NCBI RefSeq assembly: GCF_900102965.1
Contig: NZ_FNGM01000006.1
Coordinates: 186,001 to 250,000 of the forward strand
From: Paenibacillus jilunlii
Lineage (GTDB): Bacteria > Bacillota > Bacilli > Paenibacillales > Paenibacillaceae
Reading direction: 5' to 3'
Length of the DNA: 64,000 bases
This document shows positions 1 through 64,000 of this stretch, one piece after another; position 1 is the stretch's first letter; the number at the start of each line of letters is the position of its first letter. Below the pieces are notes generated by a model, which worked only from the letters and a program-made list of their open reading frames with translations, ran no database searches and had not been told where the DNA came from. The translations under genes were made by a program, and so were the position numbers.

Positions 1-1157
1 AGGTCGCCGAGTCTGGCTGAACCTGAAACCGCCGGAATTTGACCGAGAATGCTGCGCAGCAGCGTGGTCTTACCGATCCCGTTGGCACCGACAAGCGCAA
101 TTTTTTGTCCCCGTTCCATTTGCAGGTTCAGAGGTCTGGACAGCGGAGAATCGTAGCCGATCACGAGATCTTTGGTTTCAAAAATCAGCTTGCCGGAAGT
201 GCGTGCGGCCTTGAAGTTGAATTGCGGCTTCGGTTTTTCCCTGGCGAGTTCGATAACCTCCATCTTGTCCAGCTTCTTCTGCCGGGACATTGCCATATTC
301 CGTGTAGCCACGCTGGCTTTGTTCCGCGCAACGAAGTCCTTCAGATCGGCAATTTCCTGCTGCTGACGTTTAAAAGCGGACTCAAGCTGCGACTTTTTCG
401 CCTCGTACACCTGCTGGAAATACTCGTAATCCCCCACATAACGCGTTAGCGATTGATTTTCCATATGGTAGATCAGGTTGATCACGCTGTTCAGGAAAGG
501 AATGTCATGAGAAATCAAAATGAAGGCATTCTCGTATTCCTGTAAATAGCGCTTCAGCCATACAATATGCTGTTCATCGAGATAGTTCGTAGGTTCGTCA
601 AGCAGCAGGATGTCCGGTTTCTCCAGCAGTAGTTTGGCCAGCAGCACCTTGGTCCGTTGACCCCCGCTGAGATCATGCACATCCTTATCCAAACCGATAT
701 CCGTAAGGCCCAGCCCGCGGGCAGTTTCGTCGATTTTGGCGTCGATCATATAGAAATCCTGGCTTGTCAGTGTGTCCTGAATCGTTCCGACATCCTCCAG
801 CAGCTGTTCCAGTTCCTCTGGGGTCACATCTCCCATTCTGCCGTACATGTCGTTCATCTCTTGCTCCATATCGAAGAGATATTGGAACGCCCCGCGCAGA
901 ACATCGCGAATCGATTGTCCCTTCGTCAGCACCGCATGCTGGTCCAGGTAGCCCGCCCGCATGCGCTTCGCCCATTCGACCTTGCCTTCGTCCGGCTGAA
1001 GCTTGCCCGTAATAATATTCATGAAGGTGGATTTCCCTTCACCGTTCGCGCCGATAAGGCCGATATGTTCACCCTTTAGCAGGCGGAAGGATACATCGCT
1101 GAATATCGCCCGGTCTCCAAACCCGTGACTCAGCCGTTCTACATTTAGTATACTCAT
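1..1157 (-). CDS. ABC-F family ATPase (C-terminus cut by window edge)
   Basis: Soluble ABC protein with two nucleotide-binding domains and no membrane segment, as in ABC-F proteins, which act on the ribosome. Visible are a Walker A (GANGEGKST) near residue 38, a signature LSGGQRTK followed by LLLDEPTNYLDEQH, the ABC-F interdomain linker, and the second Walker A (GANGIGKTT) just before the sequence leaves the window. The start at MSILNVERLSHGFGD fits the family. The sequence recalls Bacillus YfmM more than the antibiotic-resistance ABC-F types; this is from memory, so no symbol is given. About 385 residues are present and roughly 130 are missing at the C-terminus. Family certain, subtype fairly likely. 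Confidence 0.9.
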   Translation of the reverse strand, partial: MSILNVERLSHGFGDRAIFSDVSFRLLKGEHIGLIGANGEGKSTFMNIITGKLQPDEGKVEWAKRMRAGYLDQHAVLTKGQSIRDVLRGAFQYLFDMEQEMNDMYGRMGDVTPEELEQLLEDVGTIQDTLTSQDFYMIDAKIDETARGLGLTDIGLDKDVHDLSGGQRTKVLLAKLLLEKPDILLLDEPTNYLDEQHIVWLKRYLQEYENAFILISHDIPFLNSVINLIYHMENQSLTRYVGDYEYFQQVYEAKKSQLESAFKRQQQEIADLKDFVARNKASVATRNMAMSRQKKLDKMEVIELAREKPKPQFNFKAARTSGKLIFETKDLVIGYDSPLSRPLNLQMERGQKIALVGANGIGKTTLLRSILGQIPAVSGSARLGD

Positions 1158-1259
1158 GAGTTAAACACCTTTTCCTTTATACAGTATCTCGTATATTATA
1201 AAGGCTTAAGCGCCACAACTCCAGACAGGTTTTAAAATAAAAAACAAGCGTTAGCCAAA

Positions 1260-2720
1260 TCAGGTACCGCAGAAGGTCCGGTAAGGACCGGAGCAGCTCT
1301 CAGGCAGTGTTGAGTACTCCTCCTGTTCTGGAGAGTAGGCATAGGGATTCGAAAGCACCTCAAGAAACCGCTCCATCACACTGTAGTCTTCACGTTCTAC
1401 CGCTGCTTCCAGGGCCTCCTCTACCCGGTGGTTACGGGGGATCAGGGCCGGATTGCTGCTGCGCATCAGCTGCCTGGAGGCGTCTTGCGATTCTTTCTGT
1501 CTGTCCAATCTAGCCTCCCACAGCTTCTTCCACCCGGCAAATTCCTCAGTGCCAAACAGCGCCATATCTTCAGTTTTGCCCAAAGTTAGAGCTCTGAAGG
1601 TGTTGGTATAGTCCGCGCGATGCTTTTGCATCATGCCAAGAAGTTCCTCAATCAAAGATTCATCCTGCTGTTCTTCGTTAAAAATCCCCAGCTTTGCCCT
1701 CATTCCCCAAAGCCAGTTCTGGTAATACAGCTCTGTAAAATCGGAAATTGCCTCCTCCGCCAGTTGGACCGCCTGCGACTCGTCGTCATGCAGCAGCGGC
1801 AGGAGAGTTTCAGCAAACCTGGCCAGATTCCAGGCAGCAATATTAGGCTGATTGCCATAGGCATACCGGCCCTCACGGTCAATAGAACTGAATACTGTAT
1901 CAAGATTATAGGTATCCAAAAAGGCGCATGGACCATAATCGATGGTTTCTCCGCTAAGGGCCATGTTGTCGGTGTTCATTACGCCGTGAACAAAGCCGGT
2001 GAGCTGCCATTTGGCAATCAGTGCTGCCTGACGTTTAATCACTTCGTGCAGCAGGGAAAGATAACGGTTAGCTGTACCTTCAGTTTCGGGATAATGTCTT
2101 TGCAAAGTGTAATCTGCCAGGGCCTTGAGATCCCCGGTAACGCCTCTTGCGGCAGCGTATTGAAAGGTCCCGACCCGCAGATGGCTGGCAGCCACCCGGG
2201 TGAGAACAGCCCCCGGCTGCTCGGTTTCCCGGATTACCGACTCACCGGTGGCGGCTACAGCCAGACTGCGGGTCGTTGGAATGCCAAGCCCATGCATCGC
2301 TTCACTGATCATGTATTCGCGGAGCATTGGCCCAAGAGCAGCACGGCCATCCCCCCGCCGGGAGTATGGTGTTCTGCCTGCCCCCTTAAGCTGAATGTCA
2401 ACCCGCATCTCCTGTGGAGTGATTTGCTCCCCAATCAGCACTGCTCTGCCGTCACCCAGCATCGTAAAATGCCCGAACTGGTGCCCTGCATAAGCTTGAG
2501 CAAGCGGCTCCGCTCCTTCGGGAACTTCATTGCCTGCAAAAACTGCAGTGCCATTATCGCCGCGCAGCGCTGGACTCTTCAGCCCCAGGGATGCCGCCAG
2601 CGGATCATTAAAAATGATTAGCTTCGGTAAACGGACTGGCGTTGGCTTGATACGTGTAAACAATGCTTCCGGCAGTCTGGCATAGCTGTTGTCAAAGTTC
2701 CATCCTGTATCCACCGTCAT
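1260..2720 (-). CDS. selO: Protein adenylyltransferase SelO (YdiU/UPF0061)
   Basis: 486-residue pseudokinase-fold enzyme. SelO transfers AMP from ATP to hydroxyl side chains of proteins and is linked to redox stress. The family's landmarks are present: the GDGRA stretch, the [21 protein letters not shown] block, the HGVMNTDN loop and the metal-binding DYGPCAFLD motif. The C-terminus ends in a Cys-containing tail (FCGT), comparable to the C-terminal Cys/Sec of the family. Length is typical. The start is supported by AAGGAG six bases upstream of ATG. It stands alone between the ABC-F gene and a secreted-protein gene. A 333-codon open frame on the opposite strand is a shadow of this gene. Confidence 0.93.
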
Positions 2721-2817
2721 AATGTCTCCTTTTTTCTGTCGTGCTTCAATTTCTTAGTAGTGTACACTGGTGCTCATTTATTATGCCCTGCCCACTCAGA
2801 AACCGCTGCTCTTCAAT

Positions 2818-3753
2818 TCAAGGGATTCCCGGCACCTCTAAGGATTTCAAATAATCACTAACAGCCTGAGTTTTTGTATCGCCGTTCTTCTCCAGCAGTA
2901 CCAGGAAATCATCAAGCTGAGTCAGCAGCGTACTGGCCTCAATCTGCTCAGGCCCTGCTTCCGATAGTGTGTTCTCATAAGCGATTGCCGCTTTTTCACT
3001 CATCACCTGTGTCTTAGTGTCAAACAACGGCGTCTTCGGTGAACCGTAAAAGACATACTTCTTCGCCACGCCAAAAGCTTCCTTCACAGCCGCAGCACGG
3101 TTGGAGGTTTGGTAGGTTTGCAGAAAGGCTTCGTACTCCAGCGCCCGTTCCGCGACTTTGTACCAATCGATCAGCAAAGTCCCATCCACCGCAGACGGTT
3201 GCTCCGACTCGGCAGCCATCAGCTCAAAATAAGCCTGCAAATCTTTGGTGAGATAAGGCTTGAACACTTTGAAGCTTTGGTATTGGATAACCGGATAAAA
3301 GCTGCCGCCCCCGTATTCAAGCTTATAGTCCATGGCAGACAAGTCCTGCAGAACCATGCTGGTCTGCAATTGCTTCACTTTGGAACGTGCCAGCACCATG
3401 GGCATCCCTTTGGTATAAATGCTCTTAATGTCCTTTTGAATAGCAGATGTATTCATACGTTTGGCTGCTGTGGGCAGATAGGCTTTTAGCGCATTTTCCA
3501 AATGCAGGACCGCAATATTAGCCTCTCCGGGCGTCATTTCATCAATACGGTTAACCAAGGTGCCTTGGGCCAGACTTAGGGAGGAAGGCTGCTTCACTCT
3601 CTGCTCGAACAGGAGGAAGGAAGAGGAAGACTTCGCTGCTGCGGACGCAGCCATGTTCGGGAAGGTACCGGATGCAGCAATTCCGGCACTCGTTAGGAAC
3701 AGAATGGCACCCAGGCTGGCAGCTATTTTTTTAGTGAATGTGGTTTGTTTCAT
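2818..3753 (-). CDS. Secreted protein of unknown function
   Basis: 311 residues with a clear N-terminal signal peptide: KK near the start, a hydrophobic stretch to about residue 25 and Ala-rich cleavage sites before about residue 40. There is no lipobox Cys. The mature part is hydrophilic, mixed helical, with no membrane segment or catalytic motif that I recognise. It opens with an AAGGAG site 5 bases before ATG. It lies downstream of the amidohydrolase operon but is separated by a terminator, so it is probably its own unit. Function unknown; a cell-surface or envelope protein is likely from the export signal alone. Confidence 0.75.
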   Translation of the reverse strand: MKQTTFTKKIAASLGAILFLTSAGIAASGTFPNMAASAAAKSSSSFLLFEQRVKQPSSLSLAQGTLVNRIDEMTPGEANIAVLHLENALKAYLPTAAKRMNTSAIQKDIKSIYTKGMPMVLARSKVKQLQTSMVLQDLSAMDYKLEYGGGSFYPVIQYQSFKVFKPYLTKDLQAYFELMAAESEQPSAVDGTLLIDWYKVAERALEYEAFLQTYQTSNRAAAVKEAFGVAKKYVFYGSPKTPLFDTKTQVMSEKAAIAYENTLSEAGPEQIEASTLLTQLDDFLVLLEKNGDTKTQAVSDYLKSLEVPGIP

Positions 3754-3789
3754 GAGAGCTCCTTCATAGATAATATTGAAAATATTAAA

Positions 3790-3811
3790 ATCACAGACAT
3801 CCGTCTGTGAT
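3790..3811 (-). terminator. Rho-independent terminator for the 8.0-3.8 kb minus-strand operon
   Basis: Perfect 9-bp inverted repeat (ATCACAGAC / GTCTGTGAT) with a 4-base loop, followed on the minus strand by TTTT. It lies about 40 bases beyond the last stop codon of the amidohydrolase/remnant unit. Confidence 0.75.
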
Positions 3812-3848
3812 CAGAGTATGGCTTCGCGGATTTTAGATTTCCGCCAGA

Positions 3849-3995
3849 TTAGAGGATCAAGTCTAATGCATCCTGCGAAAACCACACTTTTTCTTTAATC
3901 TTTACTGTCGGCACTTTGAGCAGTGTGGTTTTGCCGTCCAGAATGGCGATGTTTTTGTCGATGGGAAGCTTGAGCACGTGACCTGCTTTTTTCAC
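3849..3995 (-). pseudogene. Small ORF or remnant resembling a copper-amine-oxidase-like stalk domain
   Basis: A 48-codon minus-strand frame opens with GTG just after the amidohydrolase stop. It encodes a stretch (ILDGKTTLLKVPTVKIKEKVW) that resembles the beta-rich middle of the copper amine oxidase-like N-terminal (stalk) domain common in Paenibacillus secreted proteins. There is no signal peptide, and the N-terminal half of such a domain is absent. It is either the tail of a decayed surface protein or a small ORF co-transcribed with the amidohydrolase. The likeness is from memory and short. Confidence 0.3.
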
Positions 3996-4000
3996 AATAA

Positions 4001-4870
4001 CTATGCAATCCGCTGCCGGATACGCGGAAATAGCCCAAAGGCATTCTGGTAGAATACCTTTTCGTGATGCTGCTCCGGGACGAGCCTGCGGATGAATTCT
4101 GCGTACAGACCGATTGGCGCCAGGGGCCAGTCGGTTCCGAAGAGCATTTTCTCATAATGATCACAATAGACCAGCGCCCGGCGGAAATGATCCATGAACA
4201 GCGGTTCATTCATGAACCGTTCAAAATGAGGCCGGTCACCGACGACGAGGCCGGACAAATCAGCGTATACGTTCGGATTCTTGGCTACCACTTCAGCGGC
4301 ATCCATCACCCAGGGATCTCCCAGATGACAGATCATAAAGTTAACGCCACGCTGCTGATAGGCCAATTCATCTACAGTGAGCGGATGCGAATATTTCAGC
4401 AATCCGTTCATCGAGTAGGTGTCACCGGTATGAATCACCACAGGCAAGCTGTACTTAGCCGCCAGCTCATAGACCGGAGCATAAATCCTGTCATGGACAT
4501 AATGATGGTAGTATCCGGCATACAGCTTGATTCCCGCCACCTCGGGTGCCTGCATCCGTGCTTCGATCCGGTCAAGCTCTGCCTGGGCCTGCTCCCCGGT
4601 CAGCCGGTTAGGATTGATGCCGACACACTCCATCAGGAAGGGAGGAACATGTTCTTCCAGGTCAAGACCCATAGGGTTGGGTGAACTGGAATCGGGAAAA
4701 GCTCCCTTCGTCTGCTCCGTGACCCCCATTCCGATGCCTAGAATGACATCGTTCTTATCAAACTCGGCCTTGAGGCCGGCCGCAGTGTAATCAACTTTGG
4801 ATAGATCACTTGCTGTCCGATGGAAGCTGTCGATGTCTGACAGATGGATATGAATATCAATGATCGGCAT
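4001..4870 (-). CDS. Amidohydrolase family metal-dependent hydrolase (Amidohydro_2)
   Basis: 289-residue TIM-barrel hydrolase. The metal-binding HxH (DIHIH, residues 5-9) is at the N-terminus, further ligands are in VIHTGDTYS and ICHLGDPW, and the catalytic Asp lies in LFGTDWP. These fit the ACMSD/4-oxalomesaconate hydratase/salicylate decarboxylase-like branch. Substrate cannot be told from sequence. The start codon overlaps the 3' end of the upstream GNAT-fusion gene by 14 bases, so the two are probably translated together and act on related substrates. Transcription ends at the hairpin near 3.8 kb. Confidence 0.85.
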   Translation of the reverse strand: MPIIDIHIHLSDIDSFHRTASDLSKVDYTAAGLKAEFDKNDVILGIGMGVTEQTKGAFPDSSSPNPMGLDLEEHVPPFLMECVGINPNRLTGEQAQAELDRIEARMQAPEVAGIKLYAGYYHHYVHDRIYAPVYELAAKYSLPVVIHTGDTYSMNGLLKYSHPLTVDELAYQQRGVNFMICHLGDPWVMDAAEVVAKNPNVYADLSGLVVGDRPHFERFMNEPLFMDHFRRALVYCDHYEKMLFGTDWPLAPIGLYAEFIRRLVPEQHHEKVFYQNAFGLFPRIRQRIA

Positions 4871-7800
4871 GTAAGGCCTCCTTCTCGTCTGCTGTATCTG
4901 AAAAGCTCAGATTAAGCAAACCCCGGACATCTTCCGGGTTCAATGCGACGGTTCCCATAATCAGAAAGGTCGGCTGTGTCCAGGCGGTTTCCCCGCTCAG
5001 AAGAGACATCTGATAATCTACACCCTGACAAATCCCTTTATTGTTCATATAAACCGCTAAGCTTTGATTAGGATAACTGCTCACCACCTGCAGCATATCC
5101 TGACGGGAAGCCGCGCCGATCCGCAAAAGTCCCTTGGATTGCAGCTGTGCCTCCAGCTTGCCGAGCGAAAAACGCCCTTGCCCCGGGACTTCTGCCCATC
5201 CTTCTGAGAAGACCTCAGGCGAAGGCCTGAAGAAGTTATCATCTGCGAACGAATAATGCGGCAGCACTTCGCCGCTTCCGTTGGTCACGGAATGCAGCAC
5301 ACATAGCACGGGAACACCCGGCAGCATAAGGTAATGCTGATGGATGACTATTCCCCGGTTCACTTCGTGCTTGGTAATGCTGGTAGTAACACGCAGGCCC
5401 TTCCAGACATTGCCGTACCCATCCTTCCGCTCTGTCCAATCTGTATTTCTCGGTTCCTGCTCCCGGCTGAATCCGCCTAGACGCGGGATGTCCACACCAA
5501 GTCCCCCATGCCAAGGGTTCCACCAGGAATGCGGGACCGGTTCCGGGTAAGAGGTATCCAGCCATTCTGCGCCGTTGTGCTTCAAGGAATGCACCACACT
5601 GCCAAAGCCGGGCGCAGCCGCTATGCAAAGAACCCCATTGTTCACCGTGTACACAGGACCTGCTGCACTCTCTTCTATTTCACAAGTGACGTTTCCATCG
5701 GTCTGGGGGAACCAAAGCGCCGACCGCTCCTGAATCCAATCCTCGCCGTGGTAGACAGCCCGGAGCTTCCGGCCCGGTTCTCCTTGTCCCTGGTCATTCT
5801 TGTTCTCAGTAGAAATCTCCACATGGGCTGAATGAAGGTGCTGTTCCGGGTCCAGTTCAACTACAGCCATCTGCCGTTCAGGCTCCCCTCCTTTCTGCAT
5901 ATGCAGTTCGAGTCTTCCGGCGAGCGGTGCCACCTTCCGTTCGATCAGCTCCGCGCTCAGCAGTCCCGCTGCAAACGGATTGCCGCCGCCAACAACCAGT
6001 TCCAGATGATTATCCAGCAACGGAACAACCGGGGTGGACAATTTTAAGGCAAAGGAGCGGAAATCAGACCACTTGCGGAAGGTGTTCAGCGCAAATATAA
6101 CCGGGTTCGTTTTCACTACGGCTCCGGCAGCAATCCGGCCAAGCTCATGCTCCAAGCCGAGCGGATAATCAGAGCGGAGCAGCTTCAGGGAAGGGTCCCA
6201 ACAGATCCCGCAAGTGACGTTTTCTTCCCTGCAGAACAGCCAGTTTTCTGTAATTTTAGCACTATCCCAATTCGCAGGATCGCTGGAGTATGCGTCGCCC
6301 ATATCGACATAACGGCCCTGGTACGGCAGGACGAGCCGGCTCCCGAAGAAACCAAAGTTCGTCAGCAAGTGCATGTTCTCCTCCAGCACTCTGCTGCTGG
6401 TATTGCAAATTTCGCAATGAAATTCGGCAATACCGTTTGCGGACAGCTTGGCCACCGACTTGATCTGCAGGCCGGAGAAATCCCCGGACTCATATAGGGC
6501 TTCGAGAACCTGGCTCTCCCCTTCAGCATAAATTTTCACTTCTGTGGCCTGCTTTTTGGAGAATTCCTGTGAGAACGGCTTGCCCAGCTTCGGATAGTTC
6601 CACCAGAAATTGTGCCGGGAGCCGGGATACTCGATCCACATATTGTTATCCAGCTTGTTCATATGTAACGAGAATGCCCCGTTTACGGCGACCCACTGAT
6701 CACCGTTTTGCCCTCCGTACCGGCCTTGCGTGCCTTTCAGCAGAACCGAGAGCTTGCTAGAGAAGGTTACCTTTTTTTGTCCAGCGGGGACAGCCGTTAC
6801 CTCTACCTCATGCGATAAAAGTCCATAAGACCGCAGTCTAAACGGTGCCGGTATGGCTGCTTTGCCTTTGGCCGGTACTATGAAGCGCACCGTACGGTCC
6901 GCCCATTCCACGATATCCGTCTCCGGCCAGTCGAAGGAGAACTCAGCTTCCGCAGCAAAATGATTTTCTACATTCAGGTACAGCTTGGCCGGTATACCCG
7001 GATACAGCCCGCCTGCTTGCAGAGCCGTCTTCATCTTGACCGGGAATTTCGGCGCGATGCCCATCCGGAATTCAGCCCGTTTGCCATTGATGGCCCATGT
7101 GCTCATAACCACAGGATGGGTCTTCTTGTCGTTCTGCTCTTCCAGGACCGGGTCCAGCTCAAATTCTCCCTCTACCATTACTGTTTCTCCCGGAGCAATC
7201 GTTTGTGAGACATCCAGGGCATAGCGGATACATTTATCATCCCGGCCCTTTATCTCTATCGTCATGGCAGAGGCCGAGCGGTTTTCGATGCGATACCGGA
7301 CCTTGTAAGCGAAACCAAATACAAGATCATGATCATCAATATGTGTAGAGATTGCATATTCAGGCGTATCAAGCGCGGTCAAGCCGCGGCCTGTCTTCTC
7401 AAATTCCGCCCGTAAGGCAAGCGCTCCCTTGCGCCAAGTGTAATCGAAGAAATCAAAACCCCGCTCTGTGCGGCCATCCGGCTCAATCCTCAATTCACGC
7501 GTACTGTCAGCGTACCAATCCAGTTCCTCGAAATAAGGAGCCAACGCTTCAGTCTGTAAAAGAGTCGGAATGAAGTTCATGAGGTGGACGTAATCGTCAT
7601 TTTTTTCCCAGAAGAACCCGCATTTCTTGTACATCGGTACAGCCTTGGTATTGCCTGCCCAGGTAAATAAATCGAGCCGCGGCCACCCCGCTTCCACGGT
7701 CTGGCGGACGGCTTTCAGAATCAGATTGCGGCCAACCTTACAGCCATGATAATCCGGGCGCACATTCAACAGCGGTACATACATCGCGCCTTCATCCTGA

Positions 7801-8027
7801 TGGTAGTGCGAGAAACTGCAAAAGCCGACAACCTCCCCGCCGTCAACAGCAAGAAACGCATGAAGATGAGACGATACCTCCATCATCCGGCGGACGTTGG
7901 CCTCTGTCTTCTGGTTGGTGCCGCCGCCCCAGCTATCTTTACTGCGGTTCCACATTTCTGCAAGCGCTCCCGCGTAAGAAGGGTCATATTCGATAATCCG
8001 GACCTGCTCCGCAACGGTATTTGCCAT
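4857..8027 (-). CDS. GNAT acetyltransferase fused to a ~900-residue beta-rich domain of unknown function
   Basis: 1056 residues. Residues 8-150 form a GNAT N-acetyltransferase fold, with the acetyl-CoA loop in the VRPDYHGCKVGRNLI region and the later YKKCGFF strand. GNAT proteins move an acetyl group from acetyl-CoA to an amine. The remaining ~900 residues are rich in beta-strand and Trp/Tyr. They look like stacked immunoglobulin-like modules followed by a large beta-sandwich reminiscent of galactose-mutarotase/glycan-binding folds; this is inference from composition. There is no signal peptide, so it is probably cytoplasmic. AAGGAG precedes the ATG. It overlaps the amidohydrolase gene by 14 bases. 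The combined role may be modification and breakdown of an amino-sugar-like compound, but no substrate can be named. Confidence 0.8.
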   Translation of the reverse strand: MANTVAEQVRIIEYDPSYAGALAEMWNRSKDSWGGGTNQKTEANVRRMMEVSSHLHAFLAVDGGEVVGFCSFSHYHQDEGAMYVPLLNVRPDYHGCKVGRNLILKAVRQTVEAGWPRLDLFTWAGNTKAVPMYKKCGFFWEKNDDYVHLMNFIPTLLQTEALAPYFEELDWYADSTRELRIEPDGRTERGFDFFDYTWRKGALALRAEFEKTGRGLTALDTPEYAISTHIDDHDLVFGFAYKVRYRIENRSASAMTIEIKGRDDKCIRYALDVSQTIAPGETVMVEGEFELDPVLEEQNDKKTHPVVMSTWAINGKRAEFRMGIAPKFPVKMKTALQAGGLYPGIPAKLYLNVENHFAAEAEFSFDWPETDIVEWADRTVRFIVPAKGKAAIPAPFRLRSYGLLSHEVEVTAVPAGQKKVTFSSKLSVLLKGTQGRYGGQNGDQWVAVNGAFSLHMNKLDNNMWIEYPGSRHNFWWNYPKLGKPFSQEFSKKQATEVKIYAEGESQVLEALYESGDFSGLQIKSVAKLSANGIAEFHCEICNTSSRVLEENMHLLTNFGFFGSRLVLPYQGRYVDMGDAYSSDPANWDSAKITENWLFCREENVTCGICWDPSLKLLRSDYPLGLEHELGRIAAGAVVKTNPVIFALNTFRKWSDFRSFALKLSTPVVPLLDNHLELVVGGGNPFAAGLLSAELIERKVAPLAGRLELHMQKGGEPERQMAVVELDPEQHLHSAHVEISTENKNDQGQGEPGRKLRAVYHGEDWIQERSALWFPQTDGNVTCEIEESAAGPVYTVNNGVLCIAAAPGFGSVVHSLKHNGAEWLDTSYPEPVPHSWWNPWHGGLGVDIPRLGGFSREQEPRNTDWTERKDGYGNVWKGLRVTTSITKHEVNRGIVIHQHYLMLPGVPVLCVLHSVTNGSGEVLPHYSFADDNFFRPSPEVFSEGWAEVPGQGRFSLGKLEAQLQSKGLLRIGAASRQDMLQVVSSYPNQSLAVYMNNKGICQGVDYQMSLLSGETAWTQPTFLIMGTVALNPEDVRGLLNLSFSDTADEKEALHADH

Positions 8028-8162
8028 GCATTCATCTCCTTATATTCATTAGATAATGTCTATAACAACCTACTAATCCCGTTGTACTAAGTAATATTAT
8101 ACTATGGGATGGAAGAATATTACTAACTCTGATCCAAGCTCATAGTAACTCTACTTTTCCCT

Positions 8163-8507
8163 CTATCCCCTATTCTGGTTTTTTGTTCCCCACTCACACA
8201 ACCCTTCCAAGACGGGTAATAGCGTTTCCGCTTTATCTGTGAGGCTGTATTCAACTTTAGGCGGAACTTGAGGATACTCCTTCCGAGTCACCATACCATC
8301 CGCTTCCAATTCTTTAAGCTGTGAACTCAAAGTTTTAAAAGTAATTGCGCCTATCTGTCTTTTCAGATCATTAAAGCGGACCGGTTGATTTTCTGCCAGG
8401 AGGTACATAATAACCATCTTCCATTTGCCGCCGATCACTGACAATGTATAACCAAAGGGTGTATCTTGAATATTTTTAACTTTACCTTTATATTCGGCCA
8501 TACTCAT
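8163..8507 (-). CDS. HxlR family transcriptional regulator
   Basis: 114-residue winged-helix protein with the HxlR hallmarks: a DTPFGYTLSVIGGKWKMVIMYLL helix, then the RFNDLKRQIGAITFKTLSSQLKELEADGMVTRKEY recognition region and a VEYSLTDKAETL wing. Members sense electrophiles, thiol stress or metabolites. I start at the ATG at 8507 (AAAGGA 10 bases upstream) rather than the longer frame, because the longer version would run into the inverted repeat at 8527-8555. The gene is divergent from the arginase-family gene, which it probably regulates together with itself. Confidence 0.88.
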   Translation of the reverse strand: MSMAEYKGKVKNIQDTPFGYTLSVIGGKWKMVIMYLLAENQPVRFNDLKRQIGAITFKTLSSQLKELEADGMVTRKEYPQVPPKVEYSLTDKAETLLPVLEGLCEWGTKNQNRG

Positions 8508-8526
8508 ATTCACACTATCCTTTCGG

Positions 8527-8555
8527 GTAGTACCTATCATATTAGTGCGTACTAC
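8527..8555. promoter_or_regulatory. Candidate HxlR operator
   Basis: Inverted repeat GTAGTAC-N15-GTACTAC in the divergent space between the HxlR and arginase-family genes. It is close to the TACTA/TAGTA-type sites known for YodB-like HxlR proteins. The assignment rests on position and symmetry. Confidence 0.5.
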
Positions 8556-8612
8556 TTTTTTATTTGTGCCCAGTTTATACTAACCATACTTTGATGTAAA
8601 GGAGAGCAAGAA

Positions 8613-9527
8613 ATGACCAAAAAAACAATTCGTCTGTTAATGCCAGAGTGGCAAGGAGGGAACAATCCAAACTACTCTTTTGGTGCCGAACTGCTTGCCT
8701 GGCTGGCTCCGGACAATGATCAGCCCCTTATTCACGTACCCGTTCAAGCCTATGATGGAACCCCGCTGCACAACGAGAACGGCATGTATGGAAGAACACA
8801 GCTGCTTGAGCAATTAGAGGCTGCCCGGCATCTCATCGATGCTCATAAGCCGGACCGTATTGTAATGTTTGGCGGCGACTGCTTAGTCGAACAAGCCCCA
8901 TTTGCCTATTTAAACGAACGGTACGGCGGGGAATTAGGTGTAATCTGGATCGATGCTCACAGTGACTTAGTCAGATATGCCGGGTATGACAACGGACATA
9001 CTTTACCTCTAGGGAATCTTTTGGGAGAGGGAGATGAGGAGTTTGCAAGGCATGTGAAAACTCCGCTAAAACCTGAAAATGTCTTTATCGCGGGATTAGC
9101 TGCTCCTACAGAGCAAGAAATGGAAGTGATTTCAGAAGCGTTTCAAAGGCTGGGCATAGCTCCTGAAGAACAAGATACAGAGATAATTCAGAGACTGGGT
9201 ATAAAAACTGCCGGAACCCAAGAGTTAATGAACAGCACTGAATCTATAAAAGAGTGGATTAAGGAAAGCGGTATTAAGCACCTGGCTATTCACCTGGACC
9301 TAGATGTGCTTGATCCAATGGCATTCCGTTCTTTATTGTTTGCCAATCCTGAAGCCCCTTATAATTATTCTCCCGCGGGAACAATGCAAATGCCCTTACT
9401 ATTGAATCTGATAAAAGAACTATCGGAAGCAACAGATGTAGTTGGATTAGGGATAACGGAGCATATGCCATGGGATTCGATTAACCTGAAAAATCTGCTT
9501 GGAGAAATACCTATTCTAAATACGTAA
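8613..9527 (+). CDS. Arginase/agmatinase (ureohydrolase) family protein with an altered metal site
   Basis: 304 residues with the ureohydrolase fold. The family hydrolyses guanidino groups (arginine, agmatine, formimidoylglutamate) with two Mn ions. The DAHSD motif (IDAHSDL) and the HLDLDVLDP motif are intact. The first motif reads GGDC where GGDH is usual, so one Mn ligand is Cys instead of His. The substrate is therefore uncertain and a single-metal or non-canonical enzyme is possible. AGGAGAG lies upstream of ATG. It is divergent from an HxlR regulator with a shared operator, and is followed by a two-way terminator. Confidence 0.8.
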   Translation: MTKKTIRLLMPEWQGGNNPNYSFGAELLAWLAPDNDQPLIHVPVQAYDGTPLHNENGMYGRTQLLEQLEAARHLIDAHKPDRIVMFGGDCLVEQAPFAYLNERYGGELGVIWIDAHSDLVRYAGYDNGHTLPLGNLLGEGDEEFARHVKTPLKPENVFIAGLAAPTEQEMEVISEAFQRLGIAPEEQDTEIIQRLGIKTAGTQELMNSTESIKEWIKESGIKHLAIHLDLDVLDPMAFRSLLFANPEAPYNYSPAGTMQMPLLLNLIKELSEATDVVGLGITEHMPWDSINLKNLLGEIPILNT

Positions 9528-9545
9528 GGTCATGAAAATACAACA

Positions 9546-9583
9546 AAAGCGCGCTCCCTTGCCGAGGCATCGGAGCACGCTTT
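9546..9583. terminator. Bidirectional terminator between convergent units
   Basis: 12-bp stem with one mismatch (AAAGCGCGCTCC / GGAGCACGCTTT), flanked by A-rich bases on the left and TTTCTTG on the right. It can end both the arginase-family gene and the long minus-strand operon that stops at 9601. Confidence 0.75.
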
Positions 9584-9600
9584 CTTGTACATCCCGTCTG

Positions 9601-10374
9601 TTAATTCGAAGCCTGGAACACATACTCCCCTTCGCCAATCCGGATAGTTTGTCCCGCCAGCAGTTCTGAATCCGTGTCCAGGATCACCTGCATGAACCGG
9701 TTCTCCTCCCCTTTGACGAAATCGTAGAACTTGTCTCCGATCCGCAAGATCGCGGATGTCTCCGTGGACTCTGCAATATCGAGGCCAAACAAATTCGCCC
9801 AGTGCCCAGCGGCGGCGGCAGGGTCCGGCACGCGGAAGACCGCCCGCCTGATCCCGGCATGGCCTGCAGGATGCGGCCGGACAATGCCGGAAGCCGTCAG
9901 CCTGGCCAACCGCTCTTCATCCGTTCCTTTCCACTGAATAATGAACGGATAGACCAGCCCGCCGAAATCACCGGCAATGGTCATCATGCGCCATTCGATC
10001 AAGCTGCCGGACATATCCAGTCGTTTGCCGTCCATAATGGGTGACAAGCTTAATCCCGCTGCGGTTAACGAAGCTGCCATAGCCTCAATATCATCGGTAC
10101 GGATCACCACCCGGCTCAGCACTTCATGTTCAGGCAAGGCTGCAACAGCGTCCCGGACAACCAGATTGTACTCCGTGGACCGGGCCAATTCGGGCGATTC
10201 AATCCCCAGAAACTCGATGTAGCTCAGACCGAAGTAGCTTAACGTATTGAAGGTGCCCCAGTCCTTATGAGAACCACCTTTAAAGGCAATCAAACCGTTT
10301 TCTCCAAAGACCTCGACGACTTGGTCCAAATCGTTGATATAATGAACCAAGTGATCCCATTGTTTACTCGCCAT
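9601..10374 (-). CDS. VOC-family (glyoxalase-like) protein
   Basis: 257 residues. The N-terminal segment WDHLVHYINDLDQVVEVFGENG and the paired beta-alpha-beta-beta-beta modules are typical of glyoxalase-like (Glyoxalase_3 type) vicinal-oxygen-chelate proteins. Such proteins can be isomerases, dioxygenases or binding proteins; metal ligands cannot be assigned by eye. It is the last gene of the operon that starts with the GntR regulator, starting 3 bases after the proC stop. A link to sulfur amino acid salvage is by position only. Confidence 0.75.
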   Translation of the reverse strand: MASKQWDHLVHYINDLDQVVEVFGENGLIAFKGGSHKDWGTFNTLSYFGLSYIEFLGIESPELARSTEYNLVVRDAVAALPEHEVLSRVVIRTDDIEAMAASLTAAGLSLSPIMDGKRLDMSGSLIEWRMMTIAGDFGGLVYPFIIQWKGTDEERLARLTASGIVRPHPAGHAGIRRAVFRVPDPAAAAGHWANLFGLDIAESTETSAILRIGDKFYDFVKGEENRFMQVILDTDSELLAGQTIRIGEGEYVFQASN

Positions 10375-10377
10375 CGT

Positions 10378-11184
10378 CTATTTCGCTCCCAGTTCAGTCG
10401 TTCGCTTGACCGCTGCCATTACGCTGCGCTGCAGTCCGGCCGCGAAATCGCTGTTGTTCAGTTCGTACAGACCGTGCATCCCCACCCCGCCCGGAGAGTT
10501 GTTGATGTCCAGCAGCTGTCTGGGGTGCAGCCCCGTCTGCCGCAGCATAAGCACGGCTCCAGCCATATTCTCCAGCGCAACATTCCAGGCCTGCTCACGC
10601 GGCAATCCCGCCAGCACGCCGGCATCCACAAGGGATTCAATAAAATAATAGATGTAGTTCGGTCCGGCCACCCCGTATCCGGTGAAGACATCCAGGAGCG
10701 CTTCCTCCATATACTGGACTTTGCCGAACCCAAGCAGAAACTCGTCCACCTGCTGCCGTGAAGCACCGGCGTTCAGGACGACCCCGCTGTAGCCGTAGCC
10801 CGTATCCGTCAGTGTATTTGGAATGACCCTGACGATCGGCCGTCCGGCTCCGAAAACTCCGGCCAGCTTCTCCAGCGTCAGACCGGCCACGATCGAAACG
10901 ATCACGGCATTGGGCGCAGCGAGCCGGGTTACAGCTTGTCCCAGCTCGTCCAGTGCATCCTGCGGCCGCACAGCCAGCACAATCAGTCCGGCTTCCGCAA
11001 GATACGCTTCCTGGCTCCGGCCCGTATCCACGCCATAAGCCTTGGCCAGCACCTGAAGACGCGCCTCATTGATATCCGTAACACTTATCCGGCCGGCAGC
11101 AATGGTCTGATTGGCTGTGATGGCCCGGATGATCGCCTCCGCCATCTGTCCGCCTCCGATAAAATGAATCCGTTGCTCGATCAA
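10378..11184 (-). CDS. proC: Pyrroline-5-carboxylate reductase
   Basis: 268 residues. ProC reduces 1-pyrroline-5-carboxylate to proline with NAD(P)H. The dinucleotide-binding motif HFIGGGQMAEAIIRAI is at the N-terminus. The C-terminal dimerisation helices carry the family block GYGVAGPNYIYYFIESLVDAGVLAGLPREQA and the SPGGVGMHGLYELN signature. I use the TTG start at 11184, with GGAGG upstream; the longer open frame into metQ lacks family sequence. Sitting inside a methionine-transport operon is unusual. It may act on another imine or be a second ProC copy. Confidence 0.9.
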   Translation of the reverse strand: MIEQRIHFIGGGQMAEAIIRAITANQTIAAGRISVTDINEARLQVLAKAYGVDTGRSQEAYLAEAGLIVLAVRPQDALDELGQAVTRLAAPNAVIVSIVAGLTLEKLAGVFGAGRPIVRVIPNTLTDTGYGYSGVVLNAGASRQQVDEFLLGFGKVQYMEEALLDVFTGYGVAGPNYIYYFIESLVDAGVLAGLPREQAWNVALENMAGAVLMLRQTGLHPRQLLDINNSPGGVGMHGLYELNNSDFAAGLQRSVMAAVKRTTELGAK

Positions 11185-11201
11185 CGTCTTCCCTCCTCTG
11201 T

Positions 11202-12050
11202 TTAGTTGTTCTTCCACGCTTCCGGCAGAATGAATCCGTCGTATTTCTCCAATCCTGTAATGTATTCCTCGAACTCTTTGGACTCGTAGGCAGCCTTCAG
11301 ATCCTTGGCCCACTGCGTATTCTCATCCTTCCGGTTCACGGATACGATGATGCGGTGCTGCATAGGTGTATTTTCAATTTTGAGTGCATCGGTAATTTTC
11401 TTGCCGGCGCTGGCGATGTAATTTCCGTTAATTACGCCGTAATCCACATCCTGCAGGGATACCATAATTTGCGCCGGGTCGAGAATTTTAATATCGATCT
11501 TATATTTATCCGGCTCCATGTTGTTGATATTGAAATCTGCCAGGTTCGAGCCTTCTTTAATCTTGACCCAGCCCAGCTCTTCCAGGATGCGGAGCGCCCG
11601 CTCCTGGTTAACAGGGTCGTTGGGAACAGCCACCGTTGTGCCGTCCTTCACATCGTCTAACGTCGTGTGCTTGACAGAATAGATCCCTTGCGGCGCACCA
11701 GGCACATAGGCGATTCCAACCATATCCGCGCCAATTTCGCCATTGATGGCTTCCATATACGCTGTGCTCTGGAAGATGCTCGCATCGATCGTGCCTTCCT
11801 TCATCGCCGGGTTGACCTGCATATTTTGCGAGAAGGTCTTAATATCAACCTTGTAGCCCTGCTTTTCCAGAATCGGCAGAATCGCTTGGCGGAACTGCTC
11901 CTCATAGGTGCCGACCCCAAATCCTACAACAATCTCCTTCTTCTCACCTTCTGCGGCACCGGCTTTCGAGCTGTCCGCAGCATTGTTGGAACCGCAAGCC
12001 GTCAATATCAGAACGAAGCCAATCAGGAACAGGGACATTGCTTTTTTCAT
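11202..12050 (-). CDS. metQ: MetQ/NlpA-type substrate-binding lipoprotein
   Basis: 282-residue lipoprotein with signal peptide and lipobox LTAC (Cys19). It shows NlpA/MetQ features: VVGFGVGTYEEQFRQAILPILEKQGYKVDI, the region FSQNMQVNPAMKEGTIDASIFQ and the VPNDPVNQERALRILEELGWV block. It would capture methionine or an analogue outside the membrane for MetN/MetI. Its start overlaps the UROD-like gene by 4 bases (ATGA). The transporter genes are split here: N and I come first, then the UROD-like gene, then Q. Confidence 0.9.
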   Translation of the reverse strand: MKKAMSLFLIGFVLILTACGSNNAADSSKAGAAEGEKKEIVVGFGVGTYEEQFRQAILPILEKQGYKVDIKTFSQNMQVNPAMKEGTIDASIFQSTAYMEAINGEIGADMVGIAYVPGAPQGIYSVKHTTLDDVKDGTTVAVPNDPVNQERALRILEELGWVKIKEGSNLADFNINNMEPDKYKIDIKILDPAQIMVSLQDVDYGVINGNYIASAGKKITDALKIENTPMQHRIIVSVNRKDENTQWAKDLKAAYESKEFEEYITGLEKYDGFILPEAWKNN

Positions 12051-13081
12051 ACAGTGATCTCTCCTTCAAATACAGATTTTTTTAACTGTACTAGCGCTTC
12101 GTCGGTAACACTAAGTGGAATGGCGCAGTTGGGAGCGAGTATAAACGGTTGGTCCTTCATCTGACTCAGTGCTGCCGAAGCTTGCTGCTGAATTTGCGAA
12201 ATGTCGTTAGCGGCAAACAGAGCGTGATCGACCCCGCCAACCTTCGTCGCTGTCAACGCGGCTTCCAGCCCCGGGTTTCCTTCAGCCTTCGTATCCCAGC
12301 TGATCCCGTCGATCGGATAGTCGTTGAACCGCTCGGGATGCGCATAAGCTCCACAGGTATGGAGCACATTTTTTCCGTAGCTGGCAGCGTCCAATACAAT
12401 ATTGTCATAAGGTCTCGAAAATTCGTTGAACAACGCCTCATCGAACATCCCTGGGTGCGCAGTCCCCGTCACCGCATAGAACAAGCCGTCTGATCCAGCC
12501 TGCTTCAGCTCCTGTACATAATCGGCCATGGTCAGGGAGATCGCATGCAGCGCATGATGCGCCGCCGCCCGGTGCTCTTTGAACAAGGAATCCAGCGTCA
12601 CCGGCTGTTCGATGCCGAATACGGTCGGGTACACATAAGCGGAACGCCCGACAATAAACAGCAGCACCGTCAACGGGGAGAAGACGGTCTGGATTAAAGG
12701 GGTATCCGGCAGCCCCCGGCGGATTTTGGCTACAGCCTCAAGCTGCTCCAGCAGAGGGGCTGATTGTGTGGCCTTTTTCACTTCAAGCTGCCACAGCTGG
12801 GCTGCTGCCGGAACCACCGTTGTAAGCTGCCGGGGAAATACGGCCCTATAATGGCCGAAATCATATTCATTCCCCCAAGCTTCGGCTAAATAGGTGGCTC
12901 TGGGGTTGATCTTAACCCAGTCCCAGTCATATTGCTTAGTAAAAGCGATGGTCGTTTCGGCCAGATCGTCCGCATTCTGCTCTCTGTCAATGAAGTGGCG
13001 CCAGCCGCTGACGATGGGCCGGTCCGCCCGCTCCCCCGATAAAATAGCCTGAAACCGTTCCTGTCTGCTCCATGTACTCAC
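12047..13081 (-). CDS. UROD-superfamily protein, methyltransferase-like
   Basis: 344 residues with the uroporphyrinogen-decarboxylase TIM-barrel fold. It carries HTC (within NVLHTCGAY) and a later Cys in APNCAIP. This H-x-C...C pattern binds zinc in MtaA-type corrinoid methyltransferases and is not the decarboxylase active site. I therefore favour a zinc-dependent methyl or alkyl transfer on a thiol, rather than haem synthesis. It lies between metI and metQ, with a 4-base overlap into metQ, so a role in handling imported S-methyl or S-alkyl compounds is a reasonable inference. Confidence 0.75.
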   Translation of the reverse strand: MSTWSRQERFQAILSGERADRPIVSGWRHFIDREQNADDLAETTIAFTKQYDWDWVKINPRATYLAEAWGNEYDFGHYRAVFPRQLTTVVPAAAQLWQLEVKKATQSAPLLEQLEAVAKIRRGLPDTPLIQTVFSPLTVLLFIVGRSAYVYPTVFGIEQPVTLDSLFKEHRAAAHHALHAISLTMADYVQELKQAGSDGLFYAVTGTAHPGMFDEALFNEFSRPYDNIVLDAASYGKNVLHTCGAYAHPERFNDYPIDGISWDTKAEGNPGLEAALTATKVGGVDHALFAANDISQIQQQASAALSQMKDQPFILAPNCAIPLSVTDEALVQLKKSVFEGEITV

Positions 13082-13111
13082 TTTGTTTGCCTCCTTTTGT
13101 TAGGACAGTTC

Positions 13112-13771
13112 CTAATACCGGCGGATCTTTCTCGCCAGCGAGTTGCCCAAAGATTGAATTCCCTGTACGAAAATAACAAGTATCACCACGGTCGCAACTA
13201 CAACCACAGTGTCAAACCGTTGGTACCCGTACACAATCGCCAAGTCTCCGACACCGCCGCCGCCGACCGTTCCGGCCATAGCCGTTGCGCCAATCAATCC
13301 GATGGTTGCCGTGGTCAAGGACAGAATCAGCGAGCCGACAGCCTCCGGCAGCAGAAAGTAGCGGATAACCTGAAACGGTGTGGCCCCCATCGATTCCGCC
13401 GCTTCCATAATGCCCGGATTCACCTCAAGCAGGGAATTTTCGACCAGACGTCCGATATACGGCGCGATATACAGGATGAGCGGCACGATTGCGGCGTTCG
13501 TCCCGATGGAGGTGTGGACAATCATCCGGGTGAACGGAATAATCGCGACCAGCAAAATGATAAAGGGCAGAGAACGAATGATGTTGATGACCGGATTAAG
13601 CAAGGTATAGAGCAGCTTGTTCTCCAGAACACCCCCGGGACGGGTAACAACGAGCAAGATGCCGATGGGGATTCCGATCAACGAGCCTACGAACAAGGAC
13701 ATCCCCACCATATAGACCGTATCGATGATGGCTTGTATAAACTGCTCACTGGTCACTGTTGTTGAGAACAT
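13112..13771 (-). CDS. metI: MetI-type methionine ABC transporter permease
   Basis: 219 residues with about five membrane helices. The permease EAA-type loop is visible as VNPGIMEAAESMGATPFQVIRYFLLPEA, and the end region GGGGVGDLAIVYGYQRF is typical of MetI (MetP in Bacillus). It overlaps the 3' end of metN by 26 bases, so expression is coupled. Confidence 0.92.
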   Translation of the reverse strand: MFSTTVTSEQFIQAIIDTVYMVGMSLFVGSLIGIPIGILLVVTRPGGVLENKLLYTLLNPVINIIRSLPFIILLVAIIPFTRMIVHTSIGTNAAIVPLILYIAPYIGRLVENSLLEVNPGIMEAAESMGATPFQVIRYFLLPEAVGSLILSLTTATIGLIGATAMAGTVGGGGVGDLAIVYGYQRFDTVVVVATVVILVIFVQGIQSLGNSLARKIRRY

Positions 13772-14795
13772 GCTTATCCACCTCCTCCAAATCGATTTCT
13801 CTGCGCTTCAGGAAGTCCAGCGCCTTGTCCATTTCCTCTGAACTCCCCTGAAGTTGAATGATCATCGTCCCCAGTGTGGTGTCCTGAATCTCCGTCATAT
13901 TGGCAAACAGAATATTGACCTTGACATCACTTGCGCGGATCAGTTCGTACAATACCGGCTCCGACGCGCGTTCCCCGAAGAATTCCAGCTTGTACATGCG
14001 GCTTCCCTCATCTGTAGTCAGAGTTTTCCGCATACTGCTTGTCATACTGGTCTGAATAACCGTACTCACAAAATTTTGTGTTGTCGGATGCTGCGGATGC
14101 CCGAATACCTCCAGCACGCTGCCCTGCTCAATGATCCGGCCGCCTTCCATTACCGCCACCTTATTGCAAATCTCCTGGATGACAGACATTTCATGGGTAA
14201 TAATCATGATCGTAATATGATATTCCGCATTAATCTTCTTAAGCAATTGTAAAATAGAGCGGGTCGTCTGCGGGTCCAGCGCCGAGGTCGCTTCATCGCA
14301 TAACAGCACTGAAGGGTTTGAAGCCAGCGCACGGGCAATTCCCACCCGCTGCTTCTGTCCACCCGACAATTCGCTCGGGTAGCTCCCTGCTTTGTCGCTC
14401 AAGCCAACGAACTCGAGCAGTTCCATGACGCGCTGGTGAATCTCGTTTTTATTCTTTTTGAGCAGCACAAGGGGAATTGCCACATTGTCAAAGACCTTTT
14501 TGGATTCCAGCAGGTTGAAATGCTGAAAGATCATGCCGATATTTTTTTTGGCGGCACGCAGCTCTTTATCGCTGTACGCTCCCAAATCATGCCCGTCGAC
14601 AAACACCTGTCCTTTCGTCGGCCTTTCCAAGTAATTGACCAGCCGGATCAGCGTGCTTTTGCCAGCACCGCTATAGCCGATCACTCCGAAGATATCGCCT
14701 TTATCAACCTTCAGCTGAACACCCTTAATGGCATCATTTGAGATTCCCTTGCGGAGATACGTCTTGTAAACGTCTCTTAATTCGATCATCACCAT
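13746..14795 (-). CDS. metN: MetN-type methionine ABC transporter ATPase
   Basis: 349 residues. Walker A is GYSGAGKST, signature LSGGQKQRVGIARAL, Walker B VLLCDEATSALDP. The last ~100 residues form the C-terminal NIL (ACT-like) regulatory domain, which in MetN proteins binds methionine and inhibits transport. The start ATG at 14795 has AAAGGAG upstream; ATG at 14789 is also possible. Confidence 0.93.
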   Translation of the reverse strand: MVMIELRDVYKTYLRKGISNDAIKGVQLKVDKGDIFGVIGYSGAGKSTLIRLVNYLERPTKGQVFVDGHDLGAYSDKELRAAKKNIGMIFQHFNLLESKKVFDNVAIPLVLLKKNKNEIHQRVMELLEFVGLSDKAGSYPSELSGGQKQRVGIARALASNPSVLLCDEATSALDPQTTRSILQLLKKINAEYHITIMIITHEMSVIQEICNKVAVMEGGRIIEQGSVLEVFGHPQHPTTQNFVSTVIQTSMTSSMRKTLTTDEGSRMYKLEFFGERASEPVLYELIRASDVKVNILFANMTEIQDTTLGTMIIQLQGSSEEMDKALDFLKRREIDLEEVDKHVLNNSDQ

Positions 14796-14823
14796 TCCGC
14801 TCCTTTCATTAGATGTCCTGGGG

Positions 14824-15993
14824 CTAAGCCTGCTCCTTCAGCTGCACCAGCGCCCGCTCGGCCAAGAGTGCAAAATAACGGGCGGCAGGAAGAAGAGCAG
14901 CTTCGTCCACGTCAAAACGCGGATGATGCAGTGCATAAGCGGGACCCGTGCCGATATTTACAAAAGCGCCCGGTATTTGCTGCAAATACAGCGCAAAATC
15001 TTCTCCCCCCATTTGCGGCGGGATGTCGTGTACCTCATATCCTGCCTGCCCGGCGATCTCTTTGCAGAAGTCAGCCCAGACGCCGTAGTTGATCGTCGCC
15101 GGCGGTCCCGGAGCCCAAAGCAGCCGTGCCTTCGCTCCGGCGGCTCCAGCGATGCCTTCAATGATGCGGGTGATCTTCTCCGGCATGCCTGCGCGAATTT
15201 CTTCATTATAAGTACGTACCGTACCCTCCAGTTCCACCCGTTCCGGCAATACGTTCCAGGTATGGCCTCCGCTGATCCGGGTGACACTCAGCACTACCGT
15301 ATCCCTGGCACCGCATTGACGGCTGACGATGGTTTGGAGCGCGGTAATGATCTGGGCTGCCGTTACGATCGCGTCCACGCCATTCTCCGGAGTGGCGGCA
15401 TGAGCGCCTATTCCTTCCACCGAAATTTCAAACCGGTCCACCCCCGCCGTTAATGGTCCTGTTCTCGTTCCGAAGGTTCCCGCCGGCAGTTCGGGCGAGT
15501 TATGCAGCCCGAATATTGCAGCTACATTGCCCAGTCCTCCCGAAGCCAGCACGCTCTCGGCGCCATGACCGGTTTCCTCCGCTGGCTGGAACAAAATTTT
15601 CACGCTGCCCGGCAGCTCGGCTTCACGTTCTTTCAGCAGCATCGCGGCTCCCAGTATGACCGCTGTATGAAAATCGTGGCCGCAAGCGTGCATTTTCCCC
15701 GGAATTTCCGACGCAAACGGCAATCCGGTCTTCTCCTCAACCGGAAGCGCATCGATATCGCAGCGGATCGCCACGACCGGCCCTTCACTCTGCCCGACTT
15801 GGGCAATAAGCCCGGTTGGCAGCGGAAGATCCAAGACGGAAATATGAGCCTCGGCCAGCCATGTCCGCAGCTTGTCCGTTGTCTTAAATTCTTCGTAAGA
15901 TAATTCCGGCTCGCGATGCAGACTTCTGCGAACGCCAATCAGCTGTTGCTCCAGTGCTTGCATCATTTCATCCTGCGGTTTCACCGGCATCAT
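14824..15993 (-). CDS. M20 family N-acyl amino acid amidohydrolase
   Basis: 389 residues, M20D-type metallopeptidase. Metal-site motifs are visible: CDIDALPVEE, MHACGHDFHTA, QPAEETGHGAE and the C-terminal GGEDFALYL. Such enzymes remove acyl groups from amino acids; in Bacillus, relatives deacetylate S-substituted cysteine derivatives in sulfur salvage. Its place between the PLP enzyme and MetN suggests it frees an N-acylated sulfur amino acid after import. Exact substrate unknown. Confidence 0.88.
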   Translation of the reverse strand: MMPVKPQDEMMQALEQQLIGVRRSLHREPELSYEEFKTTDKLRTWLAEAHISVLDLPLPTGLIAQVGQSEGPVVAIRCDIDALPVEEKTGLPFASEIPGKMHACGHDFHTAVILGAAMLLKEREAELPGSVKILFQPAEETGHGAESVLASGGLGNVAAIFGLHNSPELPAGTFGTRTGPLTAGVDRFEISVEGIGAHAATPENGVDAIVTAAQIITALQTIVSRQCGARDTVVLSVTRISGGHTWNVLPERVELEGTVRTYNEEIRAGMPEKITRIIEGIAGAAGAKARLLWAPGPPATINYGVWADFCKEIAGQAGYEVHDIPPQMGGEDFALYLQQIPGAFVNIGTGPAYALHHPRFDVDEAALLPAARYFALLAERALVQLKEQA

Positions 15994-16019
15994 GTTTCCC
16001 CCTTTGTATAAGCCATATT

Positions 16020-17234
16020 TTATTTAGAAATGGAGTTCCGCCCCGCATAAGGGAACAATGCCTCCAGCGCTTGATCGAAATCTGCGATAATATCGTGTAC
16101 ATCCTCCAGCCCGACCGAAACCCGGATCAACCCGTCCGTAATCCCGAATTGAACCCGCTCCTTCTGCGGAATGGAAGCGTGGGTCATAGAGGCCGGATGC
16201 TGCACCAGCGTTTCGGGATCTCCCAGGCTGAAGGAAATCATCGCCAGCTTGAGCGAGTTGATCAGCTTCTTCCCTTCTGTCAGCCCTCCCTTGACTTCGA
16301 ACGAGACGATTCCTCCCATGCCTTTCATCTGGGCAAGAGCCAGCTTATGCTGGGGATGGGATTCAAGACCCGGATAGAACACTCTTTCAATCGAAGGATG
16401 GGCCTCCAGAAATTCCGCGACTGCCTGGGCATTCCGGCAATGCCTTTCGACCCGCAGGGCCATCGTCTTCATCCCTCTGAGAATCAGAAAGGATTCCCAG
16501 GCGTTCAGATTCTGCCCCAAATCGCCCATCAGCCTTTTTCGCATAAAGGTGATCACGTCTTTGCTGCCCACAACGAATCCGGCCAGCACATCCCCATGGC
16601 CGTTGATGTATTTAGTAGCACTGTGCACCACAACATCGGCTCCCAGCTCCAAAGGCTTTTGCAGACAAGGGCTCATGAAGGTGTTGTCAACAATGACGGG
16701 AAGCTTATGCAGCTTGCAGGCTTGGGTAATTTGCTTGATATCAAGGATCGTCAGCTTCGGGTTGGAGGGTGTTTCGATATAGACAGCTTTCGTATTGGGC
16801 TTAATCGCCTGGAGCATTGCAGCAGTATCCGTACAGTCGACAAAGTCGCATTCGATACCGAAACGTGGTGCGAGGGAAGTTAGGAAGTTATATGTGCCGC
16901 CGTACACATCCTTTGTTACCAGGACATGGTCTCCATGCTTCAAAAAGCCAAGCAGGGCAATGGAGATGGCGGCCATTCCGCTGGAAACACCCAAGGCGTC
17001 TTCACCGCCTTCCAGTGCGGCGATTTTTTTCTCCAGCGTGCGGGAGGTCGGATTACCGTATCTGCCGTAATACACGCCTTCCGCTTCACCTGCCACCACG
17101 GAGGCTGCTGTTTCAGCATCAGGAAACGCATAGGCAACCGCAGGGATAACGCTTTGGGAAATGGCACCTGTCAGGGGATCGGGAGACTGGCTCTCATGAA
17201 TAATCTTCGTGTCCATCTTCCATTCTGATTGCAT
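16020..17234 (-). CDS. PLP-dependent trans-sulfuration enzyme (cystathionine/methionine gamma-lyase type)
   Basis: 404 residues, Cys/Met metabolism PLP family. The PLP lysine is in HSATKYINGHGD, and the YGRYGNPTSRTLE and PASMTHASIPQKER blocks are diagnostic. Overall it is closest to methionine/cystathionine gamma-lyases. However, the position of the methionine gamma-lyase active-site Cys (after Tyr-Gly) is Gly here (VYGGTYNF), as in cystathionine enzymes, so strict methionine gamma-lyase activity should not be assumed. AGAAAGGA lies before the ATG. Only 5 bases separate it from the gntR stop. In context it would release a thiol and a keto acid from an imported sulfur amino acid. Confidence 0.88.
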   Translation of the reverse strand: MQSEWKMDTKIIHESQSPDPLTGAISQSVIPAVAYAFPDAETAASVVAGEAEGVYYGRYGNPTSRTLEKKIAALEGGEDALGVSSGMAAISIALLGFLKHGDHVLVTKDVYGGTYNFLTSLAPRFGIECDFVDCTDTAAMLQAIKPNTKAVYIETPSNPKLTILDIKQITQACKLHKLPVIVDNTFMSPCLQKPLELGADVVVHSATKYINGHGDVLAGFVVGSKDVITFMRKRLMGDLGQNLNAWESFLILRGMKTMALRVERHCRNAQAVAEFLEAHPSIERVFYPGLESHPQHKLALAQMKGMGGIVSFEVKGGLTEGKKLINSLKLAMISFSLGDPETLVQHPASMTHASIPQKERVQFGITDGLIRVSVGLEDVHDIIADFDQALEALFPYAGRNSISK

Positions 17235-17239
17235 GCGGC

Positions 17240-17920
17240 TCAGTCCTTTCTGGTTTCGTCAACCGTTTTTAGACGTTTCAGCGCTGTGGCCAAGCTGTTG
17301 GAGATGTGATCCTGCATCACTTTTTCCGCGCCCTCTTCATCCCGGTCAGCGATCCTTTGCAGAATCAGGCTATGCTCTTCATAGGCCTGTGAATTCCATT
17401 CGCCGTGCAGGGAGACATAACGGCAATAGCGGAGCGTGTGGTCCCGGAGCTGGCTCAATATTCTTTCAAAGGTATGCAGGCCGCTTATTTCCGATAAATA
17501 ATCATGAAATTCAAAGCCGAACGGGAGAGCATCCTTATCGGAGCCTAAATGCAAGGATTGATTCGTTTTTTCAACCATCGCCGTCATGTGTTGAATATCT
17601 TGGGGGGTAGCGTTTTTGGCGGCATTTTTGGCAATATGCCCTTCCAGCATGCCGCGGACAAGAAAGATCTCTTCCAGCTCTTCCACAGTAACCGGCGCTA
17701 CCTTCAGCCTTCCGTTTGGCTGGCGGACAAGAAAATCCTCATTCTCCAATCGCTGAATCGCCTCCCGCAAGGGAGTACGGCTGACGCCGAGCAGTGACGC
17801 AAGGCTTTCTTCATGCACGTTCTGGCCCGGCTTCAGTTCATTGTCAATGATCTTCTGCTTCAGTTCAAAATAGGTGTTATCCTTGGACAACCTGCGTGTC
17901 CGTAACATTGAGCTGCTCAT
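17240..17920 (-). CDS. GntR family (FadR-type) regulator of the sulfur amino acid operon
   Basis: 226 residues: an N-terminal winged helix (EESLASLLGVSRTPLREAIQRLENEDFLV) and a C-terminal all-helical FCD effector domain with metal-binding-type His residues. I start at ATG 17920, preceded by AGGAGAAG, instead of the longer frame. It is the first gene of the operon. A perfect palindrome fitting the GntR/FadR operator pattern lies 67 bases upstream, so autoregulation is likely. The effector is probably the imported compound or a breakdown product. Confidence 0.9.
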   Translation of the reverse strand: MSSSMLRTRRLSKDNTYFELKQKIIDNELKPGQNVHEESLASLLGVSRTPLREAIQRLENEDFLVRQPNGRLKVAPVTVEELEEIFLVRGMLEGHIAKNAAKNATPQDIQHMTAMVEKTNQSLHLGSDKDALPFGFEFHDYLSEISGLHTFERILSQLRDHTLRYCRYVSLHGEWNSQAYEEHSLILQRIADRDEEGAEKVMQDHISNSLATALKRLKTVDETRKD

Positions 17921-17986
17921 TGGCGCTTCTCCTCTATATTGCGATTTCTTACCTCCAAGCACTTCATTGCTCATTTGTGTAATTGT

Positions 17987-18004
17987 ATAATTGTATACAA
18001 TTAT
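17987..18004. promoter_or_regulatory. GntR-type operator palindrome
   Basis: 18-bp perfect palindrome with core TTGTATACAA, matching the TNGTNNACNA-like pattern of FadR-subfamily GntR sites. A partial extra copy of the TTGTATAA half lies just beside it. It sits in the leader/promoter of the gntR-led operon. Confidence 0.75.
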
Positions 18005-18285
18005 TACTAAAGTCTCACCTCTCTCTTTCCTATTTCGTTGCGGTTTGTAGATTTAGGCTTATAATACCGAGTGAAAATCATTTTGTCTATACTTTCATGT
18101 CAATTTTCGTCACATTTCGCCATATTTTTTTAGGAAAACGCTCTCTAAACTCATATCATCGCAATACATGTCATATAAAGTCACGCAAAAAAAGCAAACC
18201 GGAATGCAGAGCGCCTCATGCTCCAGCATCATGCCAAAATCAACTTGTCCAAAATGAAGACTGCGGTTCAATCTACACAGCACAA
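18005..18285. other. Intergenic space upstream of the gntR-led operon
   Basis: AT-rich non-coding stretch. I looked for a SAM (S-box) riboswitch or T-box, common before methionine genes in this phylum, and saw neither. No gene is supported here. Confidence 0.5.
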
Positions 18286-18314
18286 AAAGACACTAACTAA
18301 GGGCTAGTGTCTTT
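18286..18314 (-). terminator. Terminator of the GNAT / ketopantoate-reductase unit
   Basis: Perfect 10-bp stem (AAAGACACTA / TAGTGTCTTT), 9-base loop, followed by TTTTTGTG on the minus strand. It lies about 100 bases past the GNAT stop codon. Confidence 0.8.
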
Positions 18315-18416
18315 GGGCGATATCATCTATTCCTTTTGGGCAGCTTGTGAATGGGGAGTGATTATAAAAGTGCTTTTTTGTTATCTGGTTTAACTTAGTT
18401 CTAAATCTCTAAAAGT

Positions 18417-18878
18417 TCAGGGTCTGGCACGCGTGACATCGAGGTGCATCCGCGGCGCCGGCCCACCCTGTGTGTTGGCGAATCCGTTGGCGACAAAGCC
18501 AACGGATTCGTAAAACCCTATCGCGTGCGGGTTGGCGGTCACCTCTACACGCATACCGCGCCGCGCAATGTCTTCGATCAGAGCACTCGCGACACCTTGG
18601 CGCATCCAGTCCGGATCAGTGAACAGATCCTCGAGTTCGAGAAAGTCGCCGATAGGACGTACCGAAGCAAAGCCGACGACCCGACCGTCAACAACAGCGA
18701 CACGAGTGAACGGCATCATCGCGTCGTCCCACAGGAGCCACTCAGGATGAATGGCGATCAGTTCCCGGACGTCCTCGTTTGTCAGCGCTGCACGGCGAAA
18801 GACGTCGCGCAGCGTGTCGACGTCGTCGACGACTGCGTTTCTAATGACTAGGTTAGACGAATATGAAGTTTTTTTCAT
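18417..18878 (-). CDS. GNAT family N-acetyltransferase, GC-rich and probably foreign
   Basis: 153 residues with a full GNAT fold: LEDLFTDPDWMRQGVASALIEDIARRG holds the acetyl-CoA loop, and HAIGFYESVGF is the closing motif. It would acetylate a small molecule or peptide. Base use is striking: sampled lines run 57-72% GC with runs such as GTCGACGTCGTCGACGAC, unlike the AT-rich neighbours and the ~50% core. This suggests transfer from a GC-rich donor such as an actinobacterium. The start overlaps the ketopantoate-reductase-like gene by 4 bases (ATGA). The first dozen residues (MKKTSYSSN) look AT-rich, as if the foreign body was joined to a local start. Confidence 0.85.
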   Translation of the reverse strand: MKKTSYSSNLVIRNAVVDDVDTLRDVFRRAALTNEDVRELIAIHPEWLLWDDAMMPFTRVAVVDGRVVGFASVRPIGDFLELEDLFTDPDWMRQGVASALIEDIARRGMRVEVTANPHAIGFYESVGFVANGFANTQGGPAPRMHLDVTRARP

Positions 18879-19816
18879 TCAGAGCTGCGTCTCCTTTTTA
18901 CGAAAAACCCATGATCGATATCCTTTTGATTTAAAAACTTCAATAAATCGTTATTCAACTGCACAATTTCATTGTTTGCGCTACTCGCATAATCCGGCAA
19001 CATCATATCCTTAACCATTTTAGTCCGTAGCCATATCATAAAGAAAAAATCCAAAATCAAATTAGGGAATTTAAGCACAATTTTAAGTGCAGACGGATTA
19101 ATAGCAATGCCAGCTTTTTGGATTGCCTTTAAATACGTTTTTAAAGTGATTGTTATTTTATGTGCCGTTTTTCTGGTTTTAGCTGTTTTTTCATCAATGA
19201 TCTTATCTTCAGAATGCAAAACACTAATCATAGCAATGTCAGATACTGAATGTGTGATTAGATAAGCTTTCATATCCTGATTAATTGCGTAGGGAAGTTT
19301 TGCTGTTTTAAATAATTTTGCGAGGTTTTCTGTACGTTCTGTCACTAAACCACTAATTTCTCCAAACATAGTAGCCACTAGAACCTTTGGTGGAAACCGG
19401 GCATACAAAATTCCATCTTTAATCTGTCCGCCGGCACCGGGGAAAGCTGGTAAAAGTCTATCTCCAACAATATCCAGCCACGAAGAAAATCCACTTGAAT
19501 TGCTAATCATCGTAACAATATTTTTGCTTTGATTGTCTTTTAATGCTAACAACGCTGATTCGGATCGATCGTAACGAACTGTAACGAAAATAAAATCATA
19601 GATATCATCATTTTCAAGCGTATCAATGACATTTACTTTTATAGATTTAACCGCACCTTTTTCATTATATTGTAAGCCATTTTCTTTCAATGTTGTAAAT
19701 CTATTAGAACGTGCAAACAGAGTGACGTCAATCCCTGCTTCAATGAATTTGATTGCGTATGCGCTGCCTATAACACCTGCACCAAAAATTAACACTCTAT
19801 TTTGTTTTGCTGACAT
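18875..19816 (-). CDS. Ketopantoate reductase (PanE/ApbA) family protein
   Basis: 313 residues. The N-terminal NADP-binding motif VLIFGAGVIGSAYA is clear, followed by the ketopantoate-reductase-like middle (FVTVRYDRSESALLALKD, SNSSGF) and a helical C-terminal domain. True PanE makes pantoate for coenzyme A. This divergent, AT-rich copy in an accessory region next to a TetR regulator is more likely a specialised reductase. I start at ATG 19816, preceded by GGGGTGG. It is divergent from the TetR gene. Confidence 0.8.
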   Translation of the reverse strand: MSAKQNRVLIFGAGVIGSAYAIKFIEAGIDVTLFARSNRFTTLKENGLQYNEKGAVKSIKVNVIDTLENDDIYDFIFVTVRYDRSESALLALKDNQSKNIVTMISNSSGFSSWLDIVGDRLLPAFPGAGGQIKDGILYARFPPKVLVATMFGEISGLVTERTENLAKLFKTAKLPYAINQDMKAYLITHSVSDIAMISVLHSEDKIIDEKTAKTRKTAHKITITLKTYLKAIQKAGIAINPSALKIVLKFPNLILDFFFMIWLRTKMVKDMMLPDYASSANNEIVQLNNDLLKFLNQKDIDHGFFVKRRRSSE

Positions 19817-19855
19817 AAAACCACCCCTATTTTCAACATTTCTTTTTATCATCAG

Positions 19856-19867
19856 ACAACATGTTGT
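19856..19867. promoter_or_regulatory. Candidate TetR operator
   Basis: 12-bp perfect palindrome ACAACATGTTGT in the divergent space between the reductase and TetR genes. It touches a TATAAT hexamer at 19867-19872. Confidence 0.5.
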
Positions 19868-19959
19868 ATAATGTGATCATAGATCTTTATTATTCCTTGA
19901 TCAACCATCAGTTTTTTATTATTTGTCGGATGATATTCTTGTTCGAATAGGAGTATAAA

Positions 19960-20508
19960 ATGAAAAAGCAGCCCGAAATCACGGAAAAAACAAGACAAAA
20001 TTTTATAGATGTTTTTTGTGAGTTATACAGCCAAAAGCCGATCGAAAAAATTTCCATTCAAGAGATTGCGAATAAGGCTGGATATAACCGCAGCACATTT
20101 TATCAATACTTTACTGATATTTACGAATTGTTAGACTTTGTTGAAAATGATTTATTGAGCTACATAAAAGAAGAATTGGCGAATAAAGAGCTGTCTACCT
20201 ACACTGTTCAGAATGCACTTCATTGTTTGGAAAACAGAGAATATCTCACGGTTCTTAATGCCCTCTTGGGAGATCATGGGAGCATTCGTTTTTTAGAACG
20301 CCTGAAAAGAGAAATCACCCTTGGCAGATTGGATTTAAACTTTCCGCAAAACCATTCCATAACGCCATACTTGATTGAGTTCCACATCTCAACATCACTT
20401 TCTTTATTTCGTCTTTGGCTCCAGCGGCAAAAGGATTTATCGCCAGAAGAATTTTTCGAGTTAGTGGACAACCTGTATACAAAGGGCGTTACGCCCTATT
20501 CTAAATAA
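19960..20508 (+). CDS. TetR/AcrR family regulator
   Basis: 182 residues. The N-terminal helix-turn-helix reads ISIQEIANKAGYNRSTFYQYFTDIYELLDF, the standard TetR DNA-binding unit. The C-terminal ligand domain is of the short type seen in Bacillota accessory regulators. AT-rich like the neighbouring reductase gene. Probably represses the divergent reductase/GNAT pair. Confidence 0.88.
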   Translation: MKKQPEITEKTRQNFIDVFCELYSQKPIEKISIQEIANKAGYNRSTFYQYFTDIYELLDFVENDLLSYIKEELANKELSTYTVQNALHCLENREYLTVLNALLGDHGSIRFLERLKREITLGRLDLNFPQNHSITPYLIEFHISTSLSLFRLWLQRQKDLSPEEFFELVDNLYTKGVTPYSK

Positions 20509-20552
20509 TAAATCTACCATTCAAACCCAATCATGGTGTAGTACTACAAGTA

Positions 20553-20612
20553 GAAACGGGTAACATCCTTATTAGGACGGTACCCGTTTCAGCGAGCTCC
20601 TGGGAGCTTTTC
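20553..20612 (+). terminator. Hairpins downstream of the TetR gene
   Basis: A 10-bp stem (GAAACGGGTA / TACCCGTTTC, 20553-20590) with an inner TCCT/AGGA pair, then a smaller AGCTC/GAGCT hairpin (20595-20608) followed by TTTTCTT. The second is the more plausible terminator for the plus strand. Confidence 0.45.
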
Positions 20613-20636
20613 TTCAAAAAACTTGCTGCTAATTGT

Positions 20637-20651
20637 GGTATGGTTCAGCGT
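20637..20651. repeat. Left copy of an imperfect direct repeat flanking the SIR2-STAND gene
   Basis: GGTATGGTTCAGCGT, matching GATACGGTTCAGCGT at 24345-24359 at 13 of 15 positions with an exact 10-base core. The two copies bracket the AT-rich gene. Could be an attachment or insertion footprint, or chance. Confidence 0.35.
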
Positions 20652-20707
20652 AACATTTGTACGGTGAAAAAACTCTAGAAATACTTAAACAAGAGAAGAA
20701 GTGAATG

Positions 20708-23700
20708 TCACTTCCAACCTTTTATAAATTCATCAATTTCCCTTTTAAATTCATTTGGGTTATCAAGATCATTATAGTATTGAGATTCATTCTTTTCTAG
20801 ATTCCGAAAATTATGCATCAAGAACTTGTATTGGTTTTCTTCTGCAACCTTAATTCCCAGAGAAAACCAATGTTTTGATTTATCCATATCCCCTTTTTCT
20901 TTAAGATATTTGCTATAATAATAAATTGCCTCAACATAATGGTATTGTATATGCTTTAAATCCTTTATTGCCATCTCGAAAAGTAATGTTGCCTTTTCAA
21001 AATCTTCCTCAATAAATGCCAACATCAAATTTCTTAATCCCTTGGTGTAGGGATTAGTTACTACTAGCTTGCTTATTGATTTTTTGTCTATTTTTCCCAT
21101 TTTAGCTAAAATATAGTTAGACTGCATGATTTCAATGTACTGCTTCTTATACAAGCCTGATATATATTCTTTAAGTTTGTTATATAAATCCCCTTCACAA
21201 TCACCTAAGTTGTATAGTATATCCATATTAAAATAATCTATTTTCTGATCGAACAGTTGATATGAGTTATATTCACCTAATATATATAAAATATATGAAA
21301 ATCTCATGCGACCAAAATAATACTTGTTTTGGAGATAGTACATTAAGATATCTTTACCATTCTTAAAACTATAAATAGTACATGCAGCTTTAAGAATATA
21401 TCGTCCAATATCCGTTGTATTATCAATTTTGTTTATTTCGTTTAACGGCAAAAGGTTAGATATATTATAATACGACCTTTCAAACTCGCCTTCATAATAA
21501 TGTAATTCCAATAAAGTAGCTTCAAGTGCAAGAACCCCATTTTTCAGATCGCTGAAATGATCCTTTAATTCATCAAATTTTGTATAAAGCATATTTTGTT
21601 GTTCAATCATACTGCATAATTGAGAAAGAGAAACCAAATACTGTAATTTATCCTTTTTACTTCCATCAAATTTCTCAATATAAGCTAATGATTTCATAAA
21701 GTTATTGAAATTTTTATCAAATATCCGTAATGCATCAAGTTCATTCTTTCTGTGAATAGACCATAAGATATCCTCAAAAAAATAAGTAAATTCAATAGCT
21801 GTTTGATAATATCTCATTTTCTCTTCTTCGCTTCTCTTACTAAGTTGATGATCTGCGAATCTACCTATAATTGATTGTAATTTAAGAAACCCGCCACTGA
21901 TTTCTATTAAGGATTTATTTTCAAGACTAGTGATTTCTTTGTCTGTTATTCTGACGTTCCCAAATTTACCTCCGCCGTTATTTCCACTATTATTAAAGAA
22001 AGTTTTTATATTTTGCATATGGATACCATCTGGAAATAATGATAGTAGTTCAAATAATAACCTTTCACTATAGTTCAACTTATTATAAGAATAGTAAATT
22101 GATTGGAAAAGAGATTTTGATCTCTCTATGTTTTGATCTTTTTGATCCATAAAAATATCTTTATAGTTCTGTCCAATTATATTAAAAAAATCTTCCTCCA
22201 AGTCGTTTTTCAATAGTGACATATTTTTGAATTTAGGTAAGTTTTTTGCTACCAATTTAATAGCAAGTGGATTATTGTTTAGTAATTTATCTAGTATATC
22301 TTCTTTAAGTGTTCTGATTTCTTCTTTATTTATATATCCACTGTAGTATTTACTGAACAGTATTAATGCCTCTTCATTAGTTAATGCACGAAGTTGATGT
22401 TTATTCTCAAAATCAAATCCAAGCCATTCTCTGGAAGTTACCACGATTTTGGAGTATTCACATATAAAGGTTACAAGATCCTTTATGATATCTTTATCTT
22501 CCAAATAAAGAAGTGGTTCGAAATTATCTAAGATGATTAACTTGTCTTGATAATTTTGATTTTCAAAAAGATGCTTTTTAAGTTCAATTGTGCTCTCCAT
22601 CCCAAAACACTCAGCAATTTTATATTCGAAATTCTGATAATCCGTAAGAAACTCACAATCAATAAAATGAACGCCGTCGCTAAAAAAGCCTCTTTTGAAT
22701 AATTCTATAGATGCAATCTTGATGGTGGCTGTTTTCCCTATTCCGCCAGATCCTTTAATAGTAATTATTCTATTATTAGTGTCTAATATTTTTCGTACGA
22801 TATCTTCTAAATCAATTTCTCTGCCTACAAAGTTAATAAGTTTTTTTTCTTCAATTGCATCCGATAACTTACTATTACTGTTTTCAAAATATATATTTAT
22901 TTTTGGCTTTCCCTTTGGTATTGAAGATAAATGAAACTGCTCTTTGTTATAAACTTTTGACGAAACCAATTGATTGATGCTTTCTTTCTTAAATAATTTG
23001 AATAAAACAGCACTCATATCACTGTCCGCAATTAAAGCAATAGGGAGTGTCACTTCCTCATTTGTATCTATATCTAAATCAATTTTTTCAGAGAAAATGA
23101 ATATCCCTTTAACATTTCGAAGTGCTAAATTATACTCTAATTCAAGAAGTGATATAAACTTGCTTTTTAGATTTCTATCCTCTATTAATAGCTTTCTATT
23201 TTGTATTACACTATATATAAAGACATAATCGTAGTTGTCAAGATCTTGTAGAGAAGATTCAGATATATAATAACAGTCTATTATTAATTCGAATTTTATA
23301 AAGTTACGAAGAATTTGATGAAAATCTAACCCTGTCTCCTTATCAATTGGGGAGCTTATTAATATTGCGACTCTAGAAATTTCTGATTTACTAAAATGAG
23401 ATTCGCTCAATAATTTCTCTTTTGTGCTACCTACCAACAAAGTTGATGTTTTTATTTCAACAAGAGATGTTAATAATTCTTGAAAAGATTCGTCCCAATT
23501 TTCTAATTGTATTGGCTCAACTCCATATCTACTTACATCAATATTTTCTGTGGTAAGAAGAAAATGCTTAGTACCTAGATTATTATAAACAGAATTAATA
23601 AAGTCGAACTGATATCGAACATATGGGTCATTTAAACTAAAGCCTATAAATAAGATTGTATTATCGGAAATTAAAGCCCTCAGTCTTTGAATTGCTGCTG

Positions 23701-24235
23701 AAGATTCTTGATAAAGGCTCTCATAATCTTGTTTAAACAGAACACATTTACTTGGTATTTCAATACTTCCATGTATCTTCATTATGTATGAATCTGGTAT
23801 ATTAGCTAAATAAAAATCATTATCTTGTGTAATTTTTCTGAAGTGTAGTGCTGTCTCTAGTGCTTTGTCATAATTTGTTGTAATAATTTTACTTGATATA
23901 CTCCCCAACATATTATGGATAACAAGTTTTTTCTCATCAAATTCAACATCTATCTTGCTGGCCAACACTTCATAGATAGTTTTTTTCTCTTCTTTAATAA
24001 ATTCTAGCAGATCAATTTCAGATAAGGATATATTGGGTAGACCGAGCTCTATTCCTTGTAGTAACCATTTATACTTTTCATAATCACTCCCTTCTTGTGA
24101 TGATAATACTGTTAAGAATTCTATTATTAATTCTTTCCAATTTGGTAAACCGAGAGGTTTGGTTAGTCCAGAACCAATAAATAAAATAAGTTTATTGTTT
24201 TTAATTGCATTTATCAAATTCAAATTGATACTCAT
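20708..24235 (-). CDS. SIR2-STAND NTPase with helical-repeat C-terminus (putative antiphage defence protein)
   Basis: 1175 residues from ATG 24235 (GGGTGA upstream). Order: (1) SIR2-like domain, residues about 5-255, with FIGSGLTKPLGLPNWKEL, ITTNYDKALE, IMKIHGSIE and ILFIGFSLNDPYV, which would hydrolyse NAD; (2) an alpha/beta segment at about 290-400 (RVAILISS, YDYVFIYS), possibly TIR-like or a linker; (3) a STAND/NB-ARC NTPase with FVGRE, P-loop GSGGIGKTA, Walker B KLIILDNFEPLL, sensor KIVVTSRE and the LTNEEALILFSKY helix; (4) a winged-helix segment and long alpha-helical repeats that would sense a ligand. This layout matches SIR2-bearing Avs-like STAND defence proteins, which recognise a phage protein and then deplete NAD. 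GC is about 25-32% in sampled lines, far below neighbours. No partner gene is evident. Confidence 0.85.
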   Translation of the reverse strand: MSINLNLINAIKNNKLILFIGSGLTKPLGLPNWKELIIEFLTVLSSQEGSDYEKYKWLLQGIELGLPNISLSEIDLLEFIKEEKKTIYEVLASKIDVEFDEKKLVIHNMLGSISSKIITTNYDKALETALHFRKITQDNDFYLANIPDSYIMKIHGSIEIPSKCVLFKQDYESLYQESSAAIQRLRALISDNTILFIGFSLNDPYVRYQFDFINSVYNNLGTKHFLLTTENIDVSRYGVEPIQLENWDESFQELLTSLVEIKTSTLLVGSTKEKLLSESHFSKSEISRVAILISSPIDKETGLDFHQILRNFIKFELIIDCYYISESSLQDLDNYDYVFIYSVIQNRKLLIEDRNLKSKFISLLELEYNLALRNVKGIFIFSEKIDLDIDTNEEVTLPIALIADSDMSAVLFKLFKKESINQLVSSKVYNKEQFHLSSIPKGKPKINIYFENSNSKLSDAIEEKKLINFVGREIDLEDIVRKILDTNNRIITIKGSGGIGKTATIKIASIELFKRGFFSDGVHFIDCEFLTDYQNFEYKIAECFGMESTIELKKHLFENQNYQDKLIILDNFEPLLYLEDKDIIKDLVTFICEYSKIVVTSREWLGFDFENKHQLRALTNEEALILFSKYYSGYINKEEIRTLKEDILDKLLNNNPLAIKLVAKNLPKFKNMSLLKNDLEEDFFNIIGQNYKDIFMDQKDQNIERSKSLFQSIYYSYNKLNYSERLLFELLSLFPDGIHMQNIKTFFNNSGNNGGGKFGNVRITDKEITSLENKSLIEISGGFLKLQSIIGRFADHQLSKRSEEEKMRYYQTAIEFTYFFEDILWSIHRKNELDALRIFDKNFNNFMKSLAYIEKFDGSKKDKLQYLVSLSQLCSMIEQQNMLYTKFDELKDHFSDLKNGVLALEATLLELHYYEGEFERSYYNISNLLPLNEINKIDNTTDIGRYILKAACTIYSFKNGKDILMYYLQNKYYFGRMRFSYILYILGEYNSYQLFDQKIDYFNMDILYNLGDCEGDLYNKLKEYISGLYKKQYIEIMQSNYILAKMGKIDKKSISKLVVTNPYTKGLRNLMLAFIEEDFEKATLLFEMAIKDLKHIQYHYVEAIYYYSKYLKEKGDMDKSKHWFSLGIKVAEENQYKFLMHNFRNLEKNESQYYNDLDNPNEFKREIDEFIKGWK

Positions 24236-24344
24236 GGGCTCACCCTTTTTCATAGAAGAATAGGGAAATTTGTAAATTTCCACTTAAATACTTCTATAAA
24301 TAATTCTAATTTCCTTTTAACACCTTATATTCCGCCCTACTAAT

Positions 24345-24359
24345 GATACGGTTCAGCGT
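24345..24359. repeat. Right copy of the direct repeat flanking the SIR2-STAND gene
   Basis: GATACGGTTCAGCGT; see the left copy at 20637. It lies about 110 bases upstream of the SIR2-STAND start codon. Confidence 0.35.
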
Positions 24360-24399
24360 GATTGATTTTCAACTAACTTGCCCGTTAACATACCCTCGA

Positions 24400-24470
24400 C
24401 AGTCCAGTACTTTATTTTCTCAGTCTACAACTTTTTTTCCGGTCTAACACCTTATTTTTCAGTCTAAAAA
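24400..24470. repeat. Short imperfect tandem repeats (CAGTCTA ... CTTATTTTT)
   Basis: Three and a half units of 19-21 bases, each starting C[AG]GTC[TC]A and ending in a T-rich run, at 24400, 24421, 24440 and 24460. Non-coding, between the SIR2-STAND promoter region and the PadR fragment. Role unknown. Confidence 0.5.
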
Positions 24471-24478
24471 GAAGTTGG

Positions 24479-24619
24479 TTATGAAAATCTCTGCTGTCCT
24501 TTTTCAGTGATCTTGTAATATTTCGTTCTGCCGTCTCGGGCTTCTTCCCCCCAATAGGAAAGGATTCCCCCATCATTCTCCAGTCTCTTTAAGCTGTAGA
24601 CAGTCAAAAATAACCCGCC
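24479..24619 (-). pseudogene. PadR-family regulator fragment
   Basis: A minus-strand frame without a start encodes YSLKRLENDGGILSYWGEE, then DGRTKYYKITEKGQQRFS and a stop. This is the recognition helix, wing and end of a PadR winged-helix regulator (usual form YPxLxRLExxGxI...KYYxITxxG). The N-terminal two-thirds is missing, and a terminator hairpin overlaps the break. It is a decayed piece, probably cut by a past rearrangement. Confidence 0.6.
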
Positions 24620-24636
24620 AGATCATCTAACGGGTT
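24606..24636 (-). terminator. Terminator overlapping the broken end of the PadR fragment
   Basis: Stem AACCCG / CGGGTT (24612-24617 with 24631-24636), with an inner AGAT/ATCT pair, followed by ATTTTT on the minus strand. It would end transcription from the degenerate region at 24.7-24.9 kb. Confidence 0.6.
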
Positions 24637-24783
24637 GCTCCTAGGTTTCATATGGAATGATAACTTTGTATATATTCCTAAGTTCATGATGGAGCACTTG
24701 AATAGTCAATTCGTCATCCCGTCTTTATGCAAACTCAATTTTCCTCATTGAGTTCACCTTCGAACTTCTCCTCTTGATTTTGC

Positions 24784-24926
24784 TTAAGGGTTCTTTCCAC
24801 TGGAATCTCCCCATTCTACAGGTCCAGCAGCTTGGCCGCCTAATACTACTGCGGTTGCAGCACTTATACTAGAAAATATCGCATTTGGGGTAACCTATTG
24901 GGATTGCTGTTCAATTACCCAATCTC
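24784..24926 (-). pseudogene. DUF4357-like fragment with an internal stop
   Basis: A minus-strand frame interrupted by TAG at 24894-24896 encodes NAIFSSISAATAVVLGGQ followed by AAGPVEWGDSSGKNP and a stop. It resembles DUF4357 (FSSPSAAAxxVLGxSxNGxxEWK...), a small domain often found with GIY-YIG nucleases and restriction-type genes. No intact gene remains. The likeness is recalled, not searched, and covers about 35 residues. Confidence 0.4.
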
Positions 24927-24966
24927 CTCAGTTCATAACCCAGCCTTTCCCAGCCTAAACCATGTA

Positions 24967-25890
24967 TTATCCCCTGCCCTGACTTACTCTGATGACTACA
25001 CTGCCCTTCTTATGCCCTTGTTCCACATACCGGTGAGCCTCGGCCATTTGTTCTAACGGGTAGTACCGGTCGATCACCGATTTAATGGCACCCGACTCCA
25101 TCAGTTCTTTGAGGAGCTGCAGATCCTGGAGGCGTACCTTGGCAATGCCCTGCCCATCTACTGTGACGTATGTTCCGTGTGGCTTCAGTGCTTTTGTGCA
25201 GCTGGATTTGGGGAGTTTGCCAACGGCATCAAAGATGATGTCATACTGCCCGCCTCTTTGAGTACAATCTTCAGCCGTGTAGTCAATTACCTGAGAGGCG
25301 CCCAGCGATCTCACCCATTCCAGGTTTGCAGTGCTGCATACCCCGTGAACTTCTGCCCCAAAGTGCCTCGCAAGCTGCAGCGCGAATGTCCCTACTGTGC
25401 CTGAAGCTCCATAGATTAGAACCTTTTGTCCCGTTTGTATGTTCGCTTTTCTCAGAAAATATAGTGCCGTGGTTCCCCCAAAAAGCGTAGAGGCAGCTTC
25501 CTCAAAGGTCGTATTGGCCGGTTTGATGCTCACCATTGCGTCTTCAGACAGACAGGCATACTCAGCGTGTGCGCCAAAGCGCATCCCCGTTAAGGCAAAA
25601 ACCTGGTCGCCTGGCTTAAAGCGCGTGACCTCACTGCCTACGGCTACAACTTCACCGGCTAATTCCACACCCAGAACAGGTTTCCTGGGTTTGCTGAGAC
25701 CTAAAACAAGACGCATTGGCAGCCATAGCAGGACAGGACTCTTAAACGTCCGTACTCTAATGTCCCCTGCGGTTACAGTTGACGCATGAACCTTTACCAG
25801 CAGATCTTTGCGCTTCGGGACGGGCTTTTCCATATCTATGAGGTGCAGATTTTCCGGTGAACCGTATTTTGAGCATACTATGGCTTTCAT
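24967..25890 (-). CDS. Zinc-independent MDR-family NAD(P)H quinone oxidoreductase / alcohol dehydrogenase-like
   Basis: 307 residues of the medium-chain dehydrogenase/reductase superfamily. The GroES-like half contains PVLGVELAGEVVAVGSEVTRFKPGDQVFAL. The Rossmann half contains VLIYGASGTVGTFALQLARHFGAEVHGVCS. There are no zinc-ligand Cys clusters, as in quinone oxidoreductases. The ATG fits the family start. The gene stands next to a MalT-type regulator that could control it. Confidence 0.88.
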   Translation of the reverse strand: MKAIVCSKYGSPENLHLIDMEKPVPKRKDLLVKVHASTVTAGDIRVRTFKSPVLLWLPMRLVLGLSKPRKPVLGVELAGEVVAVGSEVTRFKPGDQVFALTGMRFGAHAEYACLSEDAMVSIKPANTTFEEAASTLFGGTTALYFLRKANIQTGQKVLIYGASGTVGTFALQLARHFGAEVHGVCSTANLEWVRSLGASQVIDYTAEDCTQRGGQYDIIFDAVGKLPKSSCTKALKPHGTYVTVDGQGIAKVRLQDLQLLKELMESGAIKSVIDRYYPLEQMAEAHRYVEQGHKKGSVVIRVSQGRG

Positions 25891-26001
25891 GAGTTTCCTC
25901 CCGGATGTCGATTTTCAATAAGTATAGCTTCAGCGGGGAAAGTCATGTAGATACTTAAGTATGGTTTTAGTTAAAAAGCTGCGGATTAGCAATTGCGGAC
26001 T

Positions 26002-28725
26002 TTACAATAAACCCAGCGTACGTGCACGCGCTATCGCCTCCGTACGCCGCGAAACCTGAAGTTTGTCAAAGATATTCCGGTTATAGCCCTTAACGGTACT
26101 GAGTGCAAGAAACAACCGGTCACCAATCTCGCGGTTCGAGAGGCCTTGGGCAATCAGTTTCAGTATCTCGAGCTCCCGCCCGCTCAGATTTTCGAAAAGG
26201 GGCTGATCAGACTGGACCTGATGCCGGGAGGACCCCGTTTGGCTGGCGGGTGTTGTCTCCACTGCAAATGCAACCAGCAGCTTATTCCGATAGTCCAGCA
26301 TTTCCCCAGGAAGTTCTGCCCCGCGCAGCAGCCTTTCAGCTTCCGGCCCCTCATCGACAAAGCTCCGGATACATCCGCCCGGCTCAGCAATCCTCAGAGC
26401 TTCGGCCAGTGTATGCGCCGCCCCGGATTGATCTCCACACTTATAAAGTGCAGCCGCATAGAGAATCATGCCCTTAAGCCGTTCGTCTTGGCGCCCCTTG
26501 ACTGCCGCTTGCCTAAGCACCGGCTCCAGCACCGCCAATGCGGCAGCCGTGTCTCCGCGAGCCAGGTTTACCTTGGCCTGGCTAAGGGGAAGCCCGTGCT
26601 TCTCCGCGAGGATAGCGGCTGCCTCCAGATTCCCTTGATGAAGCATTACCGGCACCTGCACAGCCGCAATATGGGGAATCTGTGTCCAGTAATGACGCCG
26701 GCGGGCGAAATGGTCCGCTTGCTCCAGAATAGCAGCCGCTTCGCTCACCTCTCCCTGCGCAAGCTTCAGCCTTGCGAGCAATACTTTTCCTGCAACTTCC
26801 CGGTCACTGTCTTCAAATTGCCCGGCAAGCAGGATACTCTGTTGACCATGCAGCATAGCCGTGTCCCATTCGTTCCATTCATAATAGATCCGCGCTAATC
26901 CCAGGTGCGCTTCGCAAGCGACCGGCAGCGGCGGATCACCTGCCCATTCCAGCACCCGCAGATAGCTCCCGGCCGCAGCCGGTAACTGGTTCCCGGCTTC
27001 CTGTATATTCCCCTGGCCAAGAGTCGCCATAATCGTGATCATGACATGTCCGATCCTCTTGCTGACCGACAAGGCATCGTTATAGGCTGCTCCGGCTAAG
27101 CCGCGCTCTCTTTGGAGCTGATAAGCATACCCCAGCGTCCATGCAGCGGCTGCTCGGACCGGCAGATTGTCAGGGTGCAAATATTCCAGGGCGCGGCGCG
27201 ACTCAGCAACAATGAGATCGGCCTGGTGTTTGCTGACGGCGAGCGTAGCACGAATAGAAGCAATGTGTCCTATAAGATCACGGGTTTTCACGTCCTGTAC
27301 GGCACCGTGCAGTGCTTGTTCGGCAGCTTGCAGCTTCTGTTCAACACCGGATAGCCGCCCCGTCATCAGGAGTGCGGAGGCATACATCACCCACAAAGAA
27401 GGAATTGCATCCAGTTCTTCCCCCGGCATGGCTTGCAGCCAGTTCAATACAGGAGTTACTGCTCCGCGAAAAAGCAGTGGCATCCCCTCACCTTCTATCA
27501 ACCGTGCGGCGCGTTTGATATCTCCGGCAGCGGCTGCATGATGAAACGCTTCAAGCTCAAAACCATTGTCCTCATACCACTTACTGGCCCGTATGTGTAA
27601 TTCAGAAACGGTCCTTTCCGCCTCCCCTTTTAATGGGCAAATGCCTTGAGACAGCCGCTCCCGCAGCGAATCCGCAAAGAGATGGTGATAGCGGTACCAG
27701 CGTCTTTCGTTGTCCAACGGGATGAGGAACAAATTCGCATGTTCAAGATATTCCAAGGTCCGTTGTCCGGATGAATGAGGGGATCCTTCGGAGTCTTCAC
27801 CAAGAACAGCATCACACAGCGGGCCGCACATCCTGTCCAGGACCGATGTGAACTGCAAAAAAGCCTGAATGTTTGTGGACTGCTGCTGCAGCACTTCTTC
27901 GATCAGATAATCCAGGACAAACTTATGACTGCCGGTGAACGATTGGATGAAGCCGGTGGTGACATTGCGCCCCTGCATGGAGAGAGCAGCCAATTGCAGG
28001 CCGGCAACCCAGCCTTCTGTGCGGGATTCAAGGAGCATGACATCTTCAGCGGAAAGCGCCAGTCCCATCACCCTGCCCAGAAATTCAGCAGCTTCGGAGG
28101 CGTTGAACCGCAGGTCTGAAGCGCGAAGTTCAGTCAATTGATGCCGCACCCGGAGCCTTGGCAAAGGCAGCACCGGATCTTCGCGTGTGGCGATGACGAG
28201 ATGCATCTGCGGCGGCAGGTGCTCTAACAAAAAAATAACAGCCTGGTTAACCGGTTCGGCAGAAATCACATGGTAATCGTCAAGGACAAGTATGGAGGGT
28301 TCAGACTCAGAGCTAATTTCATTCAGCAGTGCCGTTAGCAGCGATTCGATTGGCGGTGGCTGGGGAGATTGAAGCAATGCATACACTCCCTCTCCGAGGT
28401 TCACTCCGATTGACCTGCAAGCGGCGAACAGATACGTGAGAAAACGTGCGGGATCATTATCTCCCGCATCCAGCGACAGCCATGCGGCTCTGCGTCCGCA
28501 GACGGAGAGCCATTCACTGGCGAGTGTTGTTTTACCATAACCCGCAGCGGCCGAGAGGATGGTCAGCTTGCCTTGCAAGCCCTCGTTAAGCCGCTCCAGC
28601 AGACGCGGGCGGACAACGGCTTTTGACCTGGCCGGGGGGATATACAGTTTTGCATCTACAATGGTTATTGTCATAGCTAGATTATAATAATTGCCTTCCT
28701 GCAGCGTCAACAAAACAGCATTCAT
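26002..28725 (-). CDS. MalT-type LuxR family transcriptional regulator (LAL-like)
   Basis: 907 residues. An ATPase module has P-loop SAAAGYGKTTLASEW and a Walker-B-like SILVLDDYHVI. A long array of TPR-like helices (about 400-820) follows, then a C-terminal LuxR helix-turn-helix (LSGRELEILKLIAQGLSNREIGDRLF). This is the layout of MalT, an ATP-dependent activator opened by an inducer bound to the TPR region. Inducer and targets are unknown. The start is uncertain: ATG at 28725 or the internal ATG at 28674, which begins just before the conserved part. Confidence 0.88.
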   Translation of the reverse strand: MNAVLLTLQEGNYYNLAMTITIVDAKLYIPPARSKAVVRPRLLERLNEGLQGKLTILSAAAGYGKTTLASEWLSVCGRRAAWLSLDAGDNDPARFLTYLFAACRSIGVNLGEGVYALLQSPQPPPIESLLTALLNEISSESEPSILVLDDYHVISAEPVNQAVIFLLEHLPPQMHLVIATREDPVLPLPRLRVRHQLTELRASDLRFNASEAAEFLGRVMGLALSAEDVMLLESRTEGWVAGLQLAALSMQGRNVTTGFIQSFTGSHKFVLDYLIEEVLQQQSTNIQAFLQFTSVLDRMCGPLCDAVLGEDSEGSPHSSGQRTLEYLEHANLFLIPLDNERRWYRYHHLFADSLRERLSQGICPLKGEAERTVSELHIRASKWYEDNGFELEAFHHAAAAGDIKRAARLIEGEGMPLLFRGAVTPVLNWLQAMPGEELDAIPSLWVMYASALLMTGRLSGVEQKLQAAEQALHGAVQDVKTRDLIGHIASIRATLAVSKHQADLIVAESRRALEYLHPDNLPVRAAAAWTLGYAYQLQRERGLAGAAYNDALSVSKRIGHVMITIMATLGQGNIQEAGNQLPAAAGSYLRVLEWAGDPPLPVACEAHLGLARIYYEWNEWDTAMLHGQQSILLAGQFEDSDREVAGKVLLARLKLAQGEVSEAAAILEQADHFARRRHYWTQIPHIAAVQVPVMLHQGNLEAAAILAEKHGLPLSQAKVNLARGDTAAALAVLEPVLRQAAVKGRQDERLKGMILYAAALYKCGDQSGAAHTLAEALRIAEPGGCIRSFVDEGPEAERLLRGAELPGEMLDYRNKLLVAFAVETTPASQTGSSRHQVQSDQPLFENLSGRELEILKLIAQGLSNREIGDRLFLALSTVKGYNRNIFDKLQVSRRTEAIARARTLGLL

Positions 28726-28786
28726 TTAAGGCGTTATTCCTGCATATTCTGCATCAGCGGATAATTGAAGGCCGTTCCCTTCAAAT

Positions 28787-30835
28787 TTATTTAATCTTGA
28801 ATTGCTCAAGCAAGCTCTGCAGTTCCTGAACCATTGAACTTAATGATTTAGCGGAGAATGAAACCTCCTCCATGGAAGCCTGCTGTTGTTCACTGGCTGC
28901 AGCAACATTTTGGGTGGCATCTGACGCTTCTCCAGAAATGCGGGCAAGCTGCTCCATAGTAGCGCTTATTTGCTGGGAGCCGGCAGACATTTGCTCGGAG
29001 ACTGCAGATACCTCCTGAATTTGGTTAACAATTTGTTGAATTTCCAGTACAATTCCGTTGAATGCTTCTCCTGCGTGTTCCACGAGCACAGTGCTGGAAT
29101 TAACCGCTTTCGTCCCGATTTCAACCGATTGTACCGCAGCTTGCGTCTCCCCTTGCATTTCTTCAATAATCTCTCGAACCTTCCCAGCAGAATCTTTGGT
29201 TTGTTCGGATAGCTTACGAATTTCCGCAGCAACTACAGCAAATCCCTTGCCATGCTCGCCAGCGCGCGCTGCTTCAATCCCGGCATTCAAGGACAGCAGA
29301 TTGGTTTGTGTACTTATCCCGCTTATCACATTGATTATATTGCCTATATCTATAGAACGCTCTCTGAGCTGCTCCATATGCCAAGCCGTGACCGAGACAG
29401 AACGATTGGCTTCGTTCATATCATGGACTGCCTGCTGAATGATCTCATTCCCCTGCTCCGCCTGCTGTGAGGTGTTTTGTGAAGCGTCATGCAAAACGGA
29501 CGAAGACTCAGAAATCCGTTGGATGCCCATTGCCAGTTCCTCAAGCGACCTGGCACTTTCTTGTGTCCCCGCAAGCTGCGTCTCGGCACCGGCAGCCACT
29601 GCTTGAATGGTATGGGCAATATCCTCAGCCACTATACTTGTCTGGTCTGCACTAGCCGTCAGCTCTTCCGCTGTAGAGGCAACATGCAAGGAATGTTCGG
29701 TGACTTTAGCCATCATTTTATTCAGAAGATTGCTTGTATAATTTAAATTTTCTGCCATCTTACCAAATTCATCTTTCGTTTTCACCTCAATGGAATAGGT
29801 GAAATCCCCTTGAGCTAAGTGCTCGGCCATAGAATTTACACGATTCGTATGAGCGGTCAGGTTACGAGTGTAGAGTAGAATAACCACCACAATCAGGACC
29901 ATGCCAATAATTAGAAAGATTAGAGTTTGCAGAAGCAATGAATTCACTTTTTCTTTAAGCTCTTGATCCGGCAAAGCTAGAGCGACAATCCATTCTGTCT
30001 GCTCCAGCTTTGTGAAATAGACATGAACGAGTCCTTCTGAAGAAGTATAGGTTGCACCGCCCTTTCCATCTTGCAAAATCGTTTTCGCTAAAGTGGATAC
30101 GACTGGGTCCTGCTCCTCCTGAAGTTTTACCTTCATGATTTTATCCGTCTCAGGTCCGGCTAAATAAGTACCGTCTTTATCAAGCATAAACGCCCATCCA
30201 CTGTCACCTACATGTGTCTCTGTGATGATATTTTGCACAGTATCCAAATTTATGTCTCCGGTTGCTACTGCAACGAACCGTTCTTGGTCATCATACACAG
30301 GAACTGACGCCGTAACCATGGTTGACTTCGTTTTTTCATCATAGAAAGGGGCAGTATATTGTATTTCTTTTTGGTTGGTTGCAATTTTATACCATGCTTG
30401 TGCTGGATAATTGTAGCTGGGGTCACTATAGTCATGTGTAAGGGTTATTTGATTCTGATCGCGAAAGGCATAGGAAGAAACAAACTTTGTATCAGCTTTA
30501 TATAAATTAGGCTCAAAATAAATGCCTACACCGAAGGTATCTTTGTTGATTTCCAGCGAGTTCTTGAGAGTTACATCATAATCCATCAGGCTCAGCTTGC
30601 TGTAATGACCTTGAATGGATTTTGCTATCGTTTCCGGCACTCTACCGTGAGAGGTTATCCGATTCTGAATGCTTTGACTGGTATTTGCCAGTTGCTCCTC
30701 CATGCTGTTCTCCGTCTGATCAAGCAATAAACTATGGGATTTAAAGATTACTGCAGAAGATACTCCAATAACAATTACAAGTAAAAGCGGCATAATGAGA
30801 AGTAGTGTTTTTGCTTTAATGCTTCTTAGTTGCAT
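28787..30835 (-). CDS. Methyl-accepting chemotaxis protein with extracellular Cache domain
   Basis: 682 residues. Transmembrane helix about 8-30, an extracellular double-Cache sensor to about 300 ([54 protein letters not shown]), second membrane helix about 303-325, HAMP, then the coiled-coil signalling domain with the conserved tip [22 protein letters not shown]. Such Cache domains bind small metabolites, often amino or organic acids. No che genes are nearby, so it is an orphan receptor. Confidence 0.93.
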
Positions 30836-30985
30836 CTAATATGGCCCCATTTCCTGATGATAGTTAACTAACCTATGTATTACATCGACATTGTTCGACA
30901 TATTTTTAGAGGTATTTTTTAACATTCCCTTCAACCTTCCCATTCTGCTTACGACTAAAGTTATGAGTGTTCCCGGTTGATACAT

Positions 30986-31014
30986 AAAAAAAACGGAGCA
31001 GCTCAGAAAGCTCC
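30986..31014 (-). terminator. Terminator after the BlaR1-like gene
   Basis: GGAGC / GCTCC stem (30995-30999 with 31010-31014) followed on the minus strand by eight T. It lies 80 bases beyond the stop at 31098. Confidence 0.6.
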
Positions 31015-31097
31015 CCCGGCAATGATCTGTATATTCAAGAAACCAAGCTTACCTTATATTATACGCAAGTCCCTTCGGTAAGCTGTTGGAGACTGCC

Positions 31098-32522
31098 TTA
31101 GTTTGCATTTTGAAATTTCAGGCCATCCTCACCAAGTTCAAACCCATACACTTTGGCTAAAGCCTGGAGTTCATGTTCATCCACTTCAGTAATATTAGTT
31201 ACCTTGTTGTCTTTATCTCTGATGACTTTGAAATCGGCCGTACCGTCCCCGTCATAATAAAATTTGTTGAACTTTCCTTCATTTTTAAGATCCTGGTCCA
31301 TGAACAGCCGGACATGCTTGCCATTGTACAGAAATCTGTCTTGGGCTTTGTCATAAGTCAGTCCATAGGCCACATAATCCTTCAGTGCATCATAGTTAAA
31401 GTCGCTCACTGTTCCGTCTTCCTGCGATGAGGCTGCCGCAGCAGCTGAATCACCTCCAGCGTCGCCTCCGCTTTCCACAGCGTTCATTTCAGCAGCGTTT
31501 TTTGTATTCACGCTGTTTTCTTCTCCGCTCGTTTGTTCTGCAAACGCAGACACCGCTCCCAAAATTAAAATGAGCGAAATGGCTGCCGTCACTACCGTCA
31601 GTTTTTTCAATTTCATAATCGACACGATCCTTTCTTTAGTCGCATTTTTGCTGAAGCCACTGTACAGGGGAGTGAATCTCCCTTTTTGTTCTGCTACCGC
31701 CAAGAGACATAAGGCGTAGTCCGCCTTGTGTTCGGCACCAAGCTTGCGGATCACTCTTGCATCGCACACCATTTCCATATCCCGGTTCAGGTAGAGATAC
31801 ATCAGCCAGACCAGCGGATTGAACCAGTGCAGGCATAGGGCAGCGGCTGCAGCCAATTTCCATACCGCATCAAAGTGTCTGATGTGCATGTATTCATGAG
31901 TGAGAATATAATCCATTGCGGATTCGTTGCCAGTATCCAATGATTTGGGCAAAATAATCTTCGGGTGCAATATTCCGAAGGTGATCGGCGTATCAATCCG
32001 GTCATAGGTCAATATCGTCAAAGTCCGCCGCAATGGATGTTTGGTTAACCAGGCTTCGATAACGGGATGGCTCCCCTGCAGAGGCAGCGCTGTCCGCAGC
32101 TCCCTTTTGCTTCTGTAATAGATCACCACTAGCGCCATAAGCAGTAGAGCAGCACCCCCAAGCCATAAGGTCGTCAGAAGCTCTGGCTCTAACATCGGCT
32201 CCGGCTTCGGCCCCCCGCCTGAATCTGCCGGAACCCCAATATCACGGGTCAGCAGCCCGGTGTTCAGGGCAGTGTGCTCGGACATCTGGAATACTGCTGC
32301 TGTACGTGCATTCACGTGGTTGGTCGTTTCAGCGATTTCAGCCGGTAGGGATAACTGCGGAAGAATGGGAAAAGAAACTGGAACCAGCAGTCTGGCAACC
32401 ACAATTCCCCACAGAACGATAAATAACAACCTGGGTAATTTGTGGATGGCCACAGACCGCAGCAGGATAACAAGAACGATCAGCACACTCGCCGAAATAC
32501 TCATCCGTAGGATATCCACCAT
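31098..32522 (-). CDS. BlaR1/MecR1-type M56 membrane metallopeptidase
   Basis: 474 residues. Membrane helices at the N-terminus and again near 120-140, a gluzincin-type zinc site YILTHEYMHIRHFDAV with a downstream Glu region, and a fourth helix near 310-325. The C-terminal ~140 residues outside are not a penicillin-binding sensor. They are a short domain (DYVAYGLTYDKAQDRFLYNGKHVRLF...DGDGTADFKVI) typical of bla-type regulators in Paenibacillus. It would cleave or relieve BlaI, whose gene ends 7 bases upstream. The inducing signal is unknown and probably not a beta-lactam. Confidence 0.85.
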   Translation of the reverse strand: MVDILRMSISASVLIVLVILLRSVAIHKLPRLLFIVLWGIVVARLLVPVSFPILPQLSLPAEIAETTNHVNARTAAVFQMSEHTALNTGLLTRDIGVPADSGGGPKPEPMLEPELLTTLWLGGAALLLMALVVIYYRSKRELRTALPLQGSHPVIEAWLTKHPLRRTLTILTYDRIDTPITFGILHPKIILPKSLDTGNESAMDYILTHEYMHIRHFDAVWKLAAAAALCLHWFNPLVWLMYLYLNRDMEMVCDARVIRKLGAEHKADYALCLLAVAEQKGRFTPLYSGFSKNATKERIVSIMKLKKLTVVTAAISLILILGAVSAFAEQTSGEENSVNTKNAAEMNAVESGGDAGGDSAAAAASSQEDGTVSDFNYDALKDYVAYGLTYDKAQDRFLYNGKHVRLFMDQDLKNEGKFNKFYYDGDGTADFKVIRDKDNKVTNITEVDEHELQALAKVYGFELGEDGLKFQNAN

Positions 32523-32529
32523 CGCCGCC

Positions 32530-32889
32530 TCAGCTTAAGCTTTCCACAATTTTTTTCAGTTTGTCGATGTCTTCTTTGCTCAGGTTCTTCTCATTGAGGA
32601 ACGCCGAAAAAAACATCCCCGCCGAACCGTTGTACATTTTGTTGATTAATTCCTTGGTTTCATAAGTCTGCACCTGCTCTTTGGGAATCAGAGCGGTGCA
32701 GACAAAGCCCGGATCTGTTCGCTGGATGGCTCCCTTGACGATCAGCTTTTTGATTACCGTGTAGGTCGTATTTCTGTTCCAGCCCGTTTCCCGGTTCAAG
32801 ACCGCCGCCAGATCACCTGCCGCCAGCATCCCTTCTCTCCACAAAATTTCCATCACTTTTAACTCGGAATCATACAGTTTGATCTCCAT
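32530..32889 (-). CDS. BlaI/MecI/CopY family repressor
   Basis: 119 residues starting at ATG 32889 with AGGGAGG upstream. The longer open frame would begin within the operator and is rejected. The winged helix reads YDSELKVMEILWREGMLAAGDLAAVLNRETGWNRNTTYTVIKKLIVKGAIQR. The C-terminal dimerisation helix is where the partner protease normally cuts. It lies in one operon with the BlaR1-like gene and faces two strong dyads upstream. Confidence 0.9.
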   Translation of the reverse strand: MEIKLYDSELKVMEILWREGMLAAGDLAAVLNRETGWNRNTTYTVIKKLIVKGAIQRTDPGFVCTALIPKEQVQTYETKELINKMYNGSAGMFFSAFLNEKNLSKEDIDKLKKIVESLS

Positions 32890-32909
32890 ATACCAGCCTC
32901 CCTTGCATT

Positions 32910-32962
32910 GACTACTGAAGTAGTCATAAGTCAATACTACTCCAGTAGTCACCTATTGTCAA
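32910..32962 (-). promoter_or_regulatory. blaI promoter with two BlaI operators
   Basis: On the minus strand there is a TTGACA -35 (32957-32962), a 17-base spacer and a TAGTAT -10 (32934-32939). Dyad ACTAC-TCCA-GTAGT (32936-32949) fills the spacer. Dyad GACTAC-TGAA-GTAGTC (32910-32925) lies at the transcription start. Centres are 25 bp apart. The TACTAC/GTAGTA form is the known BlaI/MecI recognition type, so tight autorepression is expected. Confidence 0.85.
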
Positions 32963-32996
32963 TTATATCCTTTTAATTCTTGTTTATTCCAAATGA

Positions 32997-34757
32997 TTAG
33001 GCGTACAAATAGCTTTGTGCCGAATACATCTGATAATATTTCCCCCTCCGGTTCATCAGTTCCGCATGCGAACCAAATTCACAGATTTCTCCCTGGTCAA
33101 ATACATAGATCTTATCGCACAGCATGGTCACGCCTAAGCGGTGTGAGATCATAATCGCAGTTTTATTTTCACACAGTGCCGAGAATTCCTCATATATTTG
33201 TGTTTCAACCTTAGGGTCCAGGCTGGCTGTAGGTTCGTCCATAATCAGAATTTCGGTTTCCGCCCGGCTGAGCGCCCTTGCTATCGCCAGTCTCTGCCAT
33301 TGGCCGCCAGACAACTCCACATCGTTGTTCTCAAGCTGCCCAAGCTGGGTATCCAGACCCTGCGGCAGGTTGCTGATAAAGGAATCCATATTGAATATCC
33401 GCAAAGATTGTTTGTGAAAATCTTCTCCGAAATTTCCCGCTTTGATATTATCCGCTACCGAAAACTGGTATTTGATAAAATTTTGGAATACGCAGACCGT
33501 CTTCGTCCGGAAATCATCAATCACGTCAGCCAGCGGGTCACCGCCGATCAAAACCTCGCCTGAAGTCGGCTTGTACAGGCCCAGCAGCACATTTATAAAA
33601 GTGGTCTTGCCGGATCCGTTTTCCCCAACCAAGGCAATTTTCTCGCCTTTATTTATCGTTATATCAATATTTTTCAAAGTATGGGTCTGGCTATTGGGAT
33701 ATTTGAAATCGACATGTTTGAAATGAATGGTGGGTGCGTCAACAATTTTCTTGTGCCCGCCCCCGGTATCTTCAGGAATATCCAAAAAGTCCATCATGTC
33801 TTCCATATACAACGTATAATTGTTCATCGAACTGATCTTATTGACCATACTGCTCAAGCCGTCTGTTATGGCGTGCATTGAAGTGATCACCAGCATCACA
33901 TCGCCAATACTCATTCTGTTCTCAAGAACGCCTATACAGGTCATCAACAGACAGATTCCCAGCGCAATGTTCCGGAATATATCGACAAAAGCTCCTCCCA
34001 GCGTATAATGCAGCAGCAATCTGAACTTCTCTTTCCATAAATCCTTCCTGATCTCTTCGGTCCGGTCATTAAAATAATCAATCAGCCCGAACATCCGGAT
34101 CTCCTTGGCATATCGTCTGCTTGTCAGCACATCGTACATATAGTTCAAACGGCGCAGCGGCTTGCTTTGTTCAACGGCCTGAAAATAGCTTTTCTTTCCC
34201 TGGGCATTCATCAGCAGCAAATAAGGGACAGTAGCGAGTACCGCAATCAAGGGGAAATACAGGTTGATGTTAATCAGCAGCAGAATGTAGGAGATGATGG
34301 AGAACACAGGAAGGACCACAGACAATGAGTTATTGATATAGGATAATATGCCTTTATTGACATTGGACTGCACCCTGTCGAGCAGATCATAGACCGCCGG
34401 ATTCTCCAATTGCTCCATAGAAATGACGGACAGCTTCTTATTCACTTGTCTGATGAATTCCCGGTTGATATTATATTTCAGGCGGTTGTTGATGTGTGCC
34501 GTAATATGCTCAAACCATTCCAGGAGGATCTTCAGCACGGTATAACCGGCGATAATGACCACCAGCTTGTGCGTCACGGCGGATGCCGAATGAACGAAAG
34601 CGAGGTCATCTATTAAAAGCTTAAACAGCCAGGTCCCGAGAGGGGCCAGCAGCGCGCTGAACGCCATAAGCCCCAGTGAAAAGTATAGCTCTTTGGTGCA
34701 AAACAGCTTGACGATCATCATAATGTTGCGGACATGAATCAGCAATTTATTTTTCAT
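32997..34757 (-). CDS. ABC exporter half-transporter B of the RiPP locus
   Basis: 586 residues: six membrane helices over about 1-310, then an ATPase domain with Walker A GENGSGKTT, signature LSGGQWQRLAIARAL and Walker B ILIMDEPTASLD. I start at ATG 34757, preceded by CAGGAGATCAGG; it overlaps the upstream transporter by 4 bases (ATGA). It has no N-terminal C39 peptidase domain, so it does not itself trim a leader. It probably pairs with the upstream half-transporter to export the modified peptide. It is the last gene of the agrB-to-transporter strand. Confidence 0.87.
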   Translation of the reverse strand: MKNKLLIHVRNIMMIVKLFCTKELYFSLGLMAFSALLAPLGTWLFKLLIDDLAFVHSASAVTHKLVVIIAGYTVLKILLEWFEHITAHINNRLKYNINREFIRQVNKKLSVISMEQLENPAVYDLLDRVQSNVNKGILSYINNSLSVVLPVFSIISYILLLININLYFPLIAVLATVPYLLLMNAQGKKSYFQAVEQSKPLRRLNYMYDVLTSRRYAKEIRMFGLIDYFNDRTEEIRKDLWKEKFRLLLHYTLGGAFVDIFRNIALGICLLMTCIGVLENRMSIGDVMLVITSMHAITDGLSSMVNKISSMNNYTLYMEDMMDFLDIPEDTGGGHKKIVDAPTIHFKHVDFKYPNSQTHTLKNIDITINKGEKIALVGENGSGKTTFINVLLGLYKPTSGEVLIGGDPLADVIDDFRTKTVCVFQNFIKYQFSVADNIKAGNFGEDFHKQSLRIFNMDSFISNLPQGLDTQLGQLENNDVELSGGQWQRLAIARALSRAETEILIMDEPTASLDPKVETQIYEEFSALCENKTAIMISHRLGVTMLCDKIYVFDQGEICEFGSHAELMNRRGKYYQMYSAQSYLYA

Positions 34758-36490
34758 ATGACCTGATCTCCTGTATCGTACCATTTGGCCTGATTCATAA
34801 AGAAACTGCAGTATTCGCCATTGAGCTGCATCAACTCAGCATGGGTGCCCTCTTCAACGATCTCCCCATGCTTCATAAACACGATTCTGTTGGCCAGCTT
34901 GGCGATTCCGATTCTGTGCGAGATCAGTACAACGCTTTTGCCGCGAAAATATTTGCCGATATTGCGGAATTGCTGGATCTCCGACAGCGCATCCAAAGAG
35001 GCGGACGGTTCATCGAATATGATAAAATCGGCATCGCGCATAAACGCCCGGCTGATCGCGACCTTTTGCCACTGCCCTTCGGACATGTCGATTCCATCGG
35101 CATCGAATTTTTTGCCCAGTATAGTATCCAGCCGGTTAGGATATTGCTGAATGACATGGTTGATTTGGCCTTTAACGGTTGCTTCCTTGATCTTTTCGTT
35201 GTCATTTATGTTAGCGACATCGCCTATGCCGACATTATCCCGTATAGAGAATTCAAATTTGGCATAATCCTGAAATGCCGCGGTGGCGGAGGGACAATTC
35301 CTCCGGACGATGCCCTCAGTAGGCTTCAGCAGGCCGGCCATAATTTTGGCCAATGTGCTTTTTCCGCTGCCGTTCTCACCAACGAGCACGATGCTTTCGC
35401 CTTTGCCGACGCGCAGATTGATATCCTTTAATGCTGCGGAATGATCACCATACGAGAAAGACACATGCTGCAGCTCCATAACCGTTTTTGCTCTGGCTAA
35501 GGCAGGGTCCGGTCCGGCTGGAATCCCGGATTCTTCAGGTGTGATCAGCGCTCTGAATTCTTTGATATAGATCTTATTTTTTTGGGCTTCGGAGAAAAAC
35601 TCTGCAAAGGCATTGATGCCCACGATGATCTGTCCCTGGCCCTGGCTCAGCACGATCAGTTGATCGACCGTCAGCGTTGTCAGCGCCACACCATAACACA
35701 TCACCAGCAAAATGCTATTCTCCAGGCCAATCATCAGGCCCGACCATATACATCCGATTACCGTCCATCTTTTGCTGAAGGTCAGATCAATATCCCTGAT
35801 CTCGTCAAATTTGCCGAGCCGTTTCGCCTCCAGCCAATCGAAAATTTTGAAGCTTCGGATTTCTTTCTGGTTGCTTCTGTCCTGCATAAGATTGCTCAAA
35901 TACTTCAGTTTGCGGTCCTCGTGCTCCTGCCTTTTCATCAAACCGATGTGTTCTTTCGTGTTTTTCTTCACAAAATAGTTGTAGAGCAGTCCAAGCACAA
36001 TAAATGACAGTAAATAGAGAACACCCAGCCTGACTATAATCAGAGCAGACATACAAAAGCCGGCAATGGACCCCAGAAAATGAAATACGTCATTAACGGC
36101 ATTGGTAAGTTTAAACCATAACGTATCCTTGGCCCTTTCGATTTGCAGCAGATAATCCGCCTGATCCAATTTGCATAAATCTGCCTTGGCAATGGCGTCG
36201 AACAGACTTCTCTGCAGCATGGCACCGACCTTGTTCTCAAGCAATTCTATGAAGAGTAGCGAAAAAGAATATTGAATATTCTTCAATGAATAGACGAGGA
36301 TATAGGCGAGGATAAGTCCGGCGATGGCCAGAATTTCAGACTGATGGCTAAGGCTGACAATAATCCGCTGAATCAGAAGCAGCTCTAAAGGCTGCAGCGA
36401 GTACATTAATATGTAGAGCAGGAGAATGGATACCATAGTCACCGGCTGATGTCTGAAGTAGATCTTTAAGAACCATATGTATTCCTTCAA
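34754..36490 (-). CDS. ABC exporter half-transporter A of the RiPP locus
   Basis: 578 residues from a TTG at 36490, which has AGGGGA just upstream. An ATG at 36523 lies inside a terminator-like hairpin and has no good site. The N-terminal membrane domain is followed by an ATPase with Walker A GENGSGKST, signature MSEGQWQKVAISRAF (SEGQ in place of SGGQ) and Walker B FIIFDEPSASLD. The altered signature suggests an asymmetric heterodimer with the next gene. No C39 peptidase domain is present. It is separated from the precursor gene by 101 bases holding the hairpin. Confidence 0.87.
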   Translation of the reverse strand: MKEYIWFLKIYFRHQPVTMVSILLLYILMYSLQPLELLLIQRIIVSLSHQSEILAIAGLILAYILVYSLKNIQYSFSLLFIELLENKVGAMLQRSLFDAIAKADLCKLDQADYLLQIERAKDTLWFKLTNAVNDVFHFLGSIAGFCMSALIIVRLGVLYLLSFIVLGLLYNYFVKKNTKEHIGLMKRQEHEDRKLKYLSNLMQDRSNQKEIRSFKIFDWLEAKRLGKFDEIRDIDLTFSKRWTVIGCIWSGLMIGLENSILLVMCYGVALTTLTVDQLIVLSQGQGQIIVGINAFAEFFSEAQKNKIYIKEFRALITPEESGIPAGPDPALARAKTVMELQHVSFSYGDHSAALKDINLRVGKGESIVLVGENGSGKSTLAKIMAGLLKPTEGIVRRNCPSATAAFQDYAKFEFSIRDNVGIGDVANINDNEKIKEATVKGQINHVIQQYPNRLDTILGKKFDADGIDMSEGQWQKVAISRAFMRDADFIIFDEPSASLDALSEIQQFRNIGKYFRGKSVVLISHRIGIAKLANRIVFMKHGEIVEEGTHAELMQLNGEYCSFFMNQAKWYDTGDQVI

Positions 36491-36513
36491 TGGGTATCCC
36501 CTGCCTTTCAAAG

Positions 36514-36550
36514 AAAAGAACATGATTATGTAGAATAACCATGTTCTTTT
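36514..36550 (-). terminator. Attenuator-like hairpin between precursor and exporter genes
   Basis: Perfect 11-bp stem (AAAAGAACATG / CATGTTCTTTT), extended by four more pairs after one mismatch, and followed on the minus strand by CTTTG. It is AT-rich and the T tract is part of the stem, so partial termination is likely. That would let the precursor be made in excess over the exporters. Confidence 0.65.
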
Positions 36551-36591
36551 TGCATAATATGGATATTACCAATAATGCCATAGACCAGTTT

Positions 36592-36738
36592 TTACCAATT
36601 TCCGCATTTAAAGTTACTCTTACAGGAGTAGTTACCACAGTTGAATGTTTTTGGACAACTGAAGCCTGAAGTACATGCTGCAGGAGTGATCATGGAATCA
36701 GCACTTGCTTTTTCAATCATCGGTCTGATATAGCTCAT
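36592..36738 (-). CDS. Cys-rich RiPP precursor peptide
   Basis: 48 residues, with AAAGGAGGTG 6-8 bases before ATG, one of the strongest ribosome sites in the window. Residues 1-21 (MSYIRPMIEKASADSMITPAA) are the putative leader. Residues 22-48 hold five Cys (22, 28, 34, 39, 45), spaced 5-6 apart, each followed 3-4 residues later by an aromatic (Phe26, Phe32, Tyr37, Phe43, Trp48). Equivalently there are four aromatic-X-Cys triplets: FSC, FNC, YSC, FKC. Such regular cores next to a radical SAM/SPASM enzyme point to thioether (sacti/ranthi) or three-residue cyclophane crosslinks. The gene starts 34 bases after the maturase stop. It is too short for ordinary gene finders and easily missed. Confidence 0.85.
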   Translation of the reverse strand: MSYIRPMIEKASADSMITPAACTSGFSCPKTFNCGNYSCKSNFKCGNW

Positions 36739-36772
36739 TTTCTTCACCTCCTTTCAAGTGGCTAGCCCGTTT

Positions 36773-37867
36773 TTACTGGGGCACCAATGTTTTTCTGTTT
36801 TTGTTCAGCTCGGATACATAATATTTCGTTCTCGCTTTGCAGCAGCCATCGGTATCCTGAATGGAACCCCCGTTTGCCACGGCGATTGCCACACAGCCCT
36901 TGCCGCAATTGTGATTCCAAATACAGGTCTGGCACTTGTTCATATAGGTCTGTCCAACTTGAAAAAAACGGATCAGATTAATCATCTCGGGGGATTGCAG
37001 CATCGAAGACAGGCTGGTCTGATTGACATTTCCGATTGAATATTGGACATCGGTAAATAATTGGCACAGAAATACATTACCGGAAGAGTCAATTCGCGGT
37101 GTTAAAGGAATTCTATCTGCTTCCTCAGTCACTCCACTCAATAAAGGACAGGCTCCTGTAAAATCATCGGGAAGTGTAATTTTGACGCCGCTGTTGATCA
37201 AATCCACAATTTTCGCATTTTTCTCCAGACTCTCCACAAGCGCTGATTTTTCCAGGATGTCCAGGTATAAGTCATTTTTATTATTTTCACTTCGGCCCAG
37301 GCTGCTCAAGCCGGCAATCTCGGCCTGGGGTATCTTTTTGTCAGCGACCATTGTCAGCAGATTAACGATGTCATCTTTGTTGAAGCTGGTAAGCACGCTG
37401 CGGATTAGAATACGTTCGCTCATGCCGGCTTCAATTAAATGATCCAATCCCTGCATCGTTTTGTTAAAGCTGCCGCGTCCGCATAATTGGTCATGGATTT
37501 CAGCACGCGACCCGTTTACGCTTAATTGGAGGGCAACTTTATAGGATGCAAACTTCTCAGCTACTTCCTTTGTAATATAAGTGCCGTTCGTGATCACCAG
37601 CACCATGCCAAAATGTTTCTTTTGCAGCTCATCCATAAAATCCCAGAATTCAGGATGCGTAGTCGGCTCTCCGCCGGAAATGGTAATGCTTGTATCGGGA
37701 TTATCCGGCAGATCATTAATGATATTCATAAAGGTCGGCTTATCAATCTGACTTTGCAATACACCGGATTCGTTATAGCAATGCAGACAGCGCAGGTTGC
37801 AATTGGAGGTGATTTCCAAATAACAACCGCCTAATTTAAAACTTTCGGCTGGCGACAAAAATTCCAC
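36773..37867 (-). CDS. Radical SAM/SPASM peptide maturase
   Basis: 364 residues from a GTG with GAGGTG upstream. The [4Fe-4S]-SAM motif is CNLRCLHC (Cys23, 27, 30), followed by ISGGEPTTHPEF. The C-terminal SPASM-type Cys set includes CPLL, FLCQ and CQTCIWNHNCGKGC, then a final CC pair, which would bind auxiliary clusters. Enzymes of this kind install carbon-sulfur or carbon-carbon crosslinks in ribosomal peptides. A separate PqqD-like protein upstream would present the precursor. Neighbouring precursor and exporters support the role; the exact bond formed cannot be read from sequence. Confidence 0.93.
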   Translation of the reverse strand: MEFLSPAESFKLGGCYLEITSNCNLRCLHCYNESGVLQSQIDKPTFMNIINDLPDNPDTSITISGGEPTTHPEFWDFMDELQKKHFGMVLVITNGTYITKEVAEKFASYKVALQLSVNGSRAEIHDQLCGRGSFNKTMQGLDHLIEAGMSERILIRSVLTSFNKDDIVNLLTMVADKKIPQAEIAGLSSLGRSENNKNDLYLDILEKSALVESLEKNAKIVDLINSGVKITLPDDFTGACPLLSGVTEEADRIPLTPRIDSSGNVFLCQLFTDVQYSIGNVNQTSLSSMLQSPEMINLIRFFQVGQTYMNKCQTCIWNHNCGKGCVAIAVANGGSIQDTDGCCKARTKYYVSELNKNRKTLVPQ

Positions 37868-37876
37868 ACAAACACC

Positions 37877-38155
37877 TCATTTCCTGATTTTCACAAATCC
37901 TCTTTGCTCCAGTTCTTCAAATGCGCCAAGACAGTCCGTGATAATATCGCTCAATACTAATCCATCCTTATCCAGGCATTGGTCATAGAGCAAGCCGGCT
38001 ACTTCAGAAACGGTTCTCCCGTTGCAGTGTTCCCATAAATATTTGGCTGTCTGGTTCAAAAAGAACATCTCGTTATTGCGGTCCAGCACCAGCGATTCCT
38101 CACCCAAATCCTCATTGATTACATTCACTTTAGACAATAGCGTATTTGCGTTCAT
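37877..38155 (-). CDS. PqqD-like RiPP recognition element protein
   Basis: 92 residues with the PqqD winged-helix pattern: a beta strand ESLVLDRNNEMFFLNQTAKYLWEHCNG, then TVSEVAGLLYDQC and a terminal EELEQRGFVKI strand. These stand-alone domains bind precursor leaders and deliver them to the radical SAM enzyme. The gene ends 9 bases before the maturase start. In many pathways it is fused to the maturase; here it is free. Confidence 0.88.
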   Translation of the reverse strand: MNANTLLSKVNVINEDLGEESLVLDRNNEMFFLNQTAKYLWEHCNGRTVSEVAGLLYDQCLDKDGLVLSDIITDCLGAFEELEQRGFVKIRK

Positions 38156-38195
38156 TCACTCACATCCTCATAGGAAATTACACCGAAGTGTTGCG

Positions 38196-38339
38196 TTATT
38201 GCAGCTTTTGCAATTTTTTTACTTCTTCCGGCATTTCCGGCTCATGAGCTATCCACCAGCAAGTTGTATTGGCCCCCAGCACAGCAAACATCCCGGCCAG
38301 CATCGTGAGCGATTTCAAGGGCCATTGGACAAATTTCAT
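38196..38339 (-). CDS. agrD: AgrD-type cyclic autoinducer peptide precursor
   Basis: 47 residues. Start ATG 38339 overlaps the agrB stop by 4 bases and has GGGGGAG upstream. Layout: an amphipathic N-terminal helix (MKFVQWPLKSLTMLAGMFAVL), the signal region NTTCWWIA, and the acidic tail HEPEMPEEVKKLQK. The EPxxPEE tail and the Cys five residues before it match staphylococcal AgrD (for example CDFIM-DEPKVPEE). A thiolactone between Cys27 and Ala31 is predicted, with Asn24-Thr-Thr as a possible exocyclic tail. Processing would be by the adjacent AgrB. Confidence 0.9.
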   Translation of the reverse strand: MKFVQWPLKSLTMLAGMFAVLGANTTCWWIAHEPEMPEEVKKLQKLQ

Positions 38340-38914
38340 TGATTCTCCCCCTTTAATTGGATCAGCACAGAAAGCTGAGAAATGAGGCAGCCGCATAGAC
38401 TGGCCAAAATGGCGGTACCGGCCAGCTGCAGCAAAATCATGGACAGGATAAAAGCGTAAAATGAAATATGTACAGTAACAGATATCTTCTGCAGCGTGCT
38501 GCGGCCGGTTGTATCCGCTTGTCTACCCTGCCGGGACATCCGGTTCAAACAGACAAACAGAACTACAGAGCCTCCAAACAACAGGACCACAAAAGAGTTC
38601 ACACTCATGGGAGGCAGCATATCCACAAAAACCAGGGTCAGTATAAAAATAGTGACTGAAATGAAATAACAGGTTTTGAATGATTTCGCATGATAACCCC
38701 CGCCAAAGCTTCGGCAACCAATAATGGCTCCCAGCCAGGCCAACGCTTCAGGTATTTCCCTGAGCCAGACAGAAATGGCGATCATAGACATGGCGATGAT
38801 TGTAACCTCGATCATGGCCTGCAGCCCGTAACGGATGACCGGCGCATTCTTTTCTTCCACAATGCCTTGTTGGACGCTTCGCAACGTGATCAGTTTCACA
38901 ATATAATCTATCAT
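38336..38914 (-). CDS. agrB: AgrB-type autoinducer-processing membrane protease
   Basis: 192 residues with about six hydrophobic segments. The family core RSFGGGYHAKSFKTC carries the catalytic His75 and Cys82, at nearly the same positions as in Staphylococcus AgrB. It cuts AgrD and forms the thiolactone in the membrane. It is the first gene of the minus-strand series that runs through agrD and the RiPP genes. Confidence 0.93.
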   Translation of the reverse strand: MIDYIVKLITLRSVQQGIVEEKNAPVIRYGLQAMIEVTIIAMSMIAISVWLREIPEALAWLGAIIGCRSFGGGYHAKSFKTCYFISVTIFILTLVFVDMLPPMSVNSFVVLLFGGSVVLFVCLNRMSRQGRQADTTGRSTLQKISVTVHISFYAFILSMILLQLAGTAILASLCGCLISQLSVLIQLKGENQ

Positions 38915-38944
38915 TCACATCCCCCAAAACGAATATAGCGTATT

Positions 38945-38984
38945 TGTTAATTAAATGGAACATTATGTATGTTAATGGTATAAT
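38945..38984 (+). promoter_or_regulatory. Divergent agr promoter region
   Basis: The space between agrB and the response regulator holds a TATAAT (38979-38984, plus strand) with a poor -35, and two TGTTAAT repeats 25 bases apart (38945 and 38970). These may be activator sites, but the spacing differs from classic AgrA boxes (about 21). A tentative call. Confidence 0.3.
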
Positions 38985-39063
38985 AGGACATGCAAACGCA
39001 TTCTTTTGTCAGGTTTGCTTCCAAATCTTACATAAACTTCACTAGATGAGAGGAGAGAGAGAT

Positions 39064-39816
39064 TTGTTCCACGTGGGGGTGTGCGATGATGAAGTCGGGA
39101 TTCGCAACGAGCTGCAGCGGTACTTTTTGCAACTTTCGGTTACGACAAACTATTCATTTGATGTCCATTATTTTCCCTCCGGCGAAAAGCTCCTACAGCA
39201 TTATAAAGCAATGCAGGGAGAGTACACCTATCACCTGCTGATTCTGGATGTCGAAATGAACGGCATTAGCGGACTTGAGACGGCCCGGCAAATCCGTTCC
39301 TTGCCAGACCGTGACGTACAAATTATGTTTTTGACCAGCTATCCCGAATACATGATGGAAAGCTTTGACGTTCAAACCTTCCAATACCTGCTCAAACCGG
39401 TTACATATGAATTATTCAAGAAAAAAACACTGAAGCTGTGCAGCTACATCATTTCCTCCTCGAACCGTTTTTTCACCATCAAGGTGGAAGACGGGCAAAT
39501 CGTGTTGAGGAAGCCCGAAATTATCGCCATTGTCAAAATCAAGCATTCACTCGCCCAAAACAAGCTTAAAGTACTAACAGCAACTCAAGAGTACATGATA
39601 AACGGCACTCTGCAGGAGTATTCGGACAAGCTGGGCAGCCTGTTCCTGATGGTTCACCGTTCCATTATCGTTAATCTGGAGCATGTCCGCAGATTTACCG
39701 CCACCACCGTTGTGATGTCCAATGAAGAAGAATATCCCATTGGCCGTTCCCAATCGAAGGCCATCAAGGATATCTATGCCCAATACGTGCTGGAAGAATT
39801 AAAAGGGAGAGGGTAG
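39064..39816 (+). CDS. LytTR response regulator (AgrA-like)
   Basis: 250 residues from TTG 39064, with AGGAGAG 7 bases before it; the ATG at 39046 would place this site inside the gene. The receiver domain has the acidic pocket (CDDE), the phospho-Asp in LLILDVEMNG, and FLTSYPEY with a later LLKPV Lys. The C-terminal LytTR DNA-binding domain spans about 140-245 (VHRSIIVNLEHVRRF, YPIGRSQSKAI). Divergent from agrBD. Expected to be phosphorylated by the next gene's kinase and to switch on the agr/RiPP strand. Confidence 0.92.
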   Translation: MFHVGVCDDEVGIRNELQRYFLQLSVTTNYSFDVHYFPSGEKLLQHYKAMQGEYTYHLLILDVEMNGISGLETARQIRSLPDRDVQIMFLTSYPEYMMESFDVQTFQYLLKPVTYELFKKKTLKLCSYIISSSNRFFTIKVEDGQIVLRKPEIIAIVKIKHSLAQNKLKVLTATQEYMINGTLQEYSDKLGSLFLMVHRSIIVNLEHVRRFTATTVVMSNEEEYPIGRSQSKAIKDIYAQYVLEELKGRG

Positions 39817-39833
39817 CCATACTGCCTACTGCA

Positions 39834-41111
39834 TTGTTCACCGGGACAACTTTGCTGGAATTGATTCTGTTGAACCGCTACTTCACTGTTCTTTTTCATA
39901 ATCCAGGCCGAAAGCTGCAGATCATTATACTTCACTACTTATTGGCCGGAGCAATCTTGTTTACATCGTCCGTTTCCTTTTTCCCCATGCCTGTCACCGG
40001 GCTTTTGACCATGGCCAGTACCTTTTTAATTGCCCGGCTCTACGCTGTCCGGCCCGGTTCCCAGCTGATTTTTAGCGCCCTGTACCTTATCCTGGGATTT
40101 ATCGCGGAGTCGCTGTCTTATTGCTTAATCCTTGCCATTCGTCCGGCGCACGGGGTAAACCAATTATCCAGGCTGGAGCAGCGCCTGCTCATCTTGTTCA
40201 TTTCTGCTTTGATTATGCTGCTGTTCATCAACTTCATCCGTTTGATCAAGCGGGGGCAGGACTATAAAATCAGTAAAAGCTATTACTTCATCATGACGCT
40301 GATTATCTTAATAAGCCTGCTCATTTTGAATACGCTGTTTTTTTACTCCAGAATAAATCTTTGGTACATCCTGTCCGTGATCGGGATTCTCGGCATCAAT
40401 TTTCTGATCATCTTCCTGTTCGACAGGATGATTGAAATATTTAGGCTGGCAGAGGTGAATTACCGGCTGCAAAGACAAATGGACGCCCAGGATATCAGTT
40501 ACAAGCAGACGGTACATTCATTTATGGGCATCAAACGAATTATTCATGACACCAATAAGCAATTAGTATACATACGTGCCTGTATTGAAGCAGGCCATGC
40601 TCTGGAAGGCATTGAACATATCAACAGGATATTGCATCAAATAGAAGCTTCCTGCCAAAAAGTAACCACCGGCAACCTGGCGATTGATGCCTTAATCAGC
40701 AATGCACTTAGCATCGCTTATGACCGCCGGATTGCCATGGAACACAAAATCCATATTATCGCTGCAGAAATTAACATTGACCGCTATGATTTATGCATTG
40801 TTTTAGGAAACCTTCTGGATAATTCCATAGAAGCTGCACAGCAGGTTAGCGGGACCGAAAACAGGTTCATTCAACTCCATATCCATTCGAACAACAATGC
40901 ACTGGTTATTTATGTTGGCAATTCCATGGCCGATCCCCCCCTGTCAGAGCCGCTGAGCCACAAAGACAATCCCGGGCTGCACGGAATCGGTTTAAGCAAT
41001 GTGCAGCGGACGGCCGACAAATATGGAGGTCATTTAAAAACAACGGCCAAAAATGGAAAATTCGAAACCGTGGTTGTGCTTCCTTATCCAAAGATCAGCG
41101 ATTCTATTTAA
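39834..41111 (+). CDS. AgrC-like GHKL sensor histidine kinase
   Basis: About 425 residues. Six to seven membrane helices in the first ~215 residues, then a dimerisation helix with His in KRIIHDTNKQL, an N box LGNLLDNSIEAAQ and a G box GLHGIGLSNVQR, as in AgrC and other HPK10 kinases. It would bind the AgrD-derived ring outside the cell. Start is uncertain: TTG at 39834 is used, but a CTG at 39822 sits better after GGGAGAGGG. Its last 8 bases overlap the convergent aldo/keto reductase gene. Confidence 0.9.
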   Translation: MFTGTTLLELILLNRYFTVLFHNPGRKLQIIILHYLLAGAILFTSSVSFFPMPVTGLLTMASTFLIARLYAVRPGSQLIFSALYLILGFIAESLSYCLILAIRPAHGVNQLSRLEQRLLILFISALIMLLFINFIRLIKRGQDYKISKSYYFIMTLIILISLLILNTLFFYSRINLWYILSVIGILGINFLIIFLFDRMIEIFRLAEVNYRLQRQMDAQDISYKQTVHSFMGIKRIIHDTNKQLVYIRACIEAGHALEGIEHINRILHQIEASCQKVTTGNLAIDALISNALSIAYDRRIAMEHKIHIIAAEINIDRYDLCIVLGNLLDNSIEAAQQVSGTENRFIQLHIHSNNNALVIYVGNSMADPPLSEPLSHKDNPGLHGIGLSNVQRTADKYGGHLKTTAKNGKFETVVVLPYPKISDSI

Positions 41112-41973
41112 TAAAAACCTTCATCAGCATATTGTAAAGCGGGTGAATCATATACCCCGTTGGATTAACCGCATATCTTGTGCCTGTATCCAGCTGGCTG
41201 ATCTTGTCCATGTCTTCCCCGCTCAGGGCAAAGTCAAAAATCTCACTGTTCTCCTTGATTCTTTGGGGATTGGAGGATTTGGGAATCAGAATAATGCCCC
41301 GTTCCAGGTGCCAGCGTAAAATAACTTGAGCCACCGTTTTATGATGCTGCGCTGCAATCCTTTTTAGTTCACTGTGCTGATGCAGAGCCTGGTTTCCTTG
41401 CCCCAGTGGAGCCCAGGCCTCGTGCAATATATGATGTTTCTTAAGATAGTCATGCAGTTCATTTTGCGGAAACTCGGGATGGGTCTCAATCTGATTGATC
41501 ATCGGCGGTATTGTGGCATGCTTCATTAGATGTTCAAGATGCTGAATCTCGAAATTTGCCACGCCAATGACTTTGATCCTCCCTGCTTCATATAACTCCT
41601 CCATGGCTTTCCACGTTTCAATATAATCCGGTGATGCGAAATGGATTAAATACATATCTAAGTAGGCTGTATCCAGCCTCTGGATCGTTCGTTCAAAGGC
41701 CTTCTTTGTTTCCTTATATCCATGGTCTGTGTTCCAGACTTTGGAGGTGATAAAAAATTGCCCGCGCGGGATTTGACTCTTATGAATCTCTCTGCCCAAC
41801 GCTTCTTCATTCCCGTAGATTCTGGCGGTGTCAAAATGCCGGTAGCCTACCCCGATCGCCTCACTGATCGCAGTTTTGAACTCCTTCTCCTTCGTTATTT
41901 TGTAGACTCCAAAACCCAATTGGGGAATTGCAACTCCGTTGCTTGCATGTATTACTGCTGATTGCAGATTCAT
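41104..41973 (-). CDS. Aldo/keto reductase
   Basis: 289 residues, NADPH-dependent TIM-barrel reductase. The catalytic set is readable: Asp and Tyr in HFDTARIYGNEEALG, Lys in FITSKVWN, His in MYLIHFASP. The cofactor loop IPKSSNPQRIKEN is present. AAAAGGAG precedes ATG. Similar enzymes reduce reactive aldehydes. It is probably regulated by the adjacent Rrf2 protein through the inverted repeat at 42007. Confidence 0.92.
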   Translation of the reverse strand: MNLQSAVIHASNGVAIPQLGFGVYKITKEKEFKTAISEAIGVGYRHFDTARIYGNEEALGREIHKSQIPRGQFFITSKVWNTDHGYKETKKAFERTIQRLDTAYLDMYLIHFASPDYIETWKAMEELYEAGRIKVIGVANFEIQHLEHLMKHATIPPMINQIETHPEFPQNELHDYLKKHHILHEAWAPLGQGNQALHQHSELKRIAAQHHKTVAQVILRWHLERGIILIPKSSNPQRIKENSEIFDFALSGEDMDKISQLDTGTRYAVNPTGYMIHPLYNMLMKVFIK

Positions 41974-42006
41974 TTGAATGCTCCTTTTCTGATTATACGG
42001 TATATT

Positions 42007-42027
42007 CTAAATATTTATTATATTTAG
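42007..42027. promoter_or_regulatory. Candidate Rrf2 operator
   Basis: Perfect 8-bp inverted repeat CTAAATAT-N5-ATATTTAG, 34 bases upstream of the aldo/keto reductase start and just past the Rrf2 gene. Confidence 0.45.
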
Positions 42028-42054
42028 TTTGAGCAAAAAAAGAGGTTAACCTAT

Positions 42055-42471
42055 TTAAGCCAATAAATCCGTTAACCTTACTTCTTTTAACTGATTCTGC
42101 ATTGCCAGCTCCGCTGCCTCCAGACTGTCTGCGATTCTTTGCTTAACCTCGTCCACTTCTTTTCCTTGCAGCGTTACATCCGTATGGAGCTTGAATAAGG
42201 CTTTCCCTGGCTCCACCGCCAGAAAAACATCCAATAACGTAATTTCAGATAACGGCCTCGCCAGTAAAATACCACCCTTTGCCCCTTCTTTGGCGATCGT
42301 CAGCTTGGCATTGTTCAAGTTGCGGATGACTTTTACCGTAGTGGGCACAGGAATATTAAGCTGCTCCGAAATCATTTTGGTGGATAAAAAGTTAGTACAG
42401 TTCTCCTCTGCGAGGCTATGGATATAGAGCAAAATGGATACCCCGTGTGATAACGCTGTCGAGTATGACAA
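42055..42471 (-). CDS. Rrf2 family regulator (YwnA-like)
   Basis: 138 residues. The N-terminal winged helix has LSTKMISEQLNIPVPTTVKVIRNLNNAKLTIAKEGAKGG. The cluster-binding Cys trio of IscR/NsrR is missing (only one Cys, near residue 25), so it is a non-Fe-S type such as YwnA/CymR relatives. It lies just upstream of the aldo/keto reductase on the same strand, and the two are probably co-regulated. Confidence 0.88.
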   Translation of the reverse strand: MSYSTALSHGVSILLYIHSLAEENCTNFLSTKMISEQLNIPVPTTVKVIRNLNNAKLTIAKEGAKGGILLARPLSEITLLDVFLAVEPGKALFKLHTDVTLQGKEVDEVKQRIADSLEAAELAMQNQLKEVRLTDLLA

Positions 42472-42598
42472 TAGAATTCATCCTAACCTTTGGTTTCTGA
42501 ATATACTATATATCTTTTATGTTCAGATAGCAATTACATAAGAAAACGGCCGCATTATCCTTCACCGGACAGTGCAGCCGCTTGGCATTCCATTTATG

Positions 42599-43156
42599 TT
42601 ACCTATATGAGTCATGTGTTGGACGAAACAGGTCTTCCTCCGAGGCTCTGACCATCGAAAAGTGTTCGACATTATAGTGCCCGTGCAGCGTACTGTTATG
42701 ATGCCTGATGATTTGTTCTGCGCTCAGAACATCGCTGTCTGTTGTAGAATGTCCATCACCAACCAAGGTGACATCCAAATGACTGACGGTAGCCGCCCGC
42801 ACTGAAGTATCGATACAATGCTGTGTTTTACAGCCCATGATAACTACATGTTCTACCTGCTGCTCTTTCAAATATTGCAGAAGTCCGGTGCCGTGAAAAG
42901 CATTCGTTGCTTTTTTATCAAACACTTTGGCATCAGCAGGCACACGAATTTCATTATGCACCTGAAAGCCTGCACCTTTCCCCCCGGCAACATCAAGATC
43001 CCTAACGAATACGGCCTCAACACCGAATTGTTCAGCTTTTTCAATCACTGTATTAATAGTCTGGATCAGCTGATCTTTATGGAATACCGCACTTTCCTTT
43101 TGGTTCCCATCCATTAATTCCTGCTGCGCATCGATGATTAATAATATCTGATTCAA
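42599..43156 (-). CDS. Isochorismatase-like cysteine hydrolase
   Basis: 185 residues from a TTG start with AAAGGAG upstream. Catalytic triad: Asp9 (LLIIDAQQ), Lys in VFDKKATNAF, Cys in MGCKTQHCIDTSVRAA. The family includes nicotinamidases and N-carbamoyl hydrolases as well as isochorismatases. With no siderophore synthesis genes near, the substrate is open. Confidence 0.88.
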   Translation of the reverse strand: MNQILLIIDAQQELMDGNQKESAVFHKDQLIQTINTVIEKAEQFGVEAVFVRDLDVAGGKGAGFQVHNEIRVPADAKVFDKKATNAFHGTGLLQYLKEQQVEHVVIMGCKTQHCIDTSVRAATVSHLDVTLVGDGHSTTDSDVLSAEQIIRHHNSTLHGHYNVEHFSMVRASEEDLFRPTHDSYR

Positions 43157-43328
43157 ATGATGGTTCTCCTTTCAAATGGCCTATTTATTGGATGATTGGG
43201 CCCGGTTTATGCTGGCCCGATGTCCAGAATCGGAGAATCTGCCTAAATTTCACGCAACCTGGAGCGTCCCTGGCCGTATGAACTACAGTAAACTTGGCAC
43301 ATACGATAACTCAAGAGGAGTGATGCGA

Positions 43329-43769
43329 ATGAAGAAATACGGTTTAAGTCTTCTGCTATTCATCTTGCTGGTTGTACCGGGTTGCGGGTTTGCGGAAAAG
43401 GTGGAAAACAGCGTCAATTTTGCCACCGATACAGCTACTTACATGCAAACATTGACGGAGTTCGGACAAGAAATGGATACGCTGGCTGCCGATGCTGCCA
43501 CGGATACGCAGGCCAGGGAGGCATTGACAGACAGACTCGTTGCACTCAAGGAACAGATTATCCAATATGCTGATCTTCAGGTACCTGAATATGCAGCAGA
43601 CCTGCACCAATCGATTGTGGGGTACAATGACACGCTGCAGCAAGGACTGGATCAGGCAATAACTAACCTGGAGCAAGGAAAAGCCGCCTTCGAATCGACA
43701 GGCATTCCCGAGACGATCAACAAGGTGAGCGAGCTGTTGAACCAGATCACCCAGCTAACCCCGCAATAA
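43329..43769 (+). CDS. Small lipoprotein (DUF6376-like)
   Basis: 146 residues from ATG 43329 (GAGGAG 8 bases upstream); the frame continues upstream but without a plausible start. Signal peptide with lipobox VPGC (Cys19). The mature part is helical with the ENSVNFATDTATYMQTLTEF start seen in DUF6376 lipoproteins of Bacillales (recalled, not searched). Role unknown; membrane-anchored on the outer face. Confidence 0.7.
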   Translation: MKKYGLSLLLFILLVVPGCGFAEKVENSVNFATDTATYMQTLTEFGQEMDTLAADAATDTQAREALTDRLVALKEQIIQYADLQVPEYAADLHQSIVGYNDTLQQGLDQAITNLEQGKAAFESTGIPETINKVSELLNQITQLTPQ

Positions 43770-43780
43770 CAGCAACATAT

Positions 43781-43824
43781 AAGCGCTCAAGGCATGGCAG
43801 CACATGACTTGTGCGCTTTTTCTT
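43781..43824 (+). terminator. Terminator after the lipoprotein gene
   Basis: AAGCGC-T-CAAG pairs with CTTG-T-GCGCTT around a 16-base loop, followed by TTTCTTTTTT. Confidence 0.7.
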
Positions 43825-43841
43825 TTTTGCCCGTCGAGGCT

Positions 43842-44366
43842 CTATTTCAACCTTTTACGGATCATTCGGATCTGCCCTCTGTGGTTAATCTCATCTTCAA
43901 AAACATGAAACCACATAAAATAGTAGTTTGCCGGTTGGTCACCCCAGAATGGTTCCTCCTCGTATAACCACTCGTCATCCACAGTTTGGAACCATTCAAG
44001 CGTCGTCCGTCTTACTGCATCCAACTGATCCATATAATAACTCAATTCATTGCCCTTAATTTGCCCTCGTCCTTCTTCACCTAAATTTAACGCCGCTCCC
44101 CATCTGGCCATTTCTTCTTCAGATAAGTCTCTTCCTTCAAAGGTTGCAACTTGGTAGGCATATTCTACAGCGGCAAAATGTAATAATAACCCGCCGATTG
44201 AATTGCTCTGAGAATCGATCAAATAATCCAACTGGTCAACGCTTAGTCCTTTAACAGATTCAATAGTTGTAAATCTTGCGTAATTCATCATAGAGATCAA
44301 ACGGCTGATTTGTGGTGAATACCCGGGAATATCGGTAATAAGATAGAGCTTATCGGTATGTATCAT
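43842..44366 (-). CDS. DinB/YfiT-like four-helix metal-binding protein
   Basis: 174 residues, all helical. The DinB-type metal His residues appear in LLLHFAAVEY and in the C-terminal WFHVFEDEINHRGQIRMIRKRL. Bacterial members act as thiol-dependent transferases or are of unknown role. GGGAGG precedes ATG. Confidence 0.82.
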   Translation of the reverse strand: MIHTDKLYLITDIPGYSPQISRLISMMNYARFTTIESVKGLSVDQLDYLIDSQSNSIGGLLLHFAAVEYAYQVATFEGRDLSEEEMARWGAALNLGEEGRGQIKGNELSYYMDQLDAVRRTTLEWFQTVDDEWLYEEEPFWGDQPANYYFMWFHVFEDEINHRGQIRMIRKRLK

Positions 44367-44570
44367 TTAAGATCCTCCCTTTAATGTTGTTCTCCCCCCA
44401 CTTGATAATCAATAACTATACGACTCCTCAAGTAGCCTATACGATGATTAAAATCATTTTACCATATTGATTGATACAGAAAATGGTAGAAAACTTTTTT
44501 AGAAAATCTTTTTCAGGGGCACACACCCATCCTGTGTTCTTGTCATACATAGATTATAAGGAAGGGCGGG

Positions 44571-45392
44571 ATGCATGTGAGCAACAACCAGGCTTTCGAA
44601 GAACGGGCTATCTTTCTGGCGGCTGTCTGCGGGCAGACCTACGCCCAGTTTAATCATGCGGACGGTTCGTTCACCGTTCCAGCTGGCTATTCTGTCACTC
44701 ACACCATTCAAGCAAAATCATTAGGAGCTGTGTGGGAGCGGTTCGGGTTCATTATCGAATCTCCAGACGAGATCATCATCGCCTTCCGCGGGAGCAGTTC
44801 AACAGCCAATTGGATCTCCAACGCCAATGCCACACAAAAAAAGTTCAGATATATCAAGGAAACCTGCCTGACCCACCGCGGCTTCACCGATATTTATACC
44901 TCAGCCCGAAGCGGAATTCACTCCGCACTCTCCCGGTTATCCTCCGGCAAAAGACTATATATTACAGGTCACAGCCTCGGCGGAGCACTGGCCACACTGT
45001 GCGCGCCTGATGTTGCTGCCAACACTTCATTCAGCACACCGCATCTGTATACGTATGGTTCACCACGTGCGGGTGATCCAGCCTTCGCGAAAGCCAGTAG
45101 CCGCTATGTTCCGAACAGCCACCGCATTGCCAATCTTTTTGACGCTGCCGCTTATGTTCCGCCCTCGATCTTCAAGCTGCCCAAGCGGGACAAACGGTAT
45201 TATTACAGTCATGTCAGGGAGTTCCATCCCCTTTCGTTCCAGAAAGGCTCCGTCAGCCTCAATCATGCACTAAGCAGTTATTTCAAAGAGCTCTCCACGC
45301 TCCGGCCGGAATTCACCCGAAAGCTCTGCTCCTCAAATCCGGGTTTTTGTCCGGTCCTGGAAGTGACCCCTCAAGCAACGATTAGAGCTTAA
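44571..45392 (+). CDS. Class 3 lipase-like alpha/beta hydrolase
   Basis: 273 residues. Nucleophile elbow GHSLGGALATLCA, the oxyanion-type strand IIIAFRGSSSTANW, YTYGSPRAGDPAFA with the likely acid and a C-terminal His in SLNHALSSYF match Lipase_3. No signal peptide, so probably cytoplasmic or non-classically exported. ATG 44571 or GTG 44577 may be the start (GGAAGGGCGGG upstream). Its end is 12 bases from a convergent gene. Confidence 0.88.
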   Translation: MHVSNNQAFEERAIFLAAVCGQTYAQFNHADGSFTVPAGYSVTHTIQAKSLGAVWERFGFIIESPDEIIIAFRGSSSTANWISNANATQKKFRYIKETCLTHRGFTDIYTSARSGIHSALSRLSSGKRLYITGHSLGGALATLCAPDVAANTSFSTPHLYTYGSPRAGDPAFAKASSRYVPNSHRIANLFDAAAYVPPSIFKLPKRDKRYYYSHVREFHPLSFQKGSVSLNHALSSYFKELSTLRPEFTRKLCSSNPGFCPVLEVTPQATIRA

Positions 45393-45404
45393 CCCTTTGC
45401 AGGA

Positions 45405-46364
45405 TCACAAATACCGGGCAATCATCCGGACCAATTGTGCGGGCAGCTCCGGCAAATGGGAGATGTCCAGAAATCTGTCGCTCCCGTAGATGTGATGAAT
45501 CACATCCTTGTCCTGGCCAATGGCGGCTGCTAGAAAGGTAACTCCCTTGCGTTCATAGTAGGCCAAGGTCTGCTGCATGTCCTGGACCGCCAATGAACCG
45601 GTATAATCTTCCATTGCCTTGGGCTGCCCGTCACTGATGCTGATCAGCAACCGGGTCTGCGCTGCTGATCCGGCCAACCGGTCCGCCATAATTCTCAGCG
45701 CCATCCCGTCACGATTATTGCTTCTCGCACGAATCCCCATGAGTCTGAACCGGTCATTGGCATCCGGGTGTTCAAAATCAGCATAGGCATACATTGACAT
45801 CTGCTCCAGCCTGGAGATATCAGCTGTATCCCCGTAGATCAATACTGGAATCCGGCAAAGCTGACAAAATTCATACACGGCGATGACCGCCCGTTTGGCA
45901 GCCTCCAATCTTCCAAATGCAGACATAGATCCGGACTCATCCACTCTTACACCGACCGCCAGCGATGGAGAGTCTGTTGGCGGCCGTTTCTTCGCAAAAT
46001 ACCTGAAATCACGATAAGCAATGCTGTCTGCCTGAAATTTACTGCCGTAATACTGATGCTTCGCAAAGTCAAAAGTGTCATCATGTGCAAGCAGCGGCAT
46101 TGTCTTCTTGGCAATTTCCCTGACAACAGGCAGGAGCTCCCTGCTTAATCTCAGATATTCCTGCTTGGATTCCAAACCGAAATCCGGGCGGTGAACAATG
46201 AGCTTGACCTTGTTGTGGATGGAAGCAGACACTGTCTCCCTTGCGTCACGGTTCAGCTTTTTACGGAAGTCCCGCTCTCGCTGCCTCACTTCGTCTGACT
46301 TCAGCTCAGGATTTGCCTGATGAACTCTGGGACCACCGTTTTCTTCCACATCTGAGTGTTCCAT
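45405..46364 (-). CDS. VWA (CoxE/NorD-like) domain protein, short or slippage-fused
   Basis: At least 319 residues. The MIDAS motif is DESGSM in VGVRVDESGSMSAFG, with later TADISR and ISDGQPKAM elements. It is related to VWA partners of MoxR AAA ATPases, which act as chaperone pairs for metalloenzyme assembly. No ribosome site lies near ATG 46364. The frame stays open for another 53 codons up to a TAA inside the A9 run at 46517-46525, and those codons encode a sensible acidic linker (DLDHGNEEEEQG). Related VWA proteins, as I recall them, are longer. So either the N-terminus is lost, a rare start is used, or it is made as a fusion with the AAA protein by frameshifting. Confidence 0.8.
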   Translation of the reverse strand: MEHSDVEENGGPRVHQANPELKSDEVRQRERDFRKKLNRDARETVSASIHNKVKLIVHRPDFGLESKQEYLRLSRELLPVVREIAKKTMPLLAHDDTFDFAKHQYYGSKFQADSIAYRDFRYFAKKRPPTDSPSLAVGVRVDESGSMSAFGRLEAAKRAVIAVYEFCQLCRIPVLIYGDTADISRLEQMSMYAYADFEHPDANDRFRLMGIRARSNNRDGMALRIMADRLAGSAAQTRLLISISDGQPKAMEDYTGSLAVQDMQQTLAYYERKGVTFLAAAIGQDKDVIHHIYGSDRFLDISHLPELPAQLVRMIARYL

Positions 46365-46492
46365 TTCGGTTGAAGAATCGGAAACTTCGGCTGTGCTTTC
46401 GTCGCTGTCCGCGGATTTTTTTAGAGCAATTCCTTGTTCCTCTTCCTCGTTGCCATGGTCAAGATCAGTATCGCCGATGTCTCCCCAAGCTT

Positions 46493-47488
46493 TTAGCTCA
46501 AGTTCGGCAAAGATTCTTTTTTTTTACCATCCACTTCAATTTCATCTAAATCCGAGAATAAACCATGGCTTCTTAATGCATCTTCCAACAGCCTGATTTC
46601 CTCGGGATCGGTTGTGATCTTGTATATGACTTTATGGTATAAGGATTCTTTGGCAGAAGCCCCGCAGGCAACCGCATCCGCCCAGTAGAAAAAAGAGCGC
46701 ATCCCCGCCACACCCTTTATTGCATTCGCTCTGGCTGTGCTGTCCAGAACCATTATGATCTCTGCAAGCACACCCAGCACCCTTTTATCCGTATAACCGG
46801 TTTTGGAGATGGCCCGTTCAATCATGACCTCTTTGGCTGGGAGATCCATCTTCTCTGTATGCTGGACCCGGTCACGCAGAGCTTCATTCAGCGGCCTGGT
46901 TCCTGCATAACTGCGGTTGGTCGTAATGACCGCGATAAAATCCGGGTGCCTGCGCATAATTCCTGTCGGAAGGTTAAGACTCCCGTCCAGCTCCAGGGCC
47001 GAGTTAAGTGCCATGAGCACCGCCGCATCCCGAATAACGGTAGGTTCTTGAATCTCCAGAAGATAACCATGCTGATAGGCTCTGACGATCTCCGAAGGGT
47101 AAAAACGATATTCAACCGCATCGTCACTACAGACGGCTTGCTCCGCAGGCTCCAGCTTCTTCCGATTATCTTCCGGAATCACCGGCAGAATCGCCCCGAT
47201 AATATCCGATTTATCCATGTCTGCAAAACAGGTGATCTTCGTATAAGGCAACCCCAACTCAGCGGATAGTGCCTTTGCAAGCTGAGTTTTTCCGGACCCG
47301 GCATCCCCTTCCAGCAGGATATTGGCGATTTTCATTTCCCCGCGGTTCCAGTTCCGCCTGATTTCATTACAGATTCGCTTCTCTTCTTCACTGACCTTAT
47401 GAGACAACGGCTTTTTCCAGACAAGCTCCTGCTCTGCACGGGTCAGTTGTCTTGCTGGAGACAGTTTATTTGTTGCAAAATTACTCAT
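46493..47488 (-). CDS. MoxR-type AAA+ ATPase
   Basis: 331 residues. Walker A EGDAGSGKTQLAKAL, Walker B region GYLLEIQEPTVI, sensor ITTNRSYAGTRPLNEALRDRV. These ATPases pair with VWA proteins, here the next gene, to remodel or activate target enzymes (as NorQ with NorD). GAGGTGAG precedes ATG. The 3' end overlaps the open frame of the VWA gene through a nine-A run. Confidence 0.88.
   Translation of the reverse strand: MSNFATNKLSPARQLTRAEQELVWKKPLSHKVSEEEKRICNEIRRNWNRGEMKIANILLEGDAGSGKTQLAKALSAELGLPYTKITCFADMDKSDIIGAILPVIPEDNRKKLEPAEQAVCSDDAVEYRFYPSEIVRAYQHGYLLEIQEPTVIRDAAVLMALNSALELDGSLNLPTGIMRRHPDFIAVITTNRSYAGTRPLNEALRDRVQHTEKMDLPAKEVMIERAISKTGYTDKRVLGVLAEIIMVLDSTARANAIKGVAGMRSFFYWADAVACGASAKESLYHKVIYKITTDPEEIRLLEDALRSHGLFSDLDEIEVDGKKKESLPNLS
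46517..46525 (-). other. Nine-A slippery run at the AAA/VWA junction
   Basis: On the coding strand the AAA frame reads GGT AAA AAA AAA GAA. A -1 shift, or one extra A added by RNA polymerase slippage, passes into the VWA frame and skips the stop codon there (TAA, 46524-46526). A9 runs are known slippage sites, as in dnaX of Thermus. Confidence 0.5.
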
Positions 47489-47510
47489 ACTTTCTCACCT
47501 CTTGAAGGCT

Positions 47511-47990
47511 TTAATACCCCATGTCTTTCAACAGCCGGGACAGTACACGCAGCCGTTCTCCAATCATTTCTCCATCATCACTAAGCGCCTGGGCAAACAG
47601 CCTGATATCATTATCAATCATGGGATTGTCCGCGCACACGGATACACTCATGGCATCCCCCTGCAGCCCGATACGGTCAATTACCGGGTTCTCTGGATCA
47701 TACATTTTCGGAAAACGATAGGCGTCCTGAAAATATAAGCTGCTGCTGCAGATCAGGATGGCCAGGTCCAGCACCCGGTGCATCGGCAGCTCCTCGGATT
47801 GTCTCGACCATTTCTCCCCCGTATGTCTCCATACTTTTGCTGAAATATCGACCTTCCCCCGGTCATTCCACTGGGCTAATCCCAGAGAGAGTCCTTTCGC
47901 ATCTGTATTCCGCGCATACCGGCCGTCCACTTGCTCATAATCTTCTGATACGACTACGGGTTTATGTTTTAACGTTGTTGGGATTTTCAT
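47511..47990 (-). CDS. DUF6530-like protein
   Basis: 159 residues from ATG 47990 (GGAG upstream). It has the strongly conserved block DGRYARNTDAKGLSLGLAQWNDRGKVDISAKVWRHTG, which I recall as DUF6530 in Bacillota. Soluble, no known motif. It heads the unit with the AAA and VWA genes, 22 bases before the AAA start, so it may be a client or cofactor of that pair. Confidence 0.7.
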   Translation of the reverse strand: MKIPTTLKHKPVVVSEDYEQVDGRYARNTDAKGLSLGLAQWNDRGKVDISAKVWRHTGEKWSRQSEELPMHRVLDLAILICSSSLYFQDAYRFPKMYDPENPVIDRIGLQGDAMSVSVCADNPMIDNDIRLFAQALSDDGEMIGERLRVLSRLLKDMGY

Positions 47991-48019
47991 TTTAACACGC
48001 TCCAATTCAGATTCGCTAA

Positions 48020-48050
48020 TTAGTAAATTACTAATTTACTAATTTACTAA
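48020..48050. promoter_or_regulatory. Iterated TTAGTAA / TTACTAA boxes upstream of the DUF6530-AAA-VWA unit
   Basis: One TTAGTAA followed by three TTACTAA boxes within 31 bases, the latter at 8-base spacing. The first pair makes the inverted repeat ATTAGTAA-A-TTACTAAT. Looks like a multi-site operator for an unidentified regulator about 30 bases before the start codon. Confidence 0.5.
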
Positions 48051-48303
48051 ATTTGAATCCATAATAATCGTTCATTTGGTTCATGTCAACATGATTGTGG
48101 AATTTGTACACAAACAGTGGCAGCCTTGGACAAGATTAGAGATGACAATCCAATTATTTCAAGATAAGCATCTGCGCGGTCACGCAAAACAAATGCGCGG
48201 CTCCCCCGTCATTCGCCTCCTTATACGGATTCCCTCCAGCCGCCCGGATGTTAATATGGAGTGCATCCCCATCTCAATCGTCACATCATAAAGGAGATCA
48301 ACT

Positions 48304-50265
48304 ATGAAAAAGCTCATTCTGCCCATCCTCGCTGCCGCGCTATTCTTCCCGTCCGGGGTAATTGCGGCAGACCCGCAAGCATCCCCTTCCGCCGTGAAGC
48401 TGGATAAAGCCGGGACTGAAGCCTTTGCAGCGCAATTTTTTGCACAAAAGGAAGTCAAGGAACAAATGGCAGGCGCCCTGCTGGTCATCGTCAAAGACGG
48501 ACAAGTGCTTTTGAACAAGGGCTACGGTTATGCTGACATGGCTACAAAAAGGCCGGTTGACGCTGACAAAACACTGTTCCGTCTGGCTTCTGTATCCAAG
48601 CTGTTCACCTCGGCAGGTATTATGCAACTGGCTGAAGCCGGAATGGTTGATCTGGACAAGGATGTCCAAACCTACTTGCCGGATTTGCAAATCCCTAATG
48701 CTACAGGAGTGCCGCTTACACTAAAGCATCTAATGACCCATACAACCGGCTTCGATAATACCGACAGTTTGGATTCCGATAAAGCCTATACCCTTAAGGA
48801 TTATCTGAAGAATATGATGCCTACTGTCGTACGCAAGCCAGGGGAAGCGTTCCGTTATGATAATTTTGCTTTTACTTTGCAGGGTTATATCATCGAGAAG
48901 ATATCCGGCCTGCCTTTTCAGGAATATGTCCGCAAAAATATGTTTAAGCCGCTAGGCATGAACAGCAGCAGCTTTATTTTCAACGATGAAGTAAGGAAAG
49001 CCATGGCTACCCCCCATAACAACAATCTGGAGCCAATTGCGCAAATCCCGAATGTGCCCGACAATTCGCCGCAAGGGGGAATGTTCTCTACAGGGGCTGA
49101 TATGGCCAAGTTCATGCTCGCAATGCTGAACGGCGGACAAGCCGGAGGTGAGCGATTCCTGACGGAAGCTTCAGTAAAAGCGATGGAGCGTACAAGCGTC
49201 ACGATCCATCCGGACATTCCAGGTATCGGCTATGCCTTTGAGACGAACTATCCGAAAGACTATAACGGGTATACCGTCGTGGAAAAGGGCGGCGATTTAG
49301 CGGGCTTCCATTCCAACCTATGGCTGCTGCCCGGTCAGAACACCGGTATGTTCCTCGCCTTGAACAGCGACAAAGGCAACCTGCGGCTTCCTTTCTTTGA
49401 GGAGTTCATGAACCGTTATTTCCCCAAAAGTGATGCTGGACCAGCTTTTGTGAAACCGGCACCGGACAAGCAGCAGCTTCTACGGTTTGAGGGACTCTAC
49501 CGACATCTACGCACACCTGTATTGCGTTATGACATTACTGCTGCGGATGGGGCCTTGATTGTCCGCGATGCTTTGGGCACACATACCCTGCGCCAGGCGG
49601 GCGATCTGCTGTTCTATGACGATGAGGGCACTCCTGCCGGCTTTAAGCTTGATGCGGACGGGAACATTGTCTTCTTTTCCTACAATATGCCAGACAGCTG
49701 GGCGGAAAAGATTCCCGAACCGGCCAAATTTAGCGATGTCCCGGAAGAGCATCCTTATGCCAAATCTATTTATTATTTGGTTCAACTGGGAGCCCTTCCG
49801 GGCGGTACAGCCGAATTCAAACCGGACATGCCAATTACAAGAGGCCAGTTCCTCGCGCAACTCATGCCACTAGCGGGATTCCAGCTTTCTACCCTTCCAT
49901 CTGTATTTTCTGACACGAAAGGCAGCCCCTATGAAGCTGTAATCCAGACGGCGGTTGATTATGGGATTGTTCAGGGACTCCCCGGCAGCATCTTTGGCCC
50001 TAACCAGCCATTAACACGTGAGCAAGCGGCTACCTTCATCTGGCGGATGGTCAAGATCTCGCTGAATGCGGATCCGGTAAAATCTGACTTGAAAACCCCC
50101 GCCTCCCCTTGGGCATCCGAAGGGGTACAGTACATTGTGGGACAACAGCTGTTCGGCCCTGACGTTCAGGCCGCAGGCGGACTGGCGGAGTATAGACCGA
50201 AGGATCAAATGCTGAACAAGGAAGCAGCGGAATTGATCTACAAGCTTATTCAGAAGCTTTTTTAG
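48304..50265 (+). CDS. SLH-anchored serine beta-lactamase-like hydrolase
   Basis: 653 residues. Signal peptide to about residue 22. The catalytic domain has SVSK (Ser96, Lys99), YDN (Tyr185-Asn187) and a KGG-type third element (VEKGGDLAGFHS), as in class C beta-lactamase/D-peptidase/esterase family proteins. Three SLH modules fill about residues 480-653 (FSDVPEEHPYAKSIYYLVQLG; FSDTKGSPYEAVIQTAVDYG; PWASEGVQYIVGQQLFG), which bind pyruvylated cell-wall polymer. A surface hydrolase, probably not a resistance enzyme. AAAGGAG precedes ATG. Confidence 0.9.
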   Translation: MKKLILPILAAALFFPSGVIAADPQASPSAVKLDKAGTEAFAAQFFAQKEVKEQMAGALLVIVKDGQVLLNKGYGYADMATKRPVDADKTLFRLASVSKLFTSAGIMQLAEAGMVDLDKDVQTYLPDLQIPNATGVPLTLKHLMTHTTGFDNTDSLDSDKAYTLKDYLKNMMPTVVRKPGEAFRYDNFAFTLQGYIIEKISGLPFQEYVRKNMFKPLGMNSSSFIFNDEVRKAMATPHNNNLEPIAQIPNVPDNSPQGGMFSTGADMAKFMLAMLNGGQAGGERFLTEASVKAMERTSVTIHPDIPGIGYAFETNYPKDYNGYTVVEKGGDLAGFHSNLWLLPGQNTGMFLALNSDKGNLRLPFFEEFMNRYFPKSDAGPAFVKPAPDKQQLLRFEGLYRHLRTPVLRYDITAADGALIVRDALGTHTLRQAGDLLFYDDEGTPAGFKLDADGNIVFFSYNMPDSWAEKIPEPAKFSDVPEEHPYAKSIYYLVQLGALPGGTAEFKPDMPITRGQFLAQLMPLAGFQLSTLPSVFSDTKGSPYEAVIQTAVDYGIVQGLPGSIFGPNQPLTREQAATFIWRMVKISLNADPVKSDLKTPASPWASEGVQYIVGQQLFGPDVQAAGGLAEYRPKDQMLNKEAAELIYKLIQKLF

Positions 50266-50294
50266 ACATGGATTTTAGTGAATGGCAAATAAAC

Positions 50295-50327
50295 AAGCAA
50301 GCGGATCAAGACGATCTGCTTGCTTTT
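50295..50327 (+). terminator. Terminator after the SLH hydrolase gene
   Basis: 13-bp stem with one mismatch (AAGCAAGCGGATC / GATCTGCTTGCTT), 5-base loop, then TTC. Confidence 0.8.
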
Positions 50328-50371
50328 CAATATAATAAAAGGAAACTTATCTGAAGGATTGTGAACCTGCC

Positions 50372-52690
50372 ATGTCCAGCCTGCTCCGGCACTGGCGCCT
50401 ACAACACTGCTACATCTATGTCTGCCTGGCGCTTTTTTTTGTTACTTCTTTATATATTCAAATCAGTTCATTTGCTACTCCGTATTCGGGAATCCTGGTT
50501 GAACAGAACAGCTCTTTGGAATGGACCATTGCTGGCGTCCAGAACGATTCTATCGCCGCTAACTGGAGTATCTCACCCGGAGACCGCATCGTATCGGTTG
50601 ACGGACAGCCAACCCCCAAGATTTTCAGGGTAGCCCAAGAGAAAATGCTCGTTGGGGCCACCAGGATTGAGGTGCTCGGCAATACGGGTTCCCCCCGCTT
50701 GTTCATTGTGAAACCGACCATAGAGGATAAGCTGGAGAACGGGTTGGCGTTTCTGATGGAGCTGTTTCTCATCGGTGTTGGCGGATATGCCTTCCTCAAG
50801 AAACCGGGGTCCCACCTAATTCATAGATTCTTTTTGCTGAACATGCTGATTGCCTCTACCATTATCACTTTATTTTCGGATGAGGTTCAAATATCCAGCT
50901 ATTTATTTTCTTACTGTGCCGTTTGGCTGCCCTATGTAATGCTGTCCTTCTATCTGTTATTTGCTTTCAGGAGCATTTATGCCAAATTCCGCTTCCTGCT
51001 GATAGGCTATTGGGTTTATGCCTTCACCTGCTCCGCGTTCACGGCGTTCTTCCTGCTCCGGCGTGAAGTATATGACTGGGTGTCCCACTTGCTGAACATC
51101 ATGTTCATCTTCACCCTGCTGCTCATGGCCGGAATTACAGCTTGCTATTGGAAAAAACTCGACCGGATCGAACAAAATCAGCTGTTCCTGCTGTTTGTCG
51201 GCATATTCATCAGCCTGGTGCCTTATGTCCTGCTGTATGCTCTGCCAGAACTGCTTCGGGGCAGTCCTTTGATCCCTGCCGAGTATGTGCTGATCGGACT
51301 GGTACCAGTATCCGGCACCCTGGCTTATCTGCTTGTCCAGCGGCAGATCGTGGATATGAAATTTTATATAACCCGGCTGTCCGTTCACAGTCTTTATTAC
51401 TCCTCGATGCTGGTGTTGTTCCTGCTTACGGCGGTGTGGGGTTCGCTGCTTTATGCCGCTGGTCTTTTTATCCTTTTCGGTATGCTGACCTTCGGTTATC
51501 AGCGCCTTCTCCTTCGGTTGCAGCGGCAGGAGAACCGCAAGACTGAATGGCTGGAGCACCAGAAGCTCCGCCTGTCGCTGCAGCTCGCCGAGAAGAAAAA
51601 TATCCGCGACATACTAAAATTATCTGCAGACCTGCTCCATGATTTAATTGATGTGGAAGGCCTCACCCTAGTTTATATTGACGACAACGCCCTGCCGCTT
51701 GTGTACAGCACGGGCATATACCTGGGCACCTTGACTCCCGGAACCGCAAATCTGCCGGATAACGACGATTGGAGCGACAGAGAGAAATATGCCCAGGTGA
51801 TGGAGCTGTCGCACGGGCCTGAAGAACCAAAGCTGGGTTACCTGTGCCTTGGACCGAAAACCAATCACACCCTCCTTTCGTCCGAGGAGCACCGCCTTGT
51901 AGAAAAATTCCGCAGCGAAGCCATTCAGATGCTGCTGAACGCCAGACAAACGTTCCGTTTAAGACAGGAGTATGAGCAGTTGAACAAGGCGCAGGCTGCC
52001 CATCATGAGCGCCGGTTCCGTGATCTACAGACATACAGCCATATGGCGTTGGAAGCAAGAGAAGCCGAGAAGATCAGAATCTCCTATTTCCTGCATGACG
52101 ACCTGCTGCAAAACCTGATTTTCCTGTCCCGCGATCTCGAGGAACTGCATGACACCGGCAAGTATGAACGTGAACGCAATGCCACATGGCTAAAATGTCT
52201 GTATGATTCGCAGCGCAGTATACGTTCACTGAGCGATCAGCTCTATCCACACATCCTGGACAAGGGTGATCTTCAAGAAGCGCTGCACTGGCTGCTCCGC
52301 GATATGAACCGTCTGAATGAAGTCGCCGTGACGCTGCAATACGAAGCTCCGGCACCTGAGCCGTTCCCTTCCTTTGTCAAAACCAATCTGTTCCGCGCTT
52401 TACGCGAGCTGATAGTCAACGTGTTCAAACATGCAGAGGCAACTGAAATGTATGTCCGCATCTGGATGGACAAGGGCAGCCTCTATTGCTGTGTTCGGGA
52501 TAATGGCAAAGGCTTCTCCGAAGCGGCTGCCCGTCCGCAGGCTGACACCGGCTCAGGCTTTGGCCTGATGTCTGTCTGTGATCAGATGGAGCACCTGGGC
52601 GGAAGCGCCGATATTGACTCTGTGCCTGGACAGGGAACAGCTGTTACGTTAAAACTACCTCTTGTTAAGGAGAACACTGCCCATGACTGA
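50372..52690 (+). CDS. ComP-like NarL-type sensor histidine kinase
   Basis: 772 residues. A first membrane helix, an outside PDZ-like loop (ISPGDRIVSVDGQPTPKIF), then about eight more helices to ~390, a GAF-like region (~410-540), and the kinase core with the HisKA_3 motif FLHDDLLQNLIFLS and GSGFGLMSV in the ATPase domain. The PDZ loop, multi-helix sensor and length (769 in B. subtilis) are those of ComP, the ComX pheromone receptor. No comQ or comX gene is seen beside it. Its end overlaps the regulator gene by 8 bases. Confidence 0.88.
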   Translation: MSSLLRHWRLQHCYIYVCLALFFVTSLYIQISSFATPYSGILVEQNSSLEWTIAGVQNDSIAANWSISPGDRIVSVDGQPTPKIFRVAQEKMLVGATRIEVLGNTGSPRLFIVKPTIEDKLENGLAFLMELFLIGVGGYAFLKKPGSHLIHRFFLLNMLIASTIITLFSDEVQISSYLFSYCAVWLPYVMLSFYLLFAFRSIYAKFRFLLIGYWVYAFTCSAFTAFFLLRREVYDWVSHLLNIMFIFTLLLMAGITACYWKKLDRIEQNQLFLLFVGIFISLVPYVLLYALPELLRGSPLIPAEYVLIGLVPVSGTLAYLLVQRQIVDMKFYITRLSVHSLYYSSMLVLFLLTAVWGSLLYAAGLFILFGMLTFGYQRLLLRLQRQENRKTEWLEHQKLRLSLQLAEKKNIRDILKLSADLLHDLIDVEGLTLVYIDDNALPLVYSTGIYLGTLTPGTANLPDNDDWSDREKYAQVMELSHGPEEPKLGYLCLGPKTNHTLLSSEEHRLVEKFRSEAIQMLLNARQTFRLRQEYEQLNKAQAAHHERRFRDLQTYSHMALEAREAEKIRISYFLHDDLLQNLIFLSRDLEELHDTGKYERERNATWLKCLYDSQRSIRSLSDQLYPHILDKGDLQEALHWLLRDMNRLNEVAVTLQYEAPAPEPFPSFVKTNLFRALRELIVNVFKHAEATEMYVRIWMDKGSLYCCVRDNGKGFSEAAARPQADTGSGFGLMSVCDQMEHLGGSADIDSVPGQGTAVTLKLPLVKENTAHD

Positions 52691-53312
52691 AAACATTCGC
52701 GTTTATTTACTGGATGACCACCCGCTCGTACTCGAAGGCCTCCAAAACCGCCTTAATGCAGAGCCTGGGATTGAAGTGCTGCACACGTTCACCGATCCAC
52801 GCGAATTCATCTCCCAGGCTGAACAGCTCTGCCCCGACGTGGCTGTTATAGACATCTCTCTGCCGCACATGGACGGATTTCAGCTGGCCCGGAAGCTGAA
52901 GGAGCAGTACGGGAACACTTTGAAAATTATATTATTATCCGGTTACTCTTACGAGGAATTCTACATGAAGGCTTACAAAATCGGGGTCCATGCCTATCTG
53001 TCAAAGCAAGCTTCCTACTCCCAGATTATCAATGCAATTAAGCAGAGCATGCTTGGCCACATTCTGATTCCGGAGAGTATCGGCACCGCGCACAGCTCAC
53101 AGGATGCGCTGACCGCTGCCGAGCGGCAAGTGCTCCAACTGCTGGCGAAGGAGAAGACGAACAAAGAAATTGCCCATGAATTGGCGCTCAGCCAACGAAC
53201 CGTCGAATATCATCTGGCTTCGGTGAATCAGAAGCTGGGAGTGAGCACCCGCATCGGAGCCATCGTGAAGGGGTTTGAGCTGGGGCTGCTGACTTTTTTA
53301 AAAGAGGACTAG
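52683..53312 (+). CDS. NarL/LuxR-type response regulator (ComA-like)
   Basis: 209 residues from ATG 52683 with AAGGAG upstream. Receiver domain with LLDDHPLVLEGL and phospho-Asp in VAVIDISLPHMDG. C-terminal LuxR helix-turn-helix LTAAERQVLQLLAKEKTNKEIAHELALSQRTVEYHLASVNQKL. Cognate partner of the kinase it overlaps. Confidence 0.92.
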   Translation: MTENIRVYLLDDHPLVLEGLQNRLNAEPGIEVLHTFTDPREFISQAEQLCPDVAVIDISLPHMDGFQLARKLKEQYGNTLKIILLSGYSYEEFYMKAYKIGVHAYLSKQASYSQIINAIKQSMLGHILIPESIGTAHSSQDALTAAERQVLQLLAKEKTNKEIAHELALSQRTVEYHLASVNQKLGVSTRIGAIVKGFELGLLTFLKED

Positions 53313-53333
53313 CTGCCGGATGGTGTTTCTAAT

Positions 53334-53381
53334 TTGAGATCATTCTAAAAAATGCTATACTTCAATTGAGAACGATTATCA
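53334..53381 (+). promoter_or_regulatory. Promoter with Fur box for the AraC-SBP gene
   Basis: TTGAGA (53334-53339), 16-base spacer, TATACT (53356-53361), then a 7-1-7 Fur site TGAGAAC-G-ATTATCA (53367-53381) over the expected transcription start. Iron repression is expected. Confidence 0.75.
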
Positions 53382-53404
53382 AACACGAAAGTAGTGAAGG
53401 TACT

Positions 53405-55036
53405 ATGCACACCCTGCGTTCCGGCAGCTCTATTACTCATCCCCACAGCTTTCATTTCCCCTTGCGGATTGCAAATCTTAACGGATTATCAGTCAGTGGA
53501 GAACAGGATATCCGGCCGCACTCCTCAATATTGATGATCGTTACCGGGGGACATGGCATTATTGAGCTTGAGAGGCAGCAGCATAATTTAACATGTGGAA
53601 CCATGCTATGCTGCAACAGCAGCACGTTAAGTATCTCCTTAAATCCTCAATATCACTTCCATGGTGTATGGATTGAATATACTACTCAGCCCCCGCAACA
53701 TACTGGTGCCAATCCTTTGAACAAAGGTACACCAGTACGTGCAGTGTCCCCAAAAGCATGTACACTTGCTTCAGAGCTGCTGAAAATCTGGGAGAAGCCG
53801 GCACAGGATCAACCGTTCGCTGTGCAGCAGCTTTTCTCGGAGCTTCTGGCAGAGTGCTTCAGCAGACAAACGGAAATCCAAGCTTCAGCACATTGGCTTG
53901 ATCAGGTTCTGCAGCATATAGGAACGCATTACAACGAAGATTTGACGAGAGCGCAGATGGCCGAACGGGCTGGAGTCAGCCCGGAGCATTTCTCCCGCAC
54001 CTTCCGGAAAGCCACCGGTCAAACCTTTAACGAATATATTTCCTTGCTGCGGATTCGCAGGGCGCAGCAGCGCATTCTGACCGATACGCCAAATTTGACT
54101 ACACTGGCCCTGGAGTTAGGCTATGGGGAGGGTACCTATTTAAGCCGGAAATTCAAGCAGGTGGTCGGTATATCTCCGGCAGCCTACCACCGCAAGAACA
54201 AAAGAATTGTTGCTTTGAACTTCAATCACACTGCCAGTCTAAGAGCGATTGAGATCATGCCTGAACTCGGTGTGTACTCCAGCTGGATGGAACGTCTTGA
54301 GCTGGCTCCTGCCCAGCAAAAATTAAGGTTTGAAGGGAGCCGCGACACTTCGCTCTATCAATCAGTAGCCGCTGCACGGCCTGATGTTATCATTAGCTAT
54401 TCACTTCCGGGTGAGAACAAGCTGCTGCTGCCGGTAGCACCGGTGGTTGAACTGCCTTACATGCAAATGGGCTGGCGGGAGCAGTTCCAGCAGATCGCTG
54501 TCATTGCAAACCGAGAGCAGCAGGCTGAGGCCTGGTTGAACCGCTATGACGAATTGTGTCATGCTGCCAACCTGGAGCTGGGTCGTCTGCTTGGGGCAAG
54601 GGGTACCGCCATCGTCTGGGAAATTGACGAAGAAGTAGCCTACTGCTATAGCAGCAGCTTTGGACATGGAAGCCAGATATTATATGGTGAACTGGGATTC
54701 CGGCCACCTTCTGCTTTACTGGAGCAAGGCCTGCTCCACAACGGTTATTTGGAAGTATCCATTGATCATATCCCTGCATATCCCGCTGAACATATTTTTA
54801 TTACCAGCATTCCTTCAACGCGTGAAGGCCGGGCGCGGTTCAGAGCACTCCTCCAATCGCCAAGCTGGCAAAAGCTTGAAGCAGTGCAAAAGGGAAACTT
54901 CTATCCACTGAACCAGCCGGAAAAATTCTATGGCTTCGATCCTTTATCCTCGCTGGCGCAATTGAAAACGTTCATGCAGGCGATAACATCACAAATTTAC
55001 ATGAGACAAGATCACATCAAGCCATGGTCTTCCTAA
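53405..55036 (+). CDS. AraC regulator fused to a periplasmic-binding-like domain (Btr-like)
   Basis: 543 residues from ATG 53405 (GAAGG upstream); the earlier TTG lies before the Fur box and is rejected. N-terminal cupin-like part, an AraC double helix-turn-helix at about 175-270 (LTRAQMAERAGVSPEHFSRTFRKATGQTFNEY), then an Fe-siderophore-binding-protein-like domain (~280-530). This is the Btr layout: an intracellular ferri-siderophore sensor that activates uptake genes. The next gene, a siderophore-binding lipoprotein, is the obvious target. Confidence 0.88.
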   Translation: MHTLRSGSSITHPHSFHFPLRIANLNGLSVSGEQDIRPHSSILMIVTGGHGIIELERQQHNLTCGTMLCCNSSTLSISLNPQYHFHGVWIEYTTQPPQHTGANPLNKGTPVRAVSPKACTLASELLKIWEKPAQDQPFAVQQLFSELLAECFSRQTEIQASAHWLDQVLQHIGTHYNEDLTRAQMAERAGVSPEHFSRTFRKATGQTFNEYISLLRIRRAQQRILTDTPNLTTLALELGYGEGTYLSRKFKQVVGISPAAYHRKNKRIVALNFNHTASLRAIEIMPELGVYSSWMERLELAPAQQKLRFEGSRDTSLYQSVAAARPDVIISYSLPGENKLLLPVAPVVELPYMQMGWREQFQQIAVIANREQQAEAWLNRYDELCHAANLELGRLLGARGTAIVWEIDEEVAYCYSSSFGHGSQILYGELGFRPPSALLEQGLLHNGYLEVSIDHIPAYPAEHIFITSIPSTREGRARFRALLQSPSWQKLEAVQKGNFYPLNQPEKFYGFDPLSSLAQLKTFMQAITSQIYMRQDHIKPWSS

Positions 55037-55058
55037 AGGGAAATCTGTAAAGTGTAAT

Positions 55059-55073
55059 TGAGAATGATAATCA
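55059..55073 (+). promoter_or_regulatory. Fur box before the siderophore-binding lipoprotein
   Basis: 7-1-7 match TGAGAAT-G-ATAATCA, followed by TTTT, 24 bases upstream of the start codon. A near-consensus Fur operator. Confidence 0.85.
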
Positions 55074-55096
55074 TTTTACATAAGGAGGAACTTAAG

Positions 55097-56098
55097 TTGA
55101 TTAACGCGCAATACCCCGGCTCCAAACGGAGACATTGGTTCATCTTCCCGCTGCTGCTTACAATGCTCCTATTAGTTTCTGCCTGCGGAAACAACACCTC
55201 CAGAGGAGGCAACGCAAATACAAAGAACGCCGCCGCAGCTCCAGCAGCATCGGAGCAACCGGAGCAGACGGTGGAACCCGCAGCATTTACAACCGTTACT
55301 ACAATAAACGGGGAAATAAAAATACCGGTTGATCCCAAACGGATCGTCGCCGAGGAATACCTGGGCAGCCTGATCGCCTTGGACACGATTCCTGTCGGCG
55401 CTCCCGGCCTGACCCTGAAGAATATATATTTTAAAGAAGCGCTTGCCGGGGTCGCCGATACCGGAGCCTACGGGAAAATGTCGCCCGAAAAGATCCTCGA
55501 GCTTGAACCTGATCTAATCATTTCCGGCATGGCCGACAGCTATGAAACCTTAAGCCAAATCGCTCCTACCATCATCGTGCCTTACGGGGATCTAAAAAAT
55601 GCCCATGAAGAGTTAACCTATTTTGGAGAGCTGCTGGGCAAAGAACAGGAAGCCAAAGCTTGGCTCGCTCAATATGACCAGCGTATTGCCGAGGCAAAGG
55701 CCAAAGTGAATGCAGCTATTCCTGCTGATGCTACCTTCAGCATCCTGGAGCATAACGACAAAAAGGTTTGGGCTTATGGAGACAACTTTGGACGCGGTGG
55801 ACAGCCTGTCTATCAGGCATTGGGACGGAAGCCTCCTGCAGAGGTTGAGGCGGAAATCATGGAGAAGCAGTGGGCGGAAATTTCTGCCGAGGTGCTGCAC
55901 AAATATGCCGGAGATTACCTGATCGTAACCGACAACAACCAAACTGTGCAGGACTACAAGAATGATCCGATCTGGGGCAGCCTGCCTGCAGTCAAAAACA
56001 ATCATATTTATGTCTGGAAAGAAGAAAGATCCTGGTATTATGATCCCATTGCTGTTCTTTCCCAAACGGAAGAGCTGGCGGCTTGGCTTACCGAGTAA
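55097..56098 (+). CDS. Iron-siderophore ABC transporter binding lipoprotein
   Basis: 333 residues from TTG 55097 with AAGGAGG upstream. Lipobox VSAC near residue 30. The FecB/FhuD-type fold is shown by PKRIVAEEYLGSLIALDTIPVGAPG, LELEPDLIISGMADSYETLSQIAPTIIVPYG and the closing region. It captures ferri-siderophore or haem-like ligands outside the membrane. No permease or ATPase is in this window, so it must use transporter parts elsewhere. Paired with a Btr-like regulator and a Fur box. Confidence 0.92.
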   Translation: MINAQYPGSKRRHWFIFPLLLTMLLLVSACGNNTSRGGNANTKNAAAAPAASEQPEQTVEPAAFTTVTTINGEIKIPVDPKRIVAEEYLGSLIALDTIPVGAPGLTLKNIYFKEALAGVADTGAYGKMSPEKILELEPDLIISGMADSYETLSQIAPTIIVPYGDLKNAHEELTYFGELLGKEQEAKAWLAQYDQRIAEAKAKVNAAIPADATFSILEHNDKKVWAYGDNFGRGGQPVYQALGRKPPAEVEAEIMEKQWAEISAEVLHKYAGDYLIVTDNNQTVQDYKNDPIWGSLPAVKNNHIYVWKEERSWYYDPIAVLSQTEELAAWLTE

Positions 56099-56114
56099 TA
56101 TGATCCCGCAGAGA

Positions 56115-56153
56115 AAAGGATCACAAAGCGGAATAATCCGCCTGTGATCCTTT
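56115..56153. terminator. Bidirectional terminator
   Basis: 11-bp stem AAAGGATCACA / TGTGATCCTTT with an inner GCGGA/TCCGC stem, between convergent genes. Confidence 0.8.
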
Positions 56154-56175
56154 ATCAACTGCATTTTATAATGAT

Positions 56176-56943
56176 TTAGTTGACCTCGTAATTATGGCCA
56201 TAGTTATTATCCAAATACGTTTGTCCGCCAGCTGTATACGAAACCGCATATTTAACATCTGTGGCACCCGGAACATTGATACTGTAGCTCCATCTTTCAA
56301 CACTATTGAAATTATTCAAGGAGCCATTGTAAGTAGCGAAGCCCTCTTGAGTCGTTGCCCAGTTGTCCGTTGTGTACGTTACTTTTACTGTTTTCGTCGG
56401 ATCCAGGTTTTTCACATAGATTACTCCGCTAAATTCACCATTGCTCAGAGTACTTTTGGCGTTAACCACATTTGGTGCTCCCAAAATCACGGAACTCAGG
56501 GGAACATTATGATTGACTTCATTGTAATAATTCACTCCACCGTTGTTATCCCAATAGACCTGGCCATTCACTTCGTATTCGATTGCGAATTTAATGAAGC
56601 TCAGATTCTTCAACTCGTTATGATCTGTTGAAGCATCCGTTCTGGAAATGCCAAAATGCCATTTCTCATGGGTTCCATCCGACGGCCCTACATAATTCGC
56701 ACTCGTATTATACCAGGTTGTGTTATCTGTCGTGTAATGAATAGTGACATTTTTCACGGGTCCCAGATTCGCAACATCAACATTTCCGCTAAATCCGACA
56801 TATCCGGGTTTATAAATAACGCTAACATCCGAGTCAATAAGCTTGACCTCATCACCGCTGGCAAATGCCGATCCCACAAAGGATACACCAAAAATCAGAG
56901 TAAACATCATCAATCCAGCAAATAGTTTTTTCATTGCTTTCAC
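56176..56943 (-). CDS. Secreted protein with two CBM21-like carbohydrate-binding modules
   Basis: 255 residues from a GTG with GAGGAG upstream. Signal peptide to about residue 28. Two repeats, about 35-145 and 150-255, each show the CBM21/CBM53 pattern: a VxVxNLxPxKxVxIxYTTDNxxW strand, then an aromatic-rich end YEVNGQVYWDNNGGVNYYNE or its copy AGGQTYLDNNYGHNYE. Such modules bind starch or glycogen. No catalytic domain, so it is a free binding protein. Confidence 0.85.
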   Translation of the reverse strand: MKAMKKLFAGLMMFTLIFGVSFVGSAFASGDEVKLIDSDVSVIYKPGYVGFSGNVDVANLGPVKNVTIHYTTDNTTWYNTSANYVGPSDGTHEKWHFGISRTDASTDHNELKNLSFIKFAIEYEVNGQVYWDNNGGVNYYNEVNHNVPLSSVILGAPNVVNAKSTLSNGEFSGVIYVKNLDPTKTVKVTYTTDNWATTQEGFATYNGSLNNFNSVERWSYSINVPGATDVKYAVSYTAGGQTYLDNNYGHNYEVN

Positions 56944-57284
56944 AGTTCTCGCTCCTCTAATTTCAAATTTTTACACCTGGGTCTTGAGCCGACAAGGATG
57001 AGACACATACATTTTGTACACTTTTTTGTCTTTTTCATTCCTCCTTTGACACTTCGAAACCAAGTTATAATTTGCGGAAATGTTAATCATTTCCTATTTA
57101 TAGGATAACTTTAGTAAATATATATGTATATAGTAAATAAGTAACATTTTTAATATGTTATTATATGGGATATTTTGTCATAAAAGGTCAATAAAACAGG
57201 AAGGCACACGAAAAACATCCTTTGATGACTCGACATCGGCTCAGAGGATTCTACTAAAAAGCGCAAAGTTTGAACTTGAAATCT
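56944..57284. other. AT-rich intergenic stretch
   Basis: About 340 bases without a supported gene. It contains the ribosome site of the CBM21-like gene at its left end and very AT-rich sequence with ATATATATGTATATA near 57.12 kb. No RNA gene or riboswitch was recognised. Confidence 0.4.
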
Positions 57285-57581
57285 TCAGATAGACCCGCTT
57301 CCTTCCTCATTTGTATCCATACAATATACCTCTGTTATCATTAATGCCCCTATCCGGTACCCTTGAACAAAAGCTGCCGCCGCATGCATGGAGTTAAGCT
57401 CACCAACGAGATCTAATAGTCTTTCGATTTCTTCGAATTCTGCAGCCGCTAACTTCTTCTGGTAATTGTCCAATAACATAATGACCTCATGATGAAGCTG
57501 CTTGGCTCTTGGATCTGCAGATTTTATAGACTCATTAGGCCGAATATTCCCATAATACATATCCTCCAAGATACTTTTCAC
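57285..57581 (-). CDS. Small DUF6809-like protein
   Basis: 98 residues. The start MKSILEDMYYGNIRPNE and the C-terminal FVQGYRIGALMITEVY match the DUF6809 pattern (MKxILExLYYGN...GFRLGAxMxxEVF) common in Bacillota, as I recall it. All helical, cytoplasmic, function unknown. Confidence 0.75.
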   Translation of the reverse strand: MKSILEDMYYGNIRPNESIKSADPRAKQLHHEVIMLLDNYQKKLAAAEFEEIERLLDLVGELNSMHAAAAFVQGYRIGALMITEVYCMDTNEEGSGSI

Positions 57582-57706
57582 TTATACAACCTCCTGACTT
57601 GTAACAGTTTATTCCAAGTATACTTTATGCGTAAAAATATATTGATATTTATGCGATTTTCGCATGCAGCAAAGTTGAACCCTTACAAAAAACAGAGCGA
57701 ACACAA

Positions 57707-57740
57707 CAAAAAAAACGACTGAGCAATCAGGCTCAGCCGT
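57707..57740 (-). terminator. Terminator of the DrrAB-type exporter unit
   Basis: 10-bp stem with one mismatch (ACGACTGAGC / GCTCAGCCGT) and eight T on the minus strand, about 55 bases beyond the permease stop. Confidence 0.75.
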
Positions 57741-57793
57741 TTCAGAATAATGACCAAATATTATCTTTACTTCTCCATAGATATTTATATCCC

Positions 57794-58606
57794 TTACGTA
57801 CGCCGCATATATGCACGCACTGTGATCGGTGCAAAGACCGCCACAATCACAGCAGCGCCAACCAGGGAAAAGACCAGATCCGAGCCCATTGTTCCCTGGT
57901 TGACCAGATCACGGACGGCTGTGACCAGATGCGAGATCGGGTTCATTTTGACGAACCATTGCAGCCAGTCCGGCATCGTATCTACCGGCACAAAAGCATT
58001 TGAAAGAAAGGTTAGCGGGAACAGCACGATCATGGAGATTCCCTGGACACTGGAAGCTGTACGCGCAATAACACCGAAGAAAGCAAAGATCCAGCTGATA
58101 GCCCAGGAGCAGATAATTACCAGTACACCGGCCATGGCTACATGCCCGAGTCCGCCTTCAGGACGCAATCCCATCACATACCCCATCGCAAAAGTAAGCA
58201 CAGTTGCAATCGTATACCGGACAGTATCCGCCAGCAACGCTCCGGCAAGCGGGGCGATCCGCGAGATCGGGAGTGACTTGAAGCGGTCAAAGACCCCTTT
58301 TTCCATATCCTCACGCAGTTGGACACCGGTCACAATCGAGGTCGTGATGACGGTCTGAACGAGAATTCCGGGGATGATCATCGGCAAATAATTCTGGACA
58401 TCTCCAGAGATGGCCCCCCCAAAAATATACGTAAACATCAGTGTGAAAATAATCGGCTGAAACGTGACGTCGAATAACTGCTCGGGTGTGCGTTTGATTT
58501 TGAGCAGCCCCCGATAGGCCATGGTCAGTGAATTGCGTACCGACTGTCCGAAGCTGGTATGGTTTTTCAGTTGGCGCTGGGCGCCTGGCTTAATCATTGT
58601 ACTCAT
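57794..58606 (-). CDS. ABC-2 type exporter permease (DrrB-like)
   Basis: 270 residues with six membrane helices. Typical DrrB/ABC-2 elements: RTPEQLFDVTFQPIIFTLMFTYIFGGAI, PGILVQTVITTSIVTGVQLREDMEKGVFDRFKSLPISR, FLSNAFVPVDTMPDWLQWFVKMNPISHLVTAVRDL. Exports drugs or lipids. Overlaps the ATPase gene by 4 bases. Confidence 0.92.
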   Translation of the reverse strand: MSTMIKPGAQRQLKNHTSFGQSVRNSLTMAYRGLLKIKRTPEQLFDVTFQPIIFTLMFTYIFGGAISGDVQNYLPMIIPGILVQTVITTSIVTGVQLREDMEKGVFDRFKSLPISRIAPLAGALLADTVRYTIATVLTFAMGYVMGLRPEGGLGHVAMAGVLVIICSWAISWIFAFFGVIARTASSVQGISMIVLFPLTFLSNAFVPVDTMPDWLQWFVKMNPISHLVTAVRDLVNQGTMGSDLVFSLVGAAVIVAVFAPITVRAYMRRT

Positions 58607-59628
58607 ACGGTTTGCCCCTCCACTTGGATGGATTTGGCCGACGCAGGAGCTGACTTCTCTTCTACTCCGTGGCCCGTGATACTCAGAAAAACCTCGTCGA
58701 GCGTTGGCTTCTGCACACTCAGCTCCGCCAAAGAAATTCCTGCCTCACGCAGAGCAATCAGCAGATCAGTAACCCGGTCTGCACTGGCTAGTGGTGCAGT
58801 AATCTTCGCAGCTTCCGCTGAAATACTGGTTGGTACCCTCAGCAGCCGCTCTACCGTCTGGCGGGCAAGGCCAATGTCCCGCAGATTCTCAACTCTTAAA
58901 TGCAGGGACGAGGTGCCAACCGATGATTTCAGCTCATCTACCGTCCCCTCCGCAACCACATGACCATGATCGATGACCGCGATCCGGTCAGCCAGCTGAT
59001 CCGCTTCTTCCAGATATTGAGTGGTTAATAAAACCGTTGAACCGGACTGAATCAACCGCCGGATCGTATCCCACATCTGGTTGCGGGTGCGCGGGTCGAG
59101 ACCGGTCGTCGGTTCATCCAGGAAAATAAGCGGCGGCTGCGCAATCAGACTTGCGGCCAGATCCAGCCGCCGGCGCATCCCGCCGGAGAAATTTTTGAGC
59201 GGACGTTTGGCGGCTTCAGTCAATCCAAATTCCTCCAGCAGCTCCTCTGCCTTGTGGCGCGCTTCGGCACGTCCCAGACCCAGCAGCCGGGAGAAAATCA
59301 CCAGATTCTCGGTCGCACTAAGCGACTCATCCACTGACGCATATTGTCCGGTCACCCCAATCAGCTGGCGCACAATCTGCGGCTCCTTCACCACATCATG
59401 CCCGAATACCTTCGCGGAACCGCCATCCGGTCTTAATAATGTCGCCAGCATCCGGATTGCTGTAGTTTTTCCCGCTCCATTCGGACCCAGCACGCCGTAA
59501 ATCGAACCGGTGGCCACTTGCAGGTCCACCCCGTCCACCGCCCGGTTGTCCCCAAAAACTTTGACAAGCCCATGCGCCTCAATGGCCCAATCTTTGGATT
59601 GCAGCGGTTGTTTCTTGATTTGACTCAT
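58603..59628 (-). CDS. DrrA-type ABC exporter ATPase
   Basis: 341 residues. Walker A GPNGAGKTT, signature FSGGMRRRLDLAASLI, Walker B PLIFLDEPTTGLDPRTRNQMWD, and the DrrA-type C-terminal extension of about 100 residues. With the next gene it forms a multidrug or lipid exporter. Divergent from a MarR regulator, which probably controls it. Confidence 0.93.
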   Translation of the reverse strand: MSQIKKQPLQSKDWAIEAHGLVKVFGDNRAVDGVDLQVATGSIYGVLGPNGAGKTTAIRMLATLLRPDGGSAKVFGHDVVKEPQIVRQLIGVTGQYASVDESLSATENLVIFSRLLGLGRAEARHKAEELLEEFGLTEAAKRPLKNFSGGMRRRLDLAASLIAQPPLIFLDEPTTGLDPRTRNQMWDTIRRLIQSGSTVLLTTQYLEEADQLADRIAVIDHGHVVAEGTVDELKSSVGTSSLHLRVENLRDIGLARQTVERLLRVPTSISAEAAKITAPLASADRVTDLLIALREAGISLAELSVQKPTLDEVFLSITGHGVEEKSAPASAKSIQVEGQTV

Positions 59629-59814
59629 TTTGCTACTCCTCCTAGAAAACTAATATAGATGGATCATAAACCGCTTTTTTAAACGGAATATAAACTTGGT
59701 ATGTACTTCTTCAGTGCTGTTTCATTATAATCCTAACGGATATGCCGTTTAACGGTCTCCAAACGCATTTTCGCCTCGGTCTCTGGATGTAGACCACAAC
59801 AACATCATTACACA

Positions 59815-59856
59815 AAAAGGCTCGGGATCAGGCGTTTGCCTTTGTCCCAAGCTTTT
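59815..59856. other. Hairpin in the divergent space before the MarR gene
   Basis: Imperfect stem AAAAGGCTCGGGA / TCCCAAGCTTTT with inner GGC/GCC and T runs on both sides. Looks like a terminator, but there is no gene upstream for it to end. Possibly a remnant of an older arrangement. Confidence 0.3.
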
Positions 59857-59888
59857 GCAAGGTAGAGGGAAGCATGAATCATTGCTCA

Positions 59889-59935
59889 TTGACAAAAAGG
59901 TAACCTATTACATATAATATGCGTAACAGGTTACC
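59889..59935 (+). promoter_or_regulatory. marR promoter with operator inside the core
   Basis: TTGACA (59889-59894), 18-base spacer, TATAAT (59913-59918). Thirteen-base arms GGTAACCTATTAC (59899-59911) and GTAACAGGTTACC (59923-59935), one mismatch, flank the -10. A bound regulator would block RNA polymerase directly. Confidence 0.8.
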
Positions 59936-59963
59936 ATTTTTGTAATGTAAGGAGATGAACTGG

Positions 59964-60428
59964 ATGGACGAAACAGAACAGCAGGCTTACATCCTTGGAG
60001 CTGTTCTCACACTCGCCAACCGCCTGCAGGTATTAGGTGATCAATTGGATGACCAGATGACGATGAAGCAGTGGCTGCTGATTGCAATCATTCTGAAGAG
60101 CGGTTCACCCGCTCCCACCTTGAGCGATGTATCTGCGATGATCGGAAGCTCCAGGCAGAATGTGAAGAAGATGGCTCTTCTGCTTGAACAGCAGGGATTT
60201 GTTTCGCTCACTAAAGATAGCCGGGATGCACGTGTTCTCCGGGTCCAGCTTACGGATAAATGCAGAGTATATTTTGCGGGGAGAAGCGAGCGGGAAGCCC
60301 ATTTTATGAAGGCGCTGTTCCAGTCATTCGACGCCGGGTCCACCCGTGGACTGTTCCAAGGTTTGACCCGGCTTACAGAGAACATCGCGCGAATGGAAAC
60401 TGACACATCTGTTCTAGAAAAGGAGTAG
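59964..60428 (+). CDS. MarR family regulator
   Basis: 154 residues from ATG 59964 (AAGGAG 9 bases upstream; the ATG at 59955 is too close). The winged helix is LSDVSAMIGSSRQNVKKMALLLEQQGFVSLTKDSRDARVLRVQLTDK. Probably represses itself, the downstream DUF6544-like gene and perhaps the divergent exporter. Confidence 0.9.
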   Translation: MDETEQQAYILGAVLTLANRLQVLGDQLDDQMTMKQWLLIAIILKSGSPAPTLSDVSAMIGSSRQNVKKMALLLEQQGFVSLTKDSRDARVLRVQLTDKCRVYFAGRSEREAHFMKALFQSFDAGSTRGLFQGLTRLTENIARMETDTSVLEKE

Positions 60429-60435
60429 ATACTTA

Positions 60436-61269
60436 ATGGTTCTTCTACTGGTCATCCTGGCTGGTACCGCGATCGGCGTGACGGTGTTTTTCAAAGTCCC
60501 CTATTCCAAAACCGCAGCAGAATTTCAGCGGATCGCAGACAACTATCTCCCTACGGCCGCTACCCCAAACGATGTGTTCACAAGCGAAGACTGGAAGCCT
60601 CTGCCTTACCCTGTGCGGAGGTATTTTGAAACCAGCGGATGGACGGGCACACGCAAAATGTCCTCGATGAAAGCCGTATTCCACAGCGTAGACTTCATCC
60701 TGTCCCCCAAGAAACAGGCGATTCGGATAGATTACACGCAGTATAATTTCAGTGAGCATCCAACCAGAATTGCCCTGATTGACACTTCTATGTACGGCAT
60801 TCCTTTTCAAGGCCTGGATACCTATGTCGAGGGGAAAGGCAGCATGAAGGGCGTTCTGGCAAAGACGTTCACTCTCTTCAATCAGCAAGGCGGGGAGATG
60901 GATCAGGCGAGTCTGGTCACCTTTTTGTCGGAAGCTCTTCTGCTGCCGAGCGCTGCTCTACAGAGTTGCATTACTTGGGAACCCATTGACGATACTCATG
61001 CCCGGGCAGCTATTTCCTGCTATGGGATTACAGCACGGGGAATCTTCAGCTTTAGCGGAAACGGAGAATGCCTGTCCTTCACAACGGACGACCGCACCGC
61101 CATCGGAATGGACGGCTCTAAGCAGCGGGTGAGATGGTCGGCGCTCATGAAGGATTACCAGCGGATTGACGGTGTTAGACAACCCGCCCGCCTGCAGGCA
61201 GTATGGCATTATGACAGCGGAGATCTTGTCTATTTTGACAGCAGGAATTTCCGGGTGGAGTACCGGTAA
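60436..61269 (+). CDS. DUF6544-like membrane-anchored protein
   Basis: 277 residues. One N-terminal membrane helix (about 2-18), then a soluble beta-rich domain with LPYPVRRYFETSGW and FLSEALLLPSAAL, which I recall from DUF6544/DUF6920 proteins. Function unknown. Starts 7 bases after the marR stop, so it is co-transcribed. Confidence 0.7.
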   Translation: MVLLLVILAGTAIGVTVFFKVPYSKTAAEFQRIADNYLPTAATPNDVFTSEDWKPLPYPVRRYFETSGWTGTRKMSSMKAVFHSVDFILSPKKQAIRIDYTQYNFSEHPTRIALIDTSMYGIPFQGLDTYVEGKGSMKGVLAKTFTLFNQQGGEMDQASLVTFLSEALLLPSAALQSCITWEPIDDTHARAAISCYGITARGIFSFSGNGECLSFTTDDRTAIGMDGSKQRVRWSALMKDYQRIDGVRQPARLQAVWHYDSGDLVYFDSRNFRVEYR

Positions 61270-61287
61270 AGAGCAAACCATTTCACT

Positions 61288-61486
61288 CACTTTTGGAGAA
61301 ATTAAAGGTACTTTTACCTCTCATTCCGCGCTGAACCCCACTTTTGGAGAAATCAAAGGTACTTTTACCTCTCATTCCGCGCTGAACCCCACTTTTGGAG
61401 AAATCAAAGGTACTTTTACCTCTCATTCCGTGCTGAAACCCACTTTTGGAGAAATCAAAGGTACTTTTACCTCTCATTCCGCACTG
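61288..61486. repeat. 51-bp tandem repeat, four copies
   Basis: Copies begin at 61288, 61339, 61390 and 61441 with only a few differences; each contains GGTACTTTTACC, a small hairpin. The 51-base period keeps frames open on both strands (for example GEIKGTFTSHSALNPTF in one), but no start with a ribosome site was seen, so I call it non-coding. Confidence 0.85.
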
Positions 61487-61497
61487 CCAGCCTTAGT

Positions 61498-61524
61498 TGA
61501 AAAAAGCCGCCATTACGGCGGCTT
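61498..61524 (-). terminator. Terminator of the beta-propeller protein gene
   Basis: Stem AAGCCGCC / GGCGGCTT (61504-61511 with 61517-61524), loop ATTAC, then a T run on the minus strand. It lies just past the stop at 61534. Confidence 0.85.
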
Positions 61525-61533
61525 CAAATGAAG

Positions 61534-64000
61534 TTAAATCTGGGTTCCCAGCTGTACCAGCAGCCCGGCATGTTCTGGAGCTAATCCCTTGCCACTCATG
61601 GCTTCCACTTGATACATAAACCCGTTGATTGCGCCTTTTTTCTCTCCCTCATTACCGGATTCATCCGCTCTTTGTGCTATCATCAGCTGATCCTTAAGCC
61701 GCTCAGCCAGCTCTGGATCATGAGAGAGGAACTGGTCAATCAATCCTGCAATCCCCTCATAGGTCAGGATCACTTCATAAGAAAATGAGGATTTTACAGT
61801 GTTCCCTGCCACATCACTCACGGAAGCATGAACCCAATGCGCTCCAATCCCCGTCAAATAGGCGGGACTGTCGGCAAGCACAGTATCACAATCACTTGTA
61901 GCTATACCCGATAATGCATCTTGTGCAGAGCATTCGATCCGGATCACATCATCTACTTCGTAGACAGATTCTCCTGAAAATTCGATTACGGGGGCCGTTT
62001 TGTCTATCTTGAGTTCGGTAGTAGAAGGCACCCCTGGCACGCCATAAGCAGATTTTGCCCAATATGTTACTGCTGTTACGCCTTCTGCGCTTACTGTAAA
62101 CTCCGTGCTGCTGCCTGCCGCCTCACGCTGATCAATGCTCTCAGCCCCCTTAGTCTCGTAGAAAAGGGCGGCTGCTCCTTCCGAGTTCAACGTTATAGTA
62201 ACATCTTTATTGTGCCAGCCCTGCTCATTGGGCTGTGGATTCATAACAGCTTCCGTCAAGGGAGGAGTGTTATCCTTTTCAACTATGGAAAAATCATCAT
62301 AGTAAGCGGATGAGATATTATAGCGGCTGGTAACCGCGATAATTCTGGCAGAAGCTGCCCCTTCCGGTGCTTTACCGCGGAGGGTTACCTTTTGCCATTG
62401 GTGGAGCCGCGATTCATCCAGATGCGTTTCCAAAGTGGACAACGTCTGACCTTCCGCATTATAGAATCTGAACATTAATCCGGGCTGGCCGGAGTCGATG
62501 TAGATTTGAGCACTTGCACTATACTCTTTCCCAGGGGACAAAGCGATTGGATCGCTTTGCACCGCCACCGAGGCGGTACGGACGAGATCCGTTGTATGCA
62601 GGCTGTAATCACCCGCATAGCTTTTATCGCCGCTCCGCTCAAAATAAACATCCCCGCTGGTCGCAAACATTGAAGTCCAGCCCGGCAGTTTCCCGCTGCC
62701 TTCCGGCGCTTGCTCCACCCCGGCATTGTTTACCGGCAAAGGCAGTCCCGGCGGTTCGGGCACAATCTCTCCATCGATCTTGATTCTATAGAGAACAGTG
62801 TTCGTTGCGAGATCGGTGAAATAAAGATTCCCGTCCCTTCCCAGATCAAATCTTGATGCATCCGTCAGTGTTCTGAATTCCAGCGTTTCTGGATCAATTA
62901 CCGTCAGTTTGTTATTGAACAGCACATACAAAAGTCCGTCTTCCGACCAGCGCAGCGGATGATGATGCCACTGGGTGTAATACAGCTGCGGATAGATTTT
63001 TTTATATTTTACAAGCTTGTACGTGTCCGGATCGATCGCAAAAATATATTCATAGGATGCCCCCCAGATCAGTCCATCCGGTCCGAGTGACAGGTCCCCA
63101 ATGAAAATAGGATCAGTAAGCTCGGGAATATCCAGGGTAAACTCTGTGATCTTCTGCTCCTTCTGGACATCCCAGACGAAAATTTTGGCCTCCTGCTCGC
63201 TTGGTGTGGAGCCCAGTCCGCCCCTGATGGTCGTAGATCCAAAAATCTTTCCGTCCACATAAGCGGTACTGAGCACACTCTGATTCTGGACTACGTTGCG
63301 GTGAACTTTGGTTTCCCCTGTCGCTGTATCATGGACCGTAAGCGACCCTCCCAGCGTACCGTAACCGGAAATGGTCGAAATAAACAGTTTACCCTCCCCT
63401 TCAGACATATGCACAAGCCGTTCCTGATCATTTCCGAGTACTGCGAGCCGCTGCGGGTTCGTGCTCCCCGGCTCTTGATTCAGATCATAAACATACAAGC
63501 CGCCTTCCGGGTAGACCCCCATATAAACTTTGTTTCCAATCGGGTAGACACTGTCTGCCTGACCTATGCTGAAAGGTTTTGCCGTCATGGTCTCTAAGTC
63601 AACCAACGAAGACCTGGCTTGAGAACCAGTTGTGATCAGCTGTGTATCCGAAACGCTTTGAAGCCGGTTGACCACGCCCGGCAATCCCGGGATAATCGGC
63701 GGCTTTACAATTACTTTTTTGGTATCGATATTCAGCATGGCTACCCCGCCGTCATAACGGACCGTGACCAGCGTTTTTCCCGGAAGCTCGGGATGGTTGA
63801 ACTCTACCCAATCCGCACCTCTGAATCCGCTCTCATAGATCATGCCGGTTTCCTCTACCTGATGCGTCACCAGGTCAAAGGTTTTCAGTTTTTTCTCTGA
63901 CATATAATACAGCTTTCCATCCACGGAGTCGGCTGCATGAAGGCCGGTGACCTGCTGAAGCTCCACATCAAGCCATGATCCTGTTGCCGTATCGTAGATG
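61534..64000 (-). CDS. Large secreted beta-propeller / FIMAH-domain protein (N-terminus beyond window edge)
   Basis: Reading stays open to the window edge; the GTG at 63966 is not taken as the start because in-frame coding (IYDTATGSWLDV) continues upstream. About 820 residues visible. First ~400 form a beta-propeller of repeated strands (KLYYMSEKKLKTFDLVT; NKLTVIDPETLEFRTL; GRDGNLYFTDLATNTVLYRIK). Next a carbohydrate-binding-like jelly roll (~440-570, GDYSLHTTDLV), two Ig-like modules (~575-740, TAPVIEFSG), then a C-terminal FIMAH helical domain (IAGLIDQFLSHDPELAERLKDQL). Probably a surface or secreted polysaccharide-active or binding protein. Confidence 0.82.
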   Translation of the reverse strand, partial: IYDTATGSWLDVELQQVTGLHAADSVDGKLYYMSEKKLKTFDLVTHQVEETGMIYESGFRGADWVEFNHPELPGKTLVTVRYDGGVAMLNIDTKKVIVKPPIIPGLPGVVNRLQSVSDTQLITTGSQARSSLVDLETMTAKPFSIGQADSVYPIGNKVYMGVYPEGGLYVYDLNQEPGSTNPQRLAVLGNDQERLVHMSEGEGKLFISTISGYGTLGGSLTVHDTATGETKVHRNVVQNQSVLSTAYVDGKIFGSTTIRGGLGSTPSEQEAKIFVWDVQKEQKITEFTLDIPELTDPIFIGDLSLGPDGLIWGASYEYIFAIDPDTYKLVKYKKIYPQLYYTQWHHHPLRWSEDGLLYVLFNNKLTVIDPETLEFRTLTDASRFDLGRDGNLYFTDLATNTVLYRIKIDGEIVPEPPGLPLPVNNAGVEQAPEGSGKLPGWTSMFATSGDVYFERSGDKSYAGDYSLHTTDLVRTASVAVQSDPIALSPGKEYSASAQIYIDSGQPGLMFRFYNAEGQTLSTLETHLDESRLHQWQKVTLRGKAPEGAASARIIAVTSRYNISSAYYDDFSIVEKDNTPPLTEAVMNPQPNEQGWHNKDVTITLNSEGAAALFYETKGAESIDQREAAGSSTEFTVSAEGVTAVTYWAKSAYGVPGVPSTTELKIDKTAPVIEFSGESVYEVDDVIRIECSAQDALSGIATSDCDTVLADSPAYLTGIGAHWVHASVSDVAGNTVKSSFSYEVILTYEGIAGLIDQFLSHDPELAERLKDQLMIAQRADESGNEGEKKGAINGFMYQVEAMSGKGLAPEHAGLLVQLGTQI

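Follow-up and report, generated by a model that had tools for sequence, protein, structure and literature searches.

A probable radical SAM RiPP cluster of Paenibacillus jilunlii with an apparently new precursor family of alternating cysteine and aromatic residues

The ranthipeptide freyrasin of Paenibacillus polymyxa, formed by the PapA/PapB system, contains tandem short rings of the Cys-X3-acceptor type, as described in the part of PMC9413430 covered here. According to the same part of that paper, PapB accepts Cys-Xn-Asp with n from 0 to 6 and gives complete conversion for n from 1 to 5; an earlier, stricter view of PapB spacing is given in the part of PMC8172795 covered here. This latter part also describes the thioethers of subtilosin A, a sactipeptide of the SboA/AlbA system, which use Phe22 and Phe31 as acceptors. 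F-to-A mutants of the acceptors fail, and exchange between Phe and Tyr is tolerated (PMC8172795, same part).

The locus considered here lies in the window, i.e., the whole stretch of 64,000 nucleotides of P. jilunlii DNA that was analysed, and comprises the following genes:

32997..34784, minus strand: ABC transporter half of 595 aa, whose Pfam matches include no peptidase domain
34754..36523, minus strand: ABC transporter half of 589 aa, whose Pfam matches include no peptidase domain
36592..36738, minus strand: precursor peptide of 48 aa with a leader (about 1-21) and a Cys/aromatic core (22-48)
36773..37867, minus strand: radical SAM/SPASM maturase of 364 aa with a GTG start, assigned by Pfam, NCBIfam and alignments
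37877..38155, minus strand: stand-alone PqqD-like protein of 92 aa (PF05402, 9e-8)
38196..38396, minus strand: AgrD-type cyclic lactone autoinducer precursor (TIGR04223, 50 bits, cut-off 19)
38336..38914, minus strand: AgrB-type processing protease (PF04647, 1.3e-19)
39046..39816, plus strand: LytTR response regulator, divergent
39834..41111, plus strand: AgrC-like GHKL histidine kinase with a membrane half (PF14501, 5.4e-26)

On the minus strand, the order of transcription is AgrB, AgrD, PqqD-like protein, radical SAM/SPASM enzyme, precursor, first ABC half and second ABC half; the LytTR regulator and the GHKL kinase are divergent from this operon. The original prediction concerned a 48-residue ORF behind the radical SAM/SPASM and PqqD-like genes, and its coordinates, strand and residue numbers were all confirmed. 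The unit is broader than that prediction, as it also includes the exporters, the kinase, the regulator and the agr-type genes. In all six complete clusters discussed below, the exporters are immediately followed by a BlaI/BlaR1-type (M56) pair (31098-32952 in the window). It is treated as flank because two genomes (G070 and G091) have BlaI/BlaR in a 19-kb retrieved stretch devoid of cluster genes. In the window, the kinase is separated from the isochorismatase gene by aldo/keto reductase and Rrf2-type genes (41104-42471), which the stretches retrieved from two relatives with the cluster (G033 and G027) did not show. Positions 30000-46000 of the window gave nothing at the gathering score in Rfam.

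The precursor translates as MSYIRPMIEKASADSMITPAACTSGFSCPKTFNCGNYSCKSNFKCGNW, with the ATG at 36738 and the end of the stop codon at 36592. Its ATG follows the maturase stop (36773) after 34 bases and is immediately preceded on the 5' side by the ribosome site AAAGGAGGTG. The automatic ORF call was 51 aa from a GTG start; the 48-aa frame was adopted because the ribosome site favours ATG over GTG. All four aromatic-X-Cys triplets noted originally (FSC, FNC, YSC and FKC) are present in the sequence. Taken as the repeating unit, however, aromatic-X-Cys accounts for four of the five Cys and leaves the fifth outside, whereas Cys-X2/3-aromatic covers all five. The units are Cys-X3-Phe, Cys-X3-Phe, Cys-X2-Tyr, Cys-X3-Phe and Cys-X2-Trp, so that an aromatic follows every Cys at +3 or +4, and aromatics are the sole class of residue recurring once in each unit of residues 22-48.

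The alternation of Cys and aromatic residues in the core exceeds chance. Since the shuffle statistics were chosen post hoc, once the core pattern was known, the counts gauge the regularity of the core rather than the frequency at which such ORFs arise: among 200,000 shuffles each of the 27-residue core and of the 48-mer, an aromatic at +3 or +4 of all five Cys appeared in 1 and 3, respectively, at least four Ar-X-C in 245 and 71, Cys gaps even within one in 2519 and 450, and the first two properties jointly in 0 and 0. In NCBIfam and Pfam, no model was reached by the precursor at its cut-off, the only matches listed being KCGN_DNA_rpt (E 3.6) and Lustrin_cystein (E 0.24). The expectation that it belongs to no characterised family thus holds within these two libraries, and no description of this precursor was found in the literature searched (titles and abstract openings, with the searches partly covered). 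Uncharacterised radical SAM RiPPs are very common, and an orphan precursor is therefore not surprising by itself.

The maturase has a CX3CX2C motif at C23/C27/C30 and SPASM Cys at 240, 268, 312, 315, 321, 325 and 342/343, with Pfam matches to Radical_SAM (6.6e-23) and SPASM (3.6e-8). C23, C27, C30, C240, C268, C312, C315, C321, C325 and C343 are invariant in eight sequences, two of which are at 27-29% identity. With these motifs, with the PqqD-like protein, by its family a predicted leader-binding RRE, and with the precursor beside the maturase, the locus has the composition of the radical SAM RiPP-type cluster that had been proposed. Among the 25 of 88 NCBIfam matches listed for the maturase, the streptosactin enzyme StsB was highest (126.7 bits, cut-off 625), and the others included mycofactocin (122.9, cut-off 265), WgkB (95.3, cut-off 650), DynA (85.7, cut-off 450), PapB (77, cut-off 340) and AlbA (69.4, cut-off 850); CefB (NF038107) gave 41.2 bits at a cut-off of 600. 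As it scores far below every cut-off, the maturase is placed outside each curated family scored among the matches listed. The cluster appears to represent a new precursor family within a known broad kind of natural product, the radical SAM RiPPs. SkfB was the top PDB match by sequence (1.3e-10). The AlphaFold model had a mean pLDDT of 62.9 with a poor SPASM part, and the fold search returned anSME, SkfB (third row), SuiB, 5why and EpeE among its matches; these matches reflect the common barrel and do not tell the chemistry, and the model itself says nothing about the bond. A defence reading was rejected, the viperin matches (4.4e-20) being read as the shared radical SAM barrel. The genome of the window (G000) encodes a further radical SAM enzyme with a 484-residue open frame at G000:C34:35973-36647 (L109), which gave 80 bits on CefB (cut-off 600).

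The maturase search of 100 genomes of the genus at E 1e-25 matched seven, six with the full-length enzyme and one with a fragment (G115). Complete clusters occur in six of these 100 genomes, within one Paenibacillus-type genus. With the maturase alignment, 394 genomes of the family yielded the same seven genomes and no others at E 1e-30. The five relatives with a full-length maturase all share the window's arrangement of precursor, maturase, PqqD-like protein, the two ABC halves and regulator. Scanning the collection with the maturase protein by itself produced no matches; the scan with the alignment produced one P. silagei locus (DSM 101953, which G088 matches) and 29 distant enzymes, and the 32 plasmid records contained only enzymes with less than 60% identity to the maturase.

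Three further genomes (G115, G101 and G030) have deletion remnants next to the BlaI/BlaR genes. In G115, the PqqD-like gene remains, as do maturase residues 1-97, which run into BlaR, and the regulator is in two pieces. G101 retains one near-complete ABC half (592-aa frame), the last 78 residues of the other half and the C-terminal half of the kinase. In G030, BlaI is reduced to its last 32 residues, the isochorismatase gene comes next, and no cluster gene was detected in 19 kb. Because the three junctions differ, the cluster can be inferred to be old in this clade, with at least three losses. The near-complete ABC half of G101 (L131 9836-11620) stands at a place without the precursor, maturase and PqqD-like gene; it might have an immunity role or be left from a recent loss.

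Conservation of the precursor beside homologous maturases had been set as a test of the original prediction, and the precursor adjoins the maturase, at the same place, in all six genomes with the full-length enzyme. The ribosome-site sequence GGAGGTGA and its place are the same in the six genomes, variable sites are distributed over codon positions 1, 2 and 3 as 8, 7 and 27, and the precursor is absent from the three remnants, all with the maturase broken or gone. The precursor of G033 has one additional C-terminal Ser. Judged by this comparison of sequences, the precursor ORF is a real gene under constraint, and there is very little doubt that it encodes the precursor of the adjoining radical SAM/SPASM maturase. 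All residues at the ten Cys/aromatic positions of the core are invariant in the six genomes, with synonymous variation in five of the ten codons; residue changes are found at 6 of the 17 other core positions and 6 of the 21 leader positions. Since the chance that six variable core positions (of 27) miss all ten is about 0.04, the invariance is weakly selective evidence; it supports a special role of these residues without proving it.

A candidate distant relative comes from another class of the phylum (G779, L096/L106), the maturase of which is 27% identical to that of the window over 348 columns. Directly behind it there is a 49-residue ORF with a P-x-IE motif in the leader and the core SSCPQTYTCYFC. 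This ORF was drawn from 21 ORFs with at least four Cys at L092-L105 and was not picked by the Cys/aromatic alternation filter. It shares SCP-x-T-(F/Y)-x-C and the P-x-IE leader motif with the window precursor but has four Cys and fewer aromatics, with two Ar-X-Cys (YTC and YFC) and one Cys-X3-Tyr among the four Cys. Upstream of the G779 maturase, a 125-aa protein had no Pfam match at E 0.1, and the next neighbour in the cluster is an NTP_transf_5 protein. The profile score of the ORF against the window family was reached by 8 of 5000 shuffles, with or without the Cys fixed, and its pairwise score by 2 of 5000, or 9 of 5000 with the Cys fixed. Over the 21 candidate ORFs, the shuffle rate comes to about 0.03, and the relationship of this ORF to the window precursor family is thus suggestive. 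Homology between the two, if real, would mean that such peptides can do without an aromatic at some of their Cys, and would speak against a strict one-to-one pairing: of the four Cys, only one is followed by an aromatic at +3/+4 and only two are preceded by one at -2. As both framings are kept in part in G779, neither Ar-X-Cys nor Cys-X2/3-aromatic wins. No second member of the G779 type was found among 72 genomes of its class at E 1e-30.

Wider scans were also performed. The precursor alignment matched 49 of 392 genomes of the order at E up to 0.05, namely the six and 43 others; the latter, at E 0.0066 or worse, were read as noise, and nothing precursor-like was seen at L080, which was inspected. 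The small-ORF Cys/aromatic scan of 84 loci of other radical SAM enzymes gave three matches, none precursor-like by eye. At L107 (G845, 4336-5654) and L097, a PqqD-like and radical SAM pair is accompanied by a nearby small ORF ending in WCFGCTNCNCN, and the maturase shows similarity to the ACGX-system model, at 170.5 bits with a cut-off of 400.

In the pathway proposed for the window cluster, the PqqD-like protein would present the precursor leader to the radical SAM/SPASM enzyme, which would join each core Cys to an aromatic (Phe, Tyr or Trp) via a thioether. The product would be a chain of small rings with the repeating unit Cys-X2/3-aromatic-X; the two ABC halves would export it, and a protease would cleave the leader. 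The unmodified 48-mer has a calculated monoisotopic mass of 5246.302 Da, from which five rings would give 5236.224 and four rings 5238.239. Leader binding and export are attributed on the basis of the protein families; the cross-link is hypothetical, and so are the carbon at which it would end and the direction in which it would run. A Cys-based thioether in the product is likely, and the chances that the maturase joins Cys to aromatic acceptors by thioethers are about even. Cys-to-aromatic thioethers are favoured because the aromatic alone recurs per unit, Phe is the acceptor in subtilosin A, and PapB has a wide range of ring sizes; as PapB acts over n from 0 to 6, the mixed X2/X3 spacing is no obstacle. 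The original idea of a core built as a repeat of one crosslinking unit would fit the invariance of all ten Cys/aromatic residues. Against aromatic acceptors, the aromatics could serve for binding or folding and the acceptors be Gly, Thr, Asn or Ser. The most specific version, with one enzyme forming five consecutive Cys-aromatic thioethers at the beta carbon or ring of Phe/Tyr/Trp and with agr control in some strains, is tentative. Equally doubtful is the small-ring ladder that it implies, with three aromatic residues and two ring sizes tolerated. No Cys-to-aromatic ladder cross-link was found in the literature searched, several of the searches being covered partly.

An ordinary sactipeptide or ranthipeptide, with Cys thioethers to non-aromatic residues and with the aromatics used for target or membrane binding, is a possible though less than probable alternative. 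The acceptors could then be the residues at Cys-3, which are Gly25, Thr31, Asn/Ser/Thr36 and Asn42, or else nested hairpin pairs could be formed. Such Gly, Thr, Asn and Ser residues speak for this reading, as do the top rank of StsB, a sactipeptide maturase, among the 25 of 88 NCBIfam matches listed and the position of SkfB as best PDB sequence match and third by fold. However, the maturase stays far below the StsB, AlbA and PapB cut-offs, no sactisynthase cut-off being exceeded among the matches listed, and position 36 of the Cys-3 series varies (N/S/T) with every aromatic fixed. The ranthipeptide rule of Asn three residues before each Cys (NxxC) also fails, as it fits just one or two of the five Cys per sequence.

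It is rather unlikely that the core forms three-residue Phe/Tyr-X-Cys cyclophanes, in which the aromatic ring would be carbon-carbon bonded to the Cys beta carbon and the thiols would stay free. The four invariant Ar-X-Cys triplets, and YTC and YFC in the aligned places of G779, would agree with them, and the carbon-carbon crosslinkers WgkB and DynA occur among the 25 of 88 NCBIfam matches listed. Yet their scores are far below cut-off and below that of StsB, C22 and W48 would be left unused, and we know of no three-residue cyclophane with Cys as the third residue. Still less likely is a disulfide or metal-binding peptide whose Cys are not radical-crosslinked and on which the maturase acts otherwise (e.g., by epimerisation, as EpeE does). 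Cys-rich peptides often bind metals and EpeE is among the fold matches of the maturase, but these matches mirror the common barrel and not the chemistry, and a regular series of five Cys, together with a complete SPASM enzyme and a PqqD-like protein, is more in keeping with thioether makers. A chance or non-coding ORF, conceivable for a short frame with no library model at cut-off, is highly improbable in view of the 8/7/27 variation over codon positions, the ribosome site and place kept in six genomes, and the loss of the precursor from all three remnants with the maturase broken or gone.

The full agr set (AgrB, AgrD, GHKL membrane kinase and LytTR) is present in three of the six complete clusters. 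AgrB and AgrD go together with the membrane half of the kinase: G000, G033 and G027 have all three, and a sister group (G114, G088 and G112) has none of them. AgrD probably starts at an internal Met (...NTTCWWIAHEPEMPEE...), and in the three genomes its core CWWIA is followed by HEPEMPEE. AgrB had no match genome-wide at E 0.001 in G114, G088, G112 and G115. The kinase of the agr-less complete clusters has 232-234 residues and lacks the membrane half, so that a soluble GHKL kinase half adjoining the regulator is retained; in the G115 remnant, the kinase match begins at residue 190. All six clusters share an intergenic stretch around TGTATGTTAATGGTATAAT, located where the two operons diverge. 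The position of the LytTR regulator suggests that it controls the RiPP operon. In the window strain, an agr-type loop of AgrD/AgrB signal, membrane kinase and LytTR regulator would switch on production at high cell density; such quorum control of peptide production is suggested by the gene families.

The observation is sound and the RiPP reading well supported, and the chemistry offered is hypothetical. Its points of interest are the aromatics arranged in tandem and the natural contrast between clusters with and without agr genes. Should every Cys prove to be linked to an aromatic, radical SAM thioether chemistry would be extended to tandem aromatic acceptors, and a peptide-stapling tool could be added alongside PapB. 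The related genomes, which have the same biosynthetic genes and differ in the presence or absence of the signal, its protease and the kinase membrane half, offer a naturally occurring comparison in which agr control of a RiPP could be examined.

By comparison of the sequences, the Cys-aromatic pattern matches none of the described families tested. SCIFF peptides have about six Cys in 45 residues, compared with five in the window precursor, for which no SCIFF model was listed at E up to 10. A Cys-every-fifth peptide model exists, and it did not appear among the precursor's matches (E up to 10); the CefB system (NCBIfam NF038107) is, by name, similar in its evenly spaced Cys, with the window maturase at the 41.2 of 600 bits given above. 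The StsB model, top among the 25 of 88 matches listed, has 466 positions and was matched only from 94, whereas the window has an enzyme of 364 aa and a separate PqqD-like protein. Subtilosin A is similar in its Cys thioethers with a Phe acceptor (PMC8172795, in the part covered here). It differs in having three long rings (Cys4/7/13 to 22/28/31) rather than tandem short ones, and in an RRE inside AlbA, on the model of which the window maturase scores 69.4 of 850 bits. The acceptor in freyrasin is Asp/Glu (Cys-X3-Asp), and as residues 22-48 contain no Asp/Glu in any of the six sequences, the freyrasin rule fails for the window core; the maturase is also below the cut-off of the PapB model. Freyrasin nevertheless resembles the window system in its tandem short Cys-X3-acceptor units, in its SPASM-type enzyme and in its origin from Paenibacillus.
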